From NCBI RefSeq assembly GCF_002159915.1, contig NZ_NFJP01000022.1, forward strand, positions 1 through 64,000: a stretch of 64,000 nt of DNA. The letters are read 5' to 3'. The notes beneath the pieces are model-generated. The model was not told the origin of the DNA. It made no database searches and worked only from the letters and a program-made list of their open reading frames with translations. This DNA comes from Gordonibacter sp. An230. GTDB taxonomy: Bacteria > Actinomycetota > Coriobacteriia > Coriobacteriales > Eggerthellaceae. Of the stretch, positions 1-64,000 are shown in pieces. How positions within the stretch are numbered: position 1 is the first letter of the stretch; each line of letters opens with the position of its first letter. The position numbers and the translations under genes are program-made.

Positions 1-143
1 CACCGCCCGCGGCCAAGGCGGTCGGCGAGCTTCCTGAACGACTCCTCCGACAGGCAGTGCTCCATGCGGCAGGCCTCGCGCAGACGACGGAACACCGGGA
101 TTGCTTCGATGTAGTCCTCGGAGGATTCGCGGGGTGCCATCAT
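1..143 (-). pseudogene. DtxR-family regulator remnant, DNA-binding domain deleted
   Basis: Reading from 143 towards 1 gives a short frame that opens with the same N-terminal motif (ESSEDYIEAI) as the two full DtxR-like genes at 53636 and 61947. After RRLR it jumps straight to EACRMEHCLSEES, which in those paralogs lies near the C-terminus. About 75 residues are missing, covering the whole winged-helix DNA-binding part and the start of the dimerisation part. The frame is still open where the window begins, so the last codons are not visible. It overlaps the end of the ABC fragment (140-509), as the intact copy at 61947 overlaps its ABC gene. It is either a dead remnant or a small protein with only the metal-site segment. 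Confidence 0.7.
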
Positions 144-509
144 GCTCCCTCGGCTGACATACGCCCGTCAGCGCCCCAGCTGCTGCTCTGCAGCTGGAGG
201 TCCCAAAGATGCTGGTAGAGGCCGTTTCTCGAAACGAGGTCGTCGTGGGTCCCCTCTTCGACGATGTTCCCGCCGTCGAGAACGACGATCTTGTCCGCGT
301 TGGCGATGGTCCTCAGGCGATGTGCGATGACGATCACCGTCTTGCCCGCGCAGAGGGCTCCGACTGCTCTCTGGATGAGCGTTTCGTTCTCCGGGTCGAG
401 CGAAGCCGTGGCTTCGTCAAGGAGGACCACGGGGGCGTCTTTCAAGAGGGCGCGCGCGATGGAGAGGCGCTGGCGCTCCCCTCCGGACAGAGCGGCGCCG
501 TTCTCGCTG
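140..509 (-). pseudogene. ABC exporter ATPase C-terminal fragment, cut by IS
   Basis: This is the C-terminal part of the nucleotide-binding domain of an exporter-type ABC protein. Visible are the signature LSGGERQR, the Walker B segment [12 protein letters not shown] and the H-loop IAHRLRT. The reading frame is open up to 509, where the left terminal inverted repeat of the insertion sequence begins, so the membrane domain and Walker A are lost. It is strikingly similar, at roughly 85-90% by eye, to the matching part of the ABC gene at 62335-64000. The copies are therefore paralogous members of the same ABC-DtxR unit. The remainder of the gene is not on the other side of the IS, where phage capsid sequence begins. 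Confidence 0.85.
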
Positions 510-539
510 TGAATTTGAATCTGCCCCGAATCCGTTGAC
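510..539 (+). repeat. IS left terminal inverted repeat
   Basis: Thirty bases starting TGAATTTGAATC and ending CGTTGAC. They match the reverse complement of 1794-1823 at 25 of 30 positions, which fixes the left boundary of the element. Confidence 0.9.
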
Positions 540-592
540 AGGTCGAGTCCCGTTTCGGCACCATTGCCGTTGCGGGGGAACGGAGGCGGACC

Positions 593-880
593 ATGGGAAA
601 ACCGTGCCCGAAGTACACGGCGGAGTTCAAGCGGCGCGCCGTGCAGCTGTACAACGAGAGGGGAACCACCTACGCGGAGGTCGCGCGCGAGATCGGCGTC
701 GACCCGTCGAGCCTCGCCGACTGGGTCAGAAGGGCCTCGGCCGCGGCGCCCGACGCCGAGGCGAGCCCCTTCCAGATGGCCGAGGACCTGCGGCGGCTCA
801 GGCGCGAGAACGAGCGGCTCAAAAGGGAGAACGAGATGCTTTTGAAAGCGAGCGCCTTCTTCGCCGGCAGGCAGCTGTAG
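593..880 (+). CDS. IS3-family OrfA, HTH protein
   Basis: A 95-residue protein with the helix-turn-helix of IS3 OrfA proteins ([14 protein letters not shown], then [17 protein letters not shown], residues about 7-45). A leucine-zipper-like coiled coil follows ([20 protein letters not shown]). OrfA binds the IS ends, and through a -1 ribosomal shift near its 3' end it yields the OrfAB transposase. OrfA lies in frame 2 and OrfB in frame 1, consistent with a -1 shift around 820-850. I could not single out a textbook slippery heptamer there; the short runs AAAAG at 821-825 and TTTTG at 841 are candidates. The stop is at 878-880. Confidence 0.9.
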
Positions 881-1788
881 GCGCCGAGGCGAAGGAGGCG
901 AGGTTCGCTTTCACCCTGCTCAGCGAGGGGCGCTGGAGCGTGTCGGAGATGTGCTCGGCGCTCGGCGTCACCAGGCAGGGCTACCACGCGTGGCGCTCGC
1001 GCGGGCCGAGCGGGTGCGACCTGCGCGACGCCGAGCTCGCCGGCGAGATCTCCGAGGTCTACGAGGCGAGCCGCCGCATCTACGGCGCCCCGAAGGTCTT
1101 CGCGGAGCTGCGCCGGCGCGGAGAGCGCACGTCGCGCAAGCGCGCGGCGCACATCATGCGCGAGAACGGCTGGGCCGGCACGACGCGCGGCTGCGCCAAG
1201 CGCCCCAAGGGCGAGGCCAGGCAGGCAGCGCCGCAGGCCAACTCGGCGCCCGACCTCGTGCGGCGAGACTTCAGCGCGGACGGCCCGGACAGGGCCTGGT
1301 TCGCCGACATCACCTACGTGCGCACGCACCAGGGGTGGCCCTGCCTGGCGGTCGTGATGGACATCTGGTCCAGGAAGATCGTCGGCTGGTCGATGTCGGC
1401 CCGCATGACGGCCGAGCTCGCCGACGACGCGCTGAGGATGGCGATCGTGAGGCGCAGGCCGCCCGGAGGCTGCATCCACCATAGCGACCACGGGAGCCAG
1501 TACGTCTCGCTCCTGATCGGCAAGACGATGCGCGAGGCCGGCATCAGGCCGTCGATGGGCTCGATCGCGAGCCCGTGGGACAACGCGGCGATGAAGTCGC
1601 TCATGGGGCTCGTCAAGGCGGAGTGCGTGCACGCCCGCACGTTCGAGACGCGGGATCAGGCGGCATTGGAGATATTCGACTACATCGAGTGCTTCTACAA
1701 CAGGGTGCGGATCCACTCCGCGCTCGGCAACCTCAGCCCCGAGGAGTTCGAGGCGAGGCATGCTCAGGAGGCCGCTTCGGCGGCGTAG
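841..1788 (+). CDS. IS3-family OrfB transposase, catalytic Glu replaced by Lys
   Basis: This is the catalytic rve/DDE domain of an IS3 transposase, expressed as an OrfAB fusion by -1 frameshift; the start given is the approximate shift point. It has the HTH_21 region ([19 protein letters not shown]) and then the RNase H fold with the first Asp in WFADITYV and the second in HHSDHGSQY. In the family the third residue, Glu, lies 36 residues after the second Asp, in NAxMESF. Here that position reads NAAMKSL, so a single GAG to AAG change would have replaced the Glu with Lys. The rest of the domain is intact up to [15 protein letters not shown]. Transposition activity in cis is therefore doubtful. 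Confidence 0.88.
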
Positions 1789-1793
1789 AGGGT

Positions 1794-1823
1794 GTCAACG
1801 AAATCGGGGTAAATTCAGATTCA
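1794..1823 (-). repeat. IS right terminal inverted repeat
   Basis: Partner of 510-539. It lies just after the OrfB stop codon and ends in CA at 1822-1823. The capsid gene frame on the minus strand runs into it, which adds a few IS-encoded residues to the truncated capsid protein. Confidence 0.9.
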
Positions 1824-2232
1824 CCTCGGTCTTCGTGGTCACTCCCTCGGTGGACGCGATCTCGCTGAACGTGCAGGCGTCGCCCTCAGGTGCCACTTGC
1901 GTGCGCTGTAGCTCGGCGCCAGCCTGGACGAAGCAGTCGATGATTCCGGCCTCCTCGACATCTATGACATCGGCGAAGAGTCTGATGGCCCGGTCGTAGG
2001 CGAAGGTGTGTGTCTCGTAGGTCCAGGTGATGCTGCCCGTCTTGTAGCCCACGTTACGCGTGTAGTCTCCAAGGCCCGTGACCTCTATCTTCGGAATGAG
2101 GATTTCCTTTGCGTTGCGACCGGCGCGTACCATGTTGCCGCCGCTGTTCAGGCAGTTTGACACCGCAGCCCTCTGGTAGACCTCGTCCAGGATACCAGTG
2201 TACTTCTTAGCGAATTCGATGCTGTTTGGCAT
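1824..2232 (-). pseudogene. Phage major capsid protein, 3' truncated by IS
   Basis: The first 136 residues of a tailed-phage major capsid protein of the P22-coat-like type found in Gram-positive phages. Typical features are a start SIEFAKKYTGILDEVYQ, then IPKIEVTGLGDYTRNVGY and a conserved ETHTFAYDRA segment. Family members are usually about 300-400 residues long, so more than half is gone. An excellent ribosome site (AGGAGGG, 8 nt upstream) supports the start at 2232. The scaffold gene lies 12 bases upstream. The frame continues a few codons into the IS repeat. The family call rests on recognised sequence style and on the neighbouring scaffold gene. Confidence 0.75.
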
Positions 2233-2244
2233 GTCTCAGCCCTC

Positions 2245-2742
2245 CTATGCGTTATCGTCGGAATCGTCTAGGCCGGCGAGCCTGCGCCAGCGTTTCATCG
2301 TCTTGCCCTCGTCGGAGCTTGTGCCCGCGTTAGGAAGTCCGGTCTTGCCGCCCTGGGGCTTGGTGGTGCGCGCATCAGCGAAAAGCCACGGCTCTGCGGC
2401 CTTGAGCGCGTCCACTTCGCCGTCGTAGTCGCCGAGCATCGCACGCGCCGCCTTCACGTTGCGCACGCCCGCGAGCTGCAGCCTGAAGTCGATACGGTCG
2501 GACTCACCCTGGGCCTTGAGCTCCGCGATCTCGCTGCGCAGCTGCTCGGCCGTCTCTGCGTTCTTGGCGGCCTTGGCAACCTGCGCCTCGAGCGCCGCGA
2601 TCTTCTCGTCGCGCTCGGCGACGGCCTTCTCCCAGTCGGTGCCGCTCACCTGCGGCTGGTCTTGCGTCGCCTGCTGCTGCCCGAGGTCTTCCTGGGCTTG
2701 CGGCTCTTCCTGCGTCTTATCGCCATGTGCATCATCTGCCAT
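2245..2742 (-). CDS. Phage capsid scaffolding protein (GP20/DUF4355-like)
   Basis: A 165-residue acidic protein. Its Gln/Glu-rich N-terminal tail is followed by a long coiled coil (WEKAVAERDEKIAALEAQV and onward, residues about 45-95), a short conserved stretch (RNVKAARAMLGDY) and a charged C-terminus. This arrangement is typical of scaffold proteins that template procapsid assembly and sit directly upstream of the capsid gene, as here. The ATG at 2742 has AAAGG about 10 nt upstream. Starts at 2763 and 2778 are also open, and the latter has GAGGG upstream. With the capsid gene broken, this gene can no longer serve virion assembly from this locus. Confidence 0.75.
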   Translation of the reverse strand: MADDAHGDKTQEEPQAQEDLGQQQATQDQPQVSGTDWEKAVAERDEKIAALEAQVAKAAKNAETAEQLRSEIAELKAQGESDRIDFRLQLAGVRNVKAARAMLGDYDGEVDALKAAEPWLFADARTTKPQGGKTGLPNAGTSSDEGKTMKRWRRLAGLDDSDDNA

Positions 2743-2868
2743 ATCGGCCTGCCTTTCGGTCATGGCCGACACATACAAATCGGCCCTCTAACACTGCGAA
2801 CAGGTTAGAAGGCCGTCACAAAGTGAAGTGAGGTTTGATTGTCAGCGCAATCTCTCGCTGAAGGGCAT

Positions 2869-4566
2869 CTACAGACCCCAGCCCTTCTTGAAGACCTCCA
2901 TCAAGTTCTTTTGGCGCTGCTCCACTACCTCTGGCGTCCACTCAGACTCGTTGAGGACCTGCGTGGTCAGTGCGTAGGACGATGTGCCCTTGCGCCCAGT
3001 GAAGTATTTTGCCTTCTTCTTGGCAAAGTCGAAGTTCTGAGCTTCCGAGTTCTTATACCTAGTCAATGGGACGAGGTTTGCAATCTTGTTCAACCAGTTC
3101 TCACGTTGTGCGACATCGGGCCATACGGTAGCCCATTCGCTGCCATCGCGTACTGTTTGCGGCAGCACGTGCTCTATCGTCAGAATCCGTGAGTCGTACG
3201 TGGCGGCTCCGTCTGCCACAAAGCTGTCGAGCCTCAATATCACGTAGTTCCTCTTGCGCGGTGTCTTCAGGTAGATATCGCCCTTCAGCGCAGCTATGAA
3301 CTGATCGCGCTCCTCCTCTGTGAGAAGGACCGTTTCCAATCTCGGGGAGTCATCTTGGCCATGTTCCGGACGCTCATCCATTTCGTCGAGTATCTGTACA
3401 TATCGATTGATGCGCTGGTTGATGTCCTTCGAGGTAACGTGCATGAAGGACGCGAGTCTTTCCAGGGCAATGAAGAACCACTGCACGTAATCCGAATTGC
3501 CTCTCCTGGTGGCAAGGAATTTGAGCGCGACGGGAACCCAGTCCGAGTTGTCGATGCGGTTGAGCCAACCGAGTCGGTCATTTACGACCTCCGAGCCGGT
3601 CGTGGCGGAATATGCGCAGCCCTTTACGTCCAAATAAGCTTCCGTGTAGGGCTCCAGCAGGTCGTCGATGAGGGCTTCTGGAGTCATGCCATCATGCTTC
3701 ACCACAAACTCAGTGAATTCCTCGTTGAGCGATTTCTTTGCCTTCTTCTTTGCGTACACCATGCGGATGCATGAGAAAACGTCGTCGAATCCAGATCGGC
3801 TCGCTTGGACCTCAAGCTCCTCCCATTTGTCCGCATAATCAGCTCTCGTGGTTTCGGGGATCTCAGCGATTACGTTTGCCTTGATGATGTCCATGGGCAG
3901 CAAGTCGAGGCCGCGACTGTTCATAACAGCGAAGACTCGGTATGCAGAGGACTGGCTGGGCGTCGATACGGCAACCATGTAGCATCTGGTCAAGAGGAAG
4001 GAGGTGAAGTCAACGAGCTTCTGAAGATCGTCTCCGAACTCCTCATCAATGGCTTTGTTGAGGGTCCTGCAGTTCTCCTGGATGTTGCGCTGCGCTTCGT
4101 CCTCCATTTGCGTTGGGTCGAGCGCAAGTAATCCGTCGATATCTATGCCCTGGATGTACTTGGAGAAGAAGGGCTGGTCGCGTTGTCGAAGAAAGAGCCT
4201 TGGTTGTTCCTCAATATGCATGAAGATATCGCCCTGAGACTTTATGCGTATGACGCAGTTGTCTCTCTGCACGCCGCTGAGCTTGCTCGCTATCGTGGCA
4301 AGGAGAATGGTTAGCGTGGTCAGGCGTTGTTGGCCATCAATAACCTCGGCCCTTCTCTCACCGTCTTGCTTAATCAGGACGGTGCTGCCCAGAAAGTAGT
4401 TCTCCTCGTCTTCTTCCATGAAGAAGTCTCTCAAGTCTGAGAAGAGCACGCCGGTCTCTTCGGTAGTCCAAGCATATGGTCGCTGGTACTGGGGAATGTG
4501 GTATTCGAAGTCATCGCTGAACACCTTACCAAGTGGGTACTCAGCGCCTGTAATCATCTTGCTCAT
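2869..4566 (-). CDS. DUF262/DUF1524 protein, GmrSD-like type IV restriction nuclease
   Basis: A 565-residue protein with an N-terminal DUF262 domain (YHIPQYQRPYAW at about 23-34 and IDGQQRLTTL at about 77-86, the nucleotide-binding motif). The C-terminal DUF1524 HNH nuclease domain has TIEHVLPQT and then WLNKIANLVPLTRYKN, residues about 455-515. In the GmrSD family these two domains cut phage DNA with modified cytosines, using NTP. The related BrxU enzyme is known beside some BREX loci. Here the gene follows brxA by 27 bases on the same strand, so it is probably the last gene of the BREX operon. It would complement BREX against phages with modified DNA. The whole coding sequence is visibly less GC-rich than its neighbours, a sign of separate acquisition. 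The target preference cannot be read from sequence. Confidence 0.85.
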   Translation of the reverse strand: MSKMITGAEYPLGKVFSDDFEYHIPQYQRPYAWTTEETGVLFSDLRDFFMEEDEENYFLGSTVLIKQDGERRAEVIDGQQRLTTLTILLATIASKLSGVQRDNCVIRIKSQGDIFMHIEEQPRLFLRQRDQPFFSKYIQGIDIDGLLALDPTQMEDEAQRNIQENCRTLNKAIDEEFGDDLQKLVDFTSFLLTRCYMVAVSTPSQSSAYRVFAVMNSRGLDLLPMDIIKANVIAEIPETTRADYADKWEELEVQASRSGFDDVFSCIRMVYAKKKAKKSLNEEFTEFVVKHDGMTPEALIDDLLEPYTEAYLDVKGCAYSATTGSEVVNDRLGWLNRIDNSDWVPVALKFLATRRGNSDYVQWFFIALERLASFMHVTSKDINQRINRYVQILDEMDERPEHGQDDSPRLETVLLTEEERDQFIAALKGDIYLKTPRKRNYVILRLDSFVADGAATYDSRILTIEHVLPQTVRDGSEWATVWPDVAQRENWLNKIANLVPLTRYKNSEAQNFDFAKKKAKYFTGRKGTSSYALTTQVLNESEWTPEVVEQRQKNLMEVFKKGWGL

Positions 4567-4593
4567 TGAATTCTCCGAATCTTCCTGATGCCG

Positions 4594-5304
4594 TTAGCAT
4601 TGGTTGAGCGACACCGTAAACTCTCGCCCAAAGTTCCCAATCGAGAACCGCGCATCCTCCACCAGCCGCTCCTTGCTCGCATGCAGCACGAACGGGAACA
4701 GCTCCGGCAACGCCTGCAGCTCCGTATACGACCGGTACCCAGACTGGTACGCCAGCATGTCCGCGTGCAGCAGGAACAGCGACAGCTCCTCGTCCGCATC
4801 CACGCGCGGTGCGAGCACGTAGCGTCCCTGCTTCACGCGCTGGATGACCCCGATTGCGTTCAGCGAGGCCAGCATCTTCTCCGAGCCCTTCACCACGGTG
4901 GAACGCTCGCCCCACTCGTCCAGGATCTTGAGCTTCAGCTGCGCCGCCGTGAACTCATCCTGGTACTCGCACATCTTTCCGATGAGTCGCACAAGGTCAC
5001 CGAACATCGGGAACGCCACCACGAGCATCCCCCAGTGGACCGCCAGCAGCTCGTAAGGATGACTTAACGCCAACTCCAGAGCCTTCGGCCGCAACGCCTC
5101 AAGGGCCGCGTCCTCCGCCACCCACGGCAGCAGCAGGATCTCGCGCGTCTTGCGCCGGTTGGTGTCGCTCGAAATCTCGAACTTCAGGTACTCCTCAAGC
5201 TCCTCGCGCATCTGCGTCGGTTCGAGCCCCTCGCCGGCAAGCTCGATGGTCTTGTTCAGCCAGGGCAACCTGATTATCCTCGTGAATCCAACCATCCTAG
5301 CCAT
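4594..5304 (-). CDS. brxA: BREX protein BrxA (DUF1819)
   Basis: A 236-residue protein that matches the BrxA/DUF1819 family in length and style. It has an N-terminal segment with LAGEGLEPTQMREELEEYL, helical middle parts, and a winged-helix-like C-terminal half (LKILDEWGERSTVVKGSEKML). BrxA is a small DNA-binding BREX component needed for defence in characterised systems, and its biochemical role is not settled. The ATG at 5304 overlaps the pglZ stop (ATGGCTAG), so translation is probably coupled. A GTG at 5313 and an ATG at 5295 are alternatives. It is the last canonical gene of a type 3 BREX cluster here. Assignment rests on the family pattern plus position. Confidence 0.8.
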   Translation of the reverse strand: MARMVGFTRIIRLPWLNKTIELAGEGLEPTQMREELEEYLKFEISSDTNRRKTREILLLPWVAEDAALEALRPKALELALSHPYELLAVHWGMLVVAFPMFGDLVRLIGKMCEYQDEFTAAQLKLKILDEWGERSTVVKGSEKMLASLNAIGVIQRVKQGRYVLAPRVDADEELSLFLLHADMLAYQSGYRSYTELQALPELFPFVLHASKERLVEDARFSIGNFGREFTVSLNQC

Positions 5305-6757
5305 TGCATGCACCTGCTCTCACTGTTATGAACGGCACGACCACCTCGTCGATGCTCATGCCGCCATGGCTCATCACGTTCTCTCCCGGGTTGTCGAACG
5401 ACACGCCCGACGGGCACACGTAGTACCTCAAGCCCTGCGGCAGGAAGCCGCTGGGGCATTGTACCAGCCCGTATTTTTCCTGCTTGTCCGAGACGTCCGC
5501 GAGGTCGTTCACCACGAGCATCCTGCGGCTCTTCGTCTCGGTCTCCACGCCGGTGCCGGTAACGCGCCCGCGACCCACGCACGGCGTGTTCCCGTGGTCG
5601 GCACTGATGTACACGTCCATTCCGGCCGCAGAAAGCCGTCGCACCAGCCCGGCAAGCTTCCCGCTATCCCGCAGGAGTTCGATATCCTTCAGCATCCCAG
5701 CACGCCCGCCGTACTGCCCGTGCACGCGCTCGTCCACGTCCAGTATCACGAACGCTGCGCACTCGCAGCCGTAGGGCAACTCGGCGTCGTAGCCACGCAG
5801 GTAGGCCATCCGCTCGTCACCGATGCCCCAGCTTCTCACGCGCCCGACGAACTCGCTCTTCTCCTTGTCCGTTGTCCAAGGGCTCGCAAGGTCGCGAGGG
5901 TACTTGCCCGAGAGCAGGCTCTGCCGCGACAGCGATGTCACGGTGGGCACCATGGCGAAGGCGGCGGACTCCTCGTAGGGGATTCCCGCAAAAGACTCGC
6001 GAAGCACGCGCCAGTCGAATTCCGACATGCCGTCCATCACCACGATGGCGAACCGGTCGCTGCGCGTGCGCATGTACTCCATGGCAGAGCTCACGAGTAC
6101 GGGAGTCTCTTCGGCATACTCCATGGTGAGCTGCCCGAACTTCGACACCACGAAGTCCCTGAATGCGCCGTCGGTGAGCTCGTTCGTGCTCCGTTCGATT
6201 CCGTAGCGCGCCCTCGTCACGTCGATGCGTGCCTTCAGCTGCGCCACCGCGATCCAGCCACGATAGCCTGCAGCAACGCTCGTCAACCGCACGAGCTCGC
6301 CCTCCAGCTCGTCGCAGACGCGCTCTGCCGTCTCTTGCACGTTCACGCGTGTCTCAAGGTATGCCCTCGTGGCCTTTGCATCCGAGGGGTACACATAGTC
6401 GCGCTCGTAGGCGACGGCAAGGAAGTCCAAGTCCAGCCCATCAGCGGCCCTCAACGTTGCGGTATCAAGCTTAGGGAACAGCCCACCCAGCGACACGTCG
6501 TACCGCTGCATCAGCTGCGCTAGGTCGTACGGCACATACGCATCGTCCGACGCGATCACGGCAAGCTTCTCGCCAGCCTTAAGCGCATCCTCCCACCCGA
6601 TGCGGAATGCCAGGTCGTCCTCCCAGCGCACCACGGTGAAACCGCGCCGCTCGAAGGCATAGGCGTACTCGGCCCGCGACTCCACGCCGTGGTCTACCAG
6701 CAGAACCGAAGTGCAGTACATCGCGCTGGACTCGTTGAACAAGTACTCGCCGAGCAT
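5297..6757 (-). CDS. pglZ: BREX alkaline-phosphatase-superfamily protein PglZ
   Basis: A 486-residue protein with the PglZ domain. The metal-site motifs expected of the alkaline phosphatase superfamily are visible: VVMDGMSEFDW (about residue 246) and YISADHGNT (about residue 403). PglZ is the protein common to all BREX types. Its phosphatase or nuclease activity and its partner contacts are needed for phage exclusion and methylation. The protein is shorter than type 1 PglZ (about 800 residues or more), as expected for type 3. The start ATG at 6757 overlaps the helicase stop codon (TGATG), which decides it against an upstream in-frame start at 6790. Confidence 0.9.
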   Translation of the reverse strand: MLGEYLFNESSAMYCTSVLLVDHGVESRAEYAYAFERRGFTVVRWEDDLAFRIGWEDALKAGEKLAVIASDDAYVPYDLAQLMQRYDVSLGGLFPKLDTATLRAADGLDLDFLAVAYERDYVYPSDAKATRAYLETRVNVQETAERVCDELEGELVRLTSVAAGYRGWIAVAQLKARIDVTRARYGIERSTNELTDGAFRDFVVSKFGQLTMEYAEETPVLVSSAMEYMRTRSDRFAIVVMDGMSEFDWRVLRESFAGIPYEESAAFAMVPTVTSLSRQSLLSGKYPRDLASPWTTDKEKSEFVGRVRSWGIGDERMAYLRGYDAELPYGCECAAFVILDVDERVHGQYGGRAGMLKDIELLRDSGKLAGLVRRLSAAGMDVYISADHGNTPCVGRGRVTGTGVETETKSRRMLVVNDLADVSDKQEKYGLVQCPSGFLPQGLRYYVCPSGVSFDNPGENVMSHGGMSIDEVVVPFITVRAGACNG

Positions 6758-9429
6758 CACGACTCCACCAGCCTCACGAGCAGCATGCACCTGAACTCTG
6801 GCAGAACCTGCCGCTCCTTGGCGTAGGACGCCTCCATCTCGGCTCGCTCCGCCTCGATCCTCGCGAGCTTGGCGGCGCGTATGTTCTCGATGCCAACGCG
6901 CCGCGCGGCCTCATGCCGCAGCTCAAGCGCGTAGGCGTACTTGTCGTGGTTCTCCTTGGTCGCCCTCTCGTGGCGCTCGGAGAGGTCCTTGAAGTCGTTG
7001 TAGGCGAAGTCCTGGCTCAGCTCCTCCAACCGGGCCCACGTCTCGGCATCGGCGTTCGAAGCAGTCCCCACGGTAAGCCTCACGCCGGGCCGAAGCAAGG
7101 CATCCATGATGCGCTTGCCCGCGATGGGCCGCAGCACCAGCCTGTCGTTCACGAACACGGGCACCACGCGCGTCGAGCGTCGGTCGTCGGCGATGGAGAG
7201 CTCCCACAGCATGAACCAGCCATCCTCGTTGGGGAAGTCCTCAATCTCCACGCTCAGCACGTCGGCACTCCTGTCCTGCACGACGCTCGCATGCAGCAGC
7301 TTCTCGGCATCTGGGCTGTCGAGTGCGAGTCCAAGCGGCAGCGCGGCCTTGCCGCCGCGCCACGCGCTGTAGTGGGCGAAGGCCCGTCCCAGTGCAGCGG
7401 TCACGTCGTAGTCCGACTCAACGCCCACGAGATCGCCAAGGTCCTTGTCCTCGCGGATTATCTCCTGGTATGAGGCAACGTTGGACACCTGCTCGCGCAG
7501 CTCCTTCTCGATGCGCCCAACGGACCTCTCCACGGCTTGTGGTTTGCCGATGCTGCCCATGTAGGCGTTCGTGAAGTCCAGGTCGCACGCCTCGCTGTCC
7601 AACACGTCCGAGTATTTGTCGATGCCAAGCTCGTCAAGGATGACCGAGAGCTTCTCCTCGATGACCTCGTGCACGCGGCTCTCCACCGTGTCGTCGATCA
7701 TGAAGTTGTACACCTCGACGTCGCGCGTCTGCCCGATGCGGTCCACACGGCCGCACCGCTGCTCGATGCGCATGGGGTTCCAGGGCATGTCGTAGTTGAT
7801 GACCACGCTCGCGAACTGCAGGTTCAGGCCCTCGCCGCCGGCGTCCGTGGAGACAAACACGTCGGTCTTGGTGCGGAACTCCTCGGTCACGGCGTTGCGC
7901 TCATCGATGCTCATGCTGCCGTTCAGGATGGATACGGTGAAGCCCCGGCGCTCAAGCAGGCGTTTTAGGTAGTCCTGCGTAGCCATGAACTCGGTGAAGA
8001 TAATGACCTTCCTGCTGCCCTCGGCGAGCACCGCGTCGAGCGTGTCGAAGAGAGCCTCTACCTTAGCATCCTGGTACTGCAGCTCCGCCCTTTGCGCAAG
8101 GTTCACGAGGTCTTGCAGCTCGGCAATCTCGGACCTGTCGTTAAGCGACGGTGCCTCGAATGCGGCCTCGTCGCCGTCCTCGATGTCCGTCTCGCCGATG
8201 TCGGTCTCGTTCATGTGCCGCTGTTGCGTACCGCCGCCCTCGAGCATGGCAAGCCTCCGCTCGAGCGACTGTCTTACGGCCGCCGTGCTGCTCGTCACCA
8301 TCCTCTGCATGATGATGAGCAGGAAGATCAGGCACATGTTGCGGCTCTTCTGCCGCATGGCCTGGTTGTAGGTGTGGGAAACGTAGTCCGAGACGCGCCG
8401 GTACAACTCCTCTTGCAGCGTGTGTCGAGCGTCCCAGCCGATGCGCACCAGATGCGTCGCGCGGTTCTTGAAGAGCAGGTCGCCCTTGTTGTCTATAGCT
8501 TCGCGTTTCTCCGTGCGGATGAGGTACGGTGCCACCTGCGAACGCACGACCGACTTCTCGTTTGGGAACGCGTCCCGATCGAGCAATCTCACCAGGCGCA
8601 GGAACGGTTCGGACTTGCCGTTGTGCGGCGTCGCGGTCAGCAGAAGCAGGTATGGGCTCGCCTGCGCCAGCAGACGCCCCAGTCGGTGCCGGGCGACGTC
8701 TCCGGTCGAGCCCGCCACGCGGTGCGCCTCGTCGATGATCACGAGATCCCAGTTGCCATTCACGACGGCGTTGATTCGCTCGTCGTTGTATTTCTGAATG
8801 CGCTCCTCGCTCCACCCGAACCGCTGCTCCAGCGGCTTGATGGAGTCCATGGGCGTGACCACCTGCTCGAACTCGCGGTACACGTTCTCGCCCTCGGTGA
8901 CCTTGCGGATGGCGTCGAAGTCAGAGGGCAAAAGCAGGTGGAACTTCTCGTTGAACTTCTCCTGCATCTCGGCCACCCACTGCGTGGCGAGGCCAGTGGG
9001 GCACACCACGAGCGTTCGGCGCACGAGTCCGCGCGTCTTGAGCTCCTCCAGGATGAGCCCGGCCTCGATGGTCTTTCCCAGACCCACCTCGTCGGCCAGC
9101 AGGTAGCGAACGTTGTTGTTGGCCAAGGCGCGGTTGAGCGCGTGAAGCTGATGCGGCAGCGGTATGAGGTTGCGCGAAAGCGGCGTCAGAACGCCCTCGG
9201 CCACTTCGTTCTTGATGCGCGCGAGCTCCATCACGAAACGCAGGTAATCCTCGTCATAGGTGACGGTGTTTGCCACTGGGCGCAGGACTCCCTCCGAGGC
9301 GCGGTACGTTTCGCCGGTGGCAGGGTTCAGCACGCGATACGAGTGGATGCCCCACAGCACCGCATGCTCGATGATGCGCACCGTCTCCTGCGTAGATGTG
9401 TCGTATGCAAGGTCTCCGACTTCCAACAT
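6757..9429 (-). CDS. brxHII: BREX type 3 helicase BrxHII (SNF2-like)
   Basis: An 890-residue superfamily 2 helicase. Motif I is YLLADEVGLGKTIEAGL (about 90-106), motif II LVIIDEAHRVAG (about 230), motif III LLLLTATPHNG (about 262), and motifs V/VI are TDAGGEGLNLQFA and QRCGRVDRIGQ (about 555-595). The long N- and C-terminal extensions are typical of RapA/SNF2-like helicases of defence systems. In type 3 BREX this helicase replaces the Lon-like BrxL of type 1 and probably moves along or remodels DNA during recognition of invading phage. The stop overlaps the pglZ start; the methylase gene ends 10 bases upstream. Confidence 0.92.
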   Translation of the reverse strand: MLEVGDLAYDTSTQETVRIIEHAVLWGIHSYRVLNPATGETYRASEGVLRPVANTVTYDEDYLRFVMELARIKNEVAEGVLTPLSRNLIPLPHQLHALNRALANNNVRYLLADEVGLGKTIEAGLILEELKTRGLVRRTLVVCPTGLATQWVAEMQEKFNEKFHLLLPSDFDAIRKVTEGENVYREFEQVVTPMDSIKPLEQRFGWSEERIQKYNDERINAVVNGNWDLVIIDEAHRVAGSTGDVARHRLGRLLAQASPYLLLLTATPHNGKSEPFLRLVRLLDRDAFPNEKSVVRSQVAPYLIRTEKREAIDNKGDLLFKNRATHLVRIGWDARHTLQEELYRRVSDYVSHTYNQAMRQKSRNMCLIFLLIIMQRMVTSSTAAVRQSLERRLAMLEGGGTQQRHMNETDIGETDIEDGDEAAFEAPSLNDRSEIAELQDLVNLAQRAELQYQDAKVEALFDTLDAVLAEGSRKVIIFTEFMATQDYLKRLLERRGFTVSILNGSMSIDERNAVTEEFRTKTDVFVSTDAGGEGLNLQFASVVINYDMPWNPMRIEQRCGRVDRIGQTRDVEVYNFMIDDTVESRVHEVIEEKLSVILDELGIDKYSDVLDSEACDLDFTNAYMGSIGKPQAVERSVGRIEKELREQVSNVASYQEIIREDKDLGDLVGVESDYDVTAALGRAFAHYSAWRGGKAALPLGLALDSPDAEKLLHASVVQDRSADVLSVEIEDFPNEDGWFMLWELSIADDRRSTRVVPVFVNDRLVLRPIAGKRIMDALLRPGVRLTVGTASNADAETWARLEELSQDFAYNDFKDLSERHERATKENHDKYAYALELRHEAARRVGIENIRAAKLARIEAERAEMEASYAKERQVLPEFRCMLLVRLVES

Positions 9430-9439
9430 GGTATTGCGC

Positions 9440-11974
9440 CTAACCCACGCGGCTCAGGCTGATGTCGTAGTACATGAGCAGGTTGGGGTCTTCTTGGATG
9501 GTCGCCGCCGGGAGCCTGTTGGCAAGATCGACGATTGCCTGGTAGTTCTTTTCCTTCCATAGATGGGAAAAGCCCACGCGGATGGCCTCGGAGCGGAATA
9601 GCTTCAGCTTGCCCTTGCTCTTGAGATAACCGTCGAACTCGCGCAGCAGCGACTTCTCGCGCAGCTTGGCGATGTCGCCTTCCTTCTTGGTGTCGGGGAC
9701 GTACCAACGTCCTTTCTCGTCCTGCAAGAAGTTCTCTTCTAGAAGGACGGCAAGTTCGGGCATCGCCTCGTAGCGGTCAACTGACTTCACTTCTTGCATA
9801 AACATGGGTTGTATAACTGAGTATGTTCTGGGCTCTTCTTCGAGAAGTCTGTAAAGCCAGCCGATTGCTGTCTTTTCATTTGTTACGTGTAAGGCAAATT
9901 CAACAGACTCAAGGTTGAGCTTGATACGTGCCGTATCGTACTCATTTACTTGATCGGCCAGGAAGTACATGCCATCGCGCTTCAAATACCTTGCGTCAAG
10001 TCCCTGGTAGTAATCGGTCGCATCTAGCGGTACTGGAATTCCGTGCATGACGTGATAGGCAACCATACGGTCGAACAGTAGGAATGCTTGTCTTTCCGAA
10101 ATCGGCTCGATCATATTGTTTCGCTGTACGACTATCGGCAGCTTTTCGAGATGCTGCCGGGTGAATGCCCATGCACTCTCTTCGTTTGATTCATATTGAT
10201 CGAGAATCACACTTAGCTCCATCGAAGGCTTGTAGGCCGATATAACTAAGTCTTGTTTCACCGCCATGGTGTAGCTAAGCTGCTTGGTCGTTCCCTTTTG
10301 TTTATCTAGTGTTCTTACATCAGCTATTACAAAACCTGCTCGCTGGATGGCTTCTTGTATTGAGTTCCAAATAGCATTCTTAGAGTTATGGAACTCAACG
10401 GTTAGCCATCTACCGGGTTTTAAGACGCGATAATACTCGCAGAAGCTTTTGCTTAAGAGCTCTTGGTACTCGGATATTCCTTTATCCTGCGACACATTAA
10501 CAATTGCCTCAGTAGCATTGTTGGTGAAACACCTCAGCCAAGATTCTTGAATAAAGTTCAATTCCGAATAGTGGAGGTTGTCACCGAACGGCGGGTCAAC
10601 AAATATGTAATCGATGCATGAGGACGGCACGTTTCTTAGGTCGGTCGCAGATTGGGTGCTTACCAAAGAGTGGCCAAGAATTTGGCCGACTGTCATTATT
10701 GACTTTAGCTTGTCTTCGAGTAAAGAAATTATGTTTATCTCTGCCTGGAATGCAGGAATGTAAAGCGTTCCCGACAATGGTCCCACATGACGATGGTGAC
10801 TGGGCATATACCGGTTTAGTTTATGTGAGCGTGAATAAATTGACGACAGCCAAAACAAAAGTAGTGATTTAACCCTTTTGTCAGATTGACGCATAATTAG
10901 GTCTCTGCAAGTTGCGAGAACAAACAGATTGCGCTTCGTGTAGAAATGGTTTACACGCGTGATGCCAACATGATAACCGGCTCGCCAGTAATCTCCCCAC
11001 TGTTTGCCTTTATGCATCATCAAATCTGATGGATACCAGACTCCAATATTCATGTCCCGTATCTTCTGTATGATGGCAAGATCAGAAGTGTCAGGTTCTT
11101 TGGCGTAAAGCTTTCCCGCATAATGATAGCTAATTCGAACAGGGCTCACTTTTGCCTGCAAACTATGTTCATCGGATTGCTCATCATACTGAGATTCAAG
11201 GGCCTTTTCGCATTCGCCTTTCTTCAAATCAGCTCCACAATGTGGACAGCGTGGCTTCTGCTTCATTTTCTCTTCGCCTTGCTCAACAGCGGCATCCCAG
11301 TAAGAGAATTCTCTACTGCAAGCGGGGCAAATATACTGCTCGGACCATATTGTGTAATTAATGGTCGCCTTGGCATTTGATCCGGGCACGTCCGTGCTGT
11401 ATACCCAGTCGCACGAATCATGCAAAACGCGAAGAACATCGTTGGCAGCCTGTTCAAATGCAGAGATATCGACTTCACTATTGTAATTTTTTGCAATGAA
11501 TGTTGCCTCAGGCGAAAGGTCAGTGAGTATCGCGTGTCTAGCGCCAATATTGTTGACGTCCGTTTCGCCAATTCCTAGACACGTTGGCAAGTCGGCACAC
11601 ATAAGAGCTGCCGCGCCTGTCATGCCCGTTCCGCAAAAACCATCGAGAACGATGTCGCCCGGCTTTGTGTAGTGAAGCAGATATCGCATTATCGCTTTAT
11701 AGGGGACTTTAGTGTGATAACTGTGCGCCATATAAAGTGGGTCGTGTTTCCCTTCGCTAACATCAGCAGTAAATGGTTCACGTTGATAGGTATCGCCGAC
11801 TTCTTCATAGGGTGTTCCGTTCTCAGTAATGAATTCCTCGATGAACGGATTCGGACACGCCGTGTAGTAAGGCGCGTCCGAGAGTTCGATGATGGCCTCG
11901 TCAGTTGCGATGGGGAATCCCTCGATATCGCGGACTCTGTCGATGTCCGCGCTGGTAAGCTTCCTTTGCTCCAT
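9440..11974 (-). CDS. pglXI: BREX type 3 adenine-specific DNA methyltransferase PglXI
   Basis: An 844-residue site-specific DNA methyltransferase. The S-adenosylmethionine site is IVLDGFCGTGMTGAAA (about 110-125), the catalytic motif is VDPPFGDNLHYSEL (about 472-485), and a CPAC/CPHC zinc ribbon lies between (about 215-245). In BREX the methylase marks host DNA at a non-palindromic site and takes part in exclusion of unmodified phage. The base composition is uneven: the middle, about 9.8-11.6 kb, is clearly AT-richer than both gene ends and than the adjacent BREX genes. That fits exchange of the target-recognition part by recombination. The ATG at 11974 lies 17 bases after the brxC stop. Confidence 0.9.
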   Translation of the reverse strand: MEQRKLTSADIDRVRDIEGFPIATDEAIIELSDAPYYTACPNPFIEEFITENGTPYEEVGDTYQREPFTADVSEGKHDPLYMAHSYHTKVPYKAIMRYLLHYTKPGDIVLDGFCGTGMTGAAALMCADLPTCLGIGETDVNNIGARHAILTDLSPEATFIAKNYNSEVDISAFEQAANDVLRVLHDSCDWVYSTDVPGSNAKATINYTIWSEQYICPACSREFSYWDAAVEQGEEKMKQKPRCPHCGADLKKGECEKALESQYDEQSDEHSLQAKVSPVRISYHYAGKLYAKEPDTSDLAIIQKIRDMNIGVWYPSDLMMHKGKQWGDYWRAGYHVGITRVNHFYTKRNLFVLATCRDLIMRQSDKRVKSLLLFWLSSIYSRSHKLNRYMPSHHRHVGPLSGTLYIPAFQAEINIISLLEDKLKSIMTVGQILGHSLVSTQSATDLRNVPSSCIDYIFVDPPFGDNLHYSELNFIQESWLRCFTNNATEAIVNVSQDKGISEYQELLSKSFCEYYRVLKPGRWLTVEFHNSKNAIWNSIQEAIQRAGFVIADVRTLDKQKGTTKQLSYTMAVKQDLVISAYKPSMELSVILDQYESNEESAWAFTRQHLEKLPIVVQRNNMIEPISERQAFLLFDRMVAYHVMHGIPVPLDATDYYQGLDARYLKRDGMYFLADQVNEYDTARIKLNLESVEFALHVTNEKTAIGWLYRLLEEEPRTYSVIQPMFMQEVKSVDRYEAMPELAVLLEENFLQDEKGRWYVPDTKKEGDIAKLREKSLLREFDGYLKSKGKLKLFRSEAIRVGFSHLWKEKNYQAIVDLANRLPAATIQEDPNLLMYYDISLSRVG

Positions 11975-11991
11975 GGTTTATCCGCCGTCCT

Positions 11992-14900
11992 TTACTCAGA
12001 CCTAACGATGATGCGCAGGTTCTCGGGGTCCTTGCCGGCTACGTAGCTGGCGATGATGCCGTCGAGCTTCTTCTTGAAGTCGGCGGCGGTGCTGGGGCCG
12101 AGCTTCGCCAGTTCCTGCACCAGCTCACCACCCTCGATGTAGACGGGTTCGAAGCCCTTGAGCAGTGCCTCGATTGCCTCGATGAACTTGTCGTCCACGC
12201 GGACGGGCAGCTTTCCGCTCTCGACGAAGGCGTCGATTTTACGTTGCTGCGCCTCATCGAGGAACCGCTTCTCGCCAAGCACGATGGGGTCGTCAATGGT
12301 GTTGAGTAGCGTGGTGGTCCACTCGTTAACGAGGGCTTCGATTTGCTCTTCAATGTCGTCGAGTAGACCATCCACATTCTGGGCTACATCGTCCAGACGA
12401 TAGTGGCAGTGCGGGCAAGTCGAAGTCGTCTTTAGTTCGGTCGGAGTGAGGTCGTAACATACGGTGAGGCCAGCGAGCGCCGTGTCGATGGCGTCGAACT
12501 TAGCCTTCGAGAGGATGCTGAGCTTGGCGAGCTTTCGCAGGTTGGCGACCTCTCCGCTCTCCTGGAGCGCCTGCCTCCGCTTGGCCTCGTTGACGCCCAG
12601 GCGCTTCTTCTTGTGCGCCGCCAGGTAGTGGTCGATGTAGTCGCTCTTCACCTTGCTGAGCGCCGCGATGGCGGTCTGGGCCGCAGCCTCGCCGGATGCA
12701 CCGTCGTAGATGCTGTCGCGTTCGCGGCGGAAGACGTTCTTCGCGTCGTCGAGCGCGGCCCGAAGCGACTGTCCGATGGCTGCGTATTCGATACCCTGCA
12801 GGTACGTGACAATCTGCGAGCATTCCTGCTGGAACGCGAGGTACTCAGACACGATGAAGGCGCGGTCAAGCTGCTCTTCCAGCTCGTCAATCTCGTCCAT
12901 CGTGTGCTTGAAGTTGTTGAGCTTGGCGGGCGTATTGAACTTCGCGGCGTAGTTGCTGAACTCGTCCTTTATTGCCGCGCAGGCGTCTCGCAAAGTCTTG
13001 GCCTCCTGCGCGTTCGCGAGGGGCTCATCCCACAACATGAAGCCGTCGGTCAGTTTCCGCTCAGAGAAGGCGGCGCTCTGGCTCAGCTCCTTCGCCTTGG
13101 CGAGCAGGTCGGCCACGGCCTTCTCGCGCGTCCCAGGGCTGTTGAGCAGGCCGGGGTTCAGTTCCAGCACCTCGAACAAGCGGCGAAGCTCTGCCAACGG
13201 CAGGTCGGCCGGTTTCGAGATGGTCTTAAAGTGCATGAGCTCGTACGTGCTGGTCTTGGGGACTACGTCAAGGTTCGACGCCGTGATCGTCTGCTTGTCG
13301 GTGCGCATCACGGCATGCCCGCTGTACACCAACGATAGCAGGACGATGACGGCGAACGCGTTGTTGTAGCCGAACCTCTTGTCGAAGCTCCCGCGCCCGG
13401 GTATGTCGTCGAACAGGTCGCCGTAGTTGATTACGCCCTGCTGAGGAAGCTTGTTGAGCAGGTCGACGTAGTGCTGCGCGTACTGCGACTGCTCGGGCTT
13501 CAGCTTTCCGCTTGCATCGAGTAGGTCGAAGCTCGCGAGCATGTTGCGGCCCAGCTGCGTGTTGCGCCCGACAATCTGGGCGTATGCCTTTTCCAGGCTG
13601 TCGGCCATATTCTGACGCGTTATCTTAACTCGCATGCGCGGGAACGCCGGGTACTTGTCGCAGAAGTAGCCGTCGAGGCAGATGGCAGCAGCGAGGTCGA
13701 TGACGTCCTTGAAGGTGGCGTCGCGGTTGTAGCGCCCGCTGAGTGTCTCGACGAGCTTCTTGCGCGTGCCCTTGTAGCCCACGTCGAACATGGTACTCAC
13801 GCCTGCGCTCAGTGTGCGGATGAGCTTTGCCTTCGTCTGCTGGGCCTTCCCGGCGTAGGCGTCGCGCTCTTTGCCCTCGCTGATGGCGGCGAGCTCGCTG
13901 GCAGCCGCGTAGAAGCGCAGCTCCTCGGTGAACTCGTCGTTTGGCTTGAAGTAGAAGTAGACCTCGTCCTTGAGGTTCTGGGCACCGCCGTCGCTTCCGT
14001 ACGGCGGCATGATGTGCAGATAGAAGTCGCGCTCAGGCTGAGCCGTGCTGCGCTCCTTCGGCAGCCCCATGAACAGGTAGCCCTCGCGGAACATGCTGTG
14101 GCTGTCCCAGTTCAGGTCGTACTCGTAGATCTCGAAATTCGTCACGTACTGCTTGGCCGTCCATTCAAGACAACCGTACACGATGCCATAGAAGTAGCGG
14201 TTCAGGTCGCCCTGCGCCACCACGTCGGCCTTCTGCTTGATCTTCTCGTCGTAGTCAACGACCTTGTTCACGTCGATGTAGTACTGGTTGTTGGCGTCGT
14301 TATGGATGATGAACTGGCCCGATACCGTGGTCATGATGTCGCGCAATATCGTGTTCACGATGCCCAGCAAAAAGTCGCTGTCCTGCTCGGGGAGCGGCAG
14401 GTACAGGCAGAGGTCGTCCTTCAACCCTTCGGCGGTGAGGCCCGTCTGCACGTCCAGGCCGCTCGTGGTCAGGCGATGTACGCTCAGCGCATATATGATC
14501 TGCATCGCCACCGGCTTGTAGGCGGGCTTGGGGAAGGCACGCTTGATGATGTCCTCAAGCTGTCCGCTTGCCTGCAGCACTCGGCTCACGGTCGGGTCGC
14601 TGCGCAGCATGCCGTCCGCCTTGATGACGGGCCAGTAGTCGTCGAACGACTTGATGCCCGGTGCGTCGGTCGGCACCTCCTGGTCGAAGATGCCGCGGAT
14701 GCACACCGATATGTTCTTCAGGATGTGGCGATTCTCGATGAGGTACGCCTTGTTCAGCACATCAATGTAGGCAGGGTGGATCGGGAACATGCCCACGAAC
14801 TCCTCCATGCGCGACGACATGCCGCCGTATAGGCTGCTGAACTTCTCCAGATGCTCGCGGATGAGCGCCTTCTGCTCAGCCGTCTTCTTCAAGATGCGCT

Positions 14901-15669
14901 CCGAGACGACGTACGACGTGGCCTCCTTGGTGATGATGACCTGCGAGAAGCGGTCGCCCACGCGCCGCAGCGACTCGGAGACGAAGCTGAAGCGCGGGTT
15001 GTCGAAGATCTTCTCCTGAACGCCGAAGATGACGCGCATGCGGCTCTTCGAGCACATTTCGCCGAGTGCGCGGAGGAACTCCAGGTCGAGCACGATCTGC
15101 CGCTCGTCGCGCGAGCTCAGATACGAGAAGAACTCGTCCACAACAATGAGATAGCCACGGTCGCCGTACTTGGAGGCGAACGCCTTCATGATGTCGCGGA
15201 TGAGCTGCTTGTTGTCCATCACCGTCGAGAAGTCCGGCATCTTGAAGTTGATGCCACGACGGTCGAAGTCGTCCTGAATGTAGCCGCAGAGAATGTCGCG
15301 CAGCGGCATGGTCACGCCGCCGATCTCCACGCGCAGCACTTCGAACTTGCCCGCGATGGGCTCTATCGCCTTTGCGAAGCCCTGGTTCTGCAGGTACGGA
15401 AGGTTCGCATCGTCGTTCGCCACGGCGGAGATGACCGACATCAGGTGCGACTTACCGGTTCCGTAGTTGCCCACCACGAGGACGCCCTTGTTGTCGATGA
15501 CCTCATCCATCTGTAGCTGGTCGATGAGGCGCGTCTTCAGCTGGTCTGCCATCGTGTCCGACATTACGTAGGTCTCGACGAGCTCACGCGCCTTCAGTTC
15601 CTGGTTCGCGTCAAGCAGCTGAATGGTCGATTCTATTGGCTTGAAGCTGATGAGCTCTGAGTACTTCAT
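11992..15669 (-). CDS. brxC: BREX AAA+ ATPase BrxC (PglY-like)
   Basis: A 1225-residue ATPase. Walker A is GVLVVGNYGTGKSHLMS (about residues 62-78) and Walker B is YLIVVDEFFSYLS (about 165-177), followed by a sensor-like segment MRVIFGVQEKIFDNP. The large C-terminal part is helical and contains a CPHCHYRL zinc-like pair (about 1090). BrxC is the big ATPase of BREX and is thought to form part of the complex that holds the methylase and PglZ. The ATG at 15669 has GAGGAG 8 nt upstream and starts MKYSELISFKP; a longer open frame to 15837 overlaps brxF and lacks support. Length and motifs fit type 3 BrxC. Confidence 0.92.
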   Translation of the reverse strand: MKYSELISFKPIESTIQLLDANQELKARELVETYVMSDTMADQLKTRLIDQLQMDEVIDNKGVLVVGNYGTGKSHLMSVISAVANDDANLPYLQNQGFAKAIEPIAGKFEVLRVEIGGVTMPLRDILCGYIQDDFDRRGINFKMPDFSTVMDNKQLIRDIMKAFASKYGDRGYLIVVDEFFSYLSSRDERQIVLDLEFLRALGEMCSKSRMRVIFGVQEKIFDNPRFSFVSESLRRVGDRFSQVIITKEATSYVVSERILKKTAEQKALIREHLEKFSSLYGGMSSRMEEFVGMFPIHPAYIDVLNKAYLIENRHILKNISVCIRGIFDQEVPTDAPGIKSFDDYWPVIKADGMLRSDPTVSRVLQASGQLEDIIKRAFPKPAYKPVAMQIIYALSVHRLTTSGLDVQTGLTAEGLKDDLCLYLPLPEQDSDFLLGIVNTILRDIMTTVSGQFIIHNDANNQYYIDVNKVVDYDEKIKQKADVVAQGDLNRYFYGIVYGCLEWTAKQYVTNFEIYEYDLNWDSHSMFREGYLFMGLPKERSTAQPERDFYLHIMPPYGSDGGAQNLKDEVYFYFKPNDEFTEELRFYAAASELAAISEGKERDAYAGKAQQTKAKLIRTLSAGVSTMFDVGYKGTRKKLVETLSGRYNRDATFKDVIDLAAAICLDGYFCDKYPAFPRMRVKITRQNMADSLEKAYAQIVGRNTQLGRNMLASFDLLDASGKLKPEQSQYAQHYVDLLNKLPQQGVINYGDLFDDIPGRGSFDKRFGYNNAFAVIVLLSLVYSGHAVMRTDKQTITASNLDVVPKTSTYELMHFKTISKPADLPLAELRRLFEVLELNPGLLNSPGTREKAVADLLAKAKELSQSAAFSERKLTDGFMLWDEPLANAQEAKTLRDACAAIKDEFSNYAAKFNTPAKLNNFKHTMDEIDELEEQLDRAFIVSEYLAFQQECSQIVTYLQGIEYAAIGQSLRAALDDAKNVFRRERDSIYDGASGEAAAQTAIAALSKVKSDYIDHYLAAHKKKRLGVNEAKRRQALQESGEVANLRKLAKLSILSKAKFDAIDTALAGLTVCYDLTPTELKTTSTCPHCHYRLDDVAQNVDGLLDDIEEQIEALVNEWTTTLLNTIDDPIVLGEKRFLDEAQQRKIDAFVESGKLPVRVDDKFIEAIEALLKGFEPVYIEGGELVQELAKLGPSTAADFKKKLDGIIASYVAGKDPENLRIIVRSE

Positions 15670-15682
15670 GGTGCGGACTCCT

Positions 15683-16105
15683 CTAGTAGATGCAGGTGAT
15701 GTCGTAGCGGTCGATATCGAACGCCTTGTAATCCTGACAGCCTTCCACTGCGTACAGAAGCTGGCTGTCCTCGAAACGACCGGGCCAAACAAGGTCGAAA
15801 TGGTGCTTGCGGTATGCGCTGCAGAGAAGCGCCACAACGTCCACCTTGTACGCCGGGTTGAAAAGTACGTCGATGTCGCGGATGACCACGCCCTCGGGCA
15901 AATCCGTCAGCGCCGATACAAAGCACGACTCAAGCCGAATGCTCCGTAGAGTCGGCGAGATGTCCGCCAAACGCCGGGCTATGGCCACGTTCATCGAGAT
16001 TGCGTCGTCAGTTATGCCATCCAGCTCGCAGCAGAAGAAAAGCGGCCGGGGATAGCTCGCTTGCCTGCGTCGAAGGTACCGTCTTCCCGAGATAGCCCTT
16101 CCCAT
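15683..16105 (-). CDS. brxF: BrxF-like protein lacking the usual P-loop
   Basis: A 140-residue first gene of the BREX cluster, 13 bases upstream of brxC. The C-terminal two thirds follow the pattern I remember for BrxF of type 3 systems: SMNVAIARRLADIS, then a VVIRDIDVLFNPAYK strand-helix where family members have LLDNxELLFDP, and WPGRFEDSQLLYA near the end. BrxF is normally described as a P-loop NTPase with GPxGSGKT near residue 25. Here the equivalent stretch reads LFFCCELDGITDD, with no GK[ST], and the following helix looks shortened. The ATG at 16105 has AAAGGG upstream, and an in-frame stop lies not far upstream, so the motif is not hidden in a longer protein. Confidence 0.72.
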   Translation of the reverse strand: MGRAISGRRYLRRRQASYPRPLFFCCELDGITDDAISMNVAIARRLADISPTLRSIRLESCFVSALTDLPEGVVIRDIDVLFNPAYKVDVVALLCSAYRKHHFDLVWPGRFEDSQLLYAVEGCQDYKAFDIDRYDITCIY

Positions 16106-16678
16106 CACAGTCCCTTTCGGGATATGAGTACAGCCTCAGAAGGCCGCCTCGACGGGAATAAGACAGCTGCGGAAAACATAGTCCAAATCGGTCCTTTACA
16201 AGCTCTGATGACAGACTTTAGAAGTATATCGCACTATTCCACGATTCCTTCACAATTCCCGAGCCCACACAGGATGTCTGCATTTGATAAAGGCGCGAAA
16301 GGGCGTTATCAGCTGATTATGACGAGAAGGTCATAGCATCTGAGTGGAGAGGCGCGGCGAAAGAAGATAAGAACTGCGAGTCGTCCGTGTAAGCTTGTCA
16401 TCGCAGCCCAGTGCGCCTCACGTTGTCGAATTTGTTTTGCCGCCATCCCTGGCCGCCACTACACGCCATCAGCCAGCGCCTCCCGACCGCTCCACTAGCG
16501 ACCGGCACCCGGCAGAGCTCACCAGAAGCCGCCCCAGAGCCGCAACAGGCAAGCCCGCAACCCAACCTCACTTGCTCAACCAGCAAGCGAAAGTGGGCTT
16601 CAGGCAGCCTCACCTGAAGCCCGCTACCAGCCGAGACTCCCACGTACAAAAGAGCGCGTCACCTATGCCGAGACCGCC
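16106..16678. other. Gene-free stretch upstream of the BREX operon
   Basis: About 570 bases without a convincing coding frame. The part next to brxF (16110-16390) is mixed in composition and should hold the BREX promoter, though I cannot point to clear -35/-10 boxes. The part nearer the portal remnant contains a strong hairpin (16595-16622). A minus-strand frame at 16398-16649 exists but shows no recognisable protein features. This is the junction between prophage sequence and the BREX insert. Confidence 0.5.
16595..16622. terminator. Strong hairpin beside portal remnant
   Basis: Perfect 10-bp arms GGGCTTCAGG and CCTGAAGCCC enclose an 8-base loop, extendable by a few pairs. Only a weak T-rich tail follows on either strand (CTTTCGCTT on the minus strand). 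It is a plausible terminator for the former portal transcript or a structured boundary element. Confidence 0.45.
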
Positions 16679-17275
16679 TCAGGCAGTCCCGCTCATGACC
16701 GCTTCCCGTTTGACGGCACCCGTACCAATCTCAGACGCCCGAGCGCGGGCAACCGACTCCTCCTCGCCATACCACTTGACGCGGTACTCCCAGGCAGCCA
16801 TGGTGACCCCGACCTCGCGCATGTCCTGGTCCTTCTCGACAGCCGTATCCTGCACGATGGAATCGTCGTACTGCACGCGCATGCAGCAATCATCGGGAAT
16901 GCTCTCGCCGAACCCACGCGAGACGCCCATGACAGCCCTTGCGATGCCCGTAATGGCCCCTTCAAGCGCGTTCTCATGCCTGCGGATGTTCCGCATAAGT
17001 GCAGAGTTGCCCGAGGACACCTCGGTGGCCGTGCGAACATACCCACGTGATTCGTCGAAGTCGAAATAGCCCAGCCCGAAGCCGCAAAGATCCCCGAGCA
17101 TCTGCAGGGCGATACGGAAAGCCTCTTACTGCGAGCTTGTGCGCAGCGCGGGCGCGAACTCCTGAATGGTGTCCTCGGTCGACATGACCTTGCGAAAGAC
17201 GGTACAGTCCTGTCTGCCAAAAGGAATGGAGATGACCTTGTCCCCGGTCTTTTCAAGACCTTAAGCACATTTTAC
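16679..17275 (-). pseudogene. Phage portal protein, C-terminal remnant with stop and frameshift
   Basis: The reading frame ending at 16679 encodes a segment typical of SPP1 gp6-like portal C-terminal domains: GFGLGYFDFDESRGYVRTATEV, then the helical stretch NSALMRNIRRHENALEGAI, then CMRVQYDDSIVQD. The same frame continues upstream through KTGDKVISIPFGRQDCTVF and MSTEDTIQEFAPALRTSSQ but is broken by a TAA near 17127. A further one-base loss near 17244 separates it from upstream coding. The N-terminal half of the portal and the terminase are absent. Portal genes lie upstream of scaffold and capsid genes in such phages. This is also the order here, except that the BREX operon separates them. Confidence 0.72.
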
Positions 17276-17407
17276 CGAACGCCAGTACAAGGGATGTGCC
17301 CCCATGGGTCACCCTCGGCAGGAGGAAGGTCTACTATATTCTTGGCAGAAGTGCCGGAGGGGCTGTCCCGCAAACCGCGAGGCAGCAAGAAGATGAAAGG
17401 ATAAACA

Positions 17408-18235
17408 GTGTCGATAACCAAACACATGCCCTTGAAGCTCGTTGCGTTGTGCGTCGCGCTTCTCGCATCTGTAGCACTTTTGGCAGGTTGCGAATCCGAC
17501 GAGGTCAAGAGCGCAAAAGAGAACCTGAATACGGAGATCGAGCGAGTCGAGTCCCAGATGGCGGACCTTCAGTCAGAAATTGAAACTGCGGAGGCGCTGG
17601 CGCAGACCGAGGACGCTCCGCTTGACGAGACCGTTATCCCGTCACTTGAGAGCGCGATCTCGCAAGCGAAGACGATCGAGTTCACGGCCCCTGATACGCC
17701 GTCCGGACTCGATGAGATCAACGCCGAGATCGACAATCTGAAAGCAATCGACTACACCGCAGACATCCAGACGCTTAAGGATGCCGAGCAGGTAGTAAAT
17801 GACAGCATTGCGCAGATGAAGCAGGTCACAAACCCTTCTGAGGCATTCGTGATTGAGAGGCTTCAGGGTATCGAGGGAATAGGTGACATTTCTGCTGTGA
17901 CCGAGGACAACGATCCTAACGGCCAGCTCGGCAAGTCCGGAGGCTACACTGCAACCGTCTATTTTACGAGCCCTCTTGTGGATCAGTCCGATGTTATCGG
18001 GAGCACCGTTATAGAAAAGGGTACTGAAGGTGGCGGCGCTATCGAGGTGTATGCCAACGTGGATGATGCTAACAAGCGTAAGGACTACCTCTCCGCATTC
18101 GACGGAGGCATCCTCTCCTCCGGATCGCACGAGGTAGTGGGGACGGTTCTGGTGCGCACCTCCGACAAGCTGACCGCTAGCCAGCAGAAGGAGCTTGAGG
18201 CGGCGATTATCGAAGCGCTGACAAGGCTCTCCTAA
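17408..18235 (+). CDS. Lipoprotein with coiled-coil region, function unknown
   Basis: A 275-residue predicted lipoprotein. Its hydrophobic signal segment (residues about 8-28) ends in the lipobox LLAGC. An acidic, helical, coiled-coil-prone stretch follows (VKSAKENLNTEIERVESQM, about 33-110). The C-terminal domain (about 150-275) has alternating strands and helices (GGYTATVYFTSPLVDQ, then EVVGTVLVRTSDKL), somewhat like a small adhesin or sensor domain. The GTG start at 17408 has AAAGGA 8 nt upstream; an ATG at 17426 is less well placed. The gene is alone, convergent with the next gene, and closed by a good terminator. I do not recognise a family. Confidence 0.75.
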   Translation: MSITKHMPLKLVALCVALLASVALLAGCESDEVKSAKENLNTEIERVESQMADLQSEIETAEALAQTEDAPLDETVIPSLESAISQAKTIEFTAPDTPSGLDEINAEIDNLKAIDYTADIQTLKDAEQVVNDSIAQMKQVTNPSEAFVIERLQGIEGIGDISAVTEDNDPNGQLGKSGGYTATVYFTSPLVDQSDVIGSTVIEKGTEGGGAIEVYANVDDANKRKDYLSAFDGGILSSGSHEVVGTVLVRTSDKLTASQQKELEAAIIEALTRLS

Positions 18236-18257
18236 TCACATCGAACAACTGAATGCA

Positions 18258-18292
18258 ACGGGCGACAGCATAGCAGGTCGCCCGTTTGTTTT
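18258..18292. terminator. Bidirectional rho-independent terminator
   Basis: Arms ACGGGCGAC and GTCGCCCGT with a 10-base loop, followed by TTGTTTT on the plus strand. It lies between two converging genes (stops at 18235 and 18295). Confidence 0.85.
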
Positions 18293-18294
18293 GC

Positions 18295-19749
18295 CTAGTC
18301 CAAGAAGAAGGCGTCAGTCTTCTCTATCGAATCGAGAACTTCTGACTGGGGGATGCCGAGCTCTATCGCAAGTGCGGCCGATCCCTCCATGGCCTTCAAT
18401 GGGTCGGGATGGAAGGCGGCCTCCAGCAGAACGAGGTATTGGGACATATCCTCGCGGAGCGATACGAGCAGCTCTCGGTATTGCTGGCTCAGCTCTCGAT
18501 CAAGCGCCTGGAGCTCCTCTGCGCGCTTTTCCATTATCTCCTGCTCTTTTGCGGAGAGTCCGTCTTTGGCAGTCTGGTAGATGATAGAGCCTACCGTGTT
18601 GCCAATCACGGCTCCGAGGACTGGAATAGGTATGACGGCTTGTCCTATGGCGGAAGAGAGGGCGCTCACGGCAGCATCAAGGCAGACGATTTCCGCGCTT
18701 TGGATGAACTCCACCTCTCCGATCTCTTGGTTTCGGAAACGGTGCGCCTGATCAGCGACGCCGAAGGCGGCGGTGCAGAGGGAGCTTGCGACGGCTCCAG
18801 GTGTCGCGGTGTAATTCGTCAGGGCATATATCGTCGCTCCTCTGACACCGCCCTTCGCGAAGCCACCGCCCGTTCCTTTGGCAATATCCTGCCAGTCCTC
18901 TTGCGTGAACTCACGGATCGACTTTCCCTCGCGCATCTTCTGCGCGGTCAGTGTGACGAACGTGCCTGCACCTTCGATGACGGCAGATGCCAATGTGACT
19001 TGAGCCGCCTGTCCCAGGCTCGGTTTACTCTCCTCGTAGGCCTTGGCGCGGATCTTCTCGTCCTCGCTTCGGATCGAGGCCTCCTCAGACCTCATGGTCT
19101 CGGCTATCGTGCCGCGCTGAACCTGGTCGTATTCCAGCTGGGAAGGTTCAATGTCATCAAGCGTAACGTCGTGGCTGTTGAAGAACTCATGGACGCGCTT
19201 CCAGTCCTTTAACGAGAGGTTGTCATCTCTGGTGAGTCTGGACGCTGTATCTGCGTCCATATCCATGAGCGTCTTGACTTTCTCGTAGAAGTCCTTGGGG
19301 ATTATGTACTTGTGTCCGGCCTCCAAGTAGTCCGGGTAGGATTCGAGGTGCTTGGCGACGGCGTCGAGGGAGAAACTGCCCCCTCCTTGCACGAACTTCA
19401 TCTGGCAGAGGACGTCGCCTATCCGGATATCGTCCGGCCCGTTGTTGTTCACCCAGTCGTAGATTCGCTCTTGGCCCTGCACGGCCTTTCGCGCGTTTCC
19501 TATTCCGACTTCTGCGACCTCCGCTATGAAGCCGTGCATGCCACGCTGACCGCCACGGCCTATTTCGATCACGTTCGACTGGAGCGTCTCAACGGTACTC
19601 CTAAGCGAATCGAGAGCGTCTTGGAGGTTTCCGTCCTGCTGGTTAAGGCTGGCGATAAGATCAGTGATGCGAACCTGGTTCAGGTAGTCGACCCATGCGG
19701 CGATGGCCTGCTCTTGGCTGGTCTTAGCGATTTTGCCAACATCGACCAT
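18295..19749 (-). CDS. Glycine-zipper membrane-associated protein, unknown (cassette gene 2)
   Basis: A 484-residue protein that I do not recognise. The N-terminal 200 residues are helical (LNQQDGNLQDALDSLRSTV), with GYxNARKA-like and VNNNGPDDIRIGD segments. A Gly/Ala-rich hydrophobic middle (about 265-400) holds GTFVTLTAQK, GGGFAKGGVRGATIYAL and GQAVIPIPVLGAVIGNTVGS, reminiscent of glycine-zipper or pore-forming helices. A charged coiled coil follows (KEQEIMEKRAEELQALDRE). The start overlaps the stop of the upstream gene by one base (TAATG), so the pair is translationally coupled and very likely works together. No signal peptide is seen. Possible roles are a membrane-acting effector or a defence protein; this is a guess from architecture only. 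Confidence 0.7.
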   Translation of the reverse strand: MVDVGKIAKTSQEQAIAAWVDYLNQVRITDLIASLNQQDGNLQDALDSLRSTVETLQSNVIEIGRGGQRGMHGFIAEVAEVGIGNARKAVQGQERIYDWVNNNGPDDIRIGDVLCQMKFVQGGGSFSLDAVAKHLESYPDYLEAGHKYIIPKDFYEKVKTLMDMDADTASRLTRDDNLSLKDWKRVHEFFNSHDVTLDDIEPSQLEYDQVQRGTIAETMRSEEASIRSEDEKIRAKAYEESKPSLGQAAQVTLASAVIEGAGTFVTLTAQKMREGKSIREFTQEDWQDIAKGTGGGFAKGGVRGATIYALTNYTATPGAVASSLCTAAFGVADQAHRFRNQEIGEVEFIQSAEIVCLDAAVSALSSAIGQAVIPIPVLGAVIGNTVGSIIYQTAKDGLSAKEQEIMEKRAEELQALDRELSQQYRELLVSLREDMSQYLVLLEAAFHPDPLKAMEGSAALAIELGIPQSEVLDSIEKTDAFFLD

Positions 19750-20897
19750 TACTCAGCCTGGCCAATCTCTTCGGTCATGAGCTTGCCGAGGGACTTCGAG
19801 TTGTTCACGAGAGCGGCAAGCTCGCCCTTGTCGCTCTCGTTTAGCGTCGTGTAATCGCAGCCGTAGAAGCGAAGCGATCCCTGAAGCTGGGATTGCAGGT
19901 TTTCCCTAAGCTCGCGCGTTTTGTCGAGGACGGAGGTTATCGAGGCGCAGAGACCCTGGACCTTCGCGGTATTCTGCTTGATATCCATCAACTCCTCGTG
20001 CTTTTGCTGCTTGAGCATGAAGCTTTTTCTGGCGAAGAGAATGATGGACGTCAGCAGTGTGGCACCCGCTAGCCCCCAGCCAACCGGTCCTGCGAGCGCG
20101 AGAAGCGCGCTTCCACCGGCCACGCCGCTTCCTCCTGCCGCGAGCGCTCCGCCGCCGAGCCATGCCAGCGCTGCCTGGGAGGCCGCCGCTCCCGAGAGGG
20201 TCGATATGGCCGCCCCCGTGGACGCGGTCCCGAAAGTTGTTGCGATCCACATCGCAGCCGTTGGGGCCATGCTTGCGACGGCTGCTCCGGCCGCTATACC
20301 GCCAGCAGAGCTCATCGCTGACTGCCTTGCGGCTGCAAGCTCCTCTTTGGCGTACTGCTCTGCGGCAGTAAAGTTCTCGCGCTCGATGCGGATTTCCTCG
20401 AAGGTCTGCTGAAAGTCCTTCGGGGTATTCGCGATGCTGTTTACGAGGGTCTCGACAAAGGCGAGAAGGTCGCCTGACCGCTCCCTTTCTTGATGGAGCA
20501 TGACCCCGGCATCGCTCATGTCCGTGTACGCCTGGTTGTAATCGACGATAGCGACCTCGTACTCGTCGTACTCCTCGGCCTTCTTCCCGTTGTTGTCGTC
20601 AGAGCCCTCTTCATCGCATTTATCGTGGTTGACTATGCCGCCGATGATTCCCGCGATGCCTTCTCCTGCGCCCTTGATGGCCTCTCCGGACTTATCCCTC
20701 AGGTCGACGAGATGCTCGCCAACGAATCCGGCGGCTTCTCCGGCTTTGCTCCCGACAAACCCTGCGGCTTCTCCGGCCTTGTCTCCAACGAACTCTACCG
20801 CCTCACCGGCCTTCGCCCCGAAGCCCTCGGCTGCCTTGCCTATCTCTCTTCCAGCATCATCTAAGCCCTGCTTTATGATTTTCCCAAGATCTGCCAT
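19749..20897 (-). CDS. Protein with 11-residue repeats and glycine-rich membrane domain (cassette gene 1)
   Basis: A 382-residue protein of unknown family. Residues about 20-60 contain at least three tandem 11-residue units of the form KAGEAxxFVGx, an amphipathic repeat like those in LEA or apolipoprotein-type membrane-binding helices. Residues about 100-200 are acidic and helical. Residues about 210-310 are almost entirely Gly, Ala, Ser and hydrophobic residues (GGIAAGAAVASMAPTAAMW and GGSALLALAGPVGWGLAG), probably several membrane helices. The C-terminal part is a coiled coil. The ATG at 20897 has GGGAGGAC 5 nt upstream, better than an ATG at 20912. It is the first gene of a two-gene unit with the overlapping gene 18295-19749. 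Confidence 0.72.
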   Translation of the reverse strand: MADLGKIIKQGLDDAGREIGKAAEGFGAKAGEAVEFVGDKAGEAAGFVGSKAGEAAGFVGEHLVDLRDKSGEAIKGAGEGIAGIIGGIVNHDKCDEEGSDDNNGKKAEEYDEYEVAIVDYNQAYTDMSDAGVMLHQERERSGDLLAFVETLVNSIANTPKDFQQTFEEIRIERENFTAAEQYAKEELAAARQSAMSSAGGIAAGAAVASMAPTAAMWIATTFGTASTGAAISTLSGAAASQAALAWLGGGALAAGGSGVAGGSALLALAGPVGWGLAGATLLTSIILFARKSFMLKQQKHEELMDIKQNTAKVQGLCASITSVLDKTRELRENLQSQLQGSLRFYGCDYTTLNESDKGELAALVNNSKSLGKLMTEEIGQAE

Positions 20898-20969
20898 ATA
20901 GTCCTCCCACATACTGTTGTGATGTTATTTTACAGCTTGCTTTGCGGGGTCCTGTCCCATGCATGGACA

Positions 20970-21656
20970 TCAATGGGCGTTGTACCCCCAAACAGCAAAT
21001 ACCGTAGTCTTAGAGTTTCGCGTCTGATACGAGCAGGTGGTGAAGGCGAATAGCTGCCCATCCTCGACTGGTTCTTCGAGGATCAAATCAGAGCCCTCGA
21101 CGATCTTCCCGAAACCCGCCTCCTGGTCGATGACGAGCCGCTCCCGGCTCGCGTTCACCACGTCCACGGCCACAGGACGCAAATTGAGCGTCTCACCCTT
21201 GCGCCGGTACACGATGATCTTCGCATGCTCGCGCGCGTAGCCCTCGTCGATGAAGCTCGCGAAGTCCGCGAACGCCGATCCGTCTGACATGTGGTGTTCG
21301 AAGACCATGACGTAGCGGGAGTCAACCGAGCCCTCGCAGTCGATGTACGGCGTGCCGTAAGCGCCCTGCCCAATCGCATCTGCGTGCAGGTAGGCGTTGG
21401 GGGCGTCGGGCGTTGCCTGGGCGACGGGCTCGTCGATGCTCGTCCCTGGGACCTCCACCCAAGCGACGATTTCTGGTGGCAGCGCATCCCAGTCGATCTG
21501 CCTGCCTGCCGGGTCGTCCGTATTCGCTGGCGCGTAGGCCTCGATGCCCGGCGGCTCCTCCTCGACGATCGCGGAGAGCCAAGTCGCGAGGATTGATGTC
21601 GCAATCGCCGCGCATATGATCGCGGCTACGGCCAAGGCCTTTTTGGTCTTCTTCAT
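20970..21656 (-). CDS. Class B sortase
   Basis: A 228-residue membrane-anchored cysteine transpeptidase. After an N-terminal signal anchor (residues about 7-30) come the class B hallmarks: IVAWVEVPGTSIDEPVAQ, the catalytic His in VFEHHMSDGSAFADF, the catalytic Cys in LFAFTTCSYQTRNSKTTV and the Arg in RNSKT. Sortases cleave a sorting signal on secreted proteins and attach them to the wall or polymerise pilins. The neighbour downstream of its start, the beheaded adhesin gene 21758-22396, carries a fitting sorting signal and was presumably its substrate. A homologous sortase-adhesin pair is intact at 37197-41075 inside the ICE. Confidence 0.92.
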   Translation of the reverse strand: MKKTKKALAVAAIICAAIATSILATWLSAIVEEEPPGIEAYAPANTDDPAGRQIDWDALPPEIVAWVEVPGTSIDEPVAQATPDAPNAYLHADAIGQGAYGTPYIDCEGSVDSRYVMVFEHHMSDGSAFADFASFIDEGYAREHAKIIVYRRKGETLNLRPVAVDVVNASRERLVIDQEAGFGKIVEGSDLILEEPVEDGQLFAFTTCSYQTRNSKTTVFAVWGYNAH

Positions 21657-21757
21657 TTCAGTTCCTTCCCATAGAGAAGGGGCGAGCCGGATGGCTCGCC
21701 CCCACCCTTAGCTGCTGGCTAATATGCCCAGTTCAGAGTATGTTTCTTATCTGATAG

Positions 21758-22396
21758 CTAATCTTTCAGCTCCTCTTCCATCATCTTCTGCTCAATCGCG
21801 TCAATCTCTGCGATCTGGCGGCGCGAGCGTCGGATGTAGGCGTAGTAGGCACCGCCGATGGCGCAGAGCGCGACGACCATGACGCTGGCCTTCATGGGGT
21901 CCATGTCGGCAAGTCCGCCCGTCTTCGGGTAGCCCTTGCCGGGCACGGGCGCATCGGGGAAGCTCACCGTCTGGTCCTCGTCGTTGATGTCCTCATGCGT
22001 TGCCACCACGTTCTCGTCGATGTCGGCGAGCTTCTCGAAAAACACGATGTCGTGGCCCTCAAGCTCGCGCGTGTCGATGGTCATCTCCACGTCGATGGTG
22101 CCGTCGGGCTCATCGGGCGTGAACTCGGTGGTGCCGACGAGCGGGAGCCCGTCGGGGCCGCTGATGGCACTTCCCGTGAACTTGTCCATGAGCGTCGTGA
22201 ACATGCGGTACGTGTTGCCGGGGGTGAGCCCGGTGTAGGCCACCGTGTCGATGAGCTTCACGCTCTCGCCGATCGTGCCCTCGTGGGTGCCCGTGGCGGC
22301 GTCGCGCGCCTGGGTCGAGATGTCGAAATAGCCAGAATTGTTCCATTTGGGCAGAAGATTGGTCTTTGTCTTGGAGTCGTGAAGGGCACAGCCGCA
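21758..22396 (-). pseudogene. VaFE-repeat surface protein, C-terminal remnant
   Basis: An open frame without a start, containing one VaFE-type repeat (ESVKLIDTVAYTGLTPGNTY to VFFEKLADIDENVVATHED) followed by a sorting signal (GYPKTGG), a membrane helix and a basic tail. Such repeats form chains in wall-anchored adhesins of Coriobacteriia and relatives. The frame enters from an in-frame TAA at 22397-22399 and no start or signal peptide is present, so only the last domain and anchor are left. Upstream sequence to 22540 is degenerate. It may still be translated from an internal ATG (22261), but it could not be exported without a signal. Confidence 0.8.
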
Positions 22397-22550
22397 TTAC
22401 CGGCTTTTTCTGAGAACGCAGAACGCGCATCGTCTTCGATTGCAGGGTTGCTTGATGTTTGCGCTCGATCGCGTATCCCCAAGTGATGCCAACTTCGAGC
22501 AGTGAGGATTTGGTCGTCCCGCAATTCTTGCATTATCAGAAGCAATACAT

Positions 22551-22566
22551 GTTAGTATTAGCTAAC
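22551..22566. promoter_or_regulatory. Palindrome in promoter region of 22590 gene
   Basis: GTTAG-TATTAG-CTAAC, with arms of five bases, lies just upstream of a strong ribosome site (AAGGAGGG at 22576-22585). A TTGCAT box sits about 20 bases before it. It may be an operator for a repressor; the regulator is unknown. Confidence 0.4.
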
Positions 22567-22589
22567 TTTTAGCGACTAAGGAGGGTCTC

Positions 22590-23222
22590 ATGGATTCTGC
22601 AATCCCGCTCTTTGCGATCGGTCTCGTCGGCTCGCTCGTTATGTTCGCCGGCGACATGCTGCTGTACTTCACGCCCGGGGCCTACGACATGGACGGAACC
22701 CTTCGCCCCTATGCAAGGATTATGCGCGACCTGCCCGAGGGGCGCGTGCGGGCGGGAGGCGTCCTCGGGCCCGTCGCCGCGTTCCTCTACGTCGTCGGGT
22801 TCGCGGGGCTGCCGCTGCTCGCGGAAGGCGACCTCGCCTGGCTGGCCTGGCTGACGGCGGGACTGCTCTCCTTCGCCCTCATCTGCGGCGGCGCCTACCA
22901 CACCCAGTACCCCTACCTCGCCATCGCGGCACGCACGGAAGACGACTCCCTCGTCGAGCAGGTCGCCGGCAACATCATGGCGCTCCAACGACTCGCGACC
23001 GTCCCGATGTACGCGGCATTCGTTCTCTTCGGCATTGCCGTCGTCGCAGGGCAGACGGCGCTCCCGCCGTGGTCGGTCGTCCTCACGCCCCTCGTGACGT
23101 CGTTTCTCGGTTTCCTATGGCTGCGCGTGCCCCAGCCCGCCCGATGCGTGCTCTTCGGGGGTTGGAGCAACCTCGTGTTCACGATCATGTTCGCCATGAT
23201 GCTGGCGTTCGCGACGGCGTAG
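22590..23222 (+). CDS. Multi-pass membrane protein (DUF6796-like)
   Basis: A 210-residue integral membrane protein with about six hydrophobic helices (for example LFAIGLVGSLVMFAGDMLLYF and SVVLTPLVTSFLGFLWL). Conserved-looking polar positions lie between them, such as GAYHTQYPYL. It resembles the small membrane family annotated DUF6796, whose role is unknown; that match is from memory and tentative. The start is clear: GGAGGG lies 6-8 nt upstream. The hydrolase gene follows 18 bases downstream on the same strand, so the two probably form an operon. Confidence 0.72.
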   Translation: MDSAIPLFAIGLVGSLVMFAGDMLLYFTPGAYDMDGTLRPYARIMRDLPEGRVRAGGVLGPVAAFLYVVGFAGLPLLAEGDLAWLAWLTAGLLSFALICGGAYHTQYPYLAIAARTEDDSLVEQVAGNIMALQRLATVPMYAAFVLFGIAVVAGQTALPPWSVVLTPLVTSFLGFLWLRVPQPARCVLFGGWSNLVFTIMFAMMLAFATA

Positions 23223-23240
23223 CCGAAGGCGGTGACGGAC

Positions 23241-24122
23241 ATGGAGCGCTTCTCAGTCGGACGCGATGGGTTCTGCGGCTTCCTCCACGAGCCGGCAAGC
23301 GGCGCCGAGCGTTTCGCCGGCAAGGCGATCGTCGTGCTGGGAGGGAGCGAGGGCAACGAGAACATCCCGCGCAACCTGGGGGCGCGCTTCGCCGAGGAGG
23401 GCCTCGCCGCGCTGGGGATCTGCTACTGGAACGCGCCCGGACTGCCGCGCGAGCTCGTGGAGGTGCCCGTCGAAAGCGTCGAGCGCGCGGTGGGGCGACT
23501 CCGGTCGCGCGGCTTCGGGAAGGTCGGCGTCTACGGCATCTCCAAGGGCGGCGAGCTCGCGCTGCTCGCCGCGTCGCTCATCCCCGCCGTCTCGTGCGCG
23601 GTCGCCCTCTCACCGCTCGATTACGTCATGCCCGGCATCACGGGCAACGGCGGGCTCGCCTCGAAGGGAGTGTCCGGGCGCTCGAGCTGGACCTGGCGCG
23701 GCAACCCGCTCCCCTGCGTGCCCGGCGGGACGCGGATGCCGTACGCGGGCATCGTCCGCCGCCTGCTCGCCGAGCGCCAGTTGGACATGCGCTTCTTCTA
23801 CGAGCGCATGCTCGAGGGCGCGACGGAGGGCTCCGCCATCAAGGTGGAGCGCATCGGCGGCCCCGTAATGCTGGTGTGCCCCGAGCGCGACGCCATGTGG
23901 CCCAGCGACGATGCCGCCCGCCGCATCGAGGAGCGCCTGCGCGCGCACGGCCACCCGTGGGAGGTGGAGCGCCTAGCCTACAAGCATGCGAGCCACATCA
24001 TGGTGCCTCTGGAAACTGGCGCGCTCAAGCTCTTCCGCGAGGAGCGCGAGCATCCACGAGAGTGCGCCGCAAGCCGCTTGGACGCGTTCAAGAGAACGCT
24101 CGCATTCCTCGAGAGGTGGTAG
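23241..24122 (+). CDS. Alpha/beta hydrolase, BAAT C-terminal-like (acyl thioesterase family)
   Basis: A 293-residue alpha/beta hydrolase. The nucleophile elbow is GVYGISKGGELALL (GxSxG), the acid is in VCPERDAMWPSDDA and the base is in KHASHIMVP, matching the BAAT C-terminal family (acyl-CoA thioester hydrolase or acyltransferase). An oxyanion-type GGSEGN occurs near residue 35. The substrate cannot be told; bacterial members are linked to acyl transfer or detoxification. The start at 23241 is chosen because GGCGGTGA lies upstream at a usable distance; a GTG at 23232 is in frame. It is probably co-transcribed with the membrane protein gene before it. Confidence 0.82.
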   Translation: MERFSVGRDGFCGFLHEPASGAERFAGKAIVVLGGSEGNENIPRNLGARFAEEGLAALGICYWNAPGLPRELVEVPVESVERAVGRLRSRGFGKVGVYGISKGGELALLAASLIPAVSCAVALSPLDYVMPGITGNGGLASKGVSGRSSWTWRGNPLPCVPGGTRMPYAGIVRRLLAERQLDMRFFYERMLEGATEGSAIKVERIGGPVMLVCPERDAMWPSDDAARRIEERLRAHGHPWEVERLAYKHASHIMVPLETGALKLFREEREHPRECAASRLDAFKRTLAFLERW

Positions 24123-24669
24123 AACGGATGGCGAGAATCGTTTCGATGAAGCCTCCGAAGGATTCGATGGCGATGGGGTCTCGACGGGAACCGCCCATTC
24201 GAGCCGGAGGTCGACCTTCGCCTTGAAATCGGAGAGGGCTCGACGCGCATTGCCGGCCGAAGCCCGACCATCCCTGAACGCATCGCGAGTTCAAGCGGGA
24301 ATAATAGAAAGCATCATCCGAACTGCCGGGATGCATTTTTTGAGTTTCGACCAGAACGACGCTCTAATTGCCAGCATGGGTCAGCGAGCCGCCCAGTGGG
24401 CGCTCCTTCTGGAAAATGCCTGTTCGGCATGAGCGCCCAGCTTAACTTGGAATGACGGGTCCCAGCAGGTCGCGCGGCAAATCCATCGCCAGTCAAAACT
24501 CATGCAGAAAACTCATGCAGTGGTAGAATTCAGAAGAGCCGAGTTTGGGATGAGTTTTCTCTTGGAGGAGCTAACCGAATACAGCTGACAACGAGAAGAA
24601 ACTGCGGATAAAACAAGGACGAAATCGTAAAAATGGAACACTATTGTTTTATCGAGTGGGAATAGTAAT

Positions 24670-24683
24670 AGAACATTTGTTCG
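24670..24683. promoter_or_regulatory. LexA-like box
   Basis: AGAACATTTGTTCG resembles the Gram-positive SOS box CGAACNNNNGTTCG (four-base spacer). The XRE operators further on have a six-base spacer, so this is a different class of site. No gene follows directly. Confidence 0.35.
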
Positions 24684-24787
24684 TGTTTTTCATACGGTTT
24701 CTAGCGGTTCCGATGACGACCGATGGCGACATTTCAGAACGCCCGCACCTGCAAACCGCATGATTCCGAAATCAGATAGAAACTCAC

Positions 24788-24824
24788 AAGGCTCCTCGAA
24801 AGAATCGAGGAGCCTTCTCGTTTT
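24788..24824 (+). terminator. Rho-independent terminator
   Basis: Perfect 11-bp arms (AAGGCTCCTCG and CGAGGAGCCTT) with a 7-base loop, then TCTCGTTTT on the plus strand. No recognised plus-strand gene precedes it closely, so it may end an unannotated RNA or close off read-through into the ICE. Confidence 0.75.
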
Positions 24825-24880
24825 CGCAGGTCGACGCATGGTCAAATGTCATCCCAAGGCAAATGGGCATGCTTCGAACA

Positions 24881-24928
24881 GACCCGAAACAGCGCAAACG
24901 GAGCCGAAAGGAGCCGAAGCGAACCGAA
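24881..24928 (+). repeat. 10-bp-phased GANCCGAA array
   Basis: GACCCGAA at 24881, GAGCCGAA at 24901 and 24911 and GAACCGAA at 24921 lie exactly one or two helical turns apart. Equal 10-base phasing puts all copies on the same DNA face, as in iterons or partition and accessory binding sites. Confidence 0.5.
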
Positions 24929-25222
24929 CAATCTGCAAGCCAGAAAAAGGCAGTGATGCCAAGTGGCTTGCGGGTGCCGTCGATAATCGACGAAACTCAA
25001 ATGAAACTCACCCGGAAAAACGAAACTCAAGAATGATAGAGCCCCCTGGTGGGGAGCCTGCGCGCGTCATTCTGGCAAACTCACGAAGACGGTCGGATTT
25101 CGCTACTACTCCTCCCGAGTAGCAGCGAAAGGCTTGCGACTCAAATTAGCCCTCGACGATTTCGCAAAGCCATAGCGCCGACAGCGTATGCGCTGCAGGG
25201 TCGCAGCCGCAAGATCTATGCG

Positions 25223-26407
25223 CTAATCGAACCCTTCCTTTCGTTCCTCTTCTGAGCTTTCTTCGCTTTCGGAAGAGTCTCTATCATGCGATTCGCCTTG
25301 GCCTTTCTCCTCGTCATCGTCTTCGAGAGGATTGGATTGCTCGCGAGCTAAAGCAGCTGAAGCAAGCAAGCTCGTCGTCAAACCGGACGGAATGGCATTC
25401 TGCGTCAATTGGCTAATCGCTGCTTGCAGGGCTGGCCCTTGAATCTTCGTGATGCTTTCGCTTAGTGCTTCGGCTAGGCTCGAGACCGCGGAAAGCCTGG
25501 ACGGGTCGATCGTGGCGACTGATTGCGAAAGGACTTTAGCTGCGGCAGATACCGAATCGGATAGAGCGTAATAATCCGCAAAACTCTGCGAAGATAGAAG
25601 AGGAGCGATTTTATCCAGGAAGACCTGGGCGCCGGCAACCTCCGACGCGTAGTTGCCCCCCAAGAGGCGCGCAGCGCTAAGGGCATTGGCGGAATGGCGT
25701 TTCGGATAGCTGGGGTCTTCGTGTATATGGTTGGCGTAAGTTTCGAGCTCGCCAGTCGATTCAGCCAGCAACTCCTTCGCCTCGTCATATTCCTTGGCAG
25801 AAATCGTCCTGTGGTGCATGACTTTGTTTCTTATCTTGTTAATTGCCCTGAAATTCTCCCGTACGCCCTTCAACTCGCCGTCGCCGAACAGGTCATTCCA
25901 GACGGTTCGCTCTTCAATCCCCTCTATTCTTGCCAAAAAATCTGATTTGGAGATGGGGCCCTTCGAGTTCACTAGATCGAAAACCTCTTCTTTGAAGACG
26001 TCGCTATAAAACAGCTTCGAACCAAGCTCGCTGAGAGTCGACTCATCTAGGTTCTTTACCAGTTTGTCTTCGAAATTGTCATGTTCGGCACACATCGAGA
26101 GAGTGAGCACTCGCCGAAGAGCACGCTCATAGTCTGCCAGCTTGGGATATAGGGCCTTTGCAAATTTAGCAGAGGCGTCATCTCGTAAAATTCGCACGTG
26201 TTTTTTGGCGGGCAGAGAATCTCTGAGGCGAGACAAAGCCCTTGCGCTCGAGAGCGTGTCAGACTTTGTAGAGAACGTGATGAAGTAGAGCTGGCCCCCT
26301 TTGGCATCGTACTTCTCTACCGAATCGAGGGCAATTCCTTCCGGCAGGTTCTTCCCGCTGATAGTCTCCTTGGTTTTCTCTCCCTGAGCGAGATATGACA
26401 ACTGCAT
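25223..26407 (-). CDS. HEPN-like protein, possible abortive-infection factor
   Basis: A 394-residue protein of uncertain family. Residues about 95-215 form a helical unit ending in INKIRNKVMHHRTIS, which contains the R-x4-H pattern of HEPN ribonuclease domains as in Swt1- or Abi-type proteins. The N-terminal 95 residues look like a small alpha/beta domain (GGQLYFITFSTKSDTL). The C-terminal part is helical, with a very acidic Ser/Glu-rich tail. HEPN proteins in mobile elements often act in phage defence by cutting RNA on infection. The gene is less GC-rich than the ICE core and sits between the repeat region and the repressor, a typical cargo position. The ATG at 26407 is chosen over a TTG at 26413. 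Confidence 0.6.
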   Translation of the reverse strand: MQLSYLAQGEKTKETISGKNLPEGIALDSVEKYDAKGGQLYFITFSTKSDTLSSARALSRLRDSLPAKKHVRILRDDASAKFAKALYPKLADYERALRRVLTLSMCAEHDNFEDKLVKNLDESTLSELGSKLFYSDVFKEEVFDLVNSKGPISKSDFLARIEGIEERTVWNDLFGDGELKGVRENFRAINKIRNKVMHHRTISAKEYDEAKELLAESTGELETYANHIHEDPSYPKRHSANALSAARLLGGNYASEVAGAQVFLDKIAPLLSSQSFADYYALSDSVSAAAKVLSQSVATIDPSRLSAVSSLAEALSESITKIQGPALQAAISQLTQNAIPSGLTTSLLASAALAREQSNPLEDDDEEKGQGESHDRDSSESEESSEEERKEGFD

Positions 26408-26534
26408 TGTCAATCGGACCCCTAGCGTTCATTCGTTTCGAATCAGACACACCGACGGCAATTGCTCCGAATGGCCAACGAATCCATCTGGAACCGCCAT
26501 ATCCACGGAAGCCCGGTGTTTATCAAAGCCGCAT

Positions 26535-26969
26535 TCATGCGGAAGGACTCGGGCTCCTGCCAATCCCCATCTTCCAGGACTCGTACTCCTCGGGGGTTAT
26601 CTCGCCGCGATCGAGCGCATCGACCTGGGATTCCCAGGCCTTGATGGCGCCGGCGAGCTTCGGCGCCTTCTGCGCGCCGGGCGCGACGGCGAGCCTGCCG
26701 TCACCGATGGGCCTGAGCCCAAACTCCTCCTCGATTCTGAAGAGGAGCTCGAGGGCGTCCCTTGCGGATTCGACGCGAACGGGCATGAGGGCTTCGGGGG
26801 CTACCTCGAGGGCACTTGCGATTGCATCCAGGGCGGAGCCTTTGAGCACCCTCCTGTCCGCCTCGTAGTTCCTGATGGCGGCGTCGGTGCAGCCGGCCGC
26901 TTCGGCGAGCTGCCGCTGCGTCATCCCCCGGGACCTTCGGAGCGCCCGTATACGGCTTCCCGTCGTCAT
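26535..26969 (-). CDS. XRE-family repressor of the ICE
   Basis: A 144-residue regulator with an N-terminal Cro/CI-type helix-turn-helix (IRALRRSRGMTQRQLAEAAGCTDAAIRNYE, in two runs, residues about 7-36). The C-terminal helical domain includes ITPEEYESWK, a pattern seen in small HTH regulators. It is divergent from xis-int, and the shared intergenic region carries three copies of one operator. One copy lies inside its own promoter spacer (autoregulation) and one inside the xis promoter spacer. This makes it the likely lysogeny-style repressor that keeps the element integrated. The ATG at 26969 has GGAGGAGGAG upstream. Confidence 0.88.
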   Translation of the reverse strand: MTTGSRIRALRRSRGMTQRQLAEAAGCTDAAIRNYEADRRVLKGSALDAIASALEVAPEALMPVRVESARDALELLFRIEEEFGLRPIGDGRLAVAPGAQKAPKLAGAIKAWESQVDALDRGEITPEEYESWKMGIGRSPSPSA

Positions 26970-26996
26970 CTCTCCTCCTCCGATCGTTTTCTCCTC

Positions 26997-27025
26997 ATGA
27001 TACTAGAGAACAAAATCGTTCTCAA
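26997..27025 (-). promoter_or_regulatory. Promoter of the XRE repressor gene with operator
   Basis: On the minus strand: -35 TTGAGA (27025-27020), a 17-base spacer and -10 TATCAT (27002-26997). The spacer contains operator AGAAC-N6-GTTCT (27007-27022), so the protein should repress itself. Confidence 0.7.
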
Positions 27026-27031
27026 TTTGTA

Positions 27032-27060
27032 TTGACCGAACATTTCCGTTCTGTTAATGT
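27032..27060 (+). promoter_or_regulatory. Promoter of xis-int with operator
   Basis: -35 TTGACC (27032-27037), a 17-base spacer and -10 TAATGT (27055-27060). Operator GAAC-N6-GTTC (27038-27051) fills the spacer. A further operator follows at 27071. Confidence 0.75.
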
Positions 27061-27070
27061 CGCGAAGTAC

Positions 27071-27086
27071 AGAACGTTTTCGTTCT
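27071..27086. promoter_or_regulatory. Third XRE operator in the xis leader
   Basis: AGAACGTTTTCGTTCT, a near-perfect palindrome, identical in its core to the site in the parA promoter at 29659-29674. It lies about 25 bases upstream of the xis start. Confidence 0.7.
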
Positions 27087-27111
27087 CTTCACCGAACGAC
27101 AGGAGGAAGCC

Positions 27112-27324
27112 ATGGAGCAGAACGCACAGCCGGTGATCATGGGAGTCGAGGAGGTCATGCGGGCTCTGAGCATCAGCAGGCCGTACGCCTACCGCATCAT
27201 CAGGATGCTGAACTCCGAGATGGAACAGAAGGGGTACACGACGATCAAAGGGAAGGTGAGCCGGAAGTACTTCTACGAGCGCTTCCACTGCGCCGACGGC
27301 GCCCCCAGACAGGAGGCGCTCTGA
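27112..27324 (+). CDS. xis: Excisionase-like HTH protein
   Basis: A 70-residue MerR-like/HTH_17 small DNA-binding protein. MGVEEVMRALSISRPYAYRIIRM forms the helix-turn-helix, and KGYTTIKGKVSRKYFYERF forms the wing and C-terminal helix typical of excisionases. Such proteins bend the att DNA and steer the integrase towards excision. Its stop overlaps the integrase start (TGATG), so the two are co-translated. AGGAGG lies 6 nt before the start, and the repressor-controlled promoter sits just upstream. Confidence 0.85.
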   Translation: MEQNAQPVIMGVEEVMRALSISRPYAYRIIRMLNSEMEQKGYTTIKGKVSRKYFYERFHCADGAPRQEAL

Positions 27325-28397
27325 TGCCCGCCTACATGAACGGGAAGACGGGCGCCTGGTACGTCCAGTGCTACTACAACGACATCGGCGGCAACCGCAG
27401 GCACAAGGTGAAGCGCGGGTTCGCGACCAGAGACGAGGCACTGACGTGGGAGGCGGAGTTCCTGGCCTCTGCCGACGGGTCGATGTCGATGCCCTTCGAG
27501 GCGTTCGTGAAGAGGTACTCCGCAGACGTGAGGCCCAGGCTCAAGCTCAACACCTGGCTCACCAAAGAGCACATCATACGCACGAAGATAGTGCCATTCT
27601 TCGGACCCAAGAGAATGTGCGACATCACCCCCAAAGATGTGGTGGACTGGCAGAACAAGATGCTGGGGTCGTACGACGACGAGGGGAAGCCGTACAGCGG
27701 CACCTACCTGAGAACCATAAACAACCAGCTGAGCGCCATCTTCAACCACGCCGTCAAATACTACGGCCTGGGAAGGAGCCCCGCCACGCCGACGATCAAG
27801 ATCGGCGAGCGAAAGGGCTCGGAGATGAAGTTCTGGACGAAGGAACAGTATCTCATGTTCAGCGAGGAGGTCATGGACAAGCCCGCCACCTTCCACGCGT
27901 TCGAGATCCTGTACTGGTGCGGCCTGAGGGTCGGCGAGCTCCTCGCGCTCGAGCCCGACGATATCGACCTCGAGAGGTGCCTCATCCACGTCACCAAGAG
28001 CTACCAGCGGATCAAGAGGAGGGACGTCATCACGTCCCCAAAGACGCCGAAGTCGAGGAGGGACGTGGCCATGCCGGAGTTCCTCGCGGACGAGCTCGCC
28101 GATTTCCTCGCATCCATCCCGAAGGAGAGGCGCGGGCAGAGGATCTTCCCCTTCACAAAAAACCACCTGCGCCACGAGATGAGGAGGAGGTGCGCCGCGT
28201 GCGGGCTCGAGCCCATCAGGGTCCACGACCTGCGGCACAGCCACGTGTCGCTCCTCATAGACATGGGCTTCAGCGCCGTGGCGATCGCGGACCGCATGGG
28301 GCATGAGACCGCGGACATGACGTTTCGCTACGCCCACCTCTTCCCAAGCAGGCAGTCGGACATGGCGGCGGCGCTCGACCGAGGGGGGCGGCGCTGA
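27324..28397 (+). CDS. int: Tyrosine integrase of the ICE
   Basis: A 357-residue tyrosine recombinase. It has an N-terminal arm-binding domain (WYVQCYYNDIGGNRRHKVKR, residues about 11-30), a SAM-like core-binding domain (about 65-150) and a catalytic domain. The catalytic residues are Arg in CGLRVGELLAL, Lys in SPKTPKSRR, His and Arg in VHDLRHSHVS, His in MGHETADMT and the nucleophile Tyr in FRYAHLF. It resembles integrases of Tn916-like and other Gram-positive ICEs. It should recombine attP and attB with Xis help. An arm-type domain fits the short direct repeats near 24.5-25.1 kb. The next gene starts within its stop codon. Confidence 0.95.
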   Translation: MPAYMNGKTGAWYVQCYYNDIGGNRRHKVKRGFATRDEALTWEAEFLASADGSMSMPFEAFVKRYSADVRPRLKLNTWLTKEHIIRTKIVPFFGPKRMCDITPKDVVDWQNKMLGSYDDEGKPYSGTYLRTINNQLSAIFNHAVKYYGLGRSPATPTIKIGERKGSEMKFWTKEQYLMFSEEVMDKPATFHAFEILYWCGLRVGELLALEPDDIDLERCLIHVTKSYQRIKRRDVITSPKTPKSRRDVAMPEFLADELADFLASIPKERRGQRIFPFTKNHLRHEMRRRCAACGLEPIRVHDLRHSHVSLLIDMGFSAVAIADRMGHETADMTFRYAHLFPSRQSDMAAALDRGGRR

Positions 28398-28783
28398 TGT
28401 CGAGGCCGATTGTCGACTACAAGGGGCGCCGCCGCAGCAAGACGATAGCGTTCAGGGTCTCGCCGGAGGAGGACGAGGTGATAAACGCCCTCGTGGCGGC
28501 GAGCGGGATGACCAAGCAGGACTACATAGTCTCCAGGCTCGAGCGCCGCGACATAACCGTCAGGCCGAACGTGAGGGTCTACAAGATGCTGCGCGACCAG
28601 ATGAGATCCGTCTACGTCGAGCTCAGGAGGCTGAGGAACGCCGACGACATCGACGAGCGGCTCATCGAGCTCATGCAGGTGTTGACGCGCGTGTTCGTCG
28701 ACCTCGGAGCCGACGAGCTCGGGCCCGCCGACGACGATATAGCCCAGCAGGACGCGGCGGTGTTTAGGATGGCGCGGGGATAG
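28397..28783 (+). CDS. MobC-like/ribbon-helix-helix mobilisation accessory protein
   Basis: A 128-residue protein. KTIAFRVSPEEDEVINALV (about 15-33) looks like a ribbon-helix-helix DNA-binding start, followed by TKQDYIVSRL and a C-terminal helical region (VYKMLRDQMRSVYVELRRL). This layout is typical of MobC-type relaxosome helpers encoded in Gram-positive ICEs. The start overlaps the integrase stop (TGATG). A second, distinct MobC-like gene lies next to the relaxase at 31673, so this one may have another role, such as control of excision or partition. Confidence 0.65.
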   Translation: MSRPIVDYKGRRRSKTIAFRVSPEEDEVINALVAASGMTKQDYIVSRLERRDITVRPNVRVYKMLRDQMRSVYVELRRLRNADDIDERLIELMQVLTRVFVDLGADELGPADDDIAQQDAAVFRMARG

Positions 28784-29167
28784 CACCGCGGATCGTGGCC
28801 CGCGGAGAGCCCGCCGTCGCGCAACGCCGCCCTCCCGAAAGCCCGCTCCCCGACAGCCTTCGGGCGAGCTTTCGCGCCAGGAGCCGCTCCGCCTGAGCGG
28901 ATCGCCTCGCCTCCTCCTTGGGCGTCGAAGACTCGCACAGCCGCCCGACACTCCCGCAAGGGCCGCGATGCTTTTCCGATTTCTTTTGCCGCCCGAGAGA
29001 AAAGGCGAAAGCGGCAAAACAAAGCGCCCTCCGGGCTTCGGAAAACCACCGGCCCGATACGGAGAAGAGGGGGCCTTCGCTTCCTCCCTTGCGGGGCGCA
29101 GGCGGCGGTGCGGCTCCGATGCCACAAGGCGGGGCAAGGGGCTCCGCCCCGACGAACGGAGGTCACC
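28784..29167. other. 384-base gap, no gene seen
   Basis: A GC-rich stretch with short runs such as GAAAAGGCGAAAGCGGCAAAA and some dyad symmetry, but no protein-like frame with a ribosome site. It could hold an untranslated leader for the next gene or a decayed gene. Confidence 0.4.
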
Positions 29168-29539
29168 ATGGACGGCAAGCTCACTCTTCAGGAAAAGGCG
29201 GTCGAGGCGGCGGCACGCTTCCTTCGGATCAGGGGCTACGAGATGCTCGCGACCGAATGGAGGCCGCACGAGGCGAAAGGAGCCATCGATCTGGTCGCCC
29301 GCGACCCCGAATCGGACGAGCTCGTGTTCGTCGACGTCGCCGCGCGCAAGCATCCCGGCGAGGGGTTCGGCGGCTGGAGGAACGACCGCAAGTCGATGGA
29401 GGCGCTCGCCGTCTCCTGGCTCGCCGAGAGCGGATTCGGGGAGTCGGTCGGCGTGAGGTTCGACAAGATCGGCCTGGTCGTCGTCGGCGAGGACCGAGCG
29501 CTGCTCAGACACCACATCAACGCCTTCGGCGAGGCCTAG
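29168..29539 (+). CDS. YraN/UPF0102-like protein with altered active-site motif
   Basis: A 123-residue protein that follows the YraN/UPF0102 endonuclease-like fold: QEKAVEAAARFLRIRGYEMLATEWR, GAIDLVARDP with the conserved Asp, and LVFVDVAARK. Family members normally have the nuclease signature VFVEVKxR; here Glu is Asp and Lys is Ala, so catalysis by the usual site is doubtful unless the following RK substitutes. Related ICEs could use such proteins as DNA-binding or resolving factors, but no role is known to me. GGAGGT lies 5 nt before the ATG at 29168. The frame continues upstream without good initiation signals. Confidence 0.65.
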   Translation: MDGKLTLQEKAVEAAARFLRIRGYEMLATEWRPHEAKGAIDLVARDPESDELVFVDVAARKHPGEGFGGWRNDRKSMEALAVSWLAESGFGESVGVRFDKIGLVVVGEDRALLRHHINAFGEA

Positions 29540-29653
29540 GACCTCCGGGCCCGCTCGGGCAGGCCCCCTCCGGACGGAGGGGGCCGCCAGCCGAAGGGTC
29601 GCCGCGATCCGCCCGCCCCATGGCGAGACGCCATCCCGTGGCAAACGGTCGGC

Positions 29654-29681
29654 CTTAACAGAACGTTTTCGTTCTGTATAC
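29654..29681 (+). promoter_or_regulatory. parAB promoter with XRE operator
   Basis: -35-like TTAACA (29654-29659) and -10 TATACT (29676-29681) are separated by 16 bases. The palindrome AGAACGTTTTCGTTCT (29659-29674) lies between them and is identical to the operator at 27071-27086. The same repressor should therefore control partition and excision. Confidence 0.7.
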
Positions 29682-29729
29682 TCGCAGTATGCGCCATCTC
29701 CGGCGACAGGCAGAAAGGACGAAGGAAAC

Positions 29730-30491
29730 ATGAGGACTCTCGCCATATCGAACTACAAGGGCGGGGTCGGCAAGACCACGACCGCGGTCAACCTCGCGGC
29801 CATCTACGCCAGGCGGGGGCTGAGGACCCTGCTGGTCGACCTGGACCCGCAGGCATCCACCACCGACTTCTTCGGGCTCTACGAGCGCGCGGCGGCCGAG
29901 CATCGGGGGGCCGTCGAGCTCCTCTACGGAAATGCGCCCGTCGAAGAGGTGGCGTTCGAAACCGAGACGGAGGGGCTCTCCGTCGTGCCCTCGACCATAG
30001 AGCTCGTCGACCAGAACGAGCTGCTGCTCAGAGAGCAGCGCCTGCGTTTCGCGCTCGACGACTGCGCGGGAGGCTACGACATCTGCATCGTCGACTGCAG
30101 CCCGACCATGAAGCGCCTCGCCTTCAATGCCTACCTGGCCGCGGCGGGAGACGGAATGGTCGTCGTGCCGGTGAAGCTCGACTCCACCGTCATGCGAGGC
30201 ACCGCCCTCACGGTCAGCGCCATCGAGTCCATATCGGACGCGCTGCGCGTGCCCACGCCCGCATGGCGCATCCTACGCACCTGCGTGCCCGGCCTCATGA
30301 CCAACGCCGAGGCGACGGGAGCCGAGGTGCTGGACTCCTACTTCCCCGACAACCAGTTCGAGACCGTCATACACGCGAGCTCCAAGGTGTGCGAGGGAAG
30401 CTGGCAGTGGCAGCCCGTGGCGACCTTCAAGCCCGACAGCCGCCCCGCGAAGGACTACGAGAAGCTGGCCGAGGAGGCGCTCCATGGCTAA
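29730..30491 (+). CDS. parA: ParA partition ATPase
   Basis: A 253-residue deviant Walker-type ATPase. ISNYKGGVGKTTTAVNLA (KGGVGKTT with the signature Lys) lies at the N-terminus, LLVDLDPQASTTDFFG at about 38-53 and IVDCSPTMKRLAFNAYLAA at about 117. ParA binds DNA non-specifically in its ATP form and, with ParB, moves the element copies apart. It has no N-terminal HTH, so it is of the small type Ib/Soj kind. It is the first gene of parAB, overlaps parB by 8 bases and is preceded by a promoter with the ICE operator. Confidence 0.95.
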   Translation: MRTLAISNYKGGVGKTTTAVNLAAIYARRGLRTLLVDLDPQASTTDFFGLYERAAAEHRGAVELLYGNAPVEEVAFETETEGLSVVPSTIELVDQNELLLREQRLRFALDDCAGGYDICIVDCSPTMKRLAFNAYLAAAGDGMVVVPVKLDSTVMRGTALTVSAIESISDALRVPTPAWRILRTCVPGLMTNAEATGAEVLDSYFPDNQFETVIHASSKVCEGSWQWQPVATFKPDSRPAKDYEKLAEEALHG

Positions 30492-31398
30492 ATCGGTCGC
30501 ACCCGGCTTCACCATCTCGGGCCTGCTCGACAGGAACGCGTCGACCCGCAACGACTACCCCGTCGAGGAGATAGCCGACCACCCCGCCAACGCCGCCTAC
30601 TCGATGGACGACGCGGGCATAGCCCAGCTGGCAAGGAGCATAAAGGAGGAGGGGCTCACCGACCTGCCGCTCGTGCGCAAGCTCGGCGACGGGAGCTGGC
30701 AGATGGTGAGCGGGCACCGCCGCAAGGCGGCCTACGCCCTGCTCGCCAAAGAGGACGAGAGGTACTCCCAGATACCCTGCCGCGTCATCCGAGACATCAC
30801 CGACGAGCAGTCGGTCATGCTGCTGCACGCCGCCAACTACTTCGTTCGCAGCCTCACCGTATCAGAGCGCGCAGCGGCAAGCCGCGCTCTGGGCGTGGAG
30901 GTCGAACGCATGAGGGCAGAGAACCCGGAGCTTGCGGGCGTGCGCACCGAGGACATCAAGGCGGCGATCATCTCGGAGCAGACGGGGCGCAAGGTGTCGG
31001 GAAAGACCATCCAGCGACAGGAGTCCCTGGCCCGCAAGATCGAGGAGAGGCTCGTGCCCGAATGGCGCGAGGCGGCTCTGTCCGACGCTCTGTCGGCGGA
31101 CGCCGTGGACGCCCTGGCGAAGCAGGGTCCCGAAGAGCAGGAGCGCCTCTACGTCGCATGGGAGAAGCGGGCGCTGGGCAAGAGGGAGACGACCGAGTTC
31201 CTGAAGAGGGAGACCGGCAGACCCGAGACGAGGCAAACGCCGAAAGACCCCACCCCGAGGCCATCTGCCCCGCTCGCGAGCGCACTGCGAGCGCTCGGGC
31301 GCTACGAGTCCAAGGCGAAGAACCCGCCGAGCGAACCGGACAAGCGGGCGCTGGAAGAAATCGCCGAGGCGGCCGGGAGGCTCCTCGGGGGCAGATAG
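30484..31398 (+). CDS. parB: ParB partition protein
   Basis: A 304-residue ParB/Spo0J-family DNA-binding protein. The N-terminal ParB/Srx domain contains the CTPase motif region (DLPLVRKLGDGSWQMVSGHRRKAAY, in two runs, residues about 58-82). It is followed by a HTH (GRKVSGKTIQRQESLARKI, about 165-185) and a helical C-terminal part. It would load at a parS-like site, which I did not identify, and stimulate ParA. Together with the Rep/DnaC genes at the other end it suggests that the excised ICE is maintained like a plasmid. Confidence 0.92.
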   Translation: MAKSVAPGFTISGLLDRNASTRNDYPVEEIADHPANAAYSMDDAGIAQLARSIKEEGLTDLPLVRKLGDGSWQMVSGHRRKAAYALLAKEDERYSQIPCRVIRDITDEQSVMLLHAANYFVRSLTVSERAAASRALGVEVERMRAENPELAGVRTEDIKAAIISEQTGRKVSGKTIQRQESLARKIEERLVPEWREAALSDALSADAVDALAKQGPEEQERLYVAWEKRALGKRETTEFLKRETGRPETRQTPKDPTPRPSAPLASALRALGRYESKAKNPPSEPDKRALEEIAEAAGRLLGGR

Positions 31399-31403
31399 GC
31401 CAT

Positions 31404-31428
31404 GCAGGTGCCCCGACGGGGCTCCTGC
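31404..31428. terminator. Hairpin after parB
   Basis: Arms GCAGGTGCCCC and GGGGCTCCTGC with one mismatch and a three-base loop. There is no clear T-run, so it may be a terminator or part of the transfer origin. Confidence 0.4.
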
Positions 31429-31447
31429 ACCGTTTCCAGCAAGTAGC

Positions 31448-31469
31448 CTATCTCGTATACACGAGATAG
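31448..31469. other. Candidate oriT palindrome
   Basis: A perfect dyad with arms CTATCTCGT and ACGAGATAG around ATAC lies in the 274-base gap between parB and the mobC-relaxase pair, the usual oriT position. A second hairpin lies 20 bases upstream (31404-31428). The rest of the gap to 31672 is GC-rich with no gene seen. Confidence 0.5.
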
Positions 31470-31672
31470 ATGGCGGCCGGGGCGCCTTCCGGCGTCCCGT
31501 TGCCCCGCCCCGCCGCCGCAAGCACAAGGGGAGGGGCGGTGCCGCCGGGCGCATCTCGGCACGAGACCGCGCCGGACGCCGCCATGCGGGGGATGCCCCG
31601 CGCCCCTCCAACACAGAAACGCCGCCGAAGCTTCCACACATCGAGGCGGCGAAGGATGCGAAGGAAGAGACG

Positions 31673-32092
31673 ATGACGAAGGTCTTGAAATACGACAACG
31701 TCCTCGCCGCCCGCGTGAGCGACGCGGACTTCCGCGCGGTATGCGAGCGCGCGGACGACGAAGGGCTCACGCGCTCGGAATATCTGCGCTACGTCGTGCG
31801 CATGGTCGCCGACGATCCCGAGAACGCGAAGCGCGGCGGGGTGCTGCTCGACGGCCTCTCCATGCGCAAGCTCTCGCGCGAGCTCGTCAAATGGGGTCAC
31901 CACTACAACCAGGGCGTCCACGCGCTGAACTCCATCAAGTTCGCGCTCGACCACGGACGAGGCGACCTGGAATGGGTGTCCGGCAAGCTCGACGAATGCG
32001 CGCTGCTGCTCGCACAGGTCGAGGACGGGCGCGGCGAGCTCTCCCGGAAGATCTCGGGGCTCGCGCAGCACGCGATAGTCGGGGGCGACTGA
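31673..32092 (+). CDS. mobC: MobC relaxosome accessory protein
   Basis: A 139-residue protein. KVLKYDNVLAARVSDADFRAV suggests an N-terminal ribbon-helix-helix, followed by GLTRSEYLRYVVRM and the MobC-like block LVKWGHHYNQGVHALNSIKF (about 80-100; MobC proteins typically have GxNLNQIAxxxN here). MobC proteins bind oriT and help the relaxase open the nick site. The gene starts right after the candidate oriT and ends 2 bases before the relaxase gene. Confidence 0.85.
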   Translation: MTKVLKYDNVLAARVSDADFRAVCERADDEGLTRSEYLRYVVRMVADDPENAKRGGVLLDGLSMRKLSRELVKWGHHYNQGVHALNSIKFALDHGRGDLEWVSGKLDECALLLAQVEDGRGELSRKISGLAQHAIVGGD

Positions 32093-32094
32093 CG

Positions 32095-33345
32095 ATGCCG
32101 CTGCTGAAGCCCATCGCCGGGCACACCGGGTGCGCCGGGATAAAGCGGTACCTCGAGAAGGGAGGCCGCGCACTGGGCGTGCACGTTATGAACTTCGCCT
32201 GGCAGGAGGAGCACACCTTCGAGGCGGTCTCGGAGGCACCCGAGGGCTTCGACTGGGCCGCCGCTATGGACGCGACGCGGCACGCGTGCGGGAACGACAC
32301 GACGTACCGCGGCAAGCCGGCCCGCACCTTCAAGCACTTCGTCATGTCCCCCGACCCGCATGACGGCCTCTCGACGGAGCAGGTGGCCGAGCTCGCGCAG
32401 GCATGGGCGAAGAGACATTTCGCGGACTTCGAGGTGGCGATAGTCCTGCATGACGACAACGAGGGCAGGATCCCCCACGCCCACATCGTGGTCAACAACA
32501 CCGACCTCGTCACCGAGCGGCGCCTGCAGACCCCCGACCCGCTGGAGCTCAACCGCAGCCTCCAGGAGCTGGCCGAGGAGCGCGGGTACCGCTTCATGCG
32601 CGACGAGGTCGTGAGGGAATCCGACGAAGGACCGGCTCGGAAAGCGACCCCGTCGACGATGCAGCGCGTGTATGAGCGCCGCGCCGAGAGGGAGATCGCG
32701 AAAGAGGGCGGGTACTCCTGGGTCGCCGACATACGCAACCGCGTGACGGTGGCAAAGGCGCTCGCCCGCAACGAGGACGAGTTCATGGCGGTGCTCGCGA
32801 CGCTCGAGGTGGACGTCTCGCAGAACTCCGAGAAGTCATGGAGGCGAGACTGGATCTACTCGCTCGCCGACCACCCCACCTGGCGCATAGGGGGCGAGAA
32901 GCTCGGCCTCTCGTTCGGACAGGAGGCGCTCAGGCGGCGCTTCGGGAGGATTGCCGCATGGCGCCCCACCCCGGCCGCCTCGCGCGAGGTCCTCTCCCAT
33001 GCAGCCGAGGCGATCGGCCTCAACGATCTCGCGGAGCTAGGGCGGCTGTCCGCCGCCATCGAGACGTGCATGGCGGTGAACGCCCACAGCATCGCGGATT
33101 TGGACAGGAGGATCGCGAGGCTCGAGAGCCATGGCGAGGGCGATTCCCGCGAGCGCGCGAGCTCCTTGCGCGAGGTGCGCGAGTACGTGGCGCAGAACAG
33201 GCTCCTGCCCAAGACGGTCCAAACGAGGCGCCCGAAGGAGGAGAAGTCCGGCGAGACACCCGTGAAGCGCAAGGGCGAGGAGCGTCGGAGCCGGGAAACT
33301 CCGGCGCGGCAGACCTGGCAGCGAGATAGGAGGGAGGAGCGATGA
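32095..33345 (+). CDS. Relaxase (MobP/VirD2-type)
   Basis: A 416-residue relaxase/mobilisation nuclease of the PF03432 type. KPIAGHTGCAGIKRYLEKGGRAL lies at the N-terminus in place of the tyrosine region, HFVMSPDPHDGLSTEQV contains motif II, and the metal-binding motif III is GRIPHAHIVVNNTD (about 123-136). The C-terminal half is helical and ends in a very basic tail. It should nick oriT, stay bound to the 5' end and be handed to the VirD4 coupling protein. The ATG at 32095 is chosen because it sits 2 bases after the mobC stop; the open frame upstream overlaps mobC and has no protein features. Confidence 0.9.
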   Translation: MPLLKPIAGHTGCAGIKRYLEKGGRALGVHVMNFAWQEEHTFEAVSEAPEGFDWAAAMDATRHACGNDTTYRGKPARTFKHFVMSPDPHDGLSTEQVAELAQAWAKRHFADFEVAIVLHDDNEGRIPHAHIVVNNTDLVTERRLQTPDPLELNRSLQELAEERGYRFMRDEVVRESDEGPARKATPSTMQRVYERRAEREIAKEGGYSWVADIRNRVTVAKALARNEDEFMAVLATLEVDVSQNSEKSWRRDWIYSLADHPTWRIGGEKLGLSFGQEALRRRFGRIAAWRPTPAASREVLSHAAEAIGLNDLAELGRLSAAIETCMAVNAHSIADLDRRIARLESHGEGDSRERASSLREVREYVAQNRLLPKTVQTRRPKEEKSGETPVKRKGEERRSRETPARQTWQRDRREER

Positions 33346-33914
33346 GGGTGGAGATCGCCTACGAGCGGCGCGTCGAGGTGTTCGACACCGACCGTTTCAC
33401 CGAGGCGCAGCCGTTCTCGGGAAGGAGCATGCTCGCCGACTTCACGCTCGAATACGAGGCTGCCGAGAAGAACGGCCTCTGGCTCACGGCCCACTGCTAC
33501 GCCGCGAACGAAGGCTACCGAACCGACGGCGAGGATGTTCCCGAGGCACGGCGCGAGAAGGGCTGGAGGTTCCAGCTGGCAAGCCCCAAAGAGGCCGGCG
33601 AGCTCGAGAGCGTCACGATGGACGGCGAGACGGTGCTCGCGAGAATGTTCGGCGAATTAGTAGACGTGATGAAGCTCGACCGCGCCTCTGCCCTCTTCGC
33701 CGGACCCGGAGGCTCGGTCGCAAGCCGCATAGCGCGGCTGAACGATTACCTCTCGAACGCGGACGAGAGGCTCGCGGCGAGCTCCGTCCTCATGGCGGAG
33801 GCGATAGGCGTCGCACCCGACGTGCTCGAGTGCGCCATAGCAGCCGAGGCCGCCCAGATGGAGCCCGCGGACGACGACGAGAGCGACTGGATGGAAGGAT
33901 ACGGAGATGATTAG
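33342..33914 (+). CDS. Conserved ICE protein, unknown function
   Basis: A 190-residue acidic protein that starts in the relaxase stop codon (ATGA overlap) with GGAGGGAGGAG upstream. The N-terminal half looks like an alpha/beta domain (VFDTDRFTEAQPFSGRSML, then GLWLTAHCYAANEGYRT). The C-terminal half is helical and ends in a run of acidic residues. I do not recognise a family. Coupling to the relaxase suggests a role in DNA processing or its control. Confidence 0.6.
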   Translation: MRVEIAYERRVEVFDTDRFTEAQPFSGRSMLADFTLEYEAAEKNGLWLTAHCYAANEGYRTDGEDVPEARREKGWRFQLASPKEAGELESVTMDGETVLARMFGELVDVMKLDRASALFAGPGGSVASRIARLNDYLSNADERLAASSVLMAEAIGVAPDVLECAIAAEAAQMEPADDDESDWMEGYGDD

Positions 33915-33981
33915 AGCGATATTCAGGGGAATCGGATCATTCGTGCGCTGGCTGTTCAAAGCCGTGTTCCGCTTCATGTGA
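33907..33981 (+). CDS. 24-residue cationic amphipathic peptide
   Basis: A short frame encodes MIRAIFRGIGSFVRWLFKAV followed by four more residues. It begins inside the end of the previous gene (ATGATTAG overlap), with GGAAGGA and GGAG upstream. Arg/Lys and large hydrophobics alternate as in an amphipathic membrane helix. Such a peptide could be a membrane-active toxin, a small transfer factor or a chance frame. The next gene begins 90 bases downstream. Confidence 0.45.
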   Translation: MIRAIFRGIGSFVRWLFKAVFRFM

Positions 33982-34037
33982 GCTTGCGATCGCGCTCCCG
34001 CCAACCACTGGAAACAAAATATGAAATGTGACATAAT

Positions 34038-34047
34038 AATGTACATT
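34038..34047. promoter_or_regulatory. Palindromic operator of the toxin-antitoxin promoter
   Basis: The palindrome AATGTACATT lies in an AT-rich promoter region (TGTGACATAATAATG) about 25 bases before the antitoxin start. This is the usual place for antitoxin autoregulation. Confidence 0.5.
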
Positions 34048-34071
34048 AAGATGCAATAGGAAGGAGAACCA

Positions 34072-34341
34072 ATGTCGTTGTGCGTACCCATCAAAGACCT
34101 CCGCGATACAGCCGCATTCGACGAGATGGTCTCGACGAGCCCCACCCCGGTCATCGTGACAAAGAACGGCTACGACCGCTTCGTGTGCGTGAAGAGCTCG
34201 GATTTCAGCCGATGGGAGCAGGCGGAGGCACGTGCCCGTTTGCTCGAGCGCATCATGGTCTCCGAGCGCGAGCGCGCCGAAGGAAAGAGCGTCGACGCTT
34301 TCGAGGCGACCAAATCCTTGAGGGAGAAGCATGGCCTGTAG
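34072..34341 (+). CDS. Antitoxin, Phd/YefM-like
   Basis: An 89-residue protein with the Phd/YefM-type DNA-binding N-terminus: VPIKDLRDTAAFDEMVSTS, then PVIVTKNGYDRFVCVKSSDF. A flexible charged C-terminal part follows that would wrap the toxin. It overlaps the toxin gene by 11 bases, as is usual in such pairs. AAGGAG lies about 8 nt upstream of the ATG. It should repress its own operon, probably with the toxin, through the palindrome at 34038-34047. In an ICE the pair stabilises inheritance. Confidence 0.88.
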   Translation: MSLCVPIKDLRDTAAFDEMVSTSPTPVIVTKNGYDRFVCVKSSDFSRWEQAEARARLLERIMVSERERAEGKSVDAFEATKSLREKHGL

Positions 34342-34642
34342 GGTGCGGATACAGCCAACCGCGCTTCGCGAACTCGAGGGCACGGTCGAGTACCTGCTCG
34401 GCTTCGGGCCCAACACCGCGTCGGCGTTCCTGGACGAATGGGAGAACGTCATCGAGTGCTTGAAGGACGGATCGGTGGAGCACCGCCTCTCGCGTTTCGA
34501 GCCGCTCGCGAAGCTTGGTTATCACACCGTCCTAGTGAAAGGCTACATAGCCCTCTACTTCAAGGAGGGGGAAGACGTCGTCATCGCCCACCTCTTCCAT
34601 CAGAGCCAAGACTACGCGAGCATCGTCTTGAACGGAGAGTGA
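34331..34642 (+). CDS. RelE/ParE-family toxin
   Basis: A 103-residue RelE/ParE superfamily toxin. VRIQPTALRELEGTVEYLL is the first strand-helix unit, followed by NTASAFLDEWENVI, and the C-terminal strands contain YHTVLVKGYIALYFKEGEDVVIAHLFHQSQDY (described in parts: the YIALY strand and the IAHLFHQSQDY ending). RelE members cut mRNA on the ribosome while ParE members poison gyrase; which applies cannot be decided. The stop lies one base before the next gene, so three further genes are probably in the same transcript. Confidence 0.88.
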   Translation: MACRVRIQPTALRELEGTVEYLLGFGPNTASAFLDEWENVIECLKDGSVEHRLSRFEPLAKLGYHTVLVKGYIALYFKEGEDVVIAHLFHQSQDYASIVLNGE

Positions 34643-34643
34643 C

Positions 34644-35102
34644 ATGAGCCCCGCACAATACTGCGCCAGATACGGCATCGCAGAGAGCACACTGAGAGGC
34701 TGGCTGAAAAGGGGGCTCATGGAAGGCGCCGAAAAGTGCGGCGGCATTTGGGACATCCCAGAAGACGCGAGGGCGAGATACGAGCCGAGGAAGAAAAAGA
34801 ACCGCACACAAGACGACAACCGATGGGATCTGCTCAAGGCGTTGAAAGAGCGGCGTTACGTCGACGAGAAGGTGCTCCTCTGCCAGAAGGCGGACTTCGT
34901 GGATCTGGCAAACGATCTGCTGGACAAGGGGTTCATCATCATGTCGAGCACCCCCTGCGACGGAAAATGGAACACGGGATACGCAATCTCCCAACTTGGA
35001 TTGGACGCAATCGAATCCAGATCGAAGAAAGACTTCTTGGAGTTCTGGAAGGCTACATGCAGCGGAATAACCAGCGGGGTCGTGGAAGCTCTGCCCCGCT
35101 GA
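34644..35102 (+). CDS. HTH protein with unknown C-terminal domain (three-gene cassette, gene 1)
   Basis: A 152-residue protein. The N-terminal 45 residues form a small MerR/excisionase-like HTH (SPAQYCARYGIAESTLRGWL and GGIWDIPEDARARY). A charged linker is followed by a C-terminal domain (about 60-150) with ADFVDLANDLLDKGFIIMSS and KKDFLEFWKATCSGI. It follows the toxin by one base and precedes the 357-residue gene by 15 bases. I do not recognise the C-terminal domain. It could be the regulator or DNA-sensing part of the cassette. Confidence 0.65.
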   Translation: MSPAQYCARYGIAESTLRGWLKRGLMEGAEKCGGIWDIPEDARARYEPRKKKNRTQDDNRWDLLKALKERRYVDEKVLLCQKADFVDLANDLLDKGFIIMSSTPCDGKWNTGYAISQLGLDAIESRSKKDFLEFWKATCSGITSGVVEALPR

Positions 35103-35117
35103 TGGAATGCCGGAGAA

Positions 35118-36191
35118 ATGACCAACATGGATGAAATCGCCACATACGAGCGAGACCTCGCGAACATGGAGTCGAGGATCGAGAGTGTTTTCGCCGATGC
35201 CGACGTAGAGGCAGAACTGCCCCAGGCCGACCTGGACATGCTCGACGTTTGCTTCTCGATGGCATCGGGATTGGTCGGCGTGTTCGTCGCGACGAACGAC
35301 GATGTCGCGAAGTGGCTCGAGAAAGTCCATGATGCAGCGTCGGGCAATCCCGGCGATTGCGGGGTCGTCCAGCAGATGCTCGGCTCCCTGCTTTTCCACA
35401 AAGGGGACGCCTTGGACGTCTACGCACCGGAAGAAGGTTTCATCGCCCGCAACGGCGAAAGGGCATACGTGATGTTCCATAGGCTGCTGTTCGGCCACGA
35501 TGTGCTTGCGACGGGCAGGGGGCTCATGCCCTACAACCCCTTCGAGCTGATGTACCAGCAGAAAGGCCTCATAGGCATCGTGCAAGCAGTCCGTCACCTG
35601 CTCGCCGACACGATGTCCAAGCAAGGGTTGCCCGTGCCTGGAAGCTCGTACCTCGACACCGAGCGGGAAGGCGGCAGGCCTTGGAACCGGATCATCGACT
35701 GGGTTCAAGGGCTTTCCATCGAGGCGGGCGGCGACAAGAAGATGACCCAGGAGATCTACTCCCACATGTTCACGATCCGAGCCCAGGACATCGCTGCAGG
35801 CGGCCTCGTCGCCTTCCTTGTCGGATGCTATGCCAAGTCCCGCGCGATAGAGGATCCCGTTCGCAAGGCGCAGATAGAGCTGGTCGGCACGGGCGTCGCC
35901 TTTTTCGGCCAGGCGGCGCTCGGCGCAGTGCGCCAGAAAGGCGTCCCTTACATCAACAATGCGATGGCGCCTCAGCTCGTGAAGGCCTACGGCGGCCTTC
36001 TTGCTGCAAGCGCGAAGCGCACGAAGCGCCTTGAAGAGAGGACGGAAAGGCTCTGCACCGCCGCGGACAGACAGATCATGAGGCACGACCGGATTTCCGA
36101 AGAAGTCGCAGCAATCGTCCAGACCCCCGTTTCCGACGATGAAGCCTCCGCATCGATAAGCAGCCTCATCGGATATCTGGAGGGAAGATGA
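35118..36191 (+). CDS. Unknown 357-residue protein (three-gene cassette, gene 2)
   Basis: No family recognised. The N-terminal third is acidic and helical (ERDLANMESRIESVFADADV). The middle contains LDVYAPEEGFIARNGERAYVMFHRLLFGHDVL. Residues about 215-285 have two hydrophobic Gly-rich stretches (AAGGLVAFLVGCYAKSRA and VGTGVAFFGQAALGAV) that might dip into a membrane. A basic helix follows (AKRTKRLEERTERL). The gene overlaps the next one by 4 bases. Its position behind a toxin-antitoxin pair in an ICE cargo zone suggests a defence or stability role, which is inference only. Confidence 0.6.
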   Translation: MTNMDEIATYERDLANMESRIESVFADADVEAELPQADLDMLDVCFSMASGLVGVFVATNDDVAKWLEKVHDAASGNPGDCGVVQQMLGSLLFHKGDALDVYAPEEGFIARNGERAYVMFHRLLFGHDVLATGRGLMPYNPFELMYQQKGLIGIVQAVRHLLADTMSKQGLPVPGSSYLDTEREGGRPWNRIIDWVQGLSIEAGGDKKMTQEIYSHMFTIRAQDIAAGGLVAFLVGCYAKSRAIEDPVRKAQIELVGTGVAFFGQAALGAVRQKGVPYINNAMAPQLVKAYGGLLAASAKRTKRLEERTERLCTAADRQIMRHDRISEEVAAIVQTPVSDDEASASISSLIGYLEGR

Positions 36192-36823
36192 AAATACCAC
36201 AGCAGCTATTGGCCCCCATCGTCGGTGTGTTAGCAGGATGCTTCGGCATAGGCGTGGGTCTCATCATCCGGCAACCCGAGATAAACGAGCTGCACCGGCA
36301 GGTCGCTAAACTCCAGAAGAAAGCCGACGAGCTCAAGGAGACCGTCCGGAAGCAAAACGACGAGATATCCGCCCTCATCACGCGTTATCGGGCTCTGCAG
36401 GTCTGGCAGGTCATCCAGAAGCACGACCTGCGCAAGCAGATCGAGGAAAGCCTCGTCTTCCAATACGCGATGAACGACTATTTCTCCCTTATGGTGGACC
36501 GCCTGGAGACCGGACGGGACTTCAACGAGGCCGAGACAGCGTTCTACGCCGCCTTCTCGAAAATGCTGGATGGAAAGGAACTGGACGCCGACCAAATGGA
36601 GAGCGTCAAATCATACGTCGAAGCAACGCACAGCGCGCAGATTGAGGCGATGACGCCTTGCGACGCATCTGAGCCCATCGAGAGGATACGCAATTTCGAA
36701 GACGGGAAGAAGGAGCGCTTTTTCCATCTTCCGCAAATCGACCTTCCGAAATTCGAGATTCCAAAGGTCGAGATTCCGCTCCCATGGAAAAAAGAGTCCG
36801 AAGAAGAGCACCCGGACAAGTAG
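36188..36823 (+). CDS. Membrane-anchored coiled-coil protein (three-gene cassette, gene 3)
   Basis: A 211-residue protein with one N-terminal membrane helix (residues about 6-26, LLAPIVGVLAGCFGIGVGLI). A strong coiled coil follows (ELHRQVAKLQKKADELKETV, about 33-70), then a helical domain. Near the C-terminus is a short strand-like repeat of Pro and alternating residues (LPKFEIPKVEIPLPW) before a charged tail. The start lies in the stop codon of the previous gene (ATGA). The layout suggests a membrane partner or effector of the upstream 357-residue protein. No family is recognised. Confidence 0.62.
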   Translation: MKIPQQLLAPIVGVLAGCFGIGVGLIIRQPEINELHRQVAKLQKKADELKETVRKQNDEISALITRYRALQVWQVIQKHDLRKQIEESLVFQYAMNDYFSLMVDRLETGRDFNEAETAFYAAFSKMLDGKELDADQMESVKSYVEATHSAQIEAMTPCDASEPIERIRNFEDGKKERFFHLPQIDLPKFEIPKVEIPLPWKKESEEEHPDK

Positions 36824-36984
36824 CGCCAATTCCCGCTATGGCTTCGCCTCTACGCCTCTACGCCTCTACCTCAGACACATAAATCAGCAGCAGAGCAGGT
36901 AGTCCAGCTGGCCGCACACCCTGCCCCGTCTGGAATCGATTCTAGCCTGCAACAGCAGAGGGTTCATTAGCCAGCGGCATAAGC

Positions 36985-37019
36985 TGCGACTTCAGTTTCG
37001 TCGAGAAGCTGAAGTCGCA
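36985..37019. terminator. Perfect 11-bp hairpin
   Basis: Arms TGCGACTTCAG and CTGAAGTCGCA with a 13-base loop. It lies between the converging cassette (plus) and the sortase operon (minus). No long T-run is seen, but the position fits termination of both. Nearby, about 36848-36872, is a small tandem repeat of CGCCTCTA. Confidence 0.5.
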
Positions 37020-37038
37020 CGTACGAAAGATACTCTGG

Positions 37039-37200
37039 TCACTTTCGTCGAACACGTTGGCCATCGATAGCTTTTCTGTTGTCGTTGGCTTGCATCTCCT
37101 CATGCTCGCTCATTGCCCCAGCATGAATGCAGCAGTATCCCGCCATCGCGCAAGCCGCCATGGCCATGCCGATGAAGAAGCATGCGGTCGACAACATCAT
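37039..37200 (-). CDS. Small Cys/Met-rich membrane protein, 53 residues
   Basis: A short frame begins MMLSTACFFIGMAMAACAMA and continues with GYCCIHAGAM and a hydrophilic, basic C-terminus ending VRRK. The first 25 residues form one membrane helix. Its first ATG overlaps the sortase stop codon (GGATGATG), and GAGGAGGTGG lies directly upstream, so it is translationally coupled to the sortase. Four Cys and many Met residues suggest metal or redox chemistry, but no function is known. It was below the size usually annotated. Confidence 0.6.
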   Translation of the reverse strand: MMLSTACFFIGMAMAACAMAGYCCIHAGAMSEHEEMQANDNRKAIDGQRVRRK

Positions 37201-37937
37201 CCCACCTCCTCTTGCGCGTACACTATCGTCCTCTCATGCCCGTTCCACCTGCCGTAGCTGCAGGTGCAGAACGCCTTGACGCTATCTGTCCGGGCACCGT
37301 CGACGAGGGCTACGTCCGCCCTGCCGAGCAGCTCATCGAGCCAAGACGAGAGCTCTTCATCTGTGGCGAAGTCGAGCCGCTTGTGCTCGACGTTCGAGTC
37401 GACGACGTCTACCGCGACGACGCGCAGGCGCGCGTTTCCTTCGGGCGTCTGCAGGAGGATCTCGTCATGCTCGGCGGCGAATCCGGCATCTGAATAGCTT
37501 GCGAACGCGGAGAACATGCTGCCGTCGTTCATGTGGTGGGCGAACATGAGCGCGAGCGGGCTGTCGATCCCCCGTCCCGCGCAGGCGGCGTCGAGATAGG
37601 GGCATCCGTAGGGGTTCCAGCCGCGGTAGACGTCGTGGTCGAGGTAGAAGGTCGGGTCATCTGCGCTCGCCTGCACCACCGGATAGTCGATCTCGGTTCC
37701 CGGGACGCTCACCCAGGCCACGATGTCGGGATTCACGGACAGCCAGTAGTCCCAGTCGACCGTCGGGACGCCATCGGATGCCGCATCGCTTCCCGAAGCA
37801 TCTGCCGAGATAGGAGAGGGGTCTACATCCGCCGCCCTGTCATGGACGCTGAAGAGCCACAGCCCCAGCGCCGCAGCACCGACCAGCGCCGTCACCGCCA
37901 CCATGATCGCGAATCGCTGCTTGATATTTGTGCTCAC
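37197..37937 (-). CDS. Class B sortase of the ICE adhesin locus
   Basis: A 246-residue sortase with an N-terminal membrane anchor (about 10-30). DIVAWVSVPGTEIDYPVVQ is followed by the catalytic His in LMFAHHMNDGSMFSAF, the catalytic Cys in VKAFCTCSYGRWNGHERT and the Arg in HERT. It should attach the large VaFE adhesin encoded just upstream (38007-41075) to the cell wall or link its subunits. The start is GTG at 37937 with GGAGG about 8 nt before. A homolog with its own adhesin remnant is at 20970. Confidence 0.92.
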   Translation of the reverse strand: MSTNIKQRFAIMVAVTALVGAAALGLWLFSVHDRAADVDPSPISADASGSDAASDGVPTVDWDYWLSVNPDIVAWVSVPGTEIDYPVVQASADDPTFYLDHDVYRGWNPYGCPYLDAACAGRGIDSPLALMFAHHMNDGSMFSAFASYSDAGFAAEHDEILLQTPEGNARLRVVAVDVVDSNVEHKRLDFATDEELSSWLDELLGRADVALVDGARTDSVKAFCTCSYGRWNGHERTIVYAQEEVG

Positions 37938-38006
37938 TTGAACCTCCAGGAAGACGGGCGGGGAGGCTCATCGCCGCCCCGCCCTCTTCGATCGACCGGG
38001 ACCCGG

Positions 38007-41000
38007 CTACTTCTCGGGACCCTCGTCAGTGGATCCCTCGCCAACTGATGCGTTTCGACGGATGCGGCCGCGAAGCGCGTATGCGCCCGCAGCGCCGCCG
38101 CAGAGGATCAAGGCGCTGATCAGAACCCATACGGGAAGCAGGTCGCCTCCCGTCTTGTCGTAGGGGGTGCCGAGAGTCTCGGGGTTGTCGACGACCACGG
38201 TCTGCCCCTCGTCCTCGAGGTCCTGATGTACCGCGATGACGTTCCCGTTCACGTCGAGCACCTCCTCGAACGCCACGAGGGAGGCGCCCTCCTCGAGCTG
38301 GGAAGCATCGAACTCGAAGGTCACCTCGACGGTTCCATTCGAGCCTTCTGCCACGAACTCGGCGGTAGAGGTCACAGGGTTGCCCTCGGAGTCCTCGAGG
38401 GCAAGGCCGGTGCTCTTGTCCATGATGGTGCCGTGGGCGGTATAGGTCTCGCCAGCGACGAACCCCTCATACTCGACGGTGTCCACGACGCTGACCGTCC
38501 CGTTCTCGACCATGTGGTCGCCGTCGGCGGCGTCGACGAGCGTGGTGCCGATCTCGACGACCGTGACGGACTGGCCCTCGTCCTCGATATCCTCGTGCAC
38601 CGCGAGGACGGTGCCTTCGGCGTCGAGCAGCTTCTCGAACACCACCAGGCGGTGACCGCCGAGGCCGGAGGAATCGAATGAGAGCTCTACCGTCTGGGTG
38701 CCCTCAGCGGCATCGGGCGTGAACTCGACGGTCGCGGCCACGTCAGTCGCGAGAAGCCCCTCGCCGCTTTTCAGCGGCTCGCCCGTCTCGGCGTCCATCA
38801 GCGTCGCCTCGAGCGTATAAGAGCCTCCAGGGGTCAGACCCTCGAAGGCCACCTCGTCGGCGATGACGACCTCGGAGCCCGTCACGAGCTTGTCGCCGTC
38901 GGCGGCGTCGGCCGCCGTGGTGCCGATGTCGACGAAATGGACCGTCTGGCCCTCGTCCTCGATATCTGCGTGGACTGCTACCTCGATGCTATCCTTCACG
39001 AGGCTCTCGAAGGCCACGACGTCCTCGCCCGCGAGCAGGCTCGCGTCGAAGGTGAACTCGATGTCCACCGACCCGTTCGTGTTGTTCGCCGTGAACTCCT
39101 TGGTGGCGGTCACGGGATTGCCCTCGGCGTCGAGCAGCGGCTCGCCGGTGGACTTGACCATGAGCGTGCCGGTGAGGGTATAGGTGCCGCCGAACTCGAG
39201 GTTCTCGTAGTAGACGGTATCCACAATCGTCGTCTGCTCGTTTGCCTGGGCGATCTGGTCACCGTCGGCCACTTCGGTTGCCCGCGTTCCGATCCTCGGC
39301 CCCTCCTGGTCGTCGAGCGTCATCCAGACGGCCTCCGCCACGCCGGAGTCGCGCTCGATCCAGAAGGCCTTGGTGATGAGCTCGTAGCCCTCATTGGCCT
39401 CGCAGGGAAGCTCCTCCAAGGTGTACTGGCCGTACGGCAGCGCGCCGAGGGCGTCATCGGCAGGAGCGGACGAGCCGTCCTCGCCCAGCCCGAACCAGAT
39501 GCCCGCCTCAGGGTCCATCATGTCGGAGGCGATGGCCTCGGCCTCGAGCAGGTGGTCGTTGGCATTGGTGTTGTGGGTGTGCTTGTTCCAGCCCGCCTCG
39601 GTCGAGGCCTGGCCGTTGCGGTCGGTGACCAGCACGTGCGTCTCGCCGGTCGCCACGTTGGAGATGGCGAAGGGGACCTGCAGGCTCGCGTTGGTGTCCT
39701 CGGCCTTCTTGGAGAGCTTGAGGTCGTTGCGGACGACCTGGTTGTAGAAGGTGAGCTCGCCGCCTTCCGCGTCCGCCGTCACGACAAGGCCGTCGGTCCG
39801 GATCTCGAAGGTCTTCGGCTCGCCGTCGGTGAGCAGGTAGGAGTCGTTGGTCGCGGTCTCCTGGATGGTGTAGGTGCCGTAGGGTAGCGCCTCGGGCGCG
39901 GTCTTGGCGATGTAGGAGCCGATTTCCTCGTCCCATGCGGTCTCGACGGTAGCGACGACTTCGCCCGGCTCGTACCAGACGTCGCCTACGAGGACCTTGT
40001 TCTCGGAGGCGTTCGTTATGGCGAACTCGATGCCGGAGAGCGTCGTGCCGACGCCTTCTGCTGCATGCCCGTTCCCGCCGACCGCCTCGGACTCGTCGAG
40101 CTCCGCGTCGGCCTTGGTCACCTGCACGCCGCCGCGTATCGCGTCGTCATGCACGGGGTCGCCGGAAAGGTCGACGACCTGGCCGTCGCCCTCGATGGCG
40201 AACCCGAGCTCGCCTTCCCAGGGAAGGTAGCCTTCCGGAGCGTTCGCCTCAACGATGCGGTAGGTGCCGCACGGCAGCGCGTCGCTCGCGGTCTGCGCGG
40301 TGTAGGCCGAGCCGTCCCAGGAGGTGGAGATGGTCATGACCGTCTCGCCGTCTGCGTAGCTGTGGCCGTTCACGAATGAGTTCGTCCCCGATGCGTTGAC
40401 GATGGCGAACTCGGCGCCCTCGAGCGAGGCGTCGCCCTGCTCGCCTGCGCCGGCTTGCGCATCGACCTTGGCGATCTTCACGCCGCCGCGCTCCCACGTG
40501 AAGCTGGCGAGCGTCTGGGCGTCTGATCCCGCATGGATCCTGATGGCCGAGAATCCCGTGGAGACCTCGTTCGCGCGCGCGTTGACCTGGCTCCACACGT
40601 CGCCCGCGATCTCGCGCTCCGCCCAGGAGGCGAACTCGGCGCTCGTGCCGTAGGTCGCCTCGGCGGCAGATCCCAGGTTGGCGTACGAGAGCAGGATGTG
40701 GCTCGCCACGCGGTACTTGTCCTCGTCCATGCCGCTTCCGTCGTACCAGGAGCCAGGCCACATGGACGCGTCGAAGCCGGGTGCGCCGTAGGAGAACCAC
40801 ATGGCCGCCGCCAGATCTCCCGCCTCGCTCGTCGGATAGGTTCCCGCATCGGGCGTGGAGCGCGACGGCTCGATGCAGTAGGCGTCGTTGCCGTTGGCGC
40901 TCATCTGGGTCGTCTCGTATCCGGCATAGGGGATGCTCTTGCCGATCGAGACGTTCACGTTCCCGGAGGCATATGCCTTGGTCGGGACGATGGCGACGGA

Positions 41001-41075
41001 CAGCGCGAGCGCCATCGCCATGGCGACCCGCACGATTTTCGAGGAGGTTATCCTCTCCATCGCTTTCTCTTTCAT
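38007..41075 (-). CDS. VaFE-repeat, SpaA-type wall-anchored adhesin
   Basis: A 1022-residue surface protein with a signal peptide (about 15-37, VAMAMALALSVAIVPTKAYA). It continues with a thioester-like or collagen-binding-type N-terminal domain containing NGNDAYCIEPSRSTPDAGTY, three SpaA/prealbumin-like domains (each starting near GGVKIAKVDA- or GVQVTKADA-type sequences) and three VaFE repeats (around 640, 750 and 860; motifs DGDxxV, VVFEKLL, AVHxDIEDEGQTV). It ends in a sorting signal PYDKTGG, a membrane helix and a basic tail. Isopeptide-forming Lys/Asn/Glu positions are expected in such domains. It probably helps mating-pair contact or host adhesion for ICE carriers. The sortase gene follows. 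Confidence 0.9.
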   Translation of the reverse strand: MKEKAMERITSSKIVRVAMAMALALSVAIVPTKAYASGNVNVSIGKSIPYAGYETTQMSANGNDAYCIEPSRSTPDAGTYPTSEAGDLAAAMWFSYGAPGFDASMWPGSWYDGSGMDEDKYRVASHILLSYANLGSAAEATYGTSAEFASWAEREIAGDVWSQVNARANEVSTGFSAIRIHAGSDAQTLASFTWERGGVKIAKVDAQAGAGEQGDASLEGAEFAIVNASGTNSFVNGHSYADGETVMTISTSWDGSAYTAQTASDALPCGTYRIVEANAPEGYLPWEGELGFAIEGDGQVVDLSGDPVHDDAIRGGVQVTKADAELDESEAVGGNGHAAEGVGTTLSGIEFAITNASENKVLVGDVWYEPGEVVATVETAWDEEIGSYIAKTAPEALPYGTYTIQETATNDSYLLTDGEPKTFEIRTDGLVVTADAEGGELTFYNQVVRNDLKLSKKAEDTNASLQVPFAISNVATGETHVLVTDRNGQASTEAGWNKHTHNTNANDHLLEAEAIASDMMDPEAGIWFGLGEDGSSAPADDALGALPYGQYTLEELPCEANEGYELITKAFWIERDSGVAEAVWMTLDDQEGPRIGTRATEVADGDQIAQANEQTTIVDTVYYENLEFGGTYTLTGTLMVKSTGEPLLDAEGNPVTATKEFTANNTNGSVDIEFTFDASLLAGEDVVAFESLVKDSIEVAVHADIEDEGQTVHFVDIGTTAADAADGDKLVTGSEVVIADEVAFEGLTPGGSYTLEATLMDAETGEPLKSGEGLLATDVAATVEFTPDAAEGTQTVELSFDSSGLGGHRLVVFEKLLDAEGTVLAVHEDIEDEGQSVTVVEIGTTLVDAADGDHMVENGTVSVVDTVEYEGFVAGETYTAHGTIMDKSTGLALEDSEGNPVTSTAEFVAEGSNGTVEVTFEFDASQLEEGASLVAFEEVLDVNGNVIAVHQDLEDEGQTVVVDNPETLGTPYDKTGGDLLPVWVLISALILCGGAAGAYALRGRIRRNASVGEGSTDEGPEK

Positions 41076-41091
41076 CTTCTCCCGACCTCCC

Positions 41092-41568
41092 TTACATCGC
41101 CAGGTTCTCGCGGCTATGCGCGGCGCGTGAATCGCCGTTTCCCAGGCGCTCGGATCCCTCGCGCGCGCCGCGGGCCTTCTCGGAGAGGCTCTGCAGGTAC
41201 TCGCTGCGGCTGCGGTCGAGCGCCTCCTTTATCTGAGCCGGCATGACGCGCACGACGTCCTTGGCCGGCTTGCCGTCCCCGTTGAGCACCGGCTGGCCGT
41301 TCTCGTCGAGCACGCTCTTCTTCAGCCACACCTCCCGGTCCGTCAGAAGAGGGATGTCGCGGTAGTTCTCGCCGCGGTAGCGGGATTCGTTGACGAACAT
41401 CGGGCTGAACTGGTAGTAGCTCACGTCCACCCCGTCGATCACCGTCCCCTTGGGCAGCGTCACCGAGTTGAACGTGCGCACCTCTCCCGTCACGCGGTCG
41501 GTGTACTCGATGTCGGTGCGCACGAAGTTCTTGTGGAGCGTGAGATAGGTGTTCTTCTTCTCAGGCAT
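41092..41568 (-). CDS. Conserved ICE protein of 158 residues
   Basis: It starts MPEKKNTYLTLHKNFVRTDI and continues with TFNSVTLPKGTVIDGVDVSYYQFSPMFVN, here described as a strand-rich N-terminal domain of about 95 residues. The C-terminal part is basic (AQIKEALDRSRSEYLQSL). Similar small proteins lie at this position in Gram-positive ICEs, and the strand pattern recalls single-strand DNA-binding or plasmid-associated factors, but I cannot name a family. The ATG at 41568 has AAAGGGG 8 nt upstream; an ATG at 41589 lacks support. Confidence 0.65.
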   Translation of the reverse strand: MPEKKNTYLTLHKNFVRTDIEYTDRVTGEVRTFNSVTLPKGTVIDGVDVSYYQFSPMFVNESRYRGENYRDIPLLTDREVWLKKSVLDENGQPVLNGDGKPAKDVVRVMPAQIKEALDRSRSEYLQSLSEKARGAREGSERLGNGDSRAAHSRENLAM

Positions 41569-41569
41569 T

Positions 41570-41677
41570 TCATGCCCCTTTCTTTGCATCCTTTAGGCGG
41601 GCGTAGTTGTGGAAGCCCCGCCTGATTGCCTTGCCTTCGGTTTCGGTCAGCCATCCAAGGCGACCACCCCCTTTCAA
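41570..41677 (-). CDS. Possible 35-residue ORF before the 41568 gene
   Basis: A frame from a TTG start contains GWLTETEGKAIRRGFHNYAR and ends in a TGA one base before the next start codon. The residue pattern is protein-like, but the start codon is weak and the ribosome site unclear. It may be a coupled small ORF or a remnant. Confidence 0.35.
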   Translation of the reverse strand: MKGGGRLGWLTETEGKAIRRGFHNYARLKDAKKGA

Positions 41678-41693
41678 AACGTCAGTTCCCAGA

Positions 41694-42698
41694 TCAGATT
41701 CCCGAGACGATGTCGCGCGCCCATGCGCCGCTCTTGACGAGCGAGAGGATGAGCAGCACGCACATCGCCAGGTACTGCAGCGCGTAGGTGAGCCCCGTCG
41801 CTATGCCGTCGATGGGGGTGCCCGTCGAGGTGCTCGCCCCGGTGAGGCCTCCCAAGATGAGCGGAAAGGCTATGAGCAGAATCAGGATGATCAGCCCCGC
41901 CAGGCACACCGCCGTGAAGTTCTTCAGGTATCCGATTCCTATCTGGCGGGTGTCGTCTAACGCCATGAGGGAGAGCGGGATCGGGCTGAACGCGGCCATG
42001 ATGTAGAGCTGGATGGCGCGCGCCCAGCAGACCACGAGCGCCACGATGTAGGCTCCGAGCACCACGACCCAGCTGATGACCGATACCAAGAGGAGCGCTA
42101 TGAGCGCCGGGACGTCGTCGTCTTCGGTCACCACGTTCACGGCGGTAAGGTCGATCGCGCCGCCCGAGCCGAACAGCGACATCGTGCGGTCGATGGCGAG
42201 TCCCACGACCGCGTAGATGGCCTCCATGAGCTCGAAGCTGTTCTGTATGAGGAACAGGAACACGGCGAAGAAGACCAGCAGGAAGACGACCTCCTTCACG
42301 CCGGGGAAGGAGGCGTTGCCGTCCATGCGCTGGCTTATCTGGATGAGCTTCACCGTGAACACCAGCCCGAGCACCCCGCATCCGATGGGAAGCACCGCGG
42401 CGTCCCAGACCCCTCGCGCGATGTCGTACATGGAGACATCTCCTGCGGTCGTGAGCATCTGCGAGAAGTCCGCGCCGATGATGCCCTCGTAGCCGATGCT
42501 CGAGAGAACCGCCACCTGGTTGGTGAACATCCAGTTGCACGCGTCCCTCAGAAGCCCGGCGAGCCATGCGTTCACGTCGTCGGCGATGCTCGCGTAGGCG
42601 GGAGACGCCGGGACGAGCATGAGCGTCGCGAAGAGCAAGGTGGAGGCGAACGCGAGGAGAAAGCGCCTGCCTGAGATCATCGACGCCGCCCGCCTCAT
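41694..42698 (-). CDS. VirB6/TrbL-like conjugation membrane protein
   Basis: A 334-residue polytopic membrane protein. A signal-like N-terminus (RRFLLAFASTLLFATLMLV) is followed by ASIADDVNAWLAGLLRDACNW, then at least five helices, for example EVVFLLVFFAVFLFLIQNSF, and a large hydrophobic C-terminal block (AVCLAGLIILILLIAFPLIL). In Gram-positive type IV secretion this is the VirB6-like inner-membrane channel part. The ATG at 42698 overlaps the stop of the upstream gene by 4 bases, which decides the start. Position between the adhesin end and the VirB1/VirB4 genes matches conserved ICE order. Confidence 0.85.
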   Translation of the reverse strand: MRRAASMISGRRFLLAFASTLLFATLMLVPASPAYASIADDVNAWLAGLLRDACNWMFTNQVAVLSSIGYEGIIGADFSQMLTTAGDVSMYDIARGVWDAAVLPIGCGVLGLVFTVKLIQISQRMDGNASFPGVKEVVFLLVFFAVFLFLIQNSFELMEAIYAVVGLAIDRTMSLFGSGGAIDLTAVNVVTEDDDVPALIALLLVSVISWVVVLGAYIVALVVCWARAIQLYIMAAFSPIPLSLMALDDTRQIGIGYLKNFTAVCLAGLIILILLIAFPLILGGLTGASTSTGTPIDGIATGLTYALQYLAMCVLLILSLVKSGAWARDIVSGI

Positions 42699-43402
42699 AG
42701 CGCGCTCATCTCCCCGGATCCGCGGTCGAGGGAGAGCTGCACGATAGTCGAGGCCGCGTCGTTCAGGTGGAAGGAGGTCGTGAGGACGTCCTCGTTGCAG
42801 TCGATGTAGACCTCGCCGTCCCAGGTGGCGAGCGTTGCCGTCGGGGACGCCGAGGATGCCTTCTGCGCTATGGCGGAGGCGATCTCGGCGTCTTCGGCAT
42901 CGAGGAGCTCGTTGAGCTCCGGCGAGTGGGCGGAGAGCTCGATCCCGGCCTCGGAGCCCTCGGCGATGAGGTAGCTCTTCGACAGCGCGAACGCGTCGCA
43001 CGAGATGCTCTTCCAGCCTCCCGCGTCGCTTATGGAGAGCAGCGTCTGGGAGGCGGCCTCGCCGGCAGATCGCGTGAAGGAGATCTGCGCCGAGAGGCCA
43101 TCATCGTCGGGTTCCTCGGAGAGCACCTCGTAGTACATCACCTGGACTCCCGCCTCTCCAGACTCCACGATCGTCGAATCGGAGAGCGTGAGCGTGCACG
43201 TACCGTCCTCGCTCTCCCAGGTGGTGCCCGCATAGCCGGCAAGGGATTCGCCCGCCTGCTCTGCCTGTCGGCTTTGCTCCTCCACGGGAACGACGGGATC
43301 GGGATCGCTGGGCGCGATCGCACAGCGCGCGAGCCCTGCCCCTATAAGGATCGCCGCAGCGCCTGCGGCGCATATGGCCATCAGTTTCGTCTTCTTGTCC
43401 AT
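42695..43402 (-). CDS. Membrane-anchored extracytoplasmic protein of the conjugation operon
   Basis: A 235-residue protein with an N-terminal hydrophobic anchor (residues about 6-25) ending LARC. The lipobox is not standard (Arg before Cys), so it is either an atypical lipoprotein or a signal anchor. The rest is outside the membrane: a Ser/Glu linker, then a beta-rich domain with TWESEDGTCTLTLSDSTIV and later YIDCNEDVLTTSFHL, resembling VirB8-like or lipocalin-like folds only in general character. It sits between the VirB1-like and VirB6-like genes and overlaps the latter. AAGGAG precedes the ATG. Confidence 0.65.
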   Translation of the reverse strand: MDKKTKLMAICAAGAAAILIGAGLARCAIAPSDPDPVVPVEEQSRQAEQAGESLAGYAGTTWESEDGTCTLTLSDSTIVESGEAGVQVMYYEVLSEEPDDDGLSAQISFTRSAGEAASQTLLSISDAGGWKSISCDAFALSKSYLIAEGSEAGIELSAHSPELNELLDAEDAEIASAIAQKASSASPTATLATWDGEVYIDCNEDVLTTSFHLNDAASTIVQLSLDRGSGEMSAL

Positions 43403-43417
43403 CTTCTTGCTCCTTGT

Positions 43418-44992
43418 CTATCGATACGACAGGGCGCAGGTGAAGCTCGAGATCCCGCTCGCGATCTTCACGACCTCGCCCCGATGGGGCGCGTGGATGT
43501 AGCGGTCGCCCCCTATGTAGATGCCGACATGCCCCATGCGGTAGAGGATGTCGCCGGGCTGCGCCTCCGAGAGCGCGATCTTCTTTCCCTGCGCGTACTG
43601 GGCCTCGGTGTTGCGCGGTATCGAGATGCCGGCCTGCTTGTAGCAATACTGGGTGAGGCCGCTGCAGTCCAGGCCGACGCCCGGGGTCGTCCCGCCCCAC
43701 ACGTAGGGGACACCGAGCTGGCTGTAGGCGGCGGAGACGATCGCGTCTGCCGAGACCGCCCCGGACCTGAAGTCCTCCAGGCTCATGCCGTCGAAACGGT
43801 AGAGGCCGTAGGTCTCCATGGCGGATTTCAGGCTCTCGACGTAGCTCGAGCTCGTCGCCCATCCCGCATCCTTGAGCCCTTCGGCCATCTTGTCCGAGTC
43901 GTGGTTCGCAATCGCCTCGCGTATGAGCGCGTTTGACGCGTAGCGATCGGCCTGCAGGAAGACGCGGCTGCGGAAGCGGATGCACTCCGCGTCGCCGACG
44001 AAGCTGATGAAATCCGCCGTGACGGTGACCTGCTCGCCGCCGTACTCCTCGCCGGTCCTCCACGAGCTCTTCCCCGCGACCTCCTCGCACAGCGCGTAGG
44101 CGCTCGACCACTTCATGCCGAACAGGTTGTGGTCCTGCGTGGCGAGCCCCGAGAGGTGGTCGCCCTGCCCCGACTCGACGATGATCTGCGCGATCGTGCA
44201 TCCTGCGGGGTGCCCGTACTCCTCCTGGCACGCGAGCGCCTCCTCGACCATCTCGTAGGTGATGTAGGGCGGCAGCCCCTCGAGGGAGGCTTTGGACGCC
44301 TCGTTTTCCCAGAAGCCGAAGAGGGCGCTCACGATCTGGGAGATTGCGAGCACGGCGAGCAGGAACGCCACGACCGCTGCGAGCACGCCTGCCACGGGGA
44401 CGGCGACCGACGAGACCGCGCTCACGACCGCGCCCTTGCCGCCGGCGGATGCAGCCGCCTTCGCGGCCCCGGCAGATGCCTGGCTGACGGCCGCATGCCG
44501 GGCCTTCGCGGCAGCGCCTTGACCGAAGGCCCCCGCCTTGGCATGCTTTGCGGCCCCTTTCAGCGGGCCTTTAGGCTTCGAGGCGGCAGTGGCCTTCTTG
44601 GAGGCGGAATGCCGTGCGATGACGGAGCGTGCGCCGCGGAAGGTGCTGCTCGCCTGTCCGATGCCGGAGAGCTCCTCGGAGTCGTCTGCCTCGGACGCGG
44701 CGGCATCGGCGATCGCGCGCTTGAGGTTCCCCCTGGCCTGGGCGGCGAGGCGGGATTTCGCCTTCGGCCTGCCCGCACCGGCAGGGGAGGGTTCGGCGAG
44801 GTCCGCCCTGCCCCGCCCCGGAGATTTGCCCCTCGATGAGAGCGCCTCGCCCGCGCGCTCGGTCGATCCTTTCACGATCCCTGCCGAGATGGCGTCTGGC
44901 CGGTCGTCCATCCCGAGCGCACGCGCCTGCTCGCGGCTTGTCGCCTCGAGGCGTTCGGAGTCGGTCGAGTATTTCGCAACGCTCTCAGGCAT
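43418..44992 (-). CDS. VirB1-like bifunctional peptidoglycan hydrolase (lysozyme-like plus NlpC/P60)
   Basis: A 524-residue wall hydrolase. A long basic, Ala-rich cytoplasmic part (1-195) is followed by one membrane helix (about 200-225, VPVAGVLAAVVAFLLAVLAI). Next comes a glucosaminidase/lysozyme-like domain (about 250-380; IIVESGQGDHLSGLATQDHNLF). The C-terminal NlpC/P60 peptidase has Cys in GLDCSGLTQYCY and His in MGHVGIYIGG. It should open the cell wall for the transfer channel, like CwlT/VirB1 of Tn916-type ICEs. It overlaps the end of virB4. Confidence 0.92.
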   Translation of the reverse strand: MPESVAKYSTDSERLEATSREQARALGMDDRPDAISAGIVKGSTERAGEALSSRGKSPGRGRADLAEPSPAGAGRPKAKSRLAAQARGNLKRAIADAAASEADDSEELSGIGQASSTFRGARSVIARHSASKKATAASKPKGPLKGAAKHAKAGAFGQGAAAKARHAAVSQASAGAAKAAASAGGKGAVVSAVSSVAVPVAGVLAAVVAFLLAVLAISQIVSALFGFWENEASKASLEGLPPYITYEMVEEALACQEEYGHPAGCTIAQIIVESGQGDHLSGLATQDHNLFGMKWSSAYALCEEVAGKSSWRTGEEYGGEQVTVTADFISFVGDAECIRFRSRVFLQADRYASNALIREAIANHDSDKMAEGLKDAGWATSSSYVESLKSAMETYGLYRFDGMSLEDFRSGAVSADAIVSAAYSQLGVPYVWGGTTPGVGLDCSGLTQYCYKQAGISIPRNTEAQYAQGKKIALSEAQPGDILYRMGHVGIYIGGDRYIHAPHRGEVVKIASGISSFTCALSYR

Positions 44993-47495
44993 CGCCGCCC
45001 TCCCGGGCCCGCGCGAACGCCTGGGCGCGCTTTATCTGGGCGATCTCCTCGGGCTTGGTGTTGAACAGGTCGTAGAGCGCGCCCTTCGGGAAGTCGTCCT
45101 TGAGGGGCACGCGCACGCCTCCCGCCACCAGAAGCCCCTCGCCTGCCTTGATGGAGTCGTCGATGTATCCCTCCTCCTGCGCCGAGAGGGCCAGCAGGTC
45201 CACCCAGCTTTTCCGATCCAGATGGCTTTGCTTGTGGAGCAGCACGAAGTCCGAGTTGAGCACCATGTTGCGGGCGTCCTCGTGCTCGAGCATGTAGGTC
45301 GAGTTCTGCGTGATGCCCGTGCAGATGAGGTTGAACTTGCGGCCCTCCGCCCAGAACTTAGAGAAGTAGCTGATGATCGCAGGGTGCCCGAAGAGGCTCT
45401 GCACCTCGTCGATGTAGAGCCAGGTGGTCACGCCGCGCTCGAAGTTCGCGTACATGCGGTTGCGCACCGCCTCCAGCGCCGTGAGCATGCCGAAGACCCT
45501 CATGTTCTGCGAGAGGTCCTTGAAGTCGACGTTGGTGATGCGGTTCTCGAAGCCGACGTTGCTCTGGTGGTTGAAGAACGACAGCGCGCCCTTCACGTAG
45601 CGCTCGTAGCGCAGCGCGATGTCGCGCGCCTCGGGCTCTTCCTGGTCGAGCAGCAGCTCGTAGAAGTCGCCGAGGATCGGCAGGCGGCCCTTGTCCTCGC
45701 AGCGCATGTAGGCAAGCTCCACGCAGCGGCTGATGATCGACTTGTCTGCCTCGGGCAGCCCCTCGCGCCCCTCTGCCATGGTCGCGCTCGAGAGCGCCAG
45801 TATCGCGTCGATCTTGAAGGCGAGCTGCGCCTGGTTGGCCTTGTCGGCGACGTCGGAGAGGTCGAAGGGGTTCATGAACGTGTCGGTGTCCGGCGAGAAG
45901 CGTATGCAGGTGCCGCCCGCGGGCTCCACGACCGGCGCGTACTCGCCCGCCGGGTCGAAGACGATTACCTCGTCGTCGGGATAGGCCAGGATAGTGTTCA
46001 TGATCTCGCGCTTGACGCTGAAGCTCTTGCCCGAGCCCGGCTTGCCGCAGACGAACCCCATGGGGCTCGCGAGCTTCTTGCGGTTGCAGATGACGAGGTT
46101 GCCCGACTGCTTGGACTGGCCGTAGTAGCCGCCGCCTTCCTGGTTGAGCTCCTGGGAGGCGAAGGGCATCTGTATGGCGATCTGCGCGGTCGTCATGTAG
46201 CGCGAAACCTCCACGTGGTTGAGCCCCAAAGGCAGGATCGAGTTCATGCCCTGGCGCTGGCGGTACGAAAGCGGCTCCACCTCGATGGAGCGCTGGCGCG
46301 CCGCCGCCATAATCTGGCGGGTCTGGTGGTCGAGGGCCTCTGCCGTGTCCGCGTAGGTGAACACGAGCCCCGTGTAGGTGAACAGTCGCTGGTTCTTGTT
46401 CTGGAGCTGGTCGAGGAGCTCTTCGGCCTCCTCCTTGGAGTGCGAGAGCTCGGGAGGCAGGATGGAGAAGTCGTAGCCCTTCTTGACCGCGCTCATCTGC
46501 TCGTCGATGACCTCCTTGTCCATCCAGGCGATGCGCTTCTTCACGTAGGCCACCGCGGCGGCCTTGCCCATGGGATGGATGTGGAGCGTGACGTTGAGCG
46601 GCATCGGCAGGTCTACGACGTTGGCGATGCAGTCGTCCTCGAGATCGCTGCCGAATCCGCGGAAGACCAGCACGCGGCACCAGGTGCCGTCCGCCCGGTA
46701 GCAGTCGGCGCGCCCGTCCGGCTTGAAGTCGAGCACCGAGGGCGCGATGAGGTCCTTGGTGCGAAGCCCGCTTAGCTGGGACAGTTTGTCCCACGAGAAG
46801 GTGAACTCCGCTTTCGGCCGCAGCTGTGACTGGACGAGCTCGAGGCGCTCTGCCCCGTCGAGCATGCGCGCCTCGCAGCGGATGCGGGCGAGCGTCTGCA
46901 TGCAGTCGCCGCGGGCTCGGGCGAGCCTGGGCGCGGCGGCGTCGAGGTCGTCTGCCCCCACGAGGAAGGTGAGATAGCGGTGGCGCACGAGGTTGGAGAC
47001 CCCCTCGCGCATCTTGTCGTTGAGGATGCGGTTGTACTCCTCGACGTACTCGTCGACGCGCGGGTCGCTCTTCTCGAAGAAGCGCTTGCGCCCGATCTCG
47101 CGCTCGGGTATGGGAGTGTTGGTTATGGTGAGCTGCACGGAGGTCTCCGAGCCGAAGTAGTCGTAGAGCTCGCTCATCGCCGCGAACACCGACTGCTGGT
47201 TCTCCTCGCGCGCGGACTGGTAGCTGATGTCCCCGAACTCGATGGTCTGGCTGAAGAGGCCCTCCTCGACCTGCGCGGTCCCGTCGGCGTACATGGCGTC
47301 GTAGCCGATTGCGGAAAGGACGTCTTTGGCCTCGGCTCGCGCGCGCCTCTTGCGGCGCGCCGCCTGCTCGACTTTCTTCTCCTCTTCCTCGAGCCCCGTC
47401 GTGCGGGCATGCGCGCCGCACACGGGCAGCCTGCCCTTGCGTGCCGCCGCCTCCTTTTCCTTGGGTTTCTTATTGGTCTTATCGAACAGCAGCAT
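44985..47495 (-). CDS. virB4: VirB4-family conjugation ATPase
   Basis: An 836-residue ATPase that powers the type IV secretion channel. Residues 1-60 are a basic N-terminal stretch. The VirB4 N-terminal domain follows (VFAAMSELYDYFGS and onwards), and the RecA-like domain has Walker A FVCGKPGSGKSFSVKRE (about 465), Walker B region TTWLYIDEVQSLFG (about 690) and NLICTGITQNSTYML. It is the most conserved transfer gene of Gram-positive ICEs. The start at 47495 has GGCGGAGG upstream and overlaps the PrgI gene end. Confidence 0.95.
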   Translation of the reverse strand: MLLFDKTNKKPKEKEAAARKGRLPVCGAHARTTGLEEEEKKVEQAARRKRRARAEAKDVLSAIGYDAMYADGTAQVEEGLFSQTIEFGDISYQSAREENQQSVFAAMSELYDYFGSETSVQLTITNTPIPEREIGRKRFFEKSDPRVDEYVEEYNRILNDKMREGVSNLVRHRYLTFLVGADDLDAAAPRLARARGDCMQTLARIRCEARMLDGAERLELVQSQLRPKAEFTFSWDKLSQLSGLRTKDLIAPSVLDFKPDGRADCYRADGTWCRVLVFRGFGSDLEDDCIANVVDLPMPLNVTLHIHPMGKAAAVAYVKKRIAWMDKEVIDEQMSAVKKGYDFSILPPELSHSKEEAEELLDQLQNKNQRLFTYTGLVFTYADTAEALDHQTRQIMAAARQRSIEVEPLSYRQRQGMNSILPLGLNHVEVSRYMTTAQIAIQMPFASQELNQEGGGYYGQSKQSGNLVICNRKKLASPMGFVCGKPGSGKSFSVKREIMNTILAYPDDEVIVFDPAGEYAPVVEPAGGTCIRFSPDTDTFMNPFDLSDVADKANQAQLAFKIDAILALSSATMAEGREGLPEADKSIISRCVELAYMRCEDKGRLPILGDFYELLLDQEEPEARDIALRYERYVKGALSFFNHQSNVGFENRITNVDFKDLSQNMRVFGMLTALEAVRNRMYANFERGVTTWLYIDEVQSLFGHPAIISYFSKFWAEGRKFNLICTGITQNSTYMLEHEDARNMVLNSDFVLLHKQSHLDRKSWVDLLALSAQEEGYIDDSIKAGEGLLVAGGVRVPLKDDFPKGALYDLFNTKPEEIAQIKRAQAFARAREGGDA

Positions 47496-47886
47496 TCGCC
47501 TCCGCCCCCTTCCTCTTCGCCTTGCGCTTGGCCTTTCGCGAAGGGCGTCCCGGCACGGGAGAGGTCTGCGCGCCCTCGAGCACGGGGGTGGAGCGGTAGA
47601 GGATCCTCTGGTCCTCGAGCTTGAAGTCGAGCCAGAGCGGGACGAACTTCTCGAATTTCATGTGATGGGGCCGCCAGAACCCCGCGAGCCAGAACGGCAG
47701 CGACGCGCACATGACCGGCAGGGCGGCGTCGCGCACCTCGATGCCGAGGGCGAACTGGCAGAGCGCCGCGGCTCCGACGGCGGAGGCGAGTCCGCCTGCG
47801 AGGCACGCGAGCGTGCGCGCGGAGAGCTTGCCCACGATCTTCTCGGTGTACTCGCCGATGTCCTTCTGGACCCTTACGGATAGCAT
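47479..47886 (-). CDS. PrgI/VirB3-like membrane protein
   Basis: A 135-residue protein. LSVRVQKDIGEYTEKIVGKLSART is followed by two membrane helices (about 28-70), then FWRPHHMKFEKFVPLWLDF and a basic C-terminal tail. This is the pattern of the PrgI family, the VirB3 equivalent encoded upstream of virB4. The ATG at 47886 has a full AAGGAGG 8 nt upstream; a GTG two codons earlier is less well placed. Confidence 0.85.
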   Translation of the reverse strand: MLSVRVQKDIGEYTEKIVGKLSARTLACLAGGLASAVGAAALCQFALGIEVRDAALPVMCASLPFWLAGFWRPHHMKFEKFVPLWLDFKLEDQRILYRSTPVLEGAQTSPVPGRPSRKAKRKAKRKGAEANAAVR

Positions 47887-47904
47887 TTGCACATCCTCCT
47901 TCCC

Positions 47905-48120
47905 TTAGGCGGGGAGCCAGGACGTGTCGAGCTGGCCGAAGTAGATGGCGGCGGCGATGATGATCGCCCCGCCAGCGATGGTCGAGATCGCGCTGGCGAT
48001 CTGGGCGCCTCCCTGCTGCTCTCGGATGGCGAGCCCGAGAGAGACCGCGCCCCAGACGACCAGGAAGCCGCCGAGGAACGTGACGCAGCCGGAGACGAGT
48101 CCGATGATGTTTGAGAGCAT
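47905..48120 (-). CDS. VirB2/TrbC-like small membrane protein
   Basis: A 71-residue protein with two membrane helices (IIGLVSGCVTFLGGFLVVWGAV and AISTIAGGAIIIAAAIYFG) joined by a short charged loop (REQQGG). Size and topology match the pilin-like VirB2/Maff2-type proteins that precede prgI in Gram-positive ICEs. The ATG at 48120 has AAAGGAG 5-6 nt upstream; upstream in-frame codons are not supported. Confidence 0.8.
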   Translation of the reverse strand: MLSNIIGLVSGCVTFLGGFLVVWGAVSLGLAIREQQGGAQIASAISTIAGGAIIIAAAIYFGQLDTSWLPA

Positions 48121-48147
48121 CTTGGCTCCTTTGCATGTCTTGCTTGT

Positions 48148-48183
48148 GGGCGGCCGCAACGGTTGGGTTTGAGGCGGCCGCCC
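48148..48183. other. GC-rich hairpin between virD4 and virB2-like genes
   Basis: Perfect 10-bp arms GGGCGGCCGC and GCGGCCGCCC with a 16-base loop, in the leader of the VirB2-like gene. It could attenuate or process the transcript. The remaining gap to 48312 shows a TTGACA box on the minus strand (near 48291) but no clear -10. Confidence 0.4.
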
Positions 48184-48312
48184 CAGTTGGTACAATTGGT
48201 TGCGGAGCGCATCTCGCGCCCCTTTGCATCCGGGACGGCGCGCGGCGGGCTTGTGTGGAAGCTGGCCGCGCCGCGCTTGTCAAGGGAGTGTCGGCTCCCG
48301 CCGTCCCATCTC

Positions 48313-50145
48313 TCATCTCATGGGCGCATCACCGCCTCTCCTTTCCCGGTACTCCTTGAAGTCGAAACGCTCCTCGTGCCTCGCGCCCGCATGCCCGGGG
48401 TCCACCTCGGGATAGGAGGGATGCTCCTCGATGCGGTACTTCGCGCCCTTCAGGGGGTAGGTCCCGCTGATGAGCACGATCGACTCGTCGCGCGGGAGCC
48501 TTCCCACCTCGTCGGGCGTCATGAGGTCGCGTTCGATCACGTTGTAGTTCTGGGTGGTGGAGCGGTTCGCGCCCCTCGAGTCGCTTTCCGTGAGCACCTT
48601 CACGGTCTGCTTGCCGACCATCTTGGAGATCATCTCGTTGGTCTCGGTCGACTTGCCGCCGAGAAACACCACGGTGTCGCAGCAGTCCAGGATGGTCTTC
48701 GCGCCCTCCTTCTTGTAGGCGCGCTCGAGCTGGCTGGCCGACTGCAGGATGATGCTGAAGCCCACGTTGCGCGAGCGGGCCGTGGCGATGACCCTCTCGA
48801 AATCGGGCACCGTGCCGATGTTGCCGAACTCGTCGAGCAGGAAGTGCACGGGGCGCTTGAGCGAGCCCCCGAAGCGAGCGAGAGCCGTCTTGTACAGGAC
48901 GCTCGTCGCCTGCCACATGAGGAGCGCGAAGAGGAAGTCGAAGGTCGAGTCCGAGTCCGACATGCTCGCGAAGATGGCGTGGCTGCCCTCTCCCGAGCCG
49001 AGAGAGTCGAGCGCCATCTCGTCGTATGCGACGAGATCGGAGACCGCATCGACCGAAAGGGGCTTCAAGCGCACGTTGCAGCTAATGATGATCGACTTCA
49101 GGGTCTTCCCGGCCGCCACCTTGAAGGCGCGGTAGTTCGACAGCGCGAAGTCCTCCTCCGGGTCGCGGGGCTCGGCGATGCGGACCCAGCCCCAGTCGCC
49201 CCCGTCGTCGAAGGGGCGCTCTTCCCGCGCCTCGCGCCCGCGCCCGCGCTCCATGAAGCGCATGCCCGTCTCGAGCTCCTCGAATATGAGGTCGAGCGGG
49301 CTCATGTAGGACTCGTCCTCCTCGCGCGCCTCCGCGAGGCTCAGTAGCAGCATGAGGGAGTTGAGGTCCCTCTCCTCGGGTCGCGCGTGGTAGACGAGGT
49401 AGGCCACCAGCGCCGTGTAGAGCAGGCGCTCGGAGTTCTCCCAGAAGGGATCCGACCCCTTGCGGTCGTCGGGCGTGGTGTTCTTGATCAGGCACTCCAC
49501 GAAGACGAGGATGTCGGCCTGGTCCTTCACGTATGAAAGCGGGTTGTAGTGCATCGAGCGGGAGAAGTCGGTCGTGTCGAAGGTGCGTATGTCGTATCCG
49601 GCGTCCTCGAGCATCCAGCCGACATCGCCGAGGAGGGTTCCCTTGGGATCGGTGACGAGGAAGTCGGCGTTTGCCTGCATGAGGTTGGGCTTGACGTAGT
49701 AGCGCGTCTTGCCCGATCCGGGGCCGCCGAGCACGCAGACGTTGCGGTTGCGGTCGTGCTTGAGGTCGAAGCGCTTCGGCTTGAGCGCGAGCGCGAAGTC
49801 CCTCGAGAGCAGGATGTTGTTCGCCTTGTCTTTCCTGTCCATGAACGCTCGTCCCTCCTTGAGGGTTCCCCAGCGGGCGGAGCCGTGCTCCTCGCCCTGG
49901 CGGTACGTGCCCGCGCGCACGAGGCTGCGCGCCCAGACCGCCCAGGGTATGCATGCGGCCATGAGGCCCACGGCAAGCGCCATGGGCTCCGCCGCGAGCC
50001 CCGTTTCGGGAATCGCCGACAGCAGGACTGGGGCGTCGCATGCGGGGAACCCCGACGCGGCGGCCGCAGCCGCGAGCGCGTCTCCGGCGCAGAAGCAGGC
50101 GGCGCTTGCGGCACCCGCCGCGAGCGCCTGCGCAAGCGGCCTCAT
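48313..50145 (-). CDS. virD4: VirD4/TcpA-like coupling protein
   Basis: A 610-residue type IV coupling protein. Two N-terminal membrane helices (about 10-75) are followed by SARWGTLKEGRAFM, Walker A VCVLGGPGSGKTRYYVKP (about 135), FLVTDPKGTLLGDVGWML and the Walker B region VHFLLDEFGNIGTVPDF (about 400), then FSIILQSASQLERAY. It carries the relaxosome to the secretion channel. The ATG at 50145 overlaps the stop of the upstream gene by 4 bases; the longer open frame upstream is not coding. It ends in an RRGGDAPMR-like basic tail. Confidence 0.95.
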   Translation of the reverse strand: MRPLAQALAAGAASAACFCAGDALAAAAAASGFPACDAPVLLSAIPETGLAAEPMALAVGLMAACIPWAVWARSLVRAGTYRQGEEHGSARWGTLKEGRAFMDRKDKANNILLSRDFALALKPKRFDLKHDRNRNVCVLGGPGSGKTRYYVKPNLMQANADFLVTDPKGTLLGDVGWMLEDAGYDIRTFDTTDFSRSMHYNPLSYVKDQADILVFVECLIKNTTPDDRKGSDPFWENSERLLYTALVAYLVYHARPEERDLNSLMLLLSLAEAREEDESYMSPLDLIFEELETGMRFMERGRGREAREERPFDDGGDWGWVRIAEPRDPEEDFALSNYRAFKVAAGKTLKSIIISCNVRLKPLSVDAVSDLVAYDEMALDSLGSGEGSHAIFASMSDSDSTFDFLFALLMWQATSVLYKTALARFGGSLKRPVHFLLDEFGNIGTVPDFERVIATARSRNVGFSIILQSASQLERAYKKEGAKTILDCCDTVVFLGGKSTETNEMISKMVGKQTVKVLTESDSRGANRSTTQNYNVIERDLMTPDEVGRLPRDESIVLISGTYPLKGAKYRIEEHPSYPEVDPGHAGARHEERFDFKEYRERRGGDAPMR

Positions 50146-50690
50146 TTCGCCCTCGTCTCGACGCCGCGCGACATCTCGCGCGACTTTCCCTTGGCGGCCT
50201 CCAGTCGGGATGACGCCTCCCTGGCGCGCGCCGCCTTCTCCGCGATGGGTTCGCCCTTGATACGCTCGCGCATCTGCGAGAGTTCCTTTCCCGCGCGCTG
50301 GGCGGATGCGCGCGTGGTCTTCTCGAGGTCCTTGAAGGCGTCGTTGACCGCAGGCGCGTCCTCGACCATGAAGACGAGATGCTCGCCCTCCGGCATGGGC
50401 GCGAACTCGTGTCGGATGCCCTCGCGCGAGAGTTTCTTGTCGATGACCTGGCGGATGGTCTCGTACTCGGGAAGCGCTGTGAATTCGGACAGGTCGAGCT
50501 TTGCCCACTCGGCCACGCTGCGGCCAGGTTCGGCCCCGCCTTCGATTGCGTCTTCGCTGCGGGCGCGCCTGAACGCCGATGCGAGCCGCTCGCCGCTGGC
50601 CATCATGGCCGCCTCGCCGGCATCCTGGCCTATGCGGATCATCCAGTCGACGAGCTTCTCGCCGGAGTCGTCGCCGAAGTCGTTTGTCAT
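50142..50690 (-). CDS. DUF3801-like conjugation accessory protein
   Basis: A 182-residue protein typically found directly upstream of the coupling protein gene in Gram-positive ICEs (DUF3801 group). The N-terminal part is helical (EKLVDWMIRIGQDAGEAAMM), the middle an alpha/beta unit (YETIRQVIDKKLSREGIRHE, then HLVFMVEDAPAVNDAFKDLE) and the end a basic coiled coil. Function is unknown, probably linked to DNA or relaxosome handling. Confidence 0.75.
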   Translation of the reverse strand: MTNDFGDDSGEKLVDWMIRIGQDAGEAAMMASGERLASAFRRARSEDAIEGGAEPGRSVAEWAKLDLSEFTALPEYETIRQVIDKKLSREGIRHEFAPMPEGEHLVFMVEDAPAVNDAFKDLEKTTRASAQRAGKELSQMRERIKGEPIAEKAARAREASSRLEAAKGKSREMSRGVETRAK

Positions 50691-50712
50691 GCTTCTTGTC
50701 CCTTCCTCTTGG

Positions 50713-50729
50713 TGGGACAGACTGTCCCA
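50713..50729. repeat. 17-bp palindrome TGGGACAGACTGTCCCA
   Basis: A perfect dyad in the leader of the DUF3801-like gene. A near copy, TGGGACAGTTTGTCCCA, lies inside virB4 around 46778. It may be an operator or part of a dispersed repeat family. Confidence 0.45.
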
Positions 50730-50748
50730 GTCGCTTTCCGAAAACAGA

Positions 50749-50771
50749 GAAGGCGGGGTGAACCCGCCTTC
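50749..50771 (-). terminator. Rho-independent terminator after the 50782 gene
   Basis: Arms GAAGGCGGG and CCCGCCTTC with a 5-base loop. On the minus strand TCTCTGTTTTC follows. It separates the replication genes from the transfer operon. Confidence 0.75.
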
Positions 50772-50781
50772 GTAAGTGTGT

Positions 50782-51300
50782 TCAGCGAAGCTCCGCCCGC
50801 GCGCCGCGCGTGGGCGTCATCGCCGTTTTGTTCAGTTGCTGGATGGAATCGCGTGCGCGTCTGGCGGCATCCTCGATGCTCGGAACCGCCTCCATGTACT
50901 CGAGGCGCTTGCACTGCTCTGGAGTTGCGCGATGCATGCACTCTATCGCATGTGAGAACCTCTCGGGCTCCTGCACGATGCGGCCGAAGGACCAACTCTC
51001 GAAGGCGAGCCAGCCGGAGTCGGTGCGCTTCAGCGTCCACCACTCGTCGCCGCCGTCGACCTGCTGCACGAAGGCGAGATCCTCGTACACGATCCCCTGG
51101 CGCAGCGCCCAGTTTCCGTGCGCGAAGAAGCCGCGCAGCTCTTCCACGCTGCCGGCCTTCGCGAACTCGTAGGGGTATTCCTCGAGGTAGGGGTCGTCTT
51201 GCCAGGGGTATCCGCCCCGCCTGAGCCAGCCGTTCTCCTGGCATTTGTCGGCGAGCTCCCGCTTGGTTCTCTCGTCGGCTTCCTTCAACCTGCCCGTCAT
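50782..51300 (-). CDS. Conserved ICE protein of 172 residues, unknown
   Basis: A 172-residue protein with several aromatic motifs (YPWQDDPYLEEYPYEFAKAG, GFFAHGNWALRQGIVYEDL, WWTLKRTDSGWLAFESWSF) and a helical C-terminus. The arrangement recalls small plasmid or ICE proteins of the antirestriction-neighbour type, but I cannot assign a family. GGAGGAACG lies before the ATG. It is the last gene before a terminator on the minus strand. Confidence 0.6.
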   Translation of the reverse strand: MTGRLKEADERTKRELADKCQENGWLRRGGYPWQDDPYLEEYPYEFAKAGSVEELRGFFAHGNWALRQGIVYEDLAFVQQVDGGDEWWTLKRTDSGWLAFESWSFGRIVQEPERFSHAIECMHRATPEQCKRLEYMEAVPSIEDAARRARDSIQQLNKTAMTPTRGARAELR

Positions 51301-51433
51301 CGTTCCTCCATCGCCTTCCGGAGTCGGCTGCCATCCGCACGCCGACTGCCCTCGATTCTTGTCGCGATTTACTCACAGACTCGCCGATGGCGTCGGCGGG
51401 AGAAGGCGCCGTCGTCCCGGCAAGTCCCGTCGG

Positions 51434-52177
51434 TCACATCCTTGACGCAATCCTCATATCCGGCCCCGTGAGGTGGATGGGGATGGTGGTCTCCGAGAGC
51501 CGGCTCGCGATAGCCTCGGCGGTCTCCGTCTCTCCCTTCCTTCCAAGCCTTTTCGATAGCGCCTGGGGCGAGTAGTTCGAGGTGAAGATGGTCGGCCTCA
51601 TGTTTTCGTATCGGGCGTTTATCACAAGGAACATCATGTTCGAGGACCACTCCTTGGCATCCTCTTTGCCGAGGTCGTCGAGGACGAGGACGTCGCATGC
51701 AGCGTATCTGGAAATGACCGAATCAGTCTCCCCGTTCCCCGAGAAGCTCGCCTTGATCCTCTCGAGCATCGCCGATGCCGTTGTGAACACCGTGCGGTAG
51801 CCGGCGTCCACGAAGGCGTTCGCCAAGGCTGCGGCTGAATAGCTTTTCCCCCTTCCGACCGAGCCGTATATGTAGAGGCCTCGCCCTGCGCTGCCTTCGA
51901 ACGACTCGAGGTAGTCGATGAGGTCCTGGTGCTGGACGGTCGCGCCGAGGAACCGCTTCGGGATCCCCGCGCGCTTGCGGCGCTCGGCCAGGCGCGCTTC
52001 CCTCTTCGCGGCTTCCATCCTCTCGGCTCGCGCCCTTTGCCCGCGTGCGCCCTCGCAGTCGCATTCGCGGAACCCCGCGACGATCCGCCTGGCGCCGAAC
52101 TCGACCACGCATGGAGCGAGGGGGCGACCGCAGTATTCGCAGCAAGCCTCCGAATGCGTCGGCTTCGATTCGCCCAT
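51434..52177 (-). CDS. DnaC/IstB-like AAA+ ATPase
   Basis: A 247-residue helicase-loader-like ATPase. A N-terminal Cys-rich part (CCEYCGRPLAPC, later CDC) probably binds zinc. Then come Walker A LYIYGSVGRGKSYSAAAL (about 100-117) and Walker B VLVLDDLGKEDAKEW (about 160-174), with a sensor region TIFTSNYSPQALSKRLG. It would load the replicative helicase at the element's origin. The ATG at 52177 has AGGACG upstream and lies 8 bases after the stop of the initiator-like gene, so they form an operon. Confidence 0.9.
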   Translation of the reverse strand: MGESKPTHSEACCEYCGRPLAPCVVEFGARRIVAGFRECDCEGARGQRARAERMEAAKREARLAERRKRAGIPKRFLGATVQHQDLIDYLESFEGSAGRGLYIYGSVGRGKSYSAAALANAFVDAGYRTVFTTASAMLERIKASFSGNGETDSVISRYAACDVLVLDDLGKEDAKEWSSNMMFLVINARYENMRPTIFTSNYSPQALSKRLGRKGETETAEAIASRLSETTIPIHLTGPDMRIASRM

Positions 52178-52185
52178 GGCACGTC

Positions 52186-52647
52186 CTATCTGTAATCTTT
52201 GTTTTCCGTCTTTGTTATTAGCTGGCAAGGCGTCAGGGGTCGGCATGGCGTCTGGTCATGCAGAAGGCGGCACGGGCGCGGCCCGCGGTCATCCGATGGC
52301 ATTTCGCCATGCGTCGACTGGCCGGCCCCCTCGATTGCCCCCTTCGCCCTTCGGGCCGCCTCGAAGTCTATGCGGTAGACCTTCGTCTCCCTCCCTTTGG
52401 AAAGCTCTTGGCGGCCTACCTCGAACACAAGGCCCGCCTCCTCGAGCTTCCTCACCGCTCGGACAACGCTTCGCGTGTCGACTCCGAGAATCTTGCCCAG
52501 ATGCGCCTTGCTCTCGAAGTAGGGGGATCCGCTTTCGCAGAAGCCGTAGATCCGGGCGTACACAAGGAGGGGGAGGCCTGTGAGGCCGAGCCCCCTCGTC
52601 ATGAACTCCCTTACGATGATGAAAGCCTCGTCGCTACGCTCCGCCAT
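52186..52647 (-). CDS. Winged-helix replication-initiator-like protein
   Basis: A 153-residue protein with an HTH_36-like winged helix: GLGLTGLPLLVYARIYGFCES, then KAHLGKILGVDTRSVVRAVR and LEEAGLVFEVGRQELSKGRE. This unit is typical of RepA/DnaD-type initiators of plasmids and ICEs. The C-terminal part is short and unstructured. It lies directly upstream of the dnaC-like gene. The start at 52647 (MAERSDEAF) is chosen by domain position with a weak GGGGAA ribosome site; the longer frame upstream overlaps another gene. Confidence 0.8.
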   Translation of the reverse strand: MAERSDEAFIIVREFMTRGLGLTGLPLLVYARIYGFCESGSPYFESKAHLGKILGVDTRSVVRAVRKLEEAGLVFEVGRQELSKGRETKVYRIDFEAARRAKGAIEGAGQSTHGEMPSDDRGPRPCRLLHDQTPCRPLTPCQLITKTENKDYR

Positions 52648-52667
52648 GCCGGTCGTTCCCCGCGTCC

Positions 52668-52901
52668 CTAGACCGCATTGCGCTTGCTCCACTCGAGGAG
52701 CTCGTCGCGATAGGCGAAGAACCCGCGCTTCTTGCCGTTCATGCGCCTCAAAGGCAGGGGGTCGTCCTCGCGCTTGTGCCACTCGTAGACGCTGTTTCGG
52801 CTTACGCGGAACAGAATTGCAATCTCCTCGACCGAATACGTGTCCTGGACAAGGACGGGCGTCTTGACGAAGACGCCAGATGTTTTTCTATCAGAAATCA
52901 T
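52668..52901 (-). CDS. Small HTH_17/excisionase-like protein, copy 1
   Basis: A 77-residue DNA-binding protein. VQDTYSVEEIAILFRVSRN and SVYEWHKREDDPLPLRRMNG form an HTH_17 domain, with an FAYRDELLEWSKR end. It is strongly similar to the protein at 61532-61761, which has the same DTYSVxEIAIL, DDPLPLRRM and FRDELLEWSKR-type blocks. AAGGAG lies about 9 nt before the ATG. It may be an excisionase or a regulator of the replication genes. Confidence 0.82.
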   Translation of the reverse strand: MISDRKTSGVFVKTPVLVQDTYSVEEIAILFRVSRNSVYEWHKREDDPLPLRRMNGKKRGFFAYRDELLEWSKRNAV

Positions 52902-52964
52902 GTCGAGTGCTCCTTCCGAAGGCGGCGGAACGCGGCAGCGCGCGCAAGAGCGCCGTCAGCATGC

Positions 52965-53189
52965 CTACCGCCTTCCAAGGGCCCGGTCGACAGCTTCGAT
53001 ATCGAAGCGAATGGTCTTCGCGCTGAGCCTCACGCAGGGAATCGAGCCCTTGCGGGCCATCGACAGCACCCTTCTGGGCGTTATTCCGAGATGCCGGGAC
53101 ACTTCCTCCGCATCAACGAGGTCGGACAGCGATCGGCTCGATCCTCCGAATCGCCGAAGGCCTCTGATGCCGTCTTCCGATACGTCCAT
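52965..53189 (-). CDS. HTH_17 DNA-binding protein at the right end of the ICE
   Basis: A 74-residue protein with LSDLVDAEEVSRHLGITPRR and VLSMARKGSIPCVRLSAKTIRFD, a MerR-like excisionase fold. GAAAGG lies 7-8 nt before the ATG at 53189, which decides the start within a much longer open frame. It is probably the first gene of the HTH-HTH-Rep-DnaC unit and could act as a second recombination directionality factor or as a regulator. Confidence 0.75.
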   Translation of the reverse strand: MDVSEDGIRGLRRFGGSSRSLSDLVDAEEVSRHLGITPRRVLSMARKGSIPCVRLSAKTIRFDIEAVDRALGRR

Positions 53190-53302
53190 GGGTTTCCTTT
53201 CGTCTCCACAAGGCGCTCTTAAAGCGTTTCGAGCACCGATAGCTCCAATAAAGTCCTTTCGGTCATGTTCGAGCCGGAGTCGAATGGGGTCAAAACGGTA
53301 AA

Positions 53303-53319
53303 AGCGGGCTTGTCCCGCT
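53303..53319 (-). terminator. Short terminator hairpin
   Basis: On the minus strand, arms AGCGGG and CCCGCT with a 5-base loop are followed by TTTTACC. Confidence 0.5.
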
Positions 53320-53496
53320 AAGTCCCTGCATGTCATTCGTTGACGAAATCTGCGCAATCCGCCGCAAGCGCCACCCAGGTAGTAGTTTTGCTTTATGTGC
53401 CTTGATTTTCGGGATGCGTCCTGCAACTTGAAGGCCTTGGCCGCAGATAATCGAGATGATGAGGTGGGGACCTGACAAGGAAGAAGAGAACGGCAT

Positions 53497-53535
53497 AGCA
53501 AAGCGGCCCCGTCCAATTCGGAGGGCCGCTTTGCT
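53497..53535. terminator. Perfect 13-bp hairpin downstream of dtxR-like gene
   Basis: Arms AGCAAAGCGGCCC and GGGCCGCTTTGCT with a 13-base loop. It lies about 100 bases after the DtxR-like gene end and is the probable terminator of that transcript. Confidence 0.65.
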
Positions 53536-53635
53536 GGTAGGGGAACTCGCCAGACGAATCGTGGCTATTTTGGAATATGAGCCGGCACAGCATTGTCAAA
53601 GGCGATGAGGCCGGTCGCTTGGTGATGCTGATCCC

Positions 53636-54052
53636 TTATCGAAGGGAATCCTGAATCCGCCCTAGGTGGGAGGAGAGCTTCTCGAAAGAATCCGTGGAGA
53701 TGCAGTGCTCCATGCGGCATGCCTCTTTGGAGGCAACTTCCGCATTCACCCCGGCGTTGGCGAGCAGACGCTCGAAGAAGCGGTGTTTAGATAGCGTCTC
53801 CTCGGCAAGGTGCTTTCCAGCTGCGGTCAAGCGAACGTCGTGATCGACCACCTCGACACGGCCCTTACGAGCCAGGTTGCCGAGCGCCTTGGTGACGCTC
53901 GCCTTCGAGAAGCCCAGGCGCTCGGCGATGTCCACGTTGCGGCACGACCCGCGCAGGCGGCGGATCACGAGGATGGCCTCGAGGTAGTCTTCGGACGACT
54001 TGGTTGTCGCCCTGCTCCGTGAGCCGCAGCTCGCATCGGCTTCATCCCTCAT
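53636..54052 (-). CDS. DtxR-family metal-dependent repressor
   Basis: A 138-residue DtxR/MntR-type regulator. A winged helix (SSEDYLEAILVIRRLRGSCR and VDIAERLGFSKASVTKALG, residues about 18-60) is followed by RVEVVDHDVRLTAAGKHLAEE. The dimerisation and metal-binding domain contains KHRFFERLLANAGV and EACRMEHCIS, with the expected His, Glu and Cys ligands. There is no SH3 domain, as in MntR-like members. It lies downstream of ecfA, separated by a gap with a decayed copy of its own 3' end, and probably controls the metal transport genes. Paralogs are at 1 (broken) and 61947. Confidence 0.9.
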   Translation of the reverse strand: MRDEADASCGSRSRATTKSSEDYLEAILVIRRLRGSCRNVDIAERLGFSKASVTKALGNLARKGRVEVVDHDVRLTAAGKHLAEETLSKHRFFERLLANAGVNAEVASKEACRMEHCISTDSFEKLSSHLGRIQDSLR

Positions 54053-54164
54053 TCAAATCATCCTCTCGTTCGCCTAGTCCCTGCAGGCGACACGGCTTCG
54101 CGAACAGTCCGCCGCACGAGCCGACCCCGCATCGGCTAAGACGATGGGGCCGGCCGATTGGCGA

Positions 54165-54270
54165 TGCCGATCCCTCATCGAAGAGAATCCTCGATCCGCT
54201 CCAGGCAGGAGGAGGGGTTCTCGAAAGAATCCGTAGATGCACTGCTCCATGCGGCACGCCTCTTCTGCCA
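54165..54270 (-). pseudogene. Decayed duplicate of the dtxR-like 3' end
   Basis: About 105 bases resemble 53636-53735 closely: both share the TCTCGAAAGAATCCGT and CTCCATGCGGCA blocks and the ATCGAAG-GAATCCT stretch. Short deletions and base changes break the frame, and no start remains. It marks a past partial duplication or gene replacement of the regulator. Confidence 0.7.
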
Positions 54271-54318
54271 TCCGGGAAGGGACGTGGAATCGGCTTCCGC
54301 TACGTCGAGTGAAGACAA

Positions 54319-55767
54319 CTAACGAACGCACCCCATGAACCTAAGGACGCTTTTGCTGGATCCGGGCGCCCGCAGGTCGACCTTCTCGCAGCCGTCTCGC
54401 CCCACCATCAGAGCCGAAGTACAGACCTTGAACAAGAACTCAAGGTCATGGGTGATAACAGCTACGGGACGGCCTTCGGCAAGCTCCTCGATGAGCCCGG
54501 CAATCCTCGCCATGTGCATGAAGTCGAGGCCCGATGTCGGCTCATCCAGAACGACGATCTCCTTGCTGCTCAGAAAGGCGCAAGCCAGCGCCAAACGCTG
54601 CTTCTGGCCCCCTGATAGGTTTTGCGGATGCTCGGTCCTCTTGTCCCATAGGTCGATGGCCCTGACGATACGCGCCACCTCATCGAGACGGCCGTTGTCG
54701 ATGTTCTTCTGGTCGGTCAGGATTTCGTTTTCCACCGTGTCGAAGAACAACTGGTAATCGACGTCTTGCATCATGTAGTACGAGCGGCGAAGCCTCTGCC
54801 GAGGCCGAACTCCCCACGAGAAGGCCTGTCGACCGCCGGCAAGGCCGCACATCGCCCGGGCGAGCGTACTCTTTCCGACTCCGTTTGCCCCAAGGACGCC
54901 CATAACCTCGCCCTCTCGCAAAGAGAGCGTCAAGGGCCCGATCAGGGCTCGCCCGCCTGCGGAGACCGAAACGCCCTTCATTGAGGCAGTCTCTGCCCCA
55001 AGCTGACGGTGGTTTTCCGGATTCAAGCCGTGCAAATCAAGTGCACGAAGCCCATAGCGCGCGCAATCCTCAGCACGAAGCCGACCCGCTGCGAACGAAT
55101 CGACGATTTGGCCGCCCGCCATGACGTGGAGCCTGTCGTAGAGATCCGCCAGAAAGTAAAGCCTGTGCTCGGCGATGACGACGGTCTTGCCGAGAGCCTT
55201 CAAATCGGCGAGGATTCGGCGAAAGTCCTCTATCCCTTCGTGGTCGAGGCTAGCGGACGGCTCGTCGAAGAAAATCACCTGGGTGTCGTAGACGAGCGTC
55301 GAGGCTATGGCGACGCGCTGCTTCTCTCCTCCCGAGAGGCCTATGAGGTCCTTGCCCGCCAGATGCGCGATTTTCATGCTCTCGAAAGCCGACTCGACCC
55401 TTTCGATCAGCTCCTCGCGAGGCATGCCCAGATTCTCGCCGACGAGGGCCACCTCGTCGGCCGCCTTGCGGGTGAAGAACTGGTCGGTCGGATTCTGGAA
55501 CACGTTGCCGATCGTGCGGGCGAGCTCGCCGGAGGAGAACTCTCCCAGGCTTTTCCCGAGAAGCTCGATTCTCCCATCGAGCTCGCCTTCGTACTGATCG
55601 GGAATCAAGCCGTTCATGGCGCGCATGAGAGTGGTCTTCCCGCACCCGGAGTTGCCGGTGAGTACGACGAGCTCGCCGCGCTCCACCGAAAACCGCACGT
55701 TCTTCAATGCCGCGAGACCTTCTCCCTTGTATGAGAAAGACCGAATGTCGACGTCAATCACATCCAT
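54319..55767 (-). CDS. ECF transporter double ATPase (EcfA-EcfA' fusion)
   Basis: A 482-residue protein with two ABC ATPase domains in tandem. Domain 1 has Walker A LTGNSGCGKTTLMRA, signature LSGGEKQRVAIA and Walker B VIFFDEPSASLD. Domain 2 (from about 255) has VLGANGVGKSTLARA, LSGGQKQRLALA and IVVLDEPTSGLDFMH. Such fused EcfA proteins energise ECF-type uptake together with EcfT and an S component, encoded directly upstream (55758 and 56453) with overlaps. It sits in the cytoplasm on the inner face of the membrane. Function with the MptD-like S component suggests uptake of a metal complex or siderophore. Confidence 0.93.
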   Translation of the reverse strand: MDVIDVDIRSFSYKGEGLAALKNVRFSVERGELVVLTGNSGCGKTTLMRAMNGLIPDQYEGELDGRIELLGKSLGEFSSGELARTIGNVFQNPTDQFFTRKAADEVALVGENLGMPREELIERVESAFESMKIAHLAGKDLIGLSGGEKQRVAIASTLVYDTQVIFFDEPSASLDHEGIEDFRRILADLKALGKTVVIAEHRLYFLADLYDRLHVMAGGQIVDSFAAGRLRAEDCARYGLRALDLHGLNPENHRQLGAETASMKGVSVSAGGRALIGPLTLSLREGEVMGVLGANGVGKSTLARAMCGLAGGRQAFSWGVRPRQRLRRSYYMMQDVDYQLFFDTVENEILTDQKNIDNGRLDEVARIVRAIDLWDKRTEHPQNLSGGQKQRLALACAFLSSKEIVVLDEPTSGLDFMHMARIAGLIEELAEGRPVAVITHDLEFLFKVCTSALMVGRDGCEKVDLRAPGSSKSVLRFMGCVR

Positions 55768-56456
55768 ACCGCGACCCCCAAAAGAACGACTCCGACGCCC
55801 AAGGCGGCTCCGTCAAGCAGACCGAAGGAGAGACTTCGGTAGCTCGTCTTTTCGCAATTCGCTTCGATTCCTTTCGAAATCACGGAGGAGACGAGCGTCT
55901 CGCTCACGTGCAGGCACTTGTACACAAGGGGAACGAAGTAGAGCTCGAAGGCGTGCACGGGACGAAGCGGGCTCGGGCGCAGCCCGCGAACCCGCATCCC
56001 GCGCTTTATCTCCTTCACGCGGCCGCCCATCTCGTCGAGGAAGCGCAACCCTATGACTGCGCCGACTGCGGCTCTGTTCGGAACGTGCAGCTTGCGCATG
56101 CTCGCCAGAAGCTTCGAGGAGCTCGTCATCATGAGGGCACAACCGATGTTGACGACGGGGAAGACCCTCACCACCAAAACCGCCACGCCCAGGAAGATGC
56201 TCGTGACATAGCCGATGTCGACATGCAGGATCAGCTGCACGACCCCGCATGCCACCGCAAAGAGCGCGAGCTGCCTCAAGAAGGATGCCGGCGAGACGTC
56301 CAAAAGGACGAGAAACGACAGCGCCAGAACGAGGGCATATACCAGCTGATTGGCGAGAAACGCTTGGATGAGCGCCAGAAGCGTCAGCGCGAAGAGCGTC
56401 AGCGGGTGCAGATGCCCCTCGCGCCCGCTGTCGAGCAGACCCGTTCGCCCCATCAA
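55758..56456 (-). CDS. ECF transporter transmembrane protein EcfT
   Basis: A 232-residue CbiQ/EcfT-type membrane protein with about five helices in the first 130 residues (LFALTLLALIQAFLANQLVY and VLALSFLVLLDVSPASFL). The coupling motif RRGMRVRGLRPSPLRPV is a version of the AxxxRG pair that docks on the ATPases. It overlaps ecfA by 10 bases and the S component gene by 4 bases, so all three are one operon. Confidence 0.9.
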   Translation of the reverse strand: MMGRTGLLDSGREGHLHPLTLFALTLLALIQAFLANQLVYALVLALSFLVLLDVSPASFLRQLALFAVACGVVQLILHVDIGYVTSIFLGVAVLVVRVFPVVNIGCALMMTSSSKLLASMRKLHVPNRAAVGAVIGLRFLDEMGGRVKEIKRGMRVRGLRPSPLRPVHAFELYFVPLVYKCLHVSETLVSSVISKGIEANCEKTSYRSLSFGLLDGAALGVGVVLLGVAVWM

Positions 56457-57034
56457 CCCAGCCTGCTTTCCTTCGCGCCCTTTTCGAAGAACTTGTCGTT
56501 AATGAACATTCCGAAACGCCCGGCCAGAAGCTCGGTCACAATATTGATCAGCACGCAGATGACCATCATATCGACCGTGTACATCGCCACCATCTGCTGC
56601 GCCTGTTCAAGCGAGATGCTCTCGACGAAAGTCGCCAGCCCATCGGATCCCAGAACGAGCACGAACACTATCATGTGCATCGAGTAGATGAACATCGATG
56701 CCGAAAACGACAGCCACACCCTCTTCTTGTTTCCGTAGTCGCCGGCGATGATCTCTGCGACGATGCCCGCGATCAGGCACAGGGGCGTCGCGACGGCGAA
56801 GCCCATGATCGCGTAGAGCACGCCGTAGATCAACCAGAAGCAGAAGGCCGTCCCCCGTTTTTGCACCTTGCGCGCCATGATGGTGTAAACGGGACCGACG
56901 AAGAAGGCCGCAAATCCCGCCGAGACGTACATGGAAAGCGCGCCGAACATGCCTGTTATCATGCCGACGCCCATCCCGAGAGCGAATCCGATCACTCCCA
57001 GTACCGCTATTGTCGCGATGTCCTTCAGTTTCAT
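56453..57034 (-). CDS. MptD-like ECF substrate-binding (S) component
   Basis: A 193-residue membrane protein of the MptD/Trep_Strep group of S components: about six helices, for example LGVIGFALGMGVGMITGMFG and FAAFFVGPVYTIMARKVQKR, then FWLIYGVLYAIMGFAVATP. The substrate of this group is not established to my knowledge. Its repeated genomic link with siderophore-type ABC proteins points to metal-complex uptake. AAAAGGAGG lies about 7 nt before the start. The ABC gene upstream ends 24 bases away. Confidence 0.85.
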   Translation of the reverse strand: MKLKDIATIAVLGVIGFALGMGVGMITGMFGALSMYVSAGFAAFFVGPVYTIMARKVQKRGTAFCFWLIYGVLYAIMGFAVATPLCLIAGIVAEIIAGDYGNKKRVWLSFSASMFIYSMHMIVFVLVLGSDGLATFVESISLEQAQQMVAMYTVDMMVICVLINIVTELLAGRFGMFINDKFFEKGAKESRLG

Positions 57035-57058
57035 GTGAGCCTCCTTTTGCTCTGTTTG

Positions 57059-58813
57059 CTAGACCAATTGCCACTGGGAGCTTGCGTTGCGCTTGTCCCA
57101 GAAGTCTTTGTATTCTCCTTCGAGGGCGATCAGCTCGTTGTGCGTCCCTGTCTCCGCAACCTTGCCCGAGCTGTCCATGACCACGATCTTGTCCGCCATG
57201 CGCACGGTTTCGAGCTTGTGCGCGACCACGATGAGCGTGGAGCGTCGTTTGAGCGTCTCTATTGAGCGAACGACGTTCTTCTCGTTTTCCGCATCGAGAG
57301 CCGACGTCGCCTCGTCCAGGAGCACGATGGGGGCTTGCTTGAGAAGCGCTCGAGCAATGGAAACGCGCTGCCGCTCGCCGCCGGAAAGCGAGCGACCTCC
57401 TTCGCCGCACAGCGTCTCCCAGCCCTCAGGAAGGCGCTCGACGACCTCCGTCACCCCGGCAAGGTCAGCGACCGCGCGAAGCTGCTCCTCCGAAGCATCT
57501 GGGTTCGCCATAAGGACGTTGTTTCTCAGCGTGTCGTTAAAGAGATAGACGTCTTGGAAAACGAAAGACACCCGAGCGAAAAGATCCTCTGTCGTCATAT
57601 CGCGGACGTCTACGCCGCCGATCCTGACCGCTCCATCGTCGACGTCGTAAAAACGCGCGATTAGCTTGAGCATAGTTGTCTTGCCGCAACCAGACGGGCC
57701 TACAATGGCGACCATACTGCCTTCCGGAACGTCGAGGTCAACTCCACGAAGGATTGGCTTCTCCTTCATGTAAGAAAAGCGAACCTCTCCCATTCGGACG
57801 CTTGCATCGGTCGGGCGGGCTCTCGACTCGCCTACAACCGGCAGCTCGGCTGCTTCGACGACCTCGTCCATGCCGTCGAGCATTGCCCGGCGGTCCTCCA
57901 TACCGAATAGGGCTGAGGCAATCTCGTTGAGGAGCGTGGTGAACCTTAATGCGACGCCGATCATGACCACCGTCTCAAGTGCCCCGATGCTTCCGCTTGC
58001 ACCCAAGTAGCTCACCGCAATGATCATGCTCACAACGAGCATCTGCACGCTTGTTCCGGAAAGAATTTCGCCGAGGGCACTCCACCACAGGCCGCGGATC
58101 GACCGCTTTCTACCTTCTACGAAACTGCTCTCGAGCTCCTCATAGTCGGCGCCCGCACGGCAGGCGCGCAGGGCTCCCTGGCATCGTGCGAACTCGACTA
58201 TCCTCGCGGCGATGTCCCGCTCGGCGGAATCCTCTAACCCGTTTCCTTTTCCGACGCATGCCTGTGAAACGCGCAGAAGAAGGAAAAGGATTGGGATGGA
58301 AAGCGTCAGCATGATTCCAATTTGCCAGCTCCAAAGCCACACGGCAGCACAGAACACGATTGCGGCGGCAGCGTTTTTTATAAGCTGGCCAACATAAAGA
58401 GCGGCGGCCTGTCCGGTCGAGATCATTTCCTGCGTAACCATGCGCGAAAGCCTTCCGGCACTATCCGCCTTAAACCAGCCAAGTGGCAAACGCGACACCT
58501 TGTTCCCGATGACCACCTGCATATTGCGCATGAAGCCTAACCCCGCTGCATAGCTGAGCTTGGTACCGAAGAACGAGGCTGTTGAGCCGACGACTGTCAC
58601 CGCCGCAAGCGCGACTGCCCAGCCCCAAAACGTCAAGCCCCATTGGGGGTCGCCGGACTGGAGAGCCATGGTCGCCGGCATCATGATGGCGAGACCGATG
58701 CCGCACATCACGCCGGAAAGGGCGTAGAGCAAAGTTCCCAAACGGTGCTGGCGCCTATCACCCTCGTCCATATAACGACGAAGTCTCGGTAAGAAGCGTT
58801 TGGAATTACTCAT
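57059..58813 (-). CDS. Exporter-fold ABC half-transporter 2 (YbtQ/IrtB-like)
   Basis: A 584-residue half-transporter. Six membrane helices fill residues about 20-310 (GTLLYALSGVMCGIGLAIMM, IAAAIVFCAAVWLW-type stretches). The ATPase domain has Walker A VAIVGPSGCGKTTMLKL, signature [16 protein letters not shown], Walker B IVLLDEATSALDAEN and H-loop VVAHKLETV. The start ATG at 58813 overlaps the stop of the preceding ABC gene (ATGAGTAA). The two half-transporters probably form a heterodimer. Linkage to an ECF uptake system and DtxR recalls YbtPQ, IrtAB and the equibactin locus, where exporter-fold ABC pairs import ferric siderophores. Confidence 0.9.
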   Translation of the reverse strand: MSNSKRFLPRLRRYMDEGDRRQHRLGTLLYALSGVMCGIGLAIMMPATMALQSGDPQWGLTFWGWAVALAAVTVVGSTASFFGTKLSYAAGLGFMRNMQVVIGNKVSRLPLGWFKADSAGRLSRMVTQEMISTGQAAALYVGQLIKNAAAAIVFCAAVWLWSWQIGIMLTLSIPILFLLLRVSQACVGKGNGLEDSAERDIAARIVEFARCQGALRACRAGADYEELESSFVEGRKRSIRGLWWSALGEILSGTSVQMLVVSMIIAVSYLGASGSIGALETVVMIGVALRFTTLLNEIASALFGMEDRRAMLDGMDEVVEAAELPVVGESRARPTDASVRMGEVRFSYMKEKPILRGVDLDVPEGSMVAIVGPSGCGKTTMLKLIARFYDVDDGAVRIGGVDVRDMTTEDLFARVSFVFQDVYLFNDTLRNNVLMANPDASEEQLRAVADLAGVTEVVERLPEGWETLCGEGGRSLSGGERQRVSIARALLKQAPIVLLDEATSALDAENEKNVVRSIETLKRRSTLIVVAHKLETVRMADKIVVMDSSGKVAETGTHNELIALEGEYKDFWDKRNASSQWQLV

Positions 58814-60599
58814 CTGCATCGCCCTCTTCTTCACTACCGCAGAGGCCTCCCTGCTTGAGAAGCGCCTGATAATGCTCGTTGTCTTGAATCTCCGCATGCG
58901 TTCCAAGGGCGACGATCTTACCTTCTTCCAACACGGCTATTTGATCGGCACCTAGAACAGCGTTGAGCCGGTGGGCGATGGCCAGAACGGTTCGGCCCTC
59001 GACCAAGGCGCTCAGCGCTTTCTGGATTTCGAGCTCTGAATCCGGGTCAGCAAAAGCGGTGGCCTCATCCATGATGAGGATCGGCGTATCAGCTAAAAGG
59101 GCACGCGCTATACTCACGCGCTGGCTCTCACCGCCTGAGAGCGAGCAGTCGGTTCCCAAAACGCTGTCGTATCCCTTGGGCAGCGACATGATGAAATCGT
59201 CGATCTGCGCCGTACGGGCAGCCTCCCGAATCTCCTCCAGGGAAGCCTCCGGCTTAGCTAAAGAAATGTTTCTTCCGATGGAGGCGTTGATTAGCATCGG
59301 GTCCTGGAGCACGAACGAAACCATGTTGTAGAGATCACGAGAGGAGATGTCTCTCAGATCGACGCCGCCGAAACGGATGGAGCCGCTTTCCGGGTCGTCG
59401 AAGCGCGCGATGAGTGTGGCGAGTGTCGATTTACCCGAGCCTGACGGGCCGATGAGCGCCGTCGTGGTGCCGGGATTAAGGACAAGACTGACACCGCGCA
59501 AGGCCTGGGTATCGCCGTAGGAGTACGATACGTCGTTCACCTCAACGACGACCCCGTCGGGCTTCTTTGAGGTTTTCGACTCGGGAATCGACGGCGTGTC
59601 CAGAATCTCGCACAGCCTGACTGCGGCAGCGCCGGCCATCTGGTACGACCACGTGCTGTTGGCGACAGCGCTGATGGCGGTCGGAAGCACGATGGCTATC
59701 AGCGCGCACGCGAGAACCTGGGGGAGAGTGGCCAACCCTGCCCCCATGACAAGCGCGCCGCCGCCGAGGTTGATCAGCAGCAGCAAGGGGGAGGAGATGA
59801 GCTCGCCGGCAATCGAGCAAAGCCCAATGAGCGGGGCGCACCAGTCCCAGTACGACTGGGAGAATGCCGATGCTGCGTCCGCGTAATTACGATGCGCCTC
59901 TCCTGTTTTTCCGAACGCTTTGACCACCTTGATGCCGGACACGAGCTCGACCATCGTCGAAGACACTTGTGCAAGGTGCCCGTTCATCTCGGCGGTTTTC
60001 GGTCCCATATCCTTCATAGAGAGCGCCTGCAGCAGGAAATAGAAGGGGATTGTGGCGATACCGATGAGCGCCAAGCGCCAATTGATCCAGAACATGAAAG
60101 CCAGAAGAACCATCGGCTGTAAAACGCCGTTAAGACGGTCGACCGGTCCGTGTGCGATGACGGTGTGGACCGTCTTCGTGTCATCCTGCACAGCGCTTCT
60201 GACCTTGCCGGATTCCGTAGCGCTAAACCAAGCAAGAGGCGCGCGGCTCAACCGCTCAACGATACCCTTGCGAATGACGTAGCGCAGTTTCATATCGGCA
60301 AAATGCGTGATGATGAGCGCAAGAGCGCGAAAGAACAGCTGCGAGAGAAATGCCATAACGAGAAGGAGCGCAATTTCGTGCACTTTAGACGCATCGACCT
60401 GCGCGAGCGGGCCTTCCCCCGCTAGGAACAGATCCCCCAGCCACACCAAAGCCAAATACGGTGCAAAGGACAGAAGCGCCGAGAGCACGGTGAACGCCTG
60501 CGCCAGCATGACGCGTCCCTTGACAGGTCTGGACAGGCGCCTGATGGCTTCCCGCCCCGCCTCGTCCCTTTGCCGGTCTTGCTCGCTTGTCTCTGTCAT
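58806..60599 (-). CDS. Exporter-fold ABC half-transporter 1 (YbtP/IrtA-like)
   Basis: A 597-residue half-transporter. Six helices lie in the first 320 residues (LSALLSFAPYLALVWLGDLF and MVLLAFMFWINWRLALIGIA). The ATPase domain has Walker A ALIGPSGSGKSTLATLI, signature LSGGESQRVSIARALL, Walker B ILIMDEATAFADPDSE and H-loop AIAHRLNAV. It is the first gene of the five-gene ABC-ABC-S-T-A run. A TetR-type operator (60631-60649) lies in front of it, and the TetR gene is just upstream on the same strand. Confidence 0.9.
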   Translation of the reverse strand: MTETSEQDRQRDEAGREAIRRLSRPVKGRVMLAQAFTVLSALLSFAPYLALVWLGDLFLAGEGPLAQVDASKVHEIALLLVMAFLSQLFFRALALIITHFADMKLRYVIRKGIVERLSRAPLAWFSATESGKVRSAVQDDTKTVHTVIAHGPVDRLNGVLQPMVLLAFMFWINWRLALIGIATIPFYFLLQALSMKDMGPKTAEMNGHLAQVSSTMVELVSGIKVVKAFGKTGEAHRNYADAASAFSQSYWDWCAPLIGLCSIAGELISSPLLLLINLGGGALVMGAGLATLPQVLACALIAIVLPTAISAVANSTWSYQMAGAAAVRLCEILDTPSIPESKTSKKPDGVVVEVNDVSYSYGDTQALRGVSLVLNPGTTTALIGPSGSGKSTLATLIARFDDPESGSIRFGGVDLRDISSRDLYNMVSFVLQDPMLINASIGRNISLAKPEASLEEIREAARTAQIDDFIMSLPKGYDSVLGTDCSLSGGESQRVSIARALLADTPILIMDEATAFADPDSELEIQKALSALVEGRTVLAIAHRLNAVLGADQIAVLEEGKIVALGTHAEIQDNEHYQALLKQGGLCGSEEEGDADE

Positions 60600-60630
60600 G
60601 GCACCACCTCAATCTATTGTCTCGGTTAAT

Positions 60631-60649
60631 AATGACTTAGTTATCTTTG
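60631..60649. promoter_or_regulatory. TetR operator upstream of the ABC operon
   Basis: AATGACTTAGTTATCTTTG matches 61332-61350 (AATAACTTAGCTATCTTTC) at 16 of 19 positions and contains an imperfect dyad ATGAC-TTA-GTTAT. One copy precedes the ABC genes and one the tetR gene. Confidence 0.65.
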
Positions 60650-60672
60650 ACGGCAAAAAAAAGAAAGGGTCG

Positions 60673-61311
60673 TCAAAGCATGCGATATTTCTCCCAGCCC
60701 GCATTGAAGAACGTTGAAATGACCTCGGTCGTCGCGTTGAGCTCCTCGACGCTCTTCGCGTGGATGATATTCTCGGAAAGGGCGCTGTAGAACGCGTGGT
60801 TGACGATGTGGAGAGACTCTTTCGAGATGACGGCTCGAGCCTTCTCTGCGCCGTGGATCAGCTCGAGAACGCGGAGGGTGGTCCTGTCCTCCTCGTCGAC
60901 GAGCCAGTCAAGAAAGTGCTCGTAGGGGGTGCCGTAGGAGCGGAACACAAGGAGCTCGTAGATGTCGCGATGGGAGTACAGCATCGCCGTGGTCGCGAGC
61001 GTCCCCGCCGCCTTGGCCTCGAGCGCGGCGCGCACCTGCTCCGGGGTCACGGGCTTCCCTTCGTCGTACCCAGCGAAACCTCGCTTCTCGCCTTGGGCGT
61101 AAGCTTTGCGAATCATGCTCGCCAGCGGCTCGACCAGCTCCGAGAAGAGCGCCTCCTTGTCTTTAAAATGCTTGTAGAACGCCCCGGTGGTCACGCCGGC
61201 AGCCTTGCAGATCCTGCGCAGGTTCGCCTTCTCGAACCCCTCTTCCAGAAACGCCGCAAGACCGCTCTTCAAGATGCGCTCGTGCGTCTCCTGGTAGTTG
61301 CCGTTGCTCAC
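60673..61311 (-). CDS. TetR-family regulator
   Basis: A 212-residue regulator with an N-terminal TetR helix-turn-helix (ILKSGLAAFLEEGFEKANLR and RICKAAGVTTGAFYKHFKDKE, split, about 12-55) and a helical ligand-binding domain. It probably represses itself and the ABC-ECF operon through paired operators and is released by a metal complex or other ligand. GGAGGT lies 7 nt before the GTG at 61311; a GTG at 61320 is too close to the ribosome site. Confidence 0.9.
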   Translation of the reverse strand: MSNGNYQETHERILKSGLAAFLEEGFEKANLRRICKAAGVTTGAFYKHFKDKEALFSELVEPLASMIRKAYAQGEKRGFAGYDEGKPVTPEQVRAALEAKAAGTLATTAMLYSHRDIYELLVFRSYGTPYEHFLDWLVDEEDRTTLRVLELIHGAEKARAVISKESLHIVNHAFYSALSENIIHAKSVEELNATTEVISTFFNAGWEKYRML

Positions 61312-61331
61312 TGCGGTCACCTCCCTCCAAA

Positions 61332-61350
61332 AATAACTTAGCTATCTTTC
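61332..61350. promoter_or_regulatory. TetR operator upstream of tetR
   Basis: A 19-base element shared with 60631-60649, about 20-40 bases before the tetR start. It indicates autoregulation. Confidence 0.65.
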
Positions 61351-61531
61351 GTGTTGGGGATTTTGCCACCAAAGTTAGTCAATGTCAACTCTTACGCTCA
61401 TGATATCTCGGTAGAAGCGGCCTTGGCTTGATAGGCGGAGGAGCCTCGATGAACCGCCTAGTTAATTTGGGCGGGAACTATCTCTACTCGAATCGAAGCG
61501 GGGCGTCCTGAAAGGTTCTGTCTGGCTACAA

Positions 61532-61761
61532 TCACGTCGCGTGCCGTTTGCTCCACTCGAGCAGCTCGTCCCTGAACGCGAAGCGCCCCCTCTTTCTACC
61601 CATCATCCTCCTGAGCGGCAGGGGGTCGTCCTCCAGGAGGCTCCATTCGTAGACCGCGTTCCTGCTCACACGTAAGAGTATCGCTATCTCCGCCACCGAG
61701 TACGTGTCCTGTATCGGCACGGGGATCTTGACGTACGGGCATCCTGCTGATTCGACTGCCA
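61532..61761 (-). CDS. Small HTH_17/excisionase-like protein, copy 2
   Basis: A protein of about 75 residues beginning MAVESAGCPYVKIPVPIQDT and ending in the FAFRDELLEWSKRHAT block, closely similar to the protein at 52668-52901. GGAAGGAG lies about 8 nt before the ATG at 61761; longer in-frame starts have no support. It has no ICE genes beside it, so it may be a leftover of a second element or a regulator duplicated together with the neighbouring DtxR-ABC unit. Confidence 0.78.
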
Positions 61762-61946
61762 TGCGTCTGCTCCTTCCGGAGCGGCAGACGCTGCACCTCG
61801 GCGTCGCGGGGCTTGGCGGCGATGGCGCGATGCTCGTTGCCATCGCCGCCGCTCGATATCGTCCCCTCGCTCAGCGAGGAGTTGCCTAGTGGGCGGTATC
61901 CGAAACTGAGCCAGTCGCCCAGTCTGGCCTGCAAGCCGCCCTCCGT

Positions 61947-62363
61947 TTACCCGCCATCGCCCTCGTCTCGTCGGCTCCCGAGATAGGCCGCGAAACGTCT
62001 GTAGGAGTCCTCTGACAGGCAGTGCTCCATGCGGCAGGCCTCAGCCGAGGCGGTCTCGGCGTCCACGCCTGACTCGACGAGCAGCCGCTCGAAGAAGCGG
62101 TGCTTGTCGAGGGTGGCCTCGGCGAGGCGCCCGCCCTCCTCGGTCAGCCGCACGTCGCGGCCGACCACCTCGGCGAGGCCCCTGCGCGCCAGGTTGCCGA
62201 GCGCCTTGGTGACGCTCGGCTTGGCGACGCCCATGCGCTCGGCGATGTCCACGTTGCGGCACGACCCGCGCAGGCGGCGGATCACGAGGATGGCCTCGAG
62301 GTAGTCCTCGGAGGATTCTCGCCCGCCCACCCGCTCATCTGCCCGTCGGGACATCGGCGGCAT
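61947..62363 (-). CDS. DtxR-family metal-dependent repressor, copy 2
   Basis: A 138-residue DtxR-like regulator, about 75% similar to the one at 53636. It has the winged helix (ESSEDYLEAILVIRRLRGSC and VDIAERMGVAKPSVTKALG), then DVRLTEEGGRLAEATLDKHR and the metal-site segment EACRMEHCLSEDSYRRF. Its start overlaps the 3' end of the ABC gene (stop 62335) by 29 bases, so it is co-transcribed with the transporter it presumably controls. The same ABC-DtxR overlap is seen at the left edge of the window. Confidence 0.9.
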   Translation of the reverse strand: MPPMSRRADERVGGRESSEDYLEAILVIRRLRGSCRNVDIAERMGVAKPSVTKALGNLARRGLAEVVGRDVRLTEEGGRLAEATLDKHRFFERLLVESGVDAETASAEACRMEHCLSEDSYRRFAAYLGSRRDEGDGG

Positions 62364-64000
62364 CGCCCCTGTCGGCGGGAACGGTCCACGACGAGCTTTC
62401 CTGCTGGAGCCTCCACAGCCTCGCGTACAGCCCGTCTTCGGCGAGCAGCGTCTTGTGGTTCCCCTCCTCCGCCACGCGCCCGCTGTCTAGGACGACGATC
62501 TTGTCCGCATTGGCGACGGTCCTCAGTCGATGGGCGATGACGATTACCGTTTTGCCTGCGCACAGGGTTCCGACCGCTCTCTGGATAAGCGTCTCGTTCT
62601 CGGGGTCGAGCGAGGCGGTCGCCTCGTCGAGGAGCACCACGGGCGCGTCTTTCAGGAGAGCCCTCGCAATGGAGAGGCGCTGGCGCTCCCCGCCCGAGAG
62701 GGAGGCGCCGTTCTCGCCCAGCACCGTGTCGAACCCCTGGGGAAGCCTCTCGATGAACTCCAGGCAGTGCGCCGCCCTTGCAGCCTCGGCCACCTCTTCG
62801 TCGGAGGCGCCTTCGCGGCCGATGCGAATATTGTTCGCAACCGTGTCGTCGAAAAGGACCACGTCCTGGAAGACTATGGAGACGTGCGCGAGCCACGATT
62901 CCTCGGAGAACTCGGCGATGTCCTTTCCAGAGCAGAGGACCCTGCCGCTGTCGGGCTCCCAGAATTTGGCCGCCAGCTGGGCGCAGGTCGACTTGCCCGA
63001 GCCGCTCGGCCCGACGAGCGCGGTGACTTCCCCCTCGCGCGCGACGAAGCTTACGCCGTGGAGCACCTCTTCGTCGCCGTACCCGAACCGGACGCCCTGG
63101 AAGGACAGGTCGTGGCCGGGCACATCCGCCGAGGCGGACCCCCTCGCTTCGGGCTCGTCCATGACCGCCTTGATCCGGGCCGTCTTGGTCGAGAGGTTGA
63201 GAAGGTTGGGCAGCTGCGAGACGAGGGCGAGGATGGGCCCGTAGACGCGGGAGACGATGAGCAAGAACATGAGCAGAACCATGAAGTCGACGCCGCCGGA
63301 GGCGAGAAGCACCGCCCCGACGCAGGCGGTCAAACCGACTCCCGAGCGGAGGATAGCACTCGCAAGGGAGACGGAGACGTCGACGGCGAGCTCGACCCGC
63401 ATCGTCACTCTCTTGAGCTCGAGCATCGCCTGCTCCATGGCGGCGGAGTCCTTGCCCACCGCCCTGCAGGCCCTTATGTCCTTGATGCCTTCGAGGTAGT
63501 CCTGCACGCGCGCCAGCGCATCCAGGCGGACGCGGTTCTGCCTTTCGAAAAGGCGCGACTGATGGCGTCGGCTCAAGGCGATGACCCCCGCCGAAAGCGG
63601 AAGCGTGACCATAACGCAGCAGGCGAGCCTCCAGTCGAAGAAGGCGAGCATCACGCAGATGACCACGGTCGACACGATTCCGGCGATGAGCTGCGGGAGC
63701 GTCGAGGAGAGCATGGACTCCTGCGCCGTCACGTCCCCCATGATGCGGTCGGCAACGTCGGTCGTGTCCCGGCGGTTGAAGAAGCTCATGGGCAGCTTCC
63801 TCAGGTGGTCGGCGAGGCGCAGGCGGATGCCCTCGGACTCGGTGTAGGCGGCCACGTAGGTTTTCTTGTAGTCGTTCCTCGAGGCGAAAAAGACCACGAC
63901 CGCCCCCGCGATCCCAACGGCGAAGATCGCCCAGAGCGCGCTCGCGTCGAAGGGCTCGCCCGCAAGGGTCCCCACAAGGGCCGCGAACGCGGCGACCGTG
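62335..64000 (-). CDS. Exporter-fold ABC transporter, partial (runs past window end)
   Basis: The C-terminal 555 residues of an ABC half-transporter. Membrane helices (WAIFAVGIAGAVVVFFASRN and LPQLIAGIVSTVVICVMLAF, and others) are followed by the ATPase domain with Walker A ALVGPSGSGKSTCAQLA, signature [16 protein letters not shown], Walker [17 protein letters not shown] and H-loop [13 protein letters not shown]. The frame is still open at 64000, so the start is outside. It is paralogous to the fragment at 140-509. With the following DtxR gene it forms the same unit as at the left edge, probably one half of an iron-complex transporter pair. Confidence 0.92.
   Translation of the reverse strand, partial: TVAAFAALVGTLAGEPFDASALWAIFAVGIAGAVVVFFASRNDYKKTYVAAYTESEGIRLRLADHLRKLPMSFFNRRDTTDVADRIMGDVTAQESMLSSTLPQLIAGIVSTVVICVMLAFFDWRLACCVMVTLPLSAGVIALSRRHQSRLFERQNRVRLDALARVQDYLEGIKDIRACRAVGKDSAAMEQAMLELKRVTMRVELAVDVSVSLASAILRSGVGLTACVGAVLLASGGVDFMVLLMFLLIVSRVYGPILALVSQLPNLLNLSTKTARIKAVMDEPEARGSASADVPGHDLSFQGVRFGYGDEEVLHGVSFVAREGEVTALVGPSGSGKSTCAQLAAKFWEPDSGRVLCSGKDIAEFSEESWLAHVSIVFQDVVLFDDTVANNIRIGREGASDEEVAEAARAAHCLEFIERLPQGFDTVLGENGASLSGGERQRLSIARALLKDAPVVLLDEATASLDPENETLIQRAVGTLCAGKTVIVIAHRLRTVANADKIVVLDSGRVAEEGNHKTLLAEDGLYARLWRLQQESSSWTVPADRGDAADVPTGR

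What the first reader, a model, noticed from the sequence alone, without database searches (positions are those of the whole stretch)
1824..17275. Complete type 3 BREX operon sits inside a prophage head module
The gene order is portal remnant (16679-17275), brxF-brxC-pglXI-brxHII-pglZ-brxA plus a DUF262/DUF1524 gene, then scaffold (2245-2742) and capsid (1824-2232), all on the minus strand. Portal, scaffold and capsid are in the order of a phage morphogenesis cluster. The 13-kb defence block therefore occupies the place between portal and scaffold, normally held by minor head genes. This suggests that BREX landed in, or was carried by, a prophage or phage satellite, which is an unusual home for BREX.
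Basis: partly seen in the sequence, partly recalled or inferred. Interest (0 to 1): 0.85.

Follow-up and report, generated by a model that had tools for sequence, protein, structure and literature searches.

The report
BREX cassette in prophage head genes
A whole multi-gene antiviral system (BREX) sits in the middle of a decayed prophage's head genes, and related phages carry swappable antiviral cassettes, including two other BREX copies, at exactly the same place, so these temperate phages appear to carry large bacterial immune systems in a dedicated slot.

Summary
Window 1823-17254 (minus strand) holds a portal C-terminus, a complete type 3 BREX operon (brxF-brxC-pglXI-brxHII-pglZ-brxA) with a GmrSD gene, an intact scaffold gene, and a capsid N-terminus cut by an IS3-type element. 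Both phage flanks match one relative (G122). The same genome has a second, intact-looking prophage (contig C6) with a different block between portal and scaffold: HKD-SNF2 helicase, type III R-M, GmrSD. Of 27 portal-scaffold slots examined (window included), 26 carry defence-type genes; median insert 10.0 kb. Two other slots hold BREX: type 3 in an intact-looking prophage (RUG14646) and type 1 (G122). Near-identical phages differ by whole cassettes with sharp borders: on the left a ~400-nt structured RNA not in Rfam, on the right a conserved TTGTGAC/hairpin before the scaffold gene. The window's copy is a relic: most of the RNA, portal, capsid and tail are gone, while BREX looks intact. Phage-borne defence hotspots are known; this one differs in its site inside the head operon, in holding BREX and type I R-M (reported absent from P2/P4 hotspots), and in its flanking RNA. 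Activity and the way cassettes move are inferred.

The parts
510..1822 (+). IS3-type insertion sequence that cuts the capsid gene (transposase 535-1788)
   Evidence: PHROG transposase E 7e-98; matching terminal inverted repeats
1823..2232 (-). Major capsid protein, N-terminal ~135 aa, truncated by the IS
   Evidence: phrog_422, E 7e-34; 75% aa identity to C6 capsid
2245..2742 (-). Head scaffold gene, intact
   Evidence: phrog_31118 E 9e-42, phrog_194 scaffold E 1e-4
2743..2822 (-). Right border of the cargo slot: CTTTGTGAC, hairpin, ribosome-binding site
   Evidence: GTGAC plus hairpin conserved in 27 of 28 aligned loci, TTGTGAC in 25; unrelated sequence upstream
2869..4566 (-). GmrSD-type (type IV restriction) gene, right end of the cassette
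   Evidence: GmrSD_N E 5e-37, GmrSD_C E 2e-27; 86% aa identity to the GmrSD in the C6 prophage slot
4594..5313 (-). brxA
   Evidence: PADLOC BrxA E 3e-52
5297..6790 (-). pglZ (497 aa; same short length in close relatives)
   Evidence: PADLOC PglZ E 2e-52; L154 and L172 align end to end
6757..9429 (-). brxHII helicase
   Evidence: PADLOC BrxHI|BrxHII E 6e-298
9440..11974 (-). pglXI methyltransferase
   Evidence: PADLOC PglXI E 0
11992..15669 (-). brxC/pglY ATPase
   Evidence: PADLOC BrxC E 0; Pfam DUF6079 E 0
15683..16108 (-). brxF
   Evidence: PADLOC BrxF E 1e-14; 74% to L154 and 67% to L172 over its whole length
16109..16414 (-). Upstream region of the BREX operon, left end of the cassette
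   Evidence: 71% identical to the same region of L172
16415..16456 (-). Remnant of the structured RNA element: its 3' end
   Evidence: Matches the 3' end of the element in G122, L133, L138 and others
16477..16678 (-). Region between portal stop and RNA core, left of the deletion
   Evidence: 86% identical to G122
16679..17254 (-). Portal gene, C-terminal ~190 codons only
   Evidence: phrog_533; 77% to C6 portal residues 307-487

Best explanation
This is a degraded temperate phage that carried a type 3 BREX operon plus a GmrSD gene as the cassette in a recurrent defence slot of its phage group, between the portal gene (with a structured RNA next to it) and the scaffold gene. Shown: the slot, its borders, cassette replacement between near-identical phages, and two other BREX occupants. 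Inferred: in a lysogen BREX is expressed from its own upstream region; PglXI methylates host and prophage DNA; BREX blocks replication of unmethylated superinfecting phages, and GmrSD cuts modified phage DNA. The prophage's own DNA is methylated too, so it is spared on induction. Cassettes are most likely exchanged by homologous recombination in the conserved portal/RNA and scaffold/capsid flanks of related phages. In the window the phage has decayed while the defence genes remain.
For: Both flanks come from one phage lineage. Second prophage in the same genome with a different defence block in the same place. 26 of 27 slots carry defence-type genes (clusters). Same type 3 BREX in an intact-looking prophage, L172. 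Type 1 BREX in the slot of G122. Cassette replacement with sharp borders: L130/L148 and L138/L140. The window's BrxC occurs in 1 of 138 family genomes, and a 90% identical BrxC lies in another family with no portal, scaffold or capsid match in its locus, so it was acquired horizontally. BREX genes are open with dN far below dS where dS could be estimated.
Against: No test of activity. The window's phage is a relic, so mobility of this copy is lost. Several relatives are metagenome assemblies. The mechanism of cassette exchange is not observed. The dN/dS comparison covers evolution before the cassette reached this phage.
Confidence: 0.92

Rival explanations
1. BREX is a chromosomal island, and phage fragments were added to its two sides independently.
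For: The window's phage genes are fragments; L154 shows the BREX without phage head genes nearby.
Against: Both flanks match one relative at similar identity; L172 has the same order in an intact-looking prophage; the borders are the shared slot borders.
Confidence: 0.02
2. The carrier is a phage satellite rather than a phage.
For: Satellites often carry defence cargo; the window itself keeps only a few head genes.
Against: C6 and G162 prophages have integrase, large terminase, portal, capsid and tail genes.
Confidence: 0.03
3. The arrangement in the window is an assembly artefact.
For: The window starts at a contig end and contains an IS; the genome is in 73 contigs.
Against: Slot borders at both ends fit relatives; an independent assembly (L172) has the same order.
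Confidence: 0.02
4. Same slot, but cassettes move by a border-specific mechanism (hairpin or RNA element and TTGTGAC site) rather than by homologous recombination in the flanks.
For: Cassette borders lie at or very near the same sequences on both sides in many unrelated cassettes; the RNA element also sits beside defence-type genes where no portal was found.
Against: No recombinase was recognised in the cassettes examined; conserved flanks of kilobases suffice for homologous exchange; the tip folds best as phage-sense RNA.
Confidence: 0.15

Closest known systems
[quoted passage not shown]
   Same: All six genes in the canonical order given in PMC10799925.
   Different: Carried in a prophage head operon; PglZ shorter than the PADLOC profiles; a GmrSD gene added.
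P2-like and P4-like phage hotspots of antiviral systems (Rousset et al. 2022, PMC9122126)
   Same: A fixed phage locus filled with different defence systems in different relatives.
   Different: There, hotspots average 3.2 and 2.6 kb and lack BREX and type I R-M; P2 site lies between replication gene and portal. Here inserts are 7.4-15.7 kb, lie between portal and scaffold, and include BREX types 1 and 3 and type I R-M.
Other prophage hotspots in Vibrionaceae and Bacillus (PMC9122126, section 12)
   Same: Prophage-borne defence diversity.
   Different: Those lie near integrase or regulator genes, not inside the head operon.
BREX plus BrxU (GmrSD family) on a plasmid defence island (PMC8565348)
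   Same: BREX paired with a GmrSD-family type IV enzyme.
   Different: Type 3 BREX on a prophage here; function of this GmrSD untested.
Large ornate bacterial RNAs such as GOLLD, ROOL and OLE (PMC12286853)
   Same: A large conserved bacterial RNA.
   Different: No Rfam match at gathering score, and only sub-threshold hits for the C6 copy at relaxed score; essentially one long rod of ~400 nt.

Membership tests
Type 3 BREX | Six genes brxF, brxC, pglXI, brxHII, pglZ, brxA in this order on one strand | tested here: met
   order as in PMC10799925
Type 3 BREX | Open, full-length genes for the clade | tested here: met
   Lengths and end-to-end alignment with L154 and L172
Type 3 BREX | Methylation of a motif and exclusion of phages | not testable with these tools
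   Needs methylome and infection assays
Phage-borne defence hotspot | Same conserved flanking phage genes around unrelated defence cargo in relatives | tested here: met
   27 slots, 26 with defence-type genes
Phage-borne defence hotspot | Sharp, shared insertion borders | tested here: met
Phage-borne defence hotspot | Carrier phages are functional and package the cargo | not testable with these tools
   Intact-looking gene sets only
Phage satellite | Lacks own head, tail and packaging modules | tested here: not met
   Integrase, terminase, portal, capsid and tail genes in C6 and G162 prophages
Rfam families (border RNA) | Match at the curated score | tested here: not met
   relaxed search of the C6 copy gave only sub-threshold hits

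The most novel reading that the evidence does not exclude
The slot is a specialised cassette platform: a previously undescribed ~400-nt structured RNA at its left border, present in at least three families of the bacterial class and also beside defence-type genes where no portal was found, acts on the neighbouring defence cassette by insulating or timing its expression or by helping cassette exchange.
Probability: 0.35. Interest if true: 0.88.

Novelty: new variant of a known kind. Interest (0 to 1): 0.74.

Why it matters
Known phage hotspots hold mostly short defence systems, which is put down to capsid capacity; the P2/P4 study states that they lack BREX and type I R-M. Here ordinary-looking temperate phages carry 7-16 kb cassettes, among them BREX of two types and type I R-M, in the middle of the head operon. 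That gives large immune systems a concrete vehicle, makes cassette exchange testable, and defines a place to look for new defence systems. The conserved RNA at the border is a new object to study.

Tried and rejected
Plasmid and phage DNA collections: no DNA match; by protein the nearest phage records reach only ~43% capsid identity, e.g. Eggerthella phage PMBT5 at 42%. TTGTGAC as a repeated phage-wide promoter: only one convincing site in the C6 phage, so not pursued. Direct repeats flanking the cargo: seen only in L111. PglZ truncated by a frameshift: rejected, close relatives have the same short length. RNA element tied strictly to cargo: not settled; near-empty L112 has a moderately structured region there but its genome gave no hit to the tip model. 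Empty host site of the prophage: the two congeners share only short matches with the flank, so the insertion site could not be read.

Full report
Observation. The window's first 17.3 kb were re-read with profile searches. On the minus strand, in order of transcription: portal C-terminus (16679-17254), brxF, brxC, pglXI, brxHII, pglZ, brxA, a GmrSD gene, scaffold (2245-2742) and the N-terminal part of the major capsid gene (1823-2232). The capsid is cut by an IS3-type element with matching inverted repeats at about 510-1822. No Rfam family is present in the window.

Same phage on both sides. DNA of the portal side is 87.8% identical over 779 nt, and of the scaffold/capsid side 82.3% over 903 nt, to one and the same relative, G122. 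This removes the explanation that unrelated phage fragments flank a chromosomal island.

A second prophage in the same genome. Contig C6 carries scaffold and capsid 75% identical and portal 73% identical in DNA. It has integrase, large terminase, an intact portal (493 aa), scaffold, capsid and tail genes. Between its portal and scaffold are an HKD-SNF2 helicase, a type III methyltransferase and restriction enzyme, and a GmrSD gene 86% identical to the window's. Both defence blocks end with GmrSD next to the scaffold.

The slot in relatives. The capsid was found in 20 of 138 genomes of the family and in 58 viral-collection loci. For 27 loci (the window among them) with portal, scaffold and a large insert, the interval is 7.4-15.7 kb, median 10.0, quartiles 9.4 and 10.4. 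Cargo contents by PADLOC or Pfam, tested directly or through membership of a tested protein cluster: type I, II, IIG and III R-M, Mza, McrBC, MkoA-like, MADS-like, HKD-SNF2 and BREX. One locus (L131) had none recognised.

BREX in the slot three times. A BrxC search of genome contigs found L172 (uncultured Coriobacteriaceae RUG14646): full-length portal, RNA element, BrxF to BrxA (57-90% identical), further genes, the TTTGTGAC border, scaffold and capsid, with integrase near a tRNA-Glu, a helicase/primase, large terminase and tail genes. G122 carries type 1 BREX in the same slot: BrxC, PglX, PglZ and BrxL matched PADLOC; two small upstream genes are probably brxA and brxB, judged by position and sequence only. 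L154 (Atopobiaceae) has a BrxC 90% identical to the window's but no portal, scaffold or capsid match in its locus. The window's BrxC is in 1 of 138 family genomes. BREX therefore entered this slot at least twice (type 1 and type 3).

Borders. On the right, the cargo ends at a conserved GTGAC (TTGTGAC in 25 loci) followed by a hairpin and the scaffold's ribosome-binding site, in 27 of the 28 loci aligned; sequence upstream is unrelated, and further genomes agree. On the left, the cargo starts just after a conserved GC-rich element ending GGCGGCA...AAATTC. L130 and L148 are 99.6% identical over 3533 nt up to the end of that element, differ for about 8.5-9.7 kb, and match again from CTTTGTGAC; L138 and L140 behave alike, the match resuming about 30 nt into the right border. 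These are whole-cassette replacements.

The left element is a structured RNA. Twelve copies align (A1). The fold is one long rod with conserved internal loops: z -14.1 for L131 and -16.7 for the C6 copy. Of 108 consensus pairs, 37 show changes on both sides; 96.3% of cells pair, against 87.8% in shuffles and at most 41.9% when slid. G-U cells outnumber A-C cells 63 to 7 on the phage-sense strand, which points to RNA on that strand. A model of its tip hit 8 of 138 family genomes and 35 of 398 genomes sampled from the class, in three families; in most loci fetched it sits between portal and cargo. In L205 it precedes an operon that reads like type I R-M, and in L206 it lies between a methylase/DUF262 pair and another gene, with no portal match in the fetched stretch (gene names there from reading the sequence only). 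In the window most of it is deleted, and in L110 part of it.

State of the window's copy. The phage is a relic: portal N-terminus, terminase, integrase, capsid C-terminus and tail are missing from this locus. The BREX genes are open and of normal length for their clade; against L154 five of them have dN 0.04-0.17 with dS 0.65-1.7, and pglXI has dN 0.23 with dS saturated. This fits retention of defence genes after phage decay, though part of that selection predates this copy.

How it most likely works. Shown: gene content, slot, borders, replacement. Inferred: in the lysogen BREX methylates its motif through PglXI and blocks replication of unmethylated incoming phages; GmrSD cuts modified DNA. 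PMC8565348 reports complementary protection for a plasmid BREX and the GmrSD-family enzyme BrxU. The prophage shares the host's methylation and is spared. Exchange by homologous recombination in the conserved flanks is the simplest route. The role of the RNA is unknown.

Comparison. Rousset et al. (PMC9122126) describe P2 and P4 hotspots averaging 3.2 and 2.6 kb that lack BREX and type I R-M, and other prophage hotspots near the integrase. A text search for phrases such as 'prophage-encoded BREX' found only a paper on a phage-encoded BREX inhibitor, and a 2026 survey of BREX diversity does not use the word prophage. The library holds open-access papers only, so prior description elsewhere is possible.

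Noticed in passing
L131:8396-8811 (-), L133:13277-13697 (-), L153:14120-14700 (-), and relatives: A ~400-nt covarying rod-like RNA, not in Rfam, next to the portal in slot-bearing phages; an internal loop pairs conserved GGCTGA with GAAGAC.
   Followed up: partly
L205:2552-2626 (+); L206:14179-14249 (-): The same RNA tip beside defence-type genes with no portal match nearby.
   Followed up: partly
L118:4781-17701 (-) (genome G122): Type 1 BREX in the same slot; its pglX is read as two frames (500 and 549 aa), perhaps broken or phase-variable.
   Followed up: partly
L111:2970-5382 (oriented locus): A 2-kb insert flanked by a duplication of the TTGTGA/hairpin and the start of the scaffold gene.
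   Followed up: no
L181 / L193-L194 (IMG/VR 3300021255_003723): Another type 3 BREX on a viral-collection contig, next to genes that read like phage replication genes.
   Followed up: no
L153:14038-15367 (-) (C6 prophage): In C6 and close relatives the portal-RNA interval also holds a small gene reading like an HTH regulator on the opposite strand and a further small gene.
   Followed up: no
Window 140-445 (-): ABC-transporter C-terminus that ends at the IS, on the other side from the capsid fragment.
   Followed up: no
Window 18295-20912 (-): Two adjacent genes (484 and 387 aa) beyond the portal remnant with no clear PHROG match; function not examined.
   Followed up: no
Relatives such as L112-L115 and G162:C38:31878-32891: Many relatives' capsids carry an insertion of about 45-50 aa near residue 228.
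   Followed up: no
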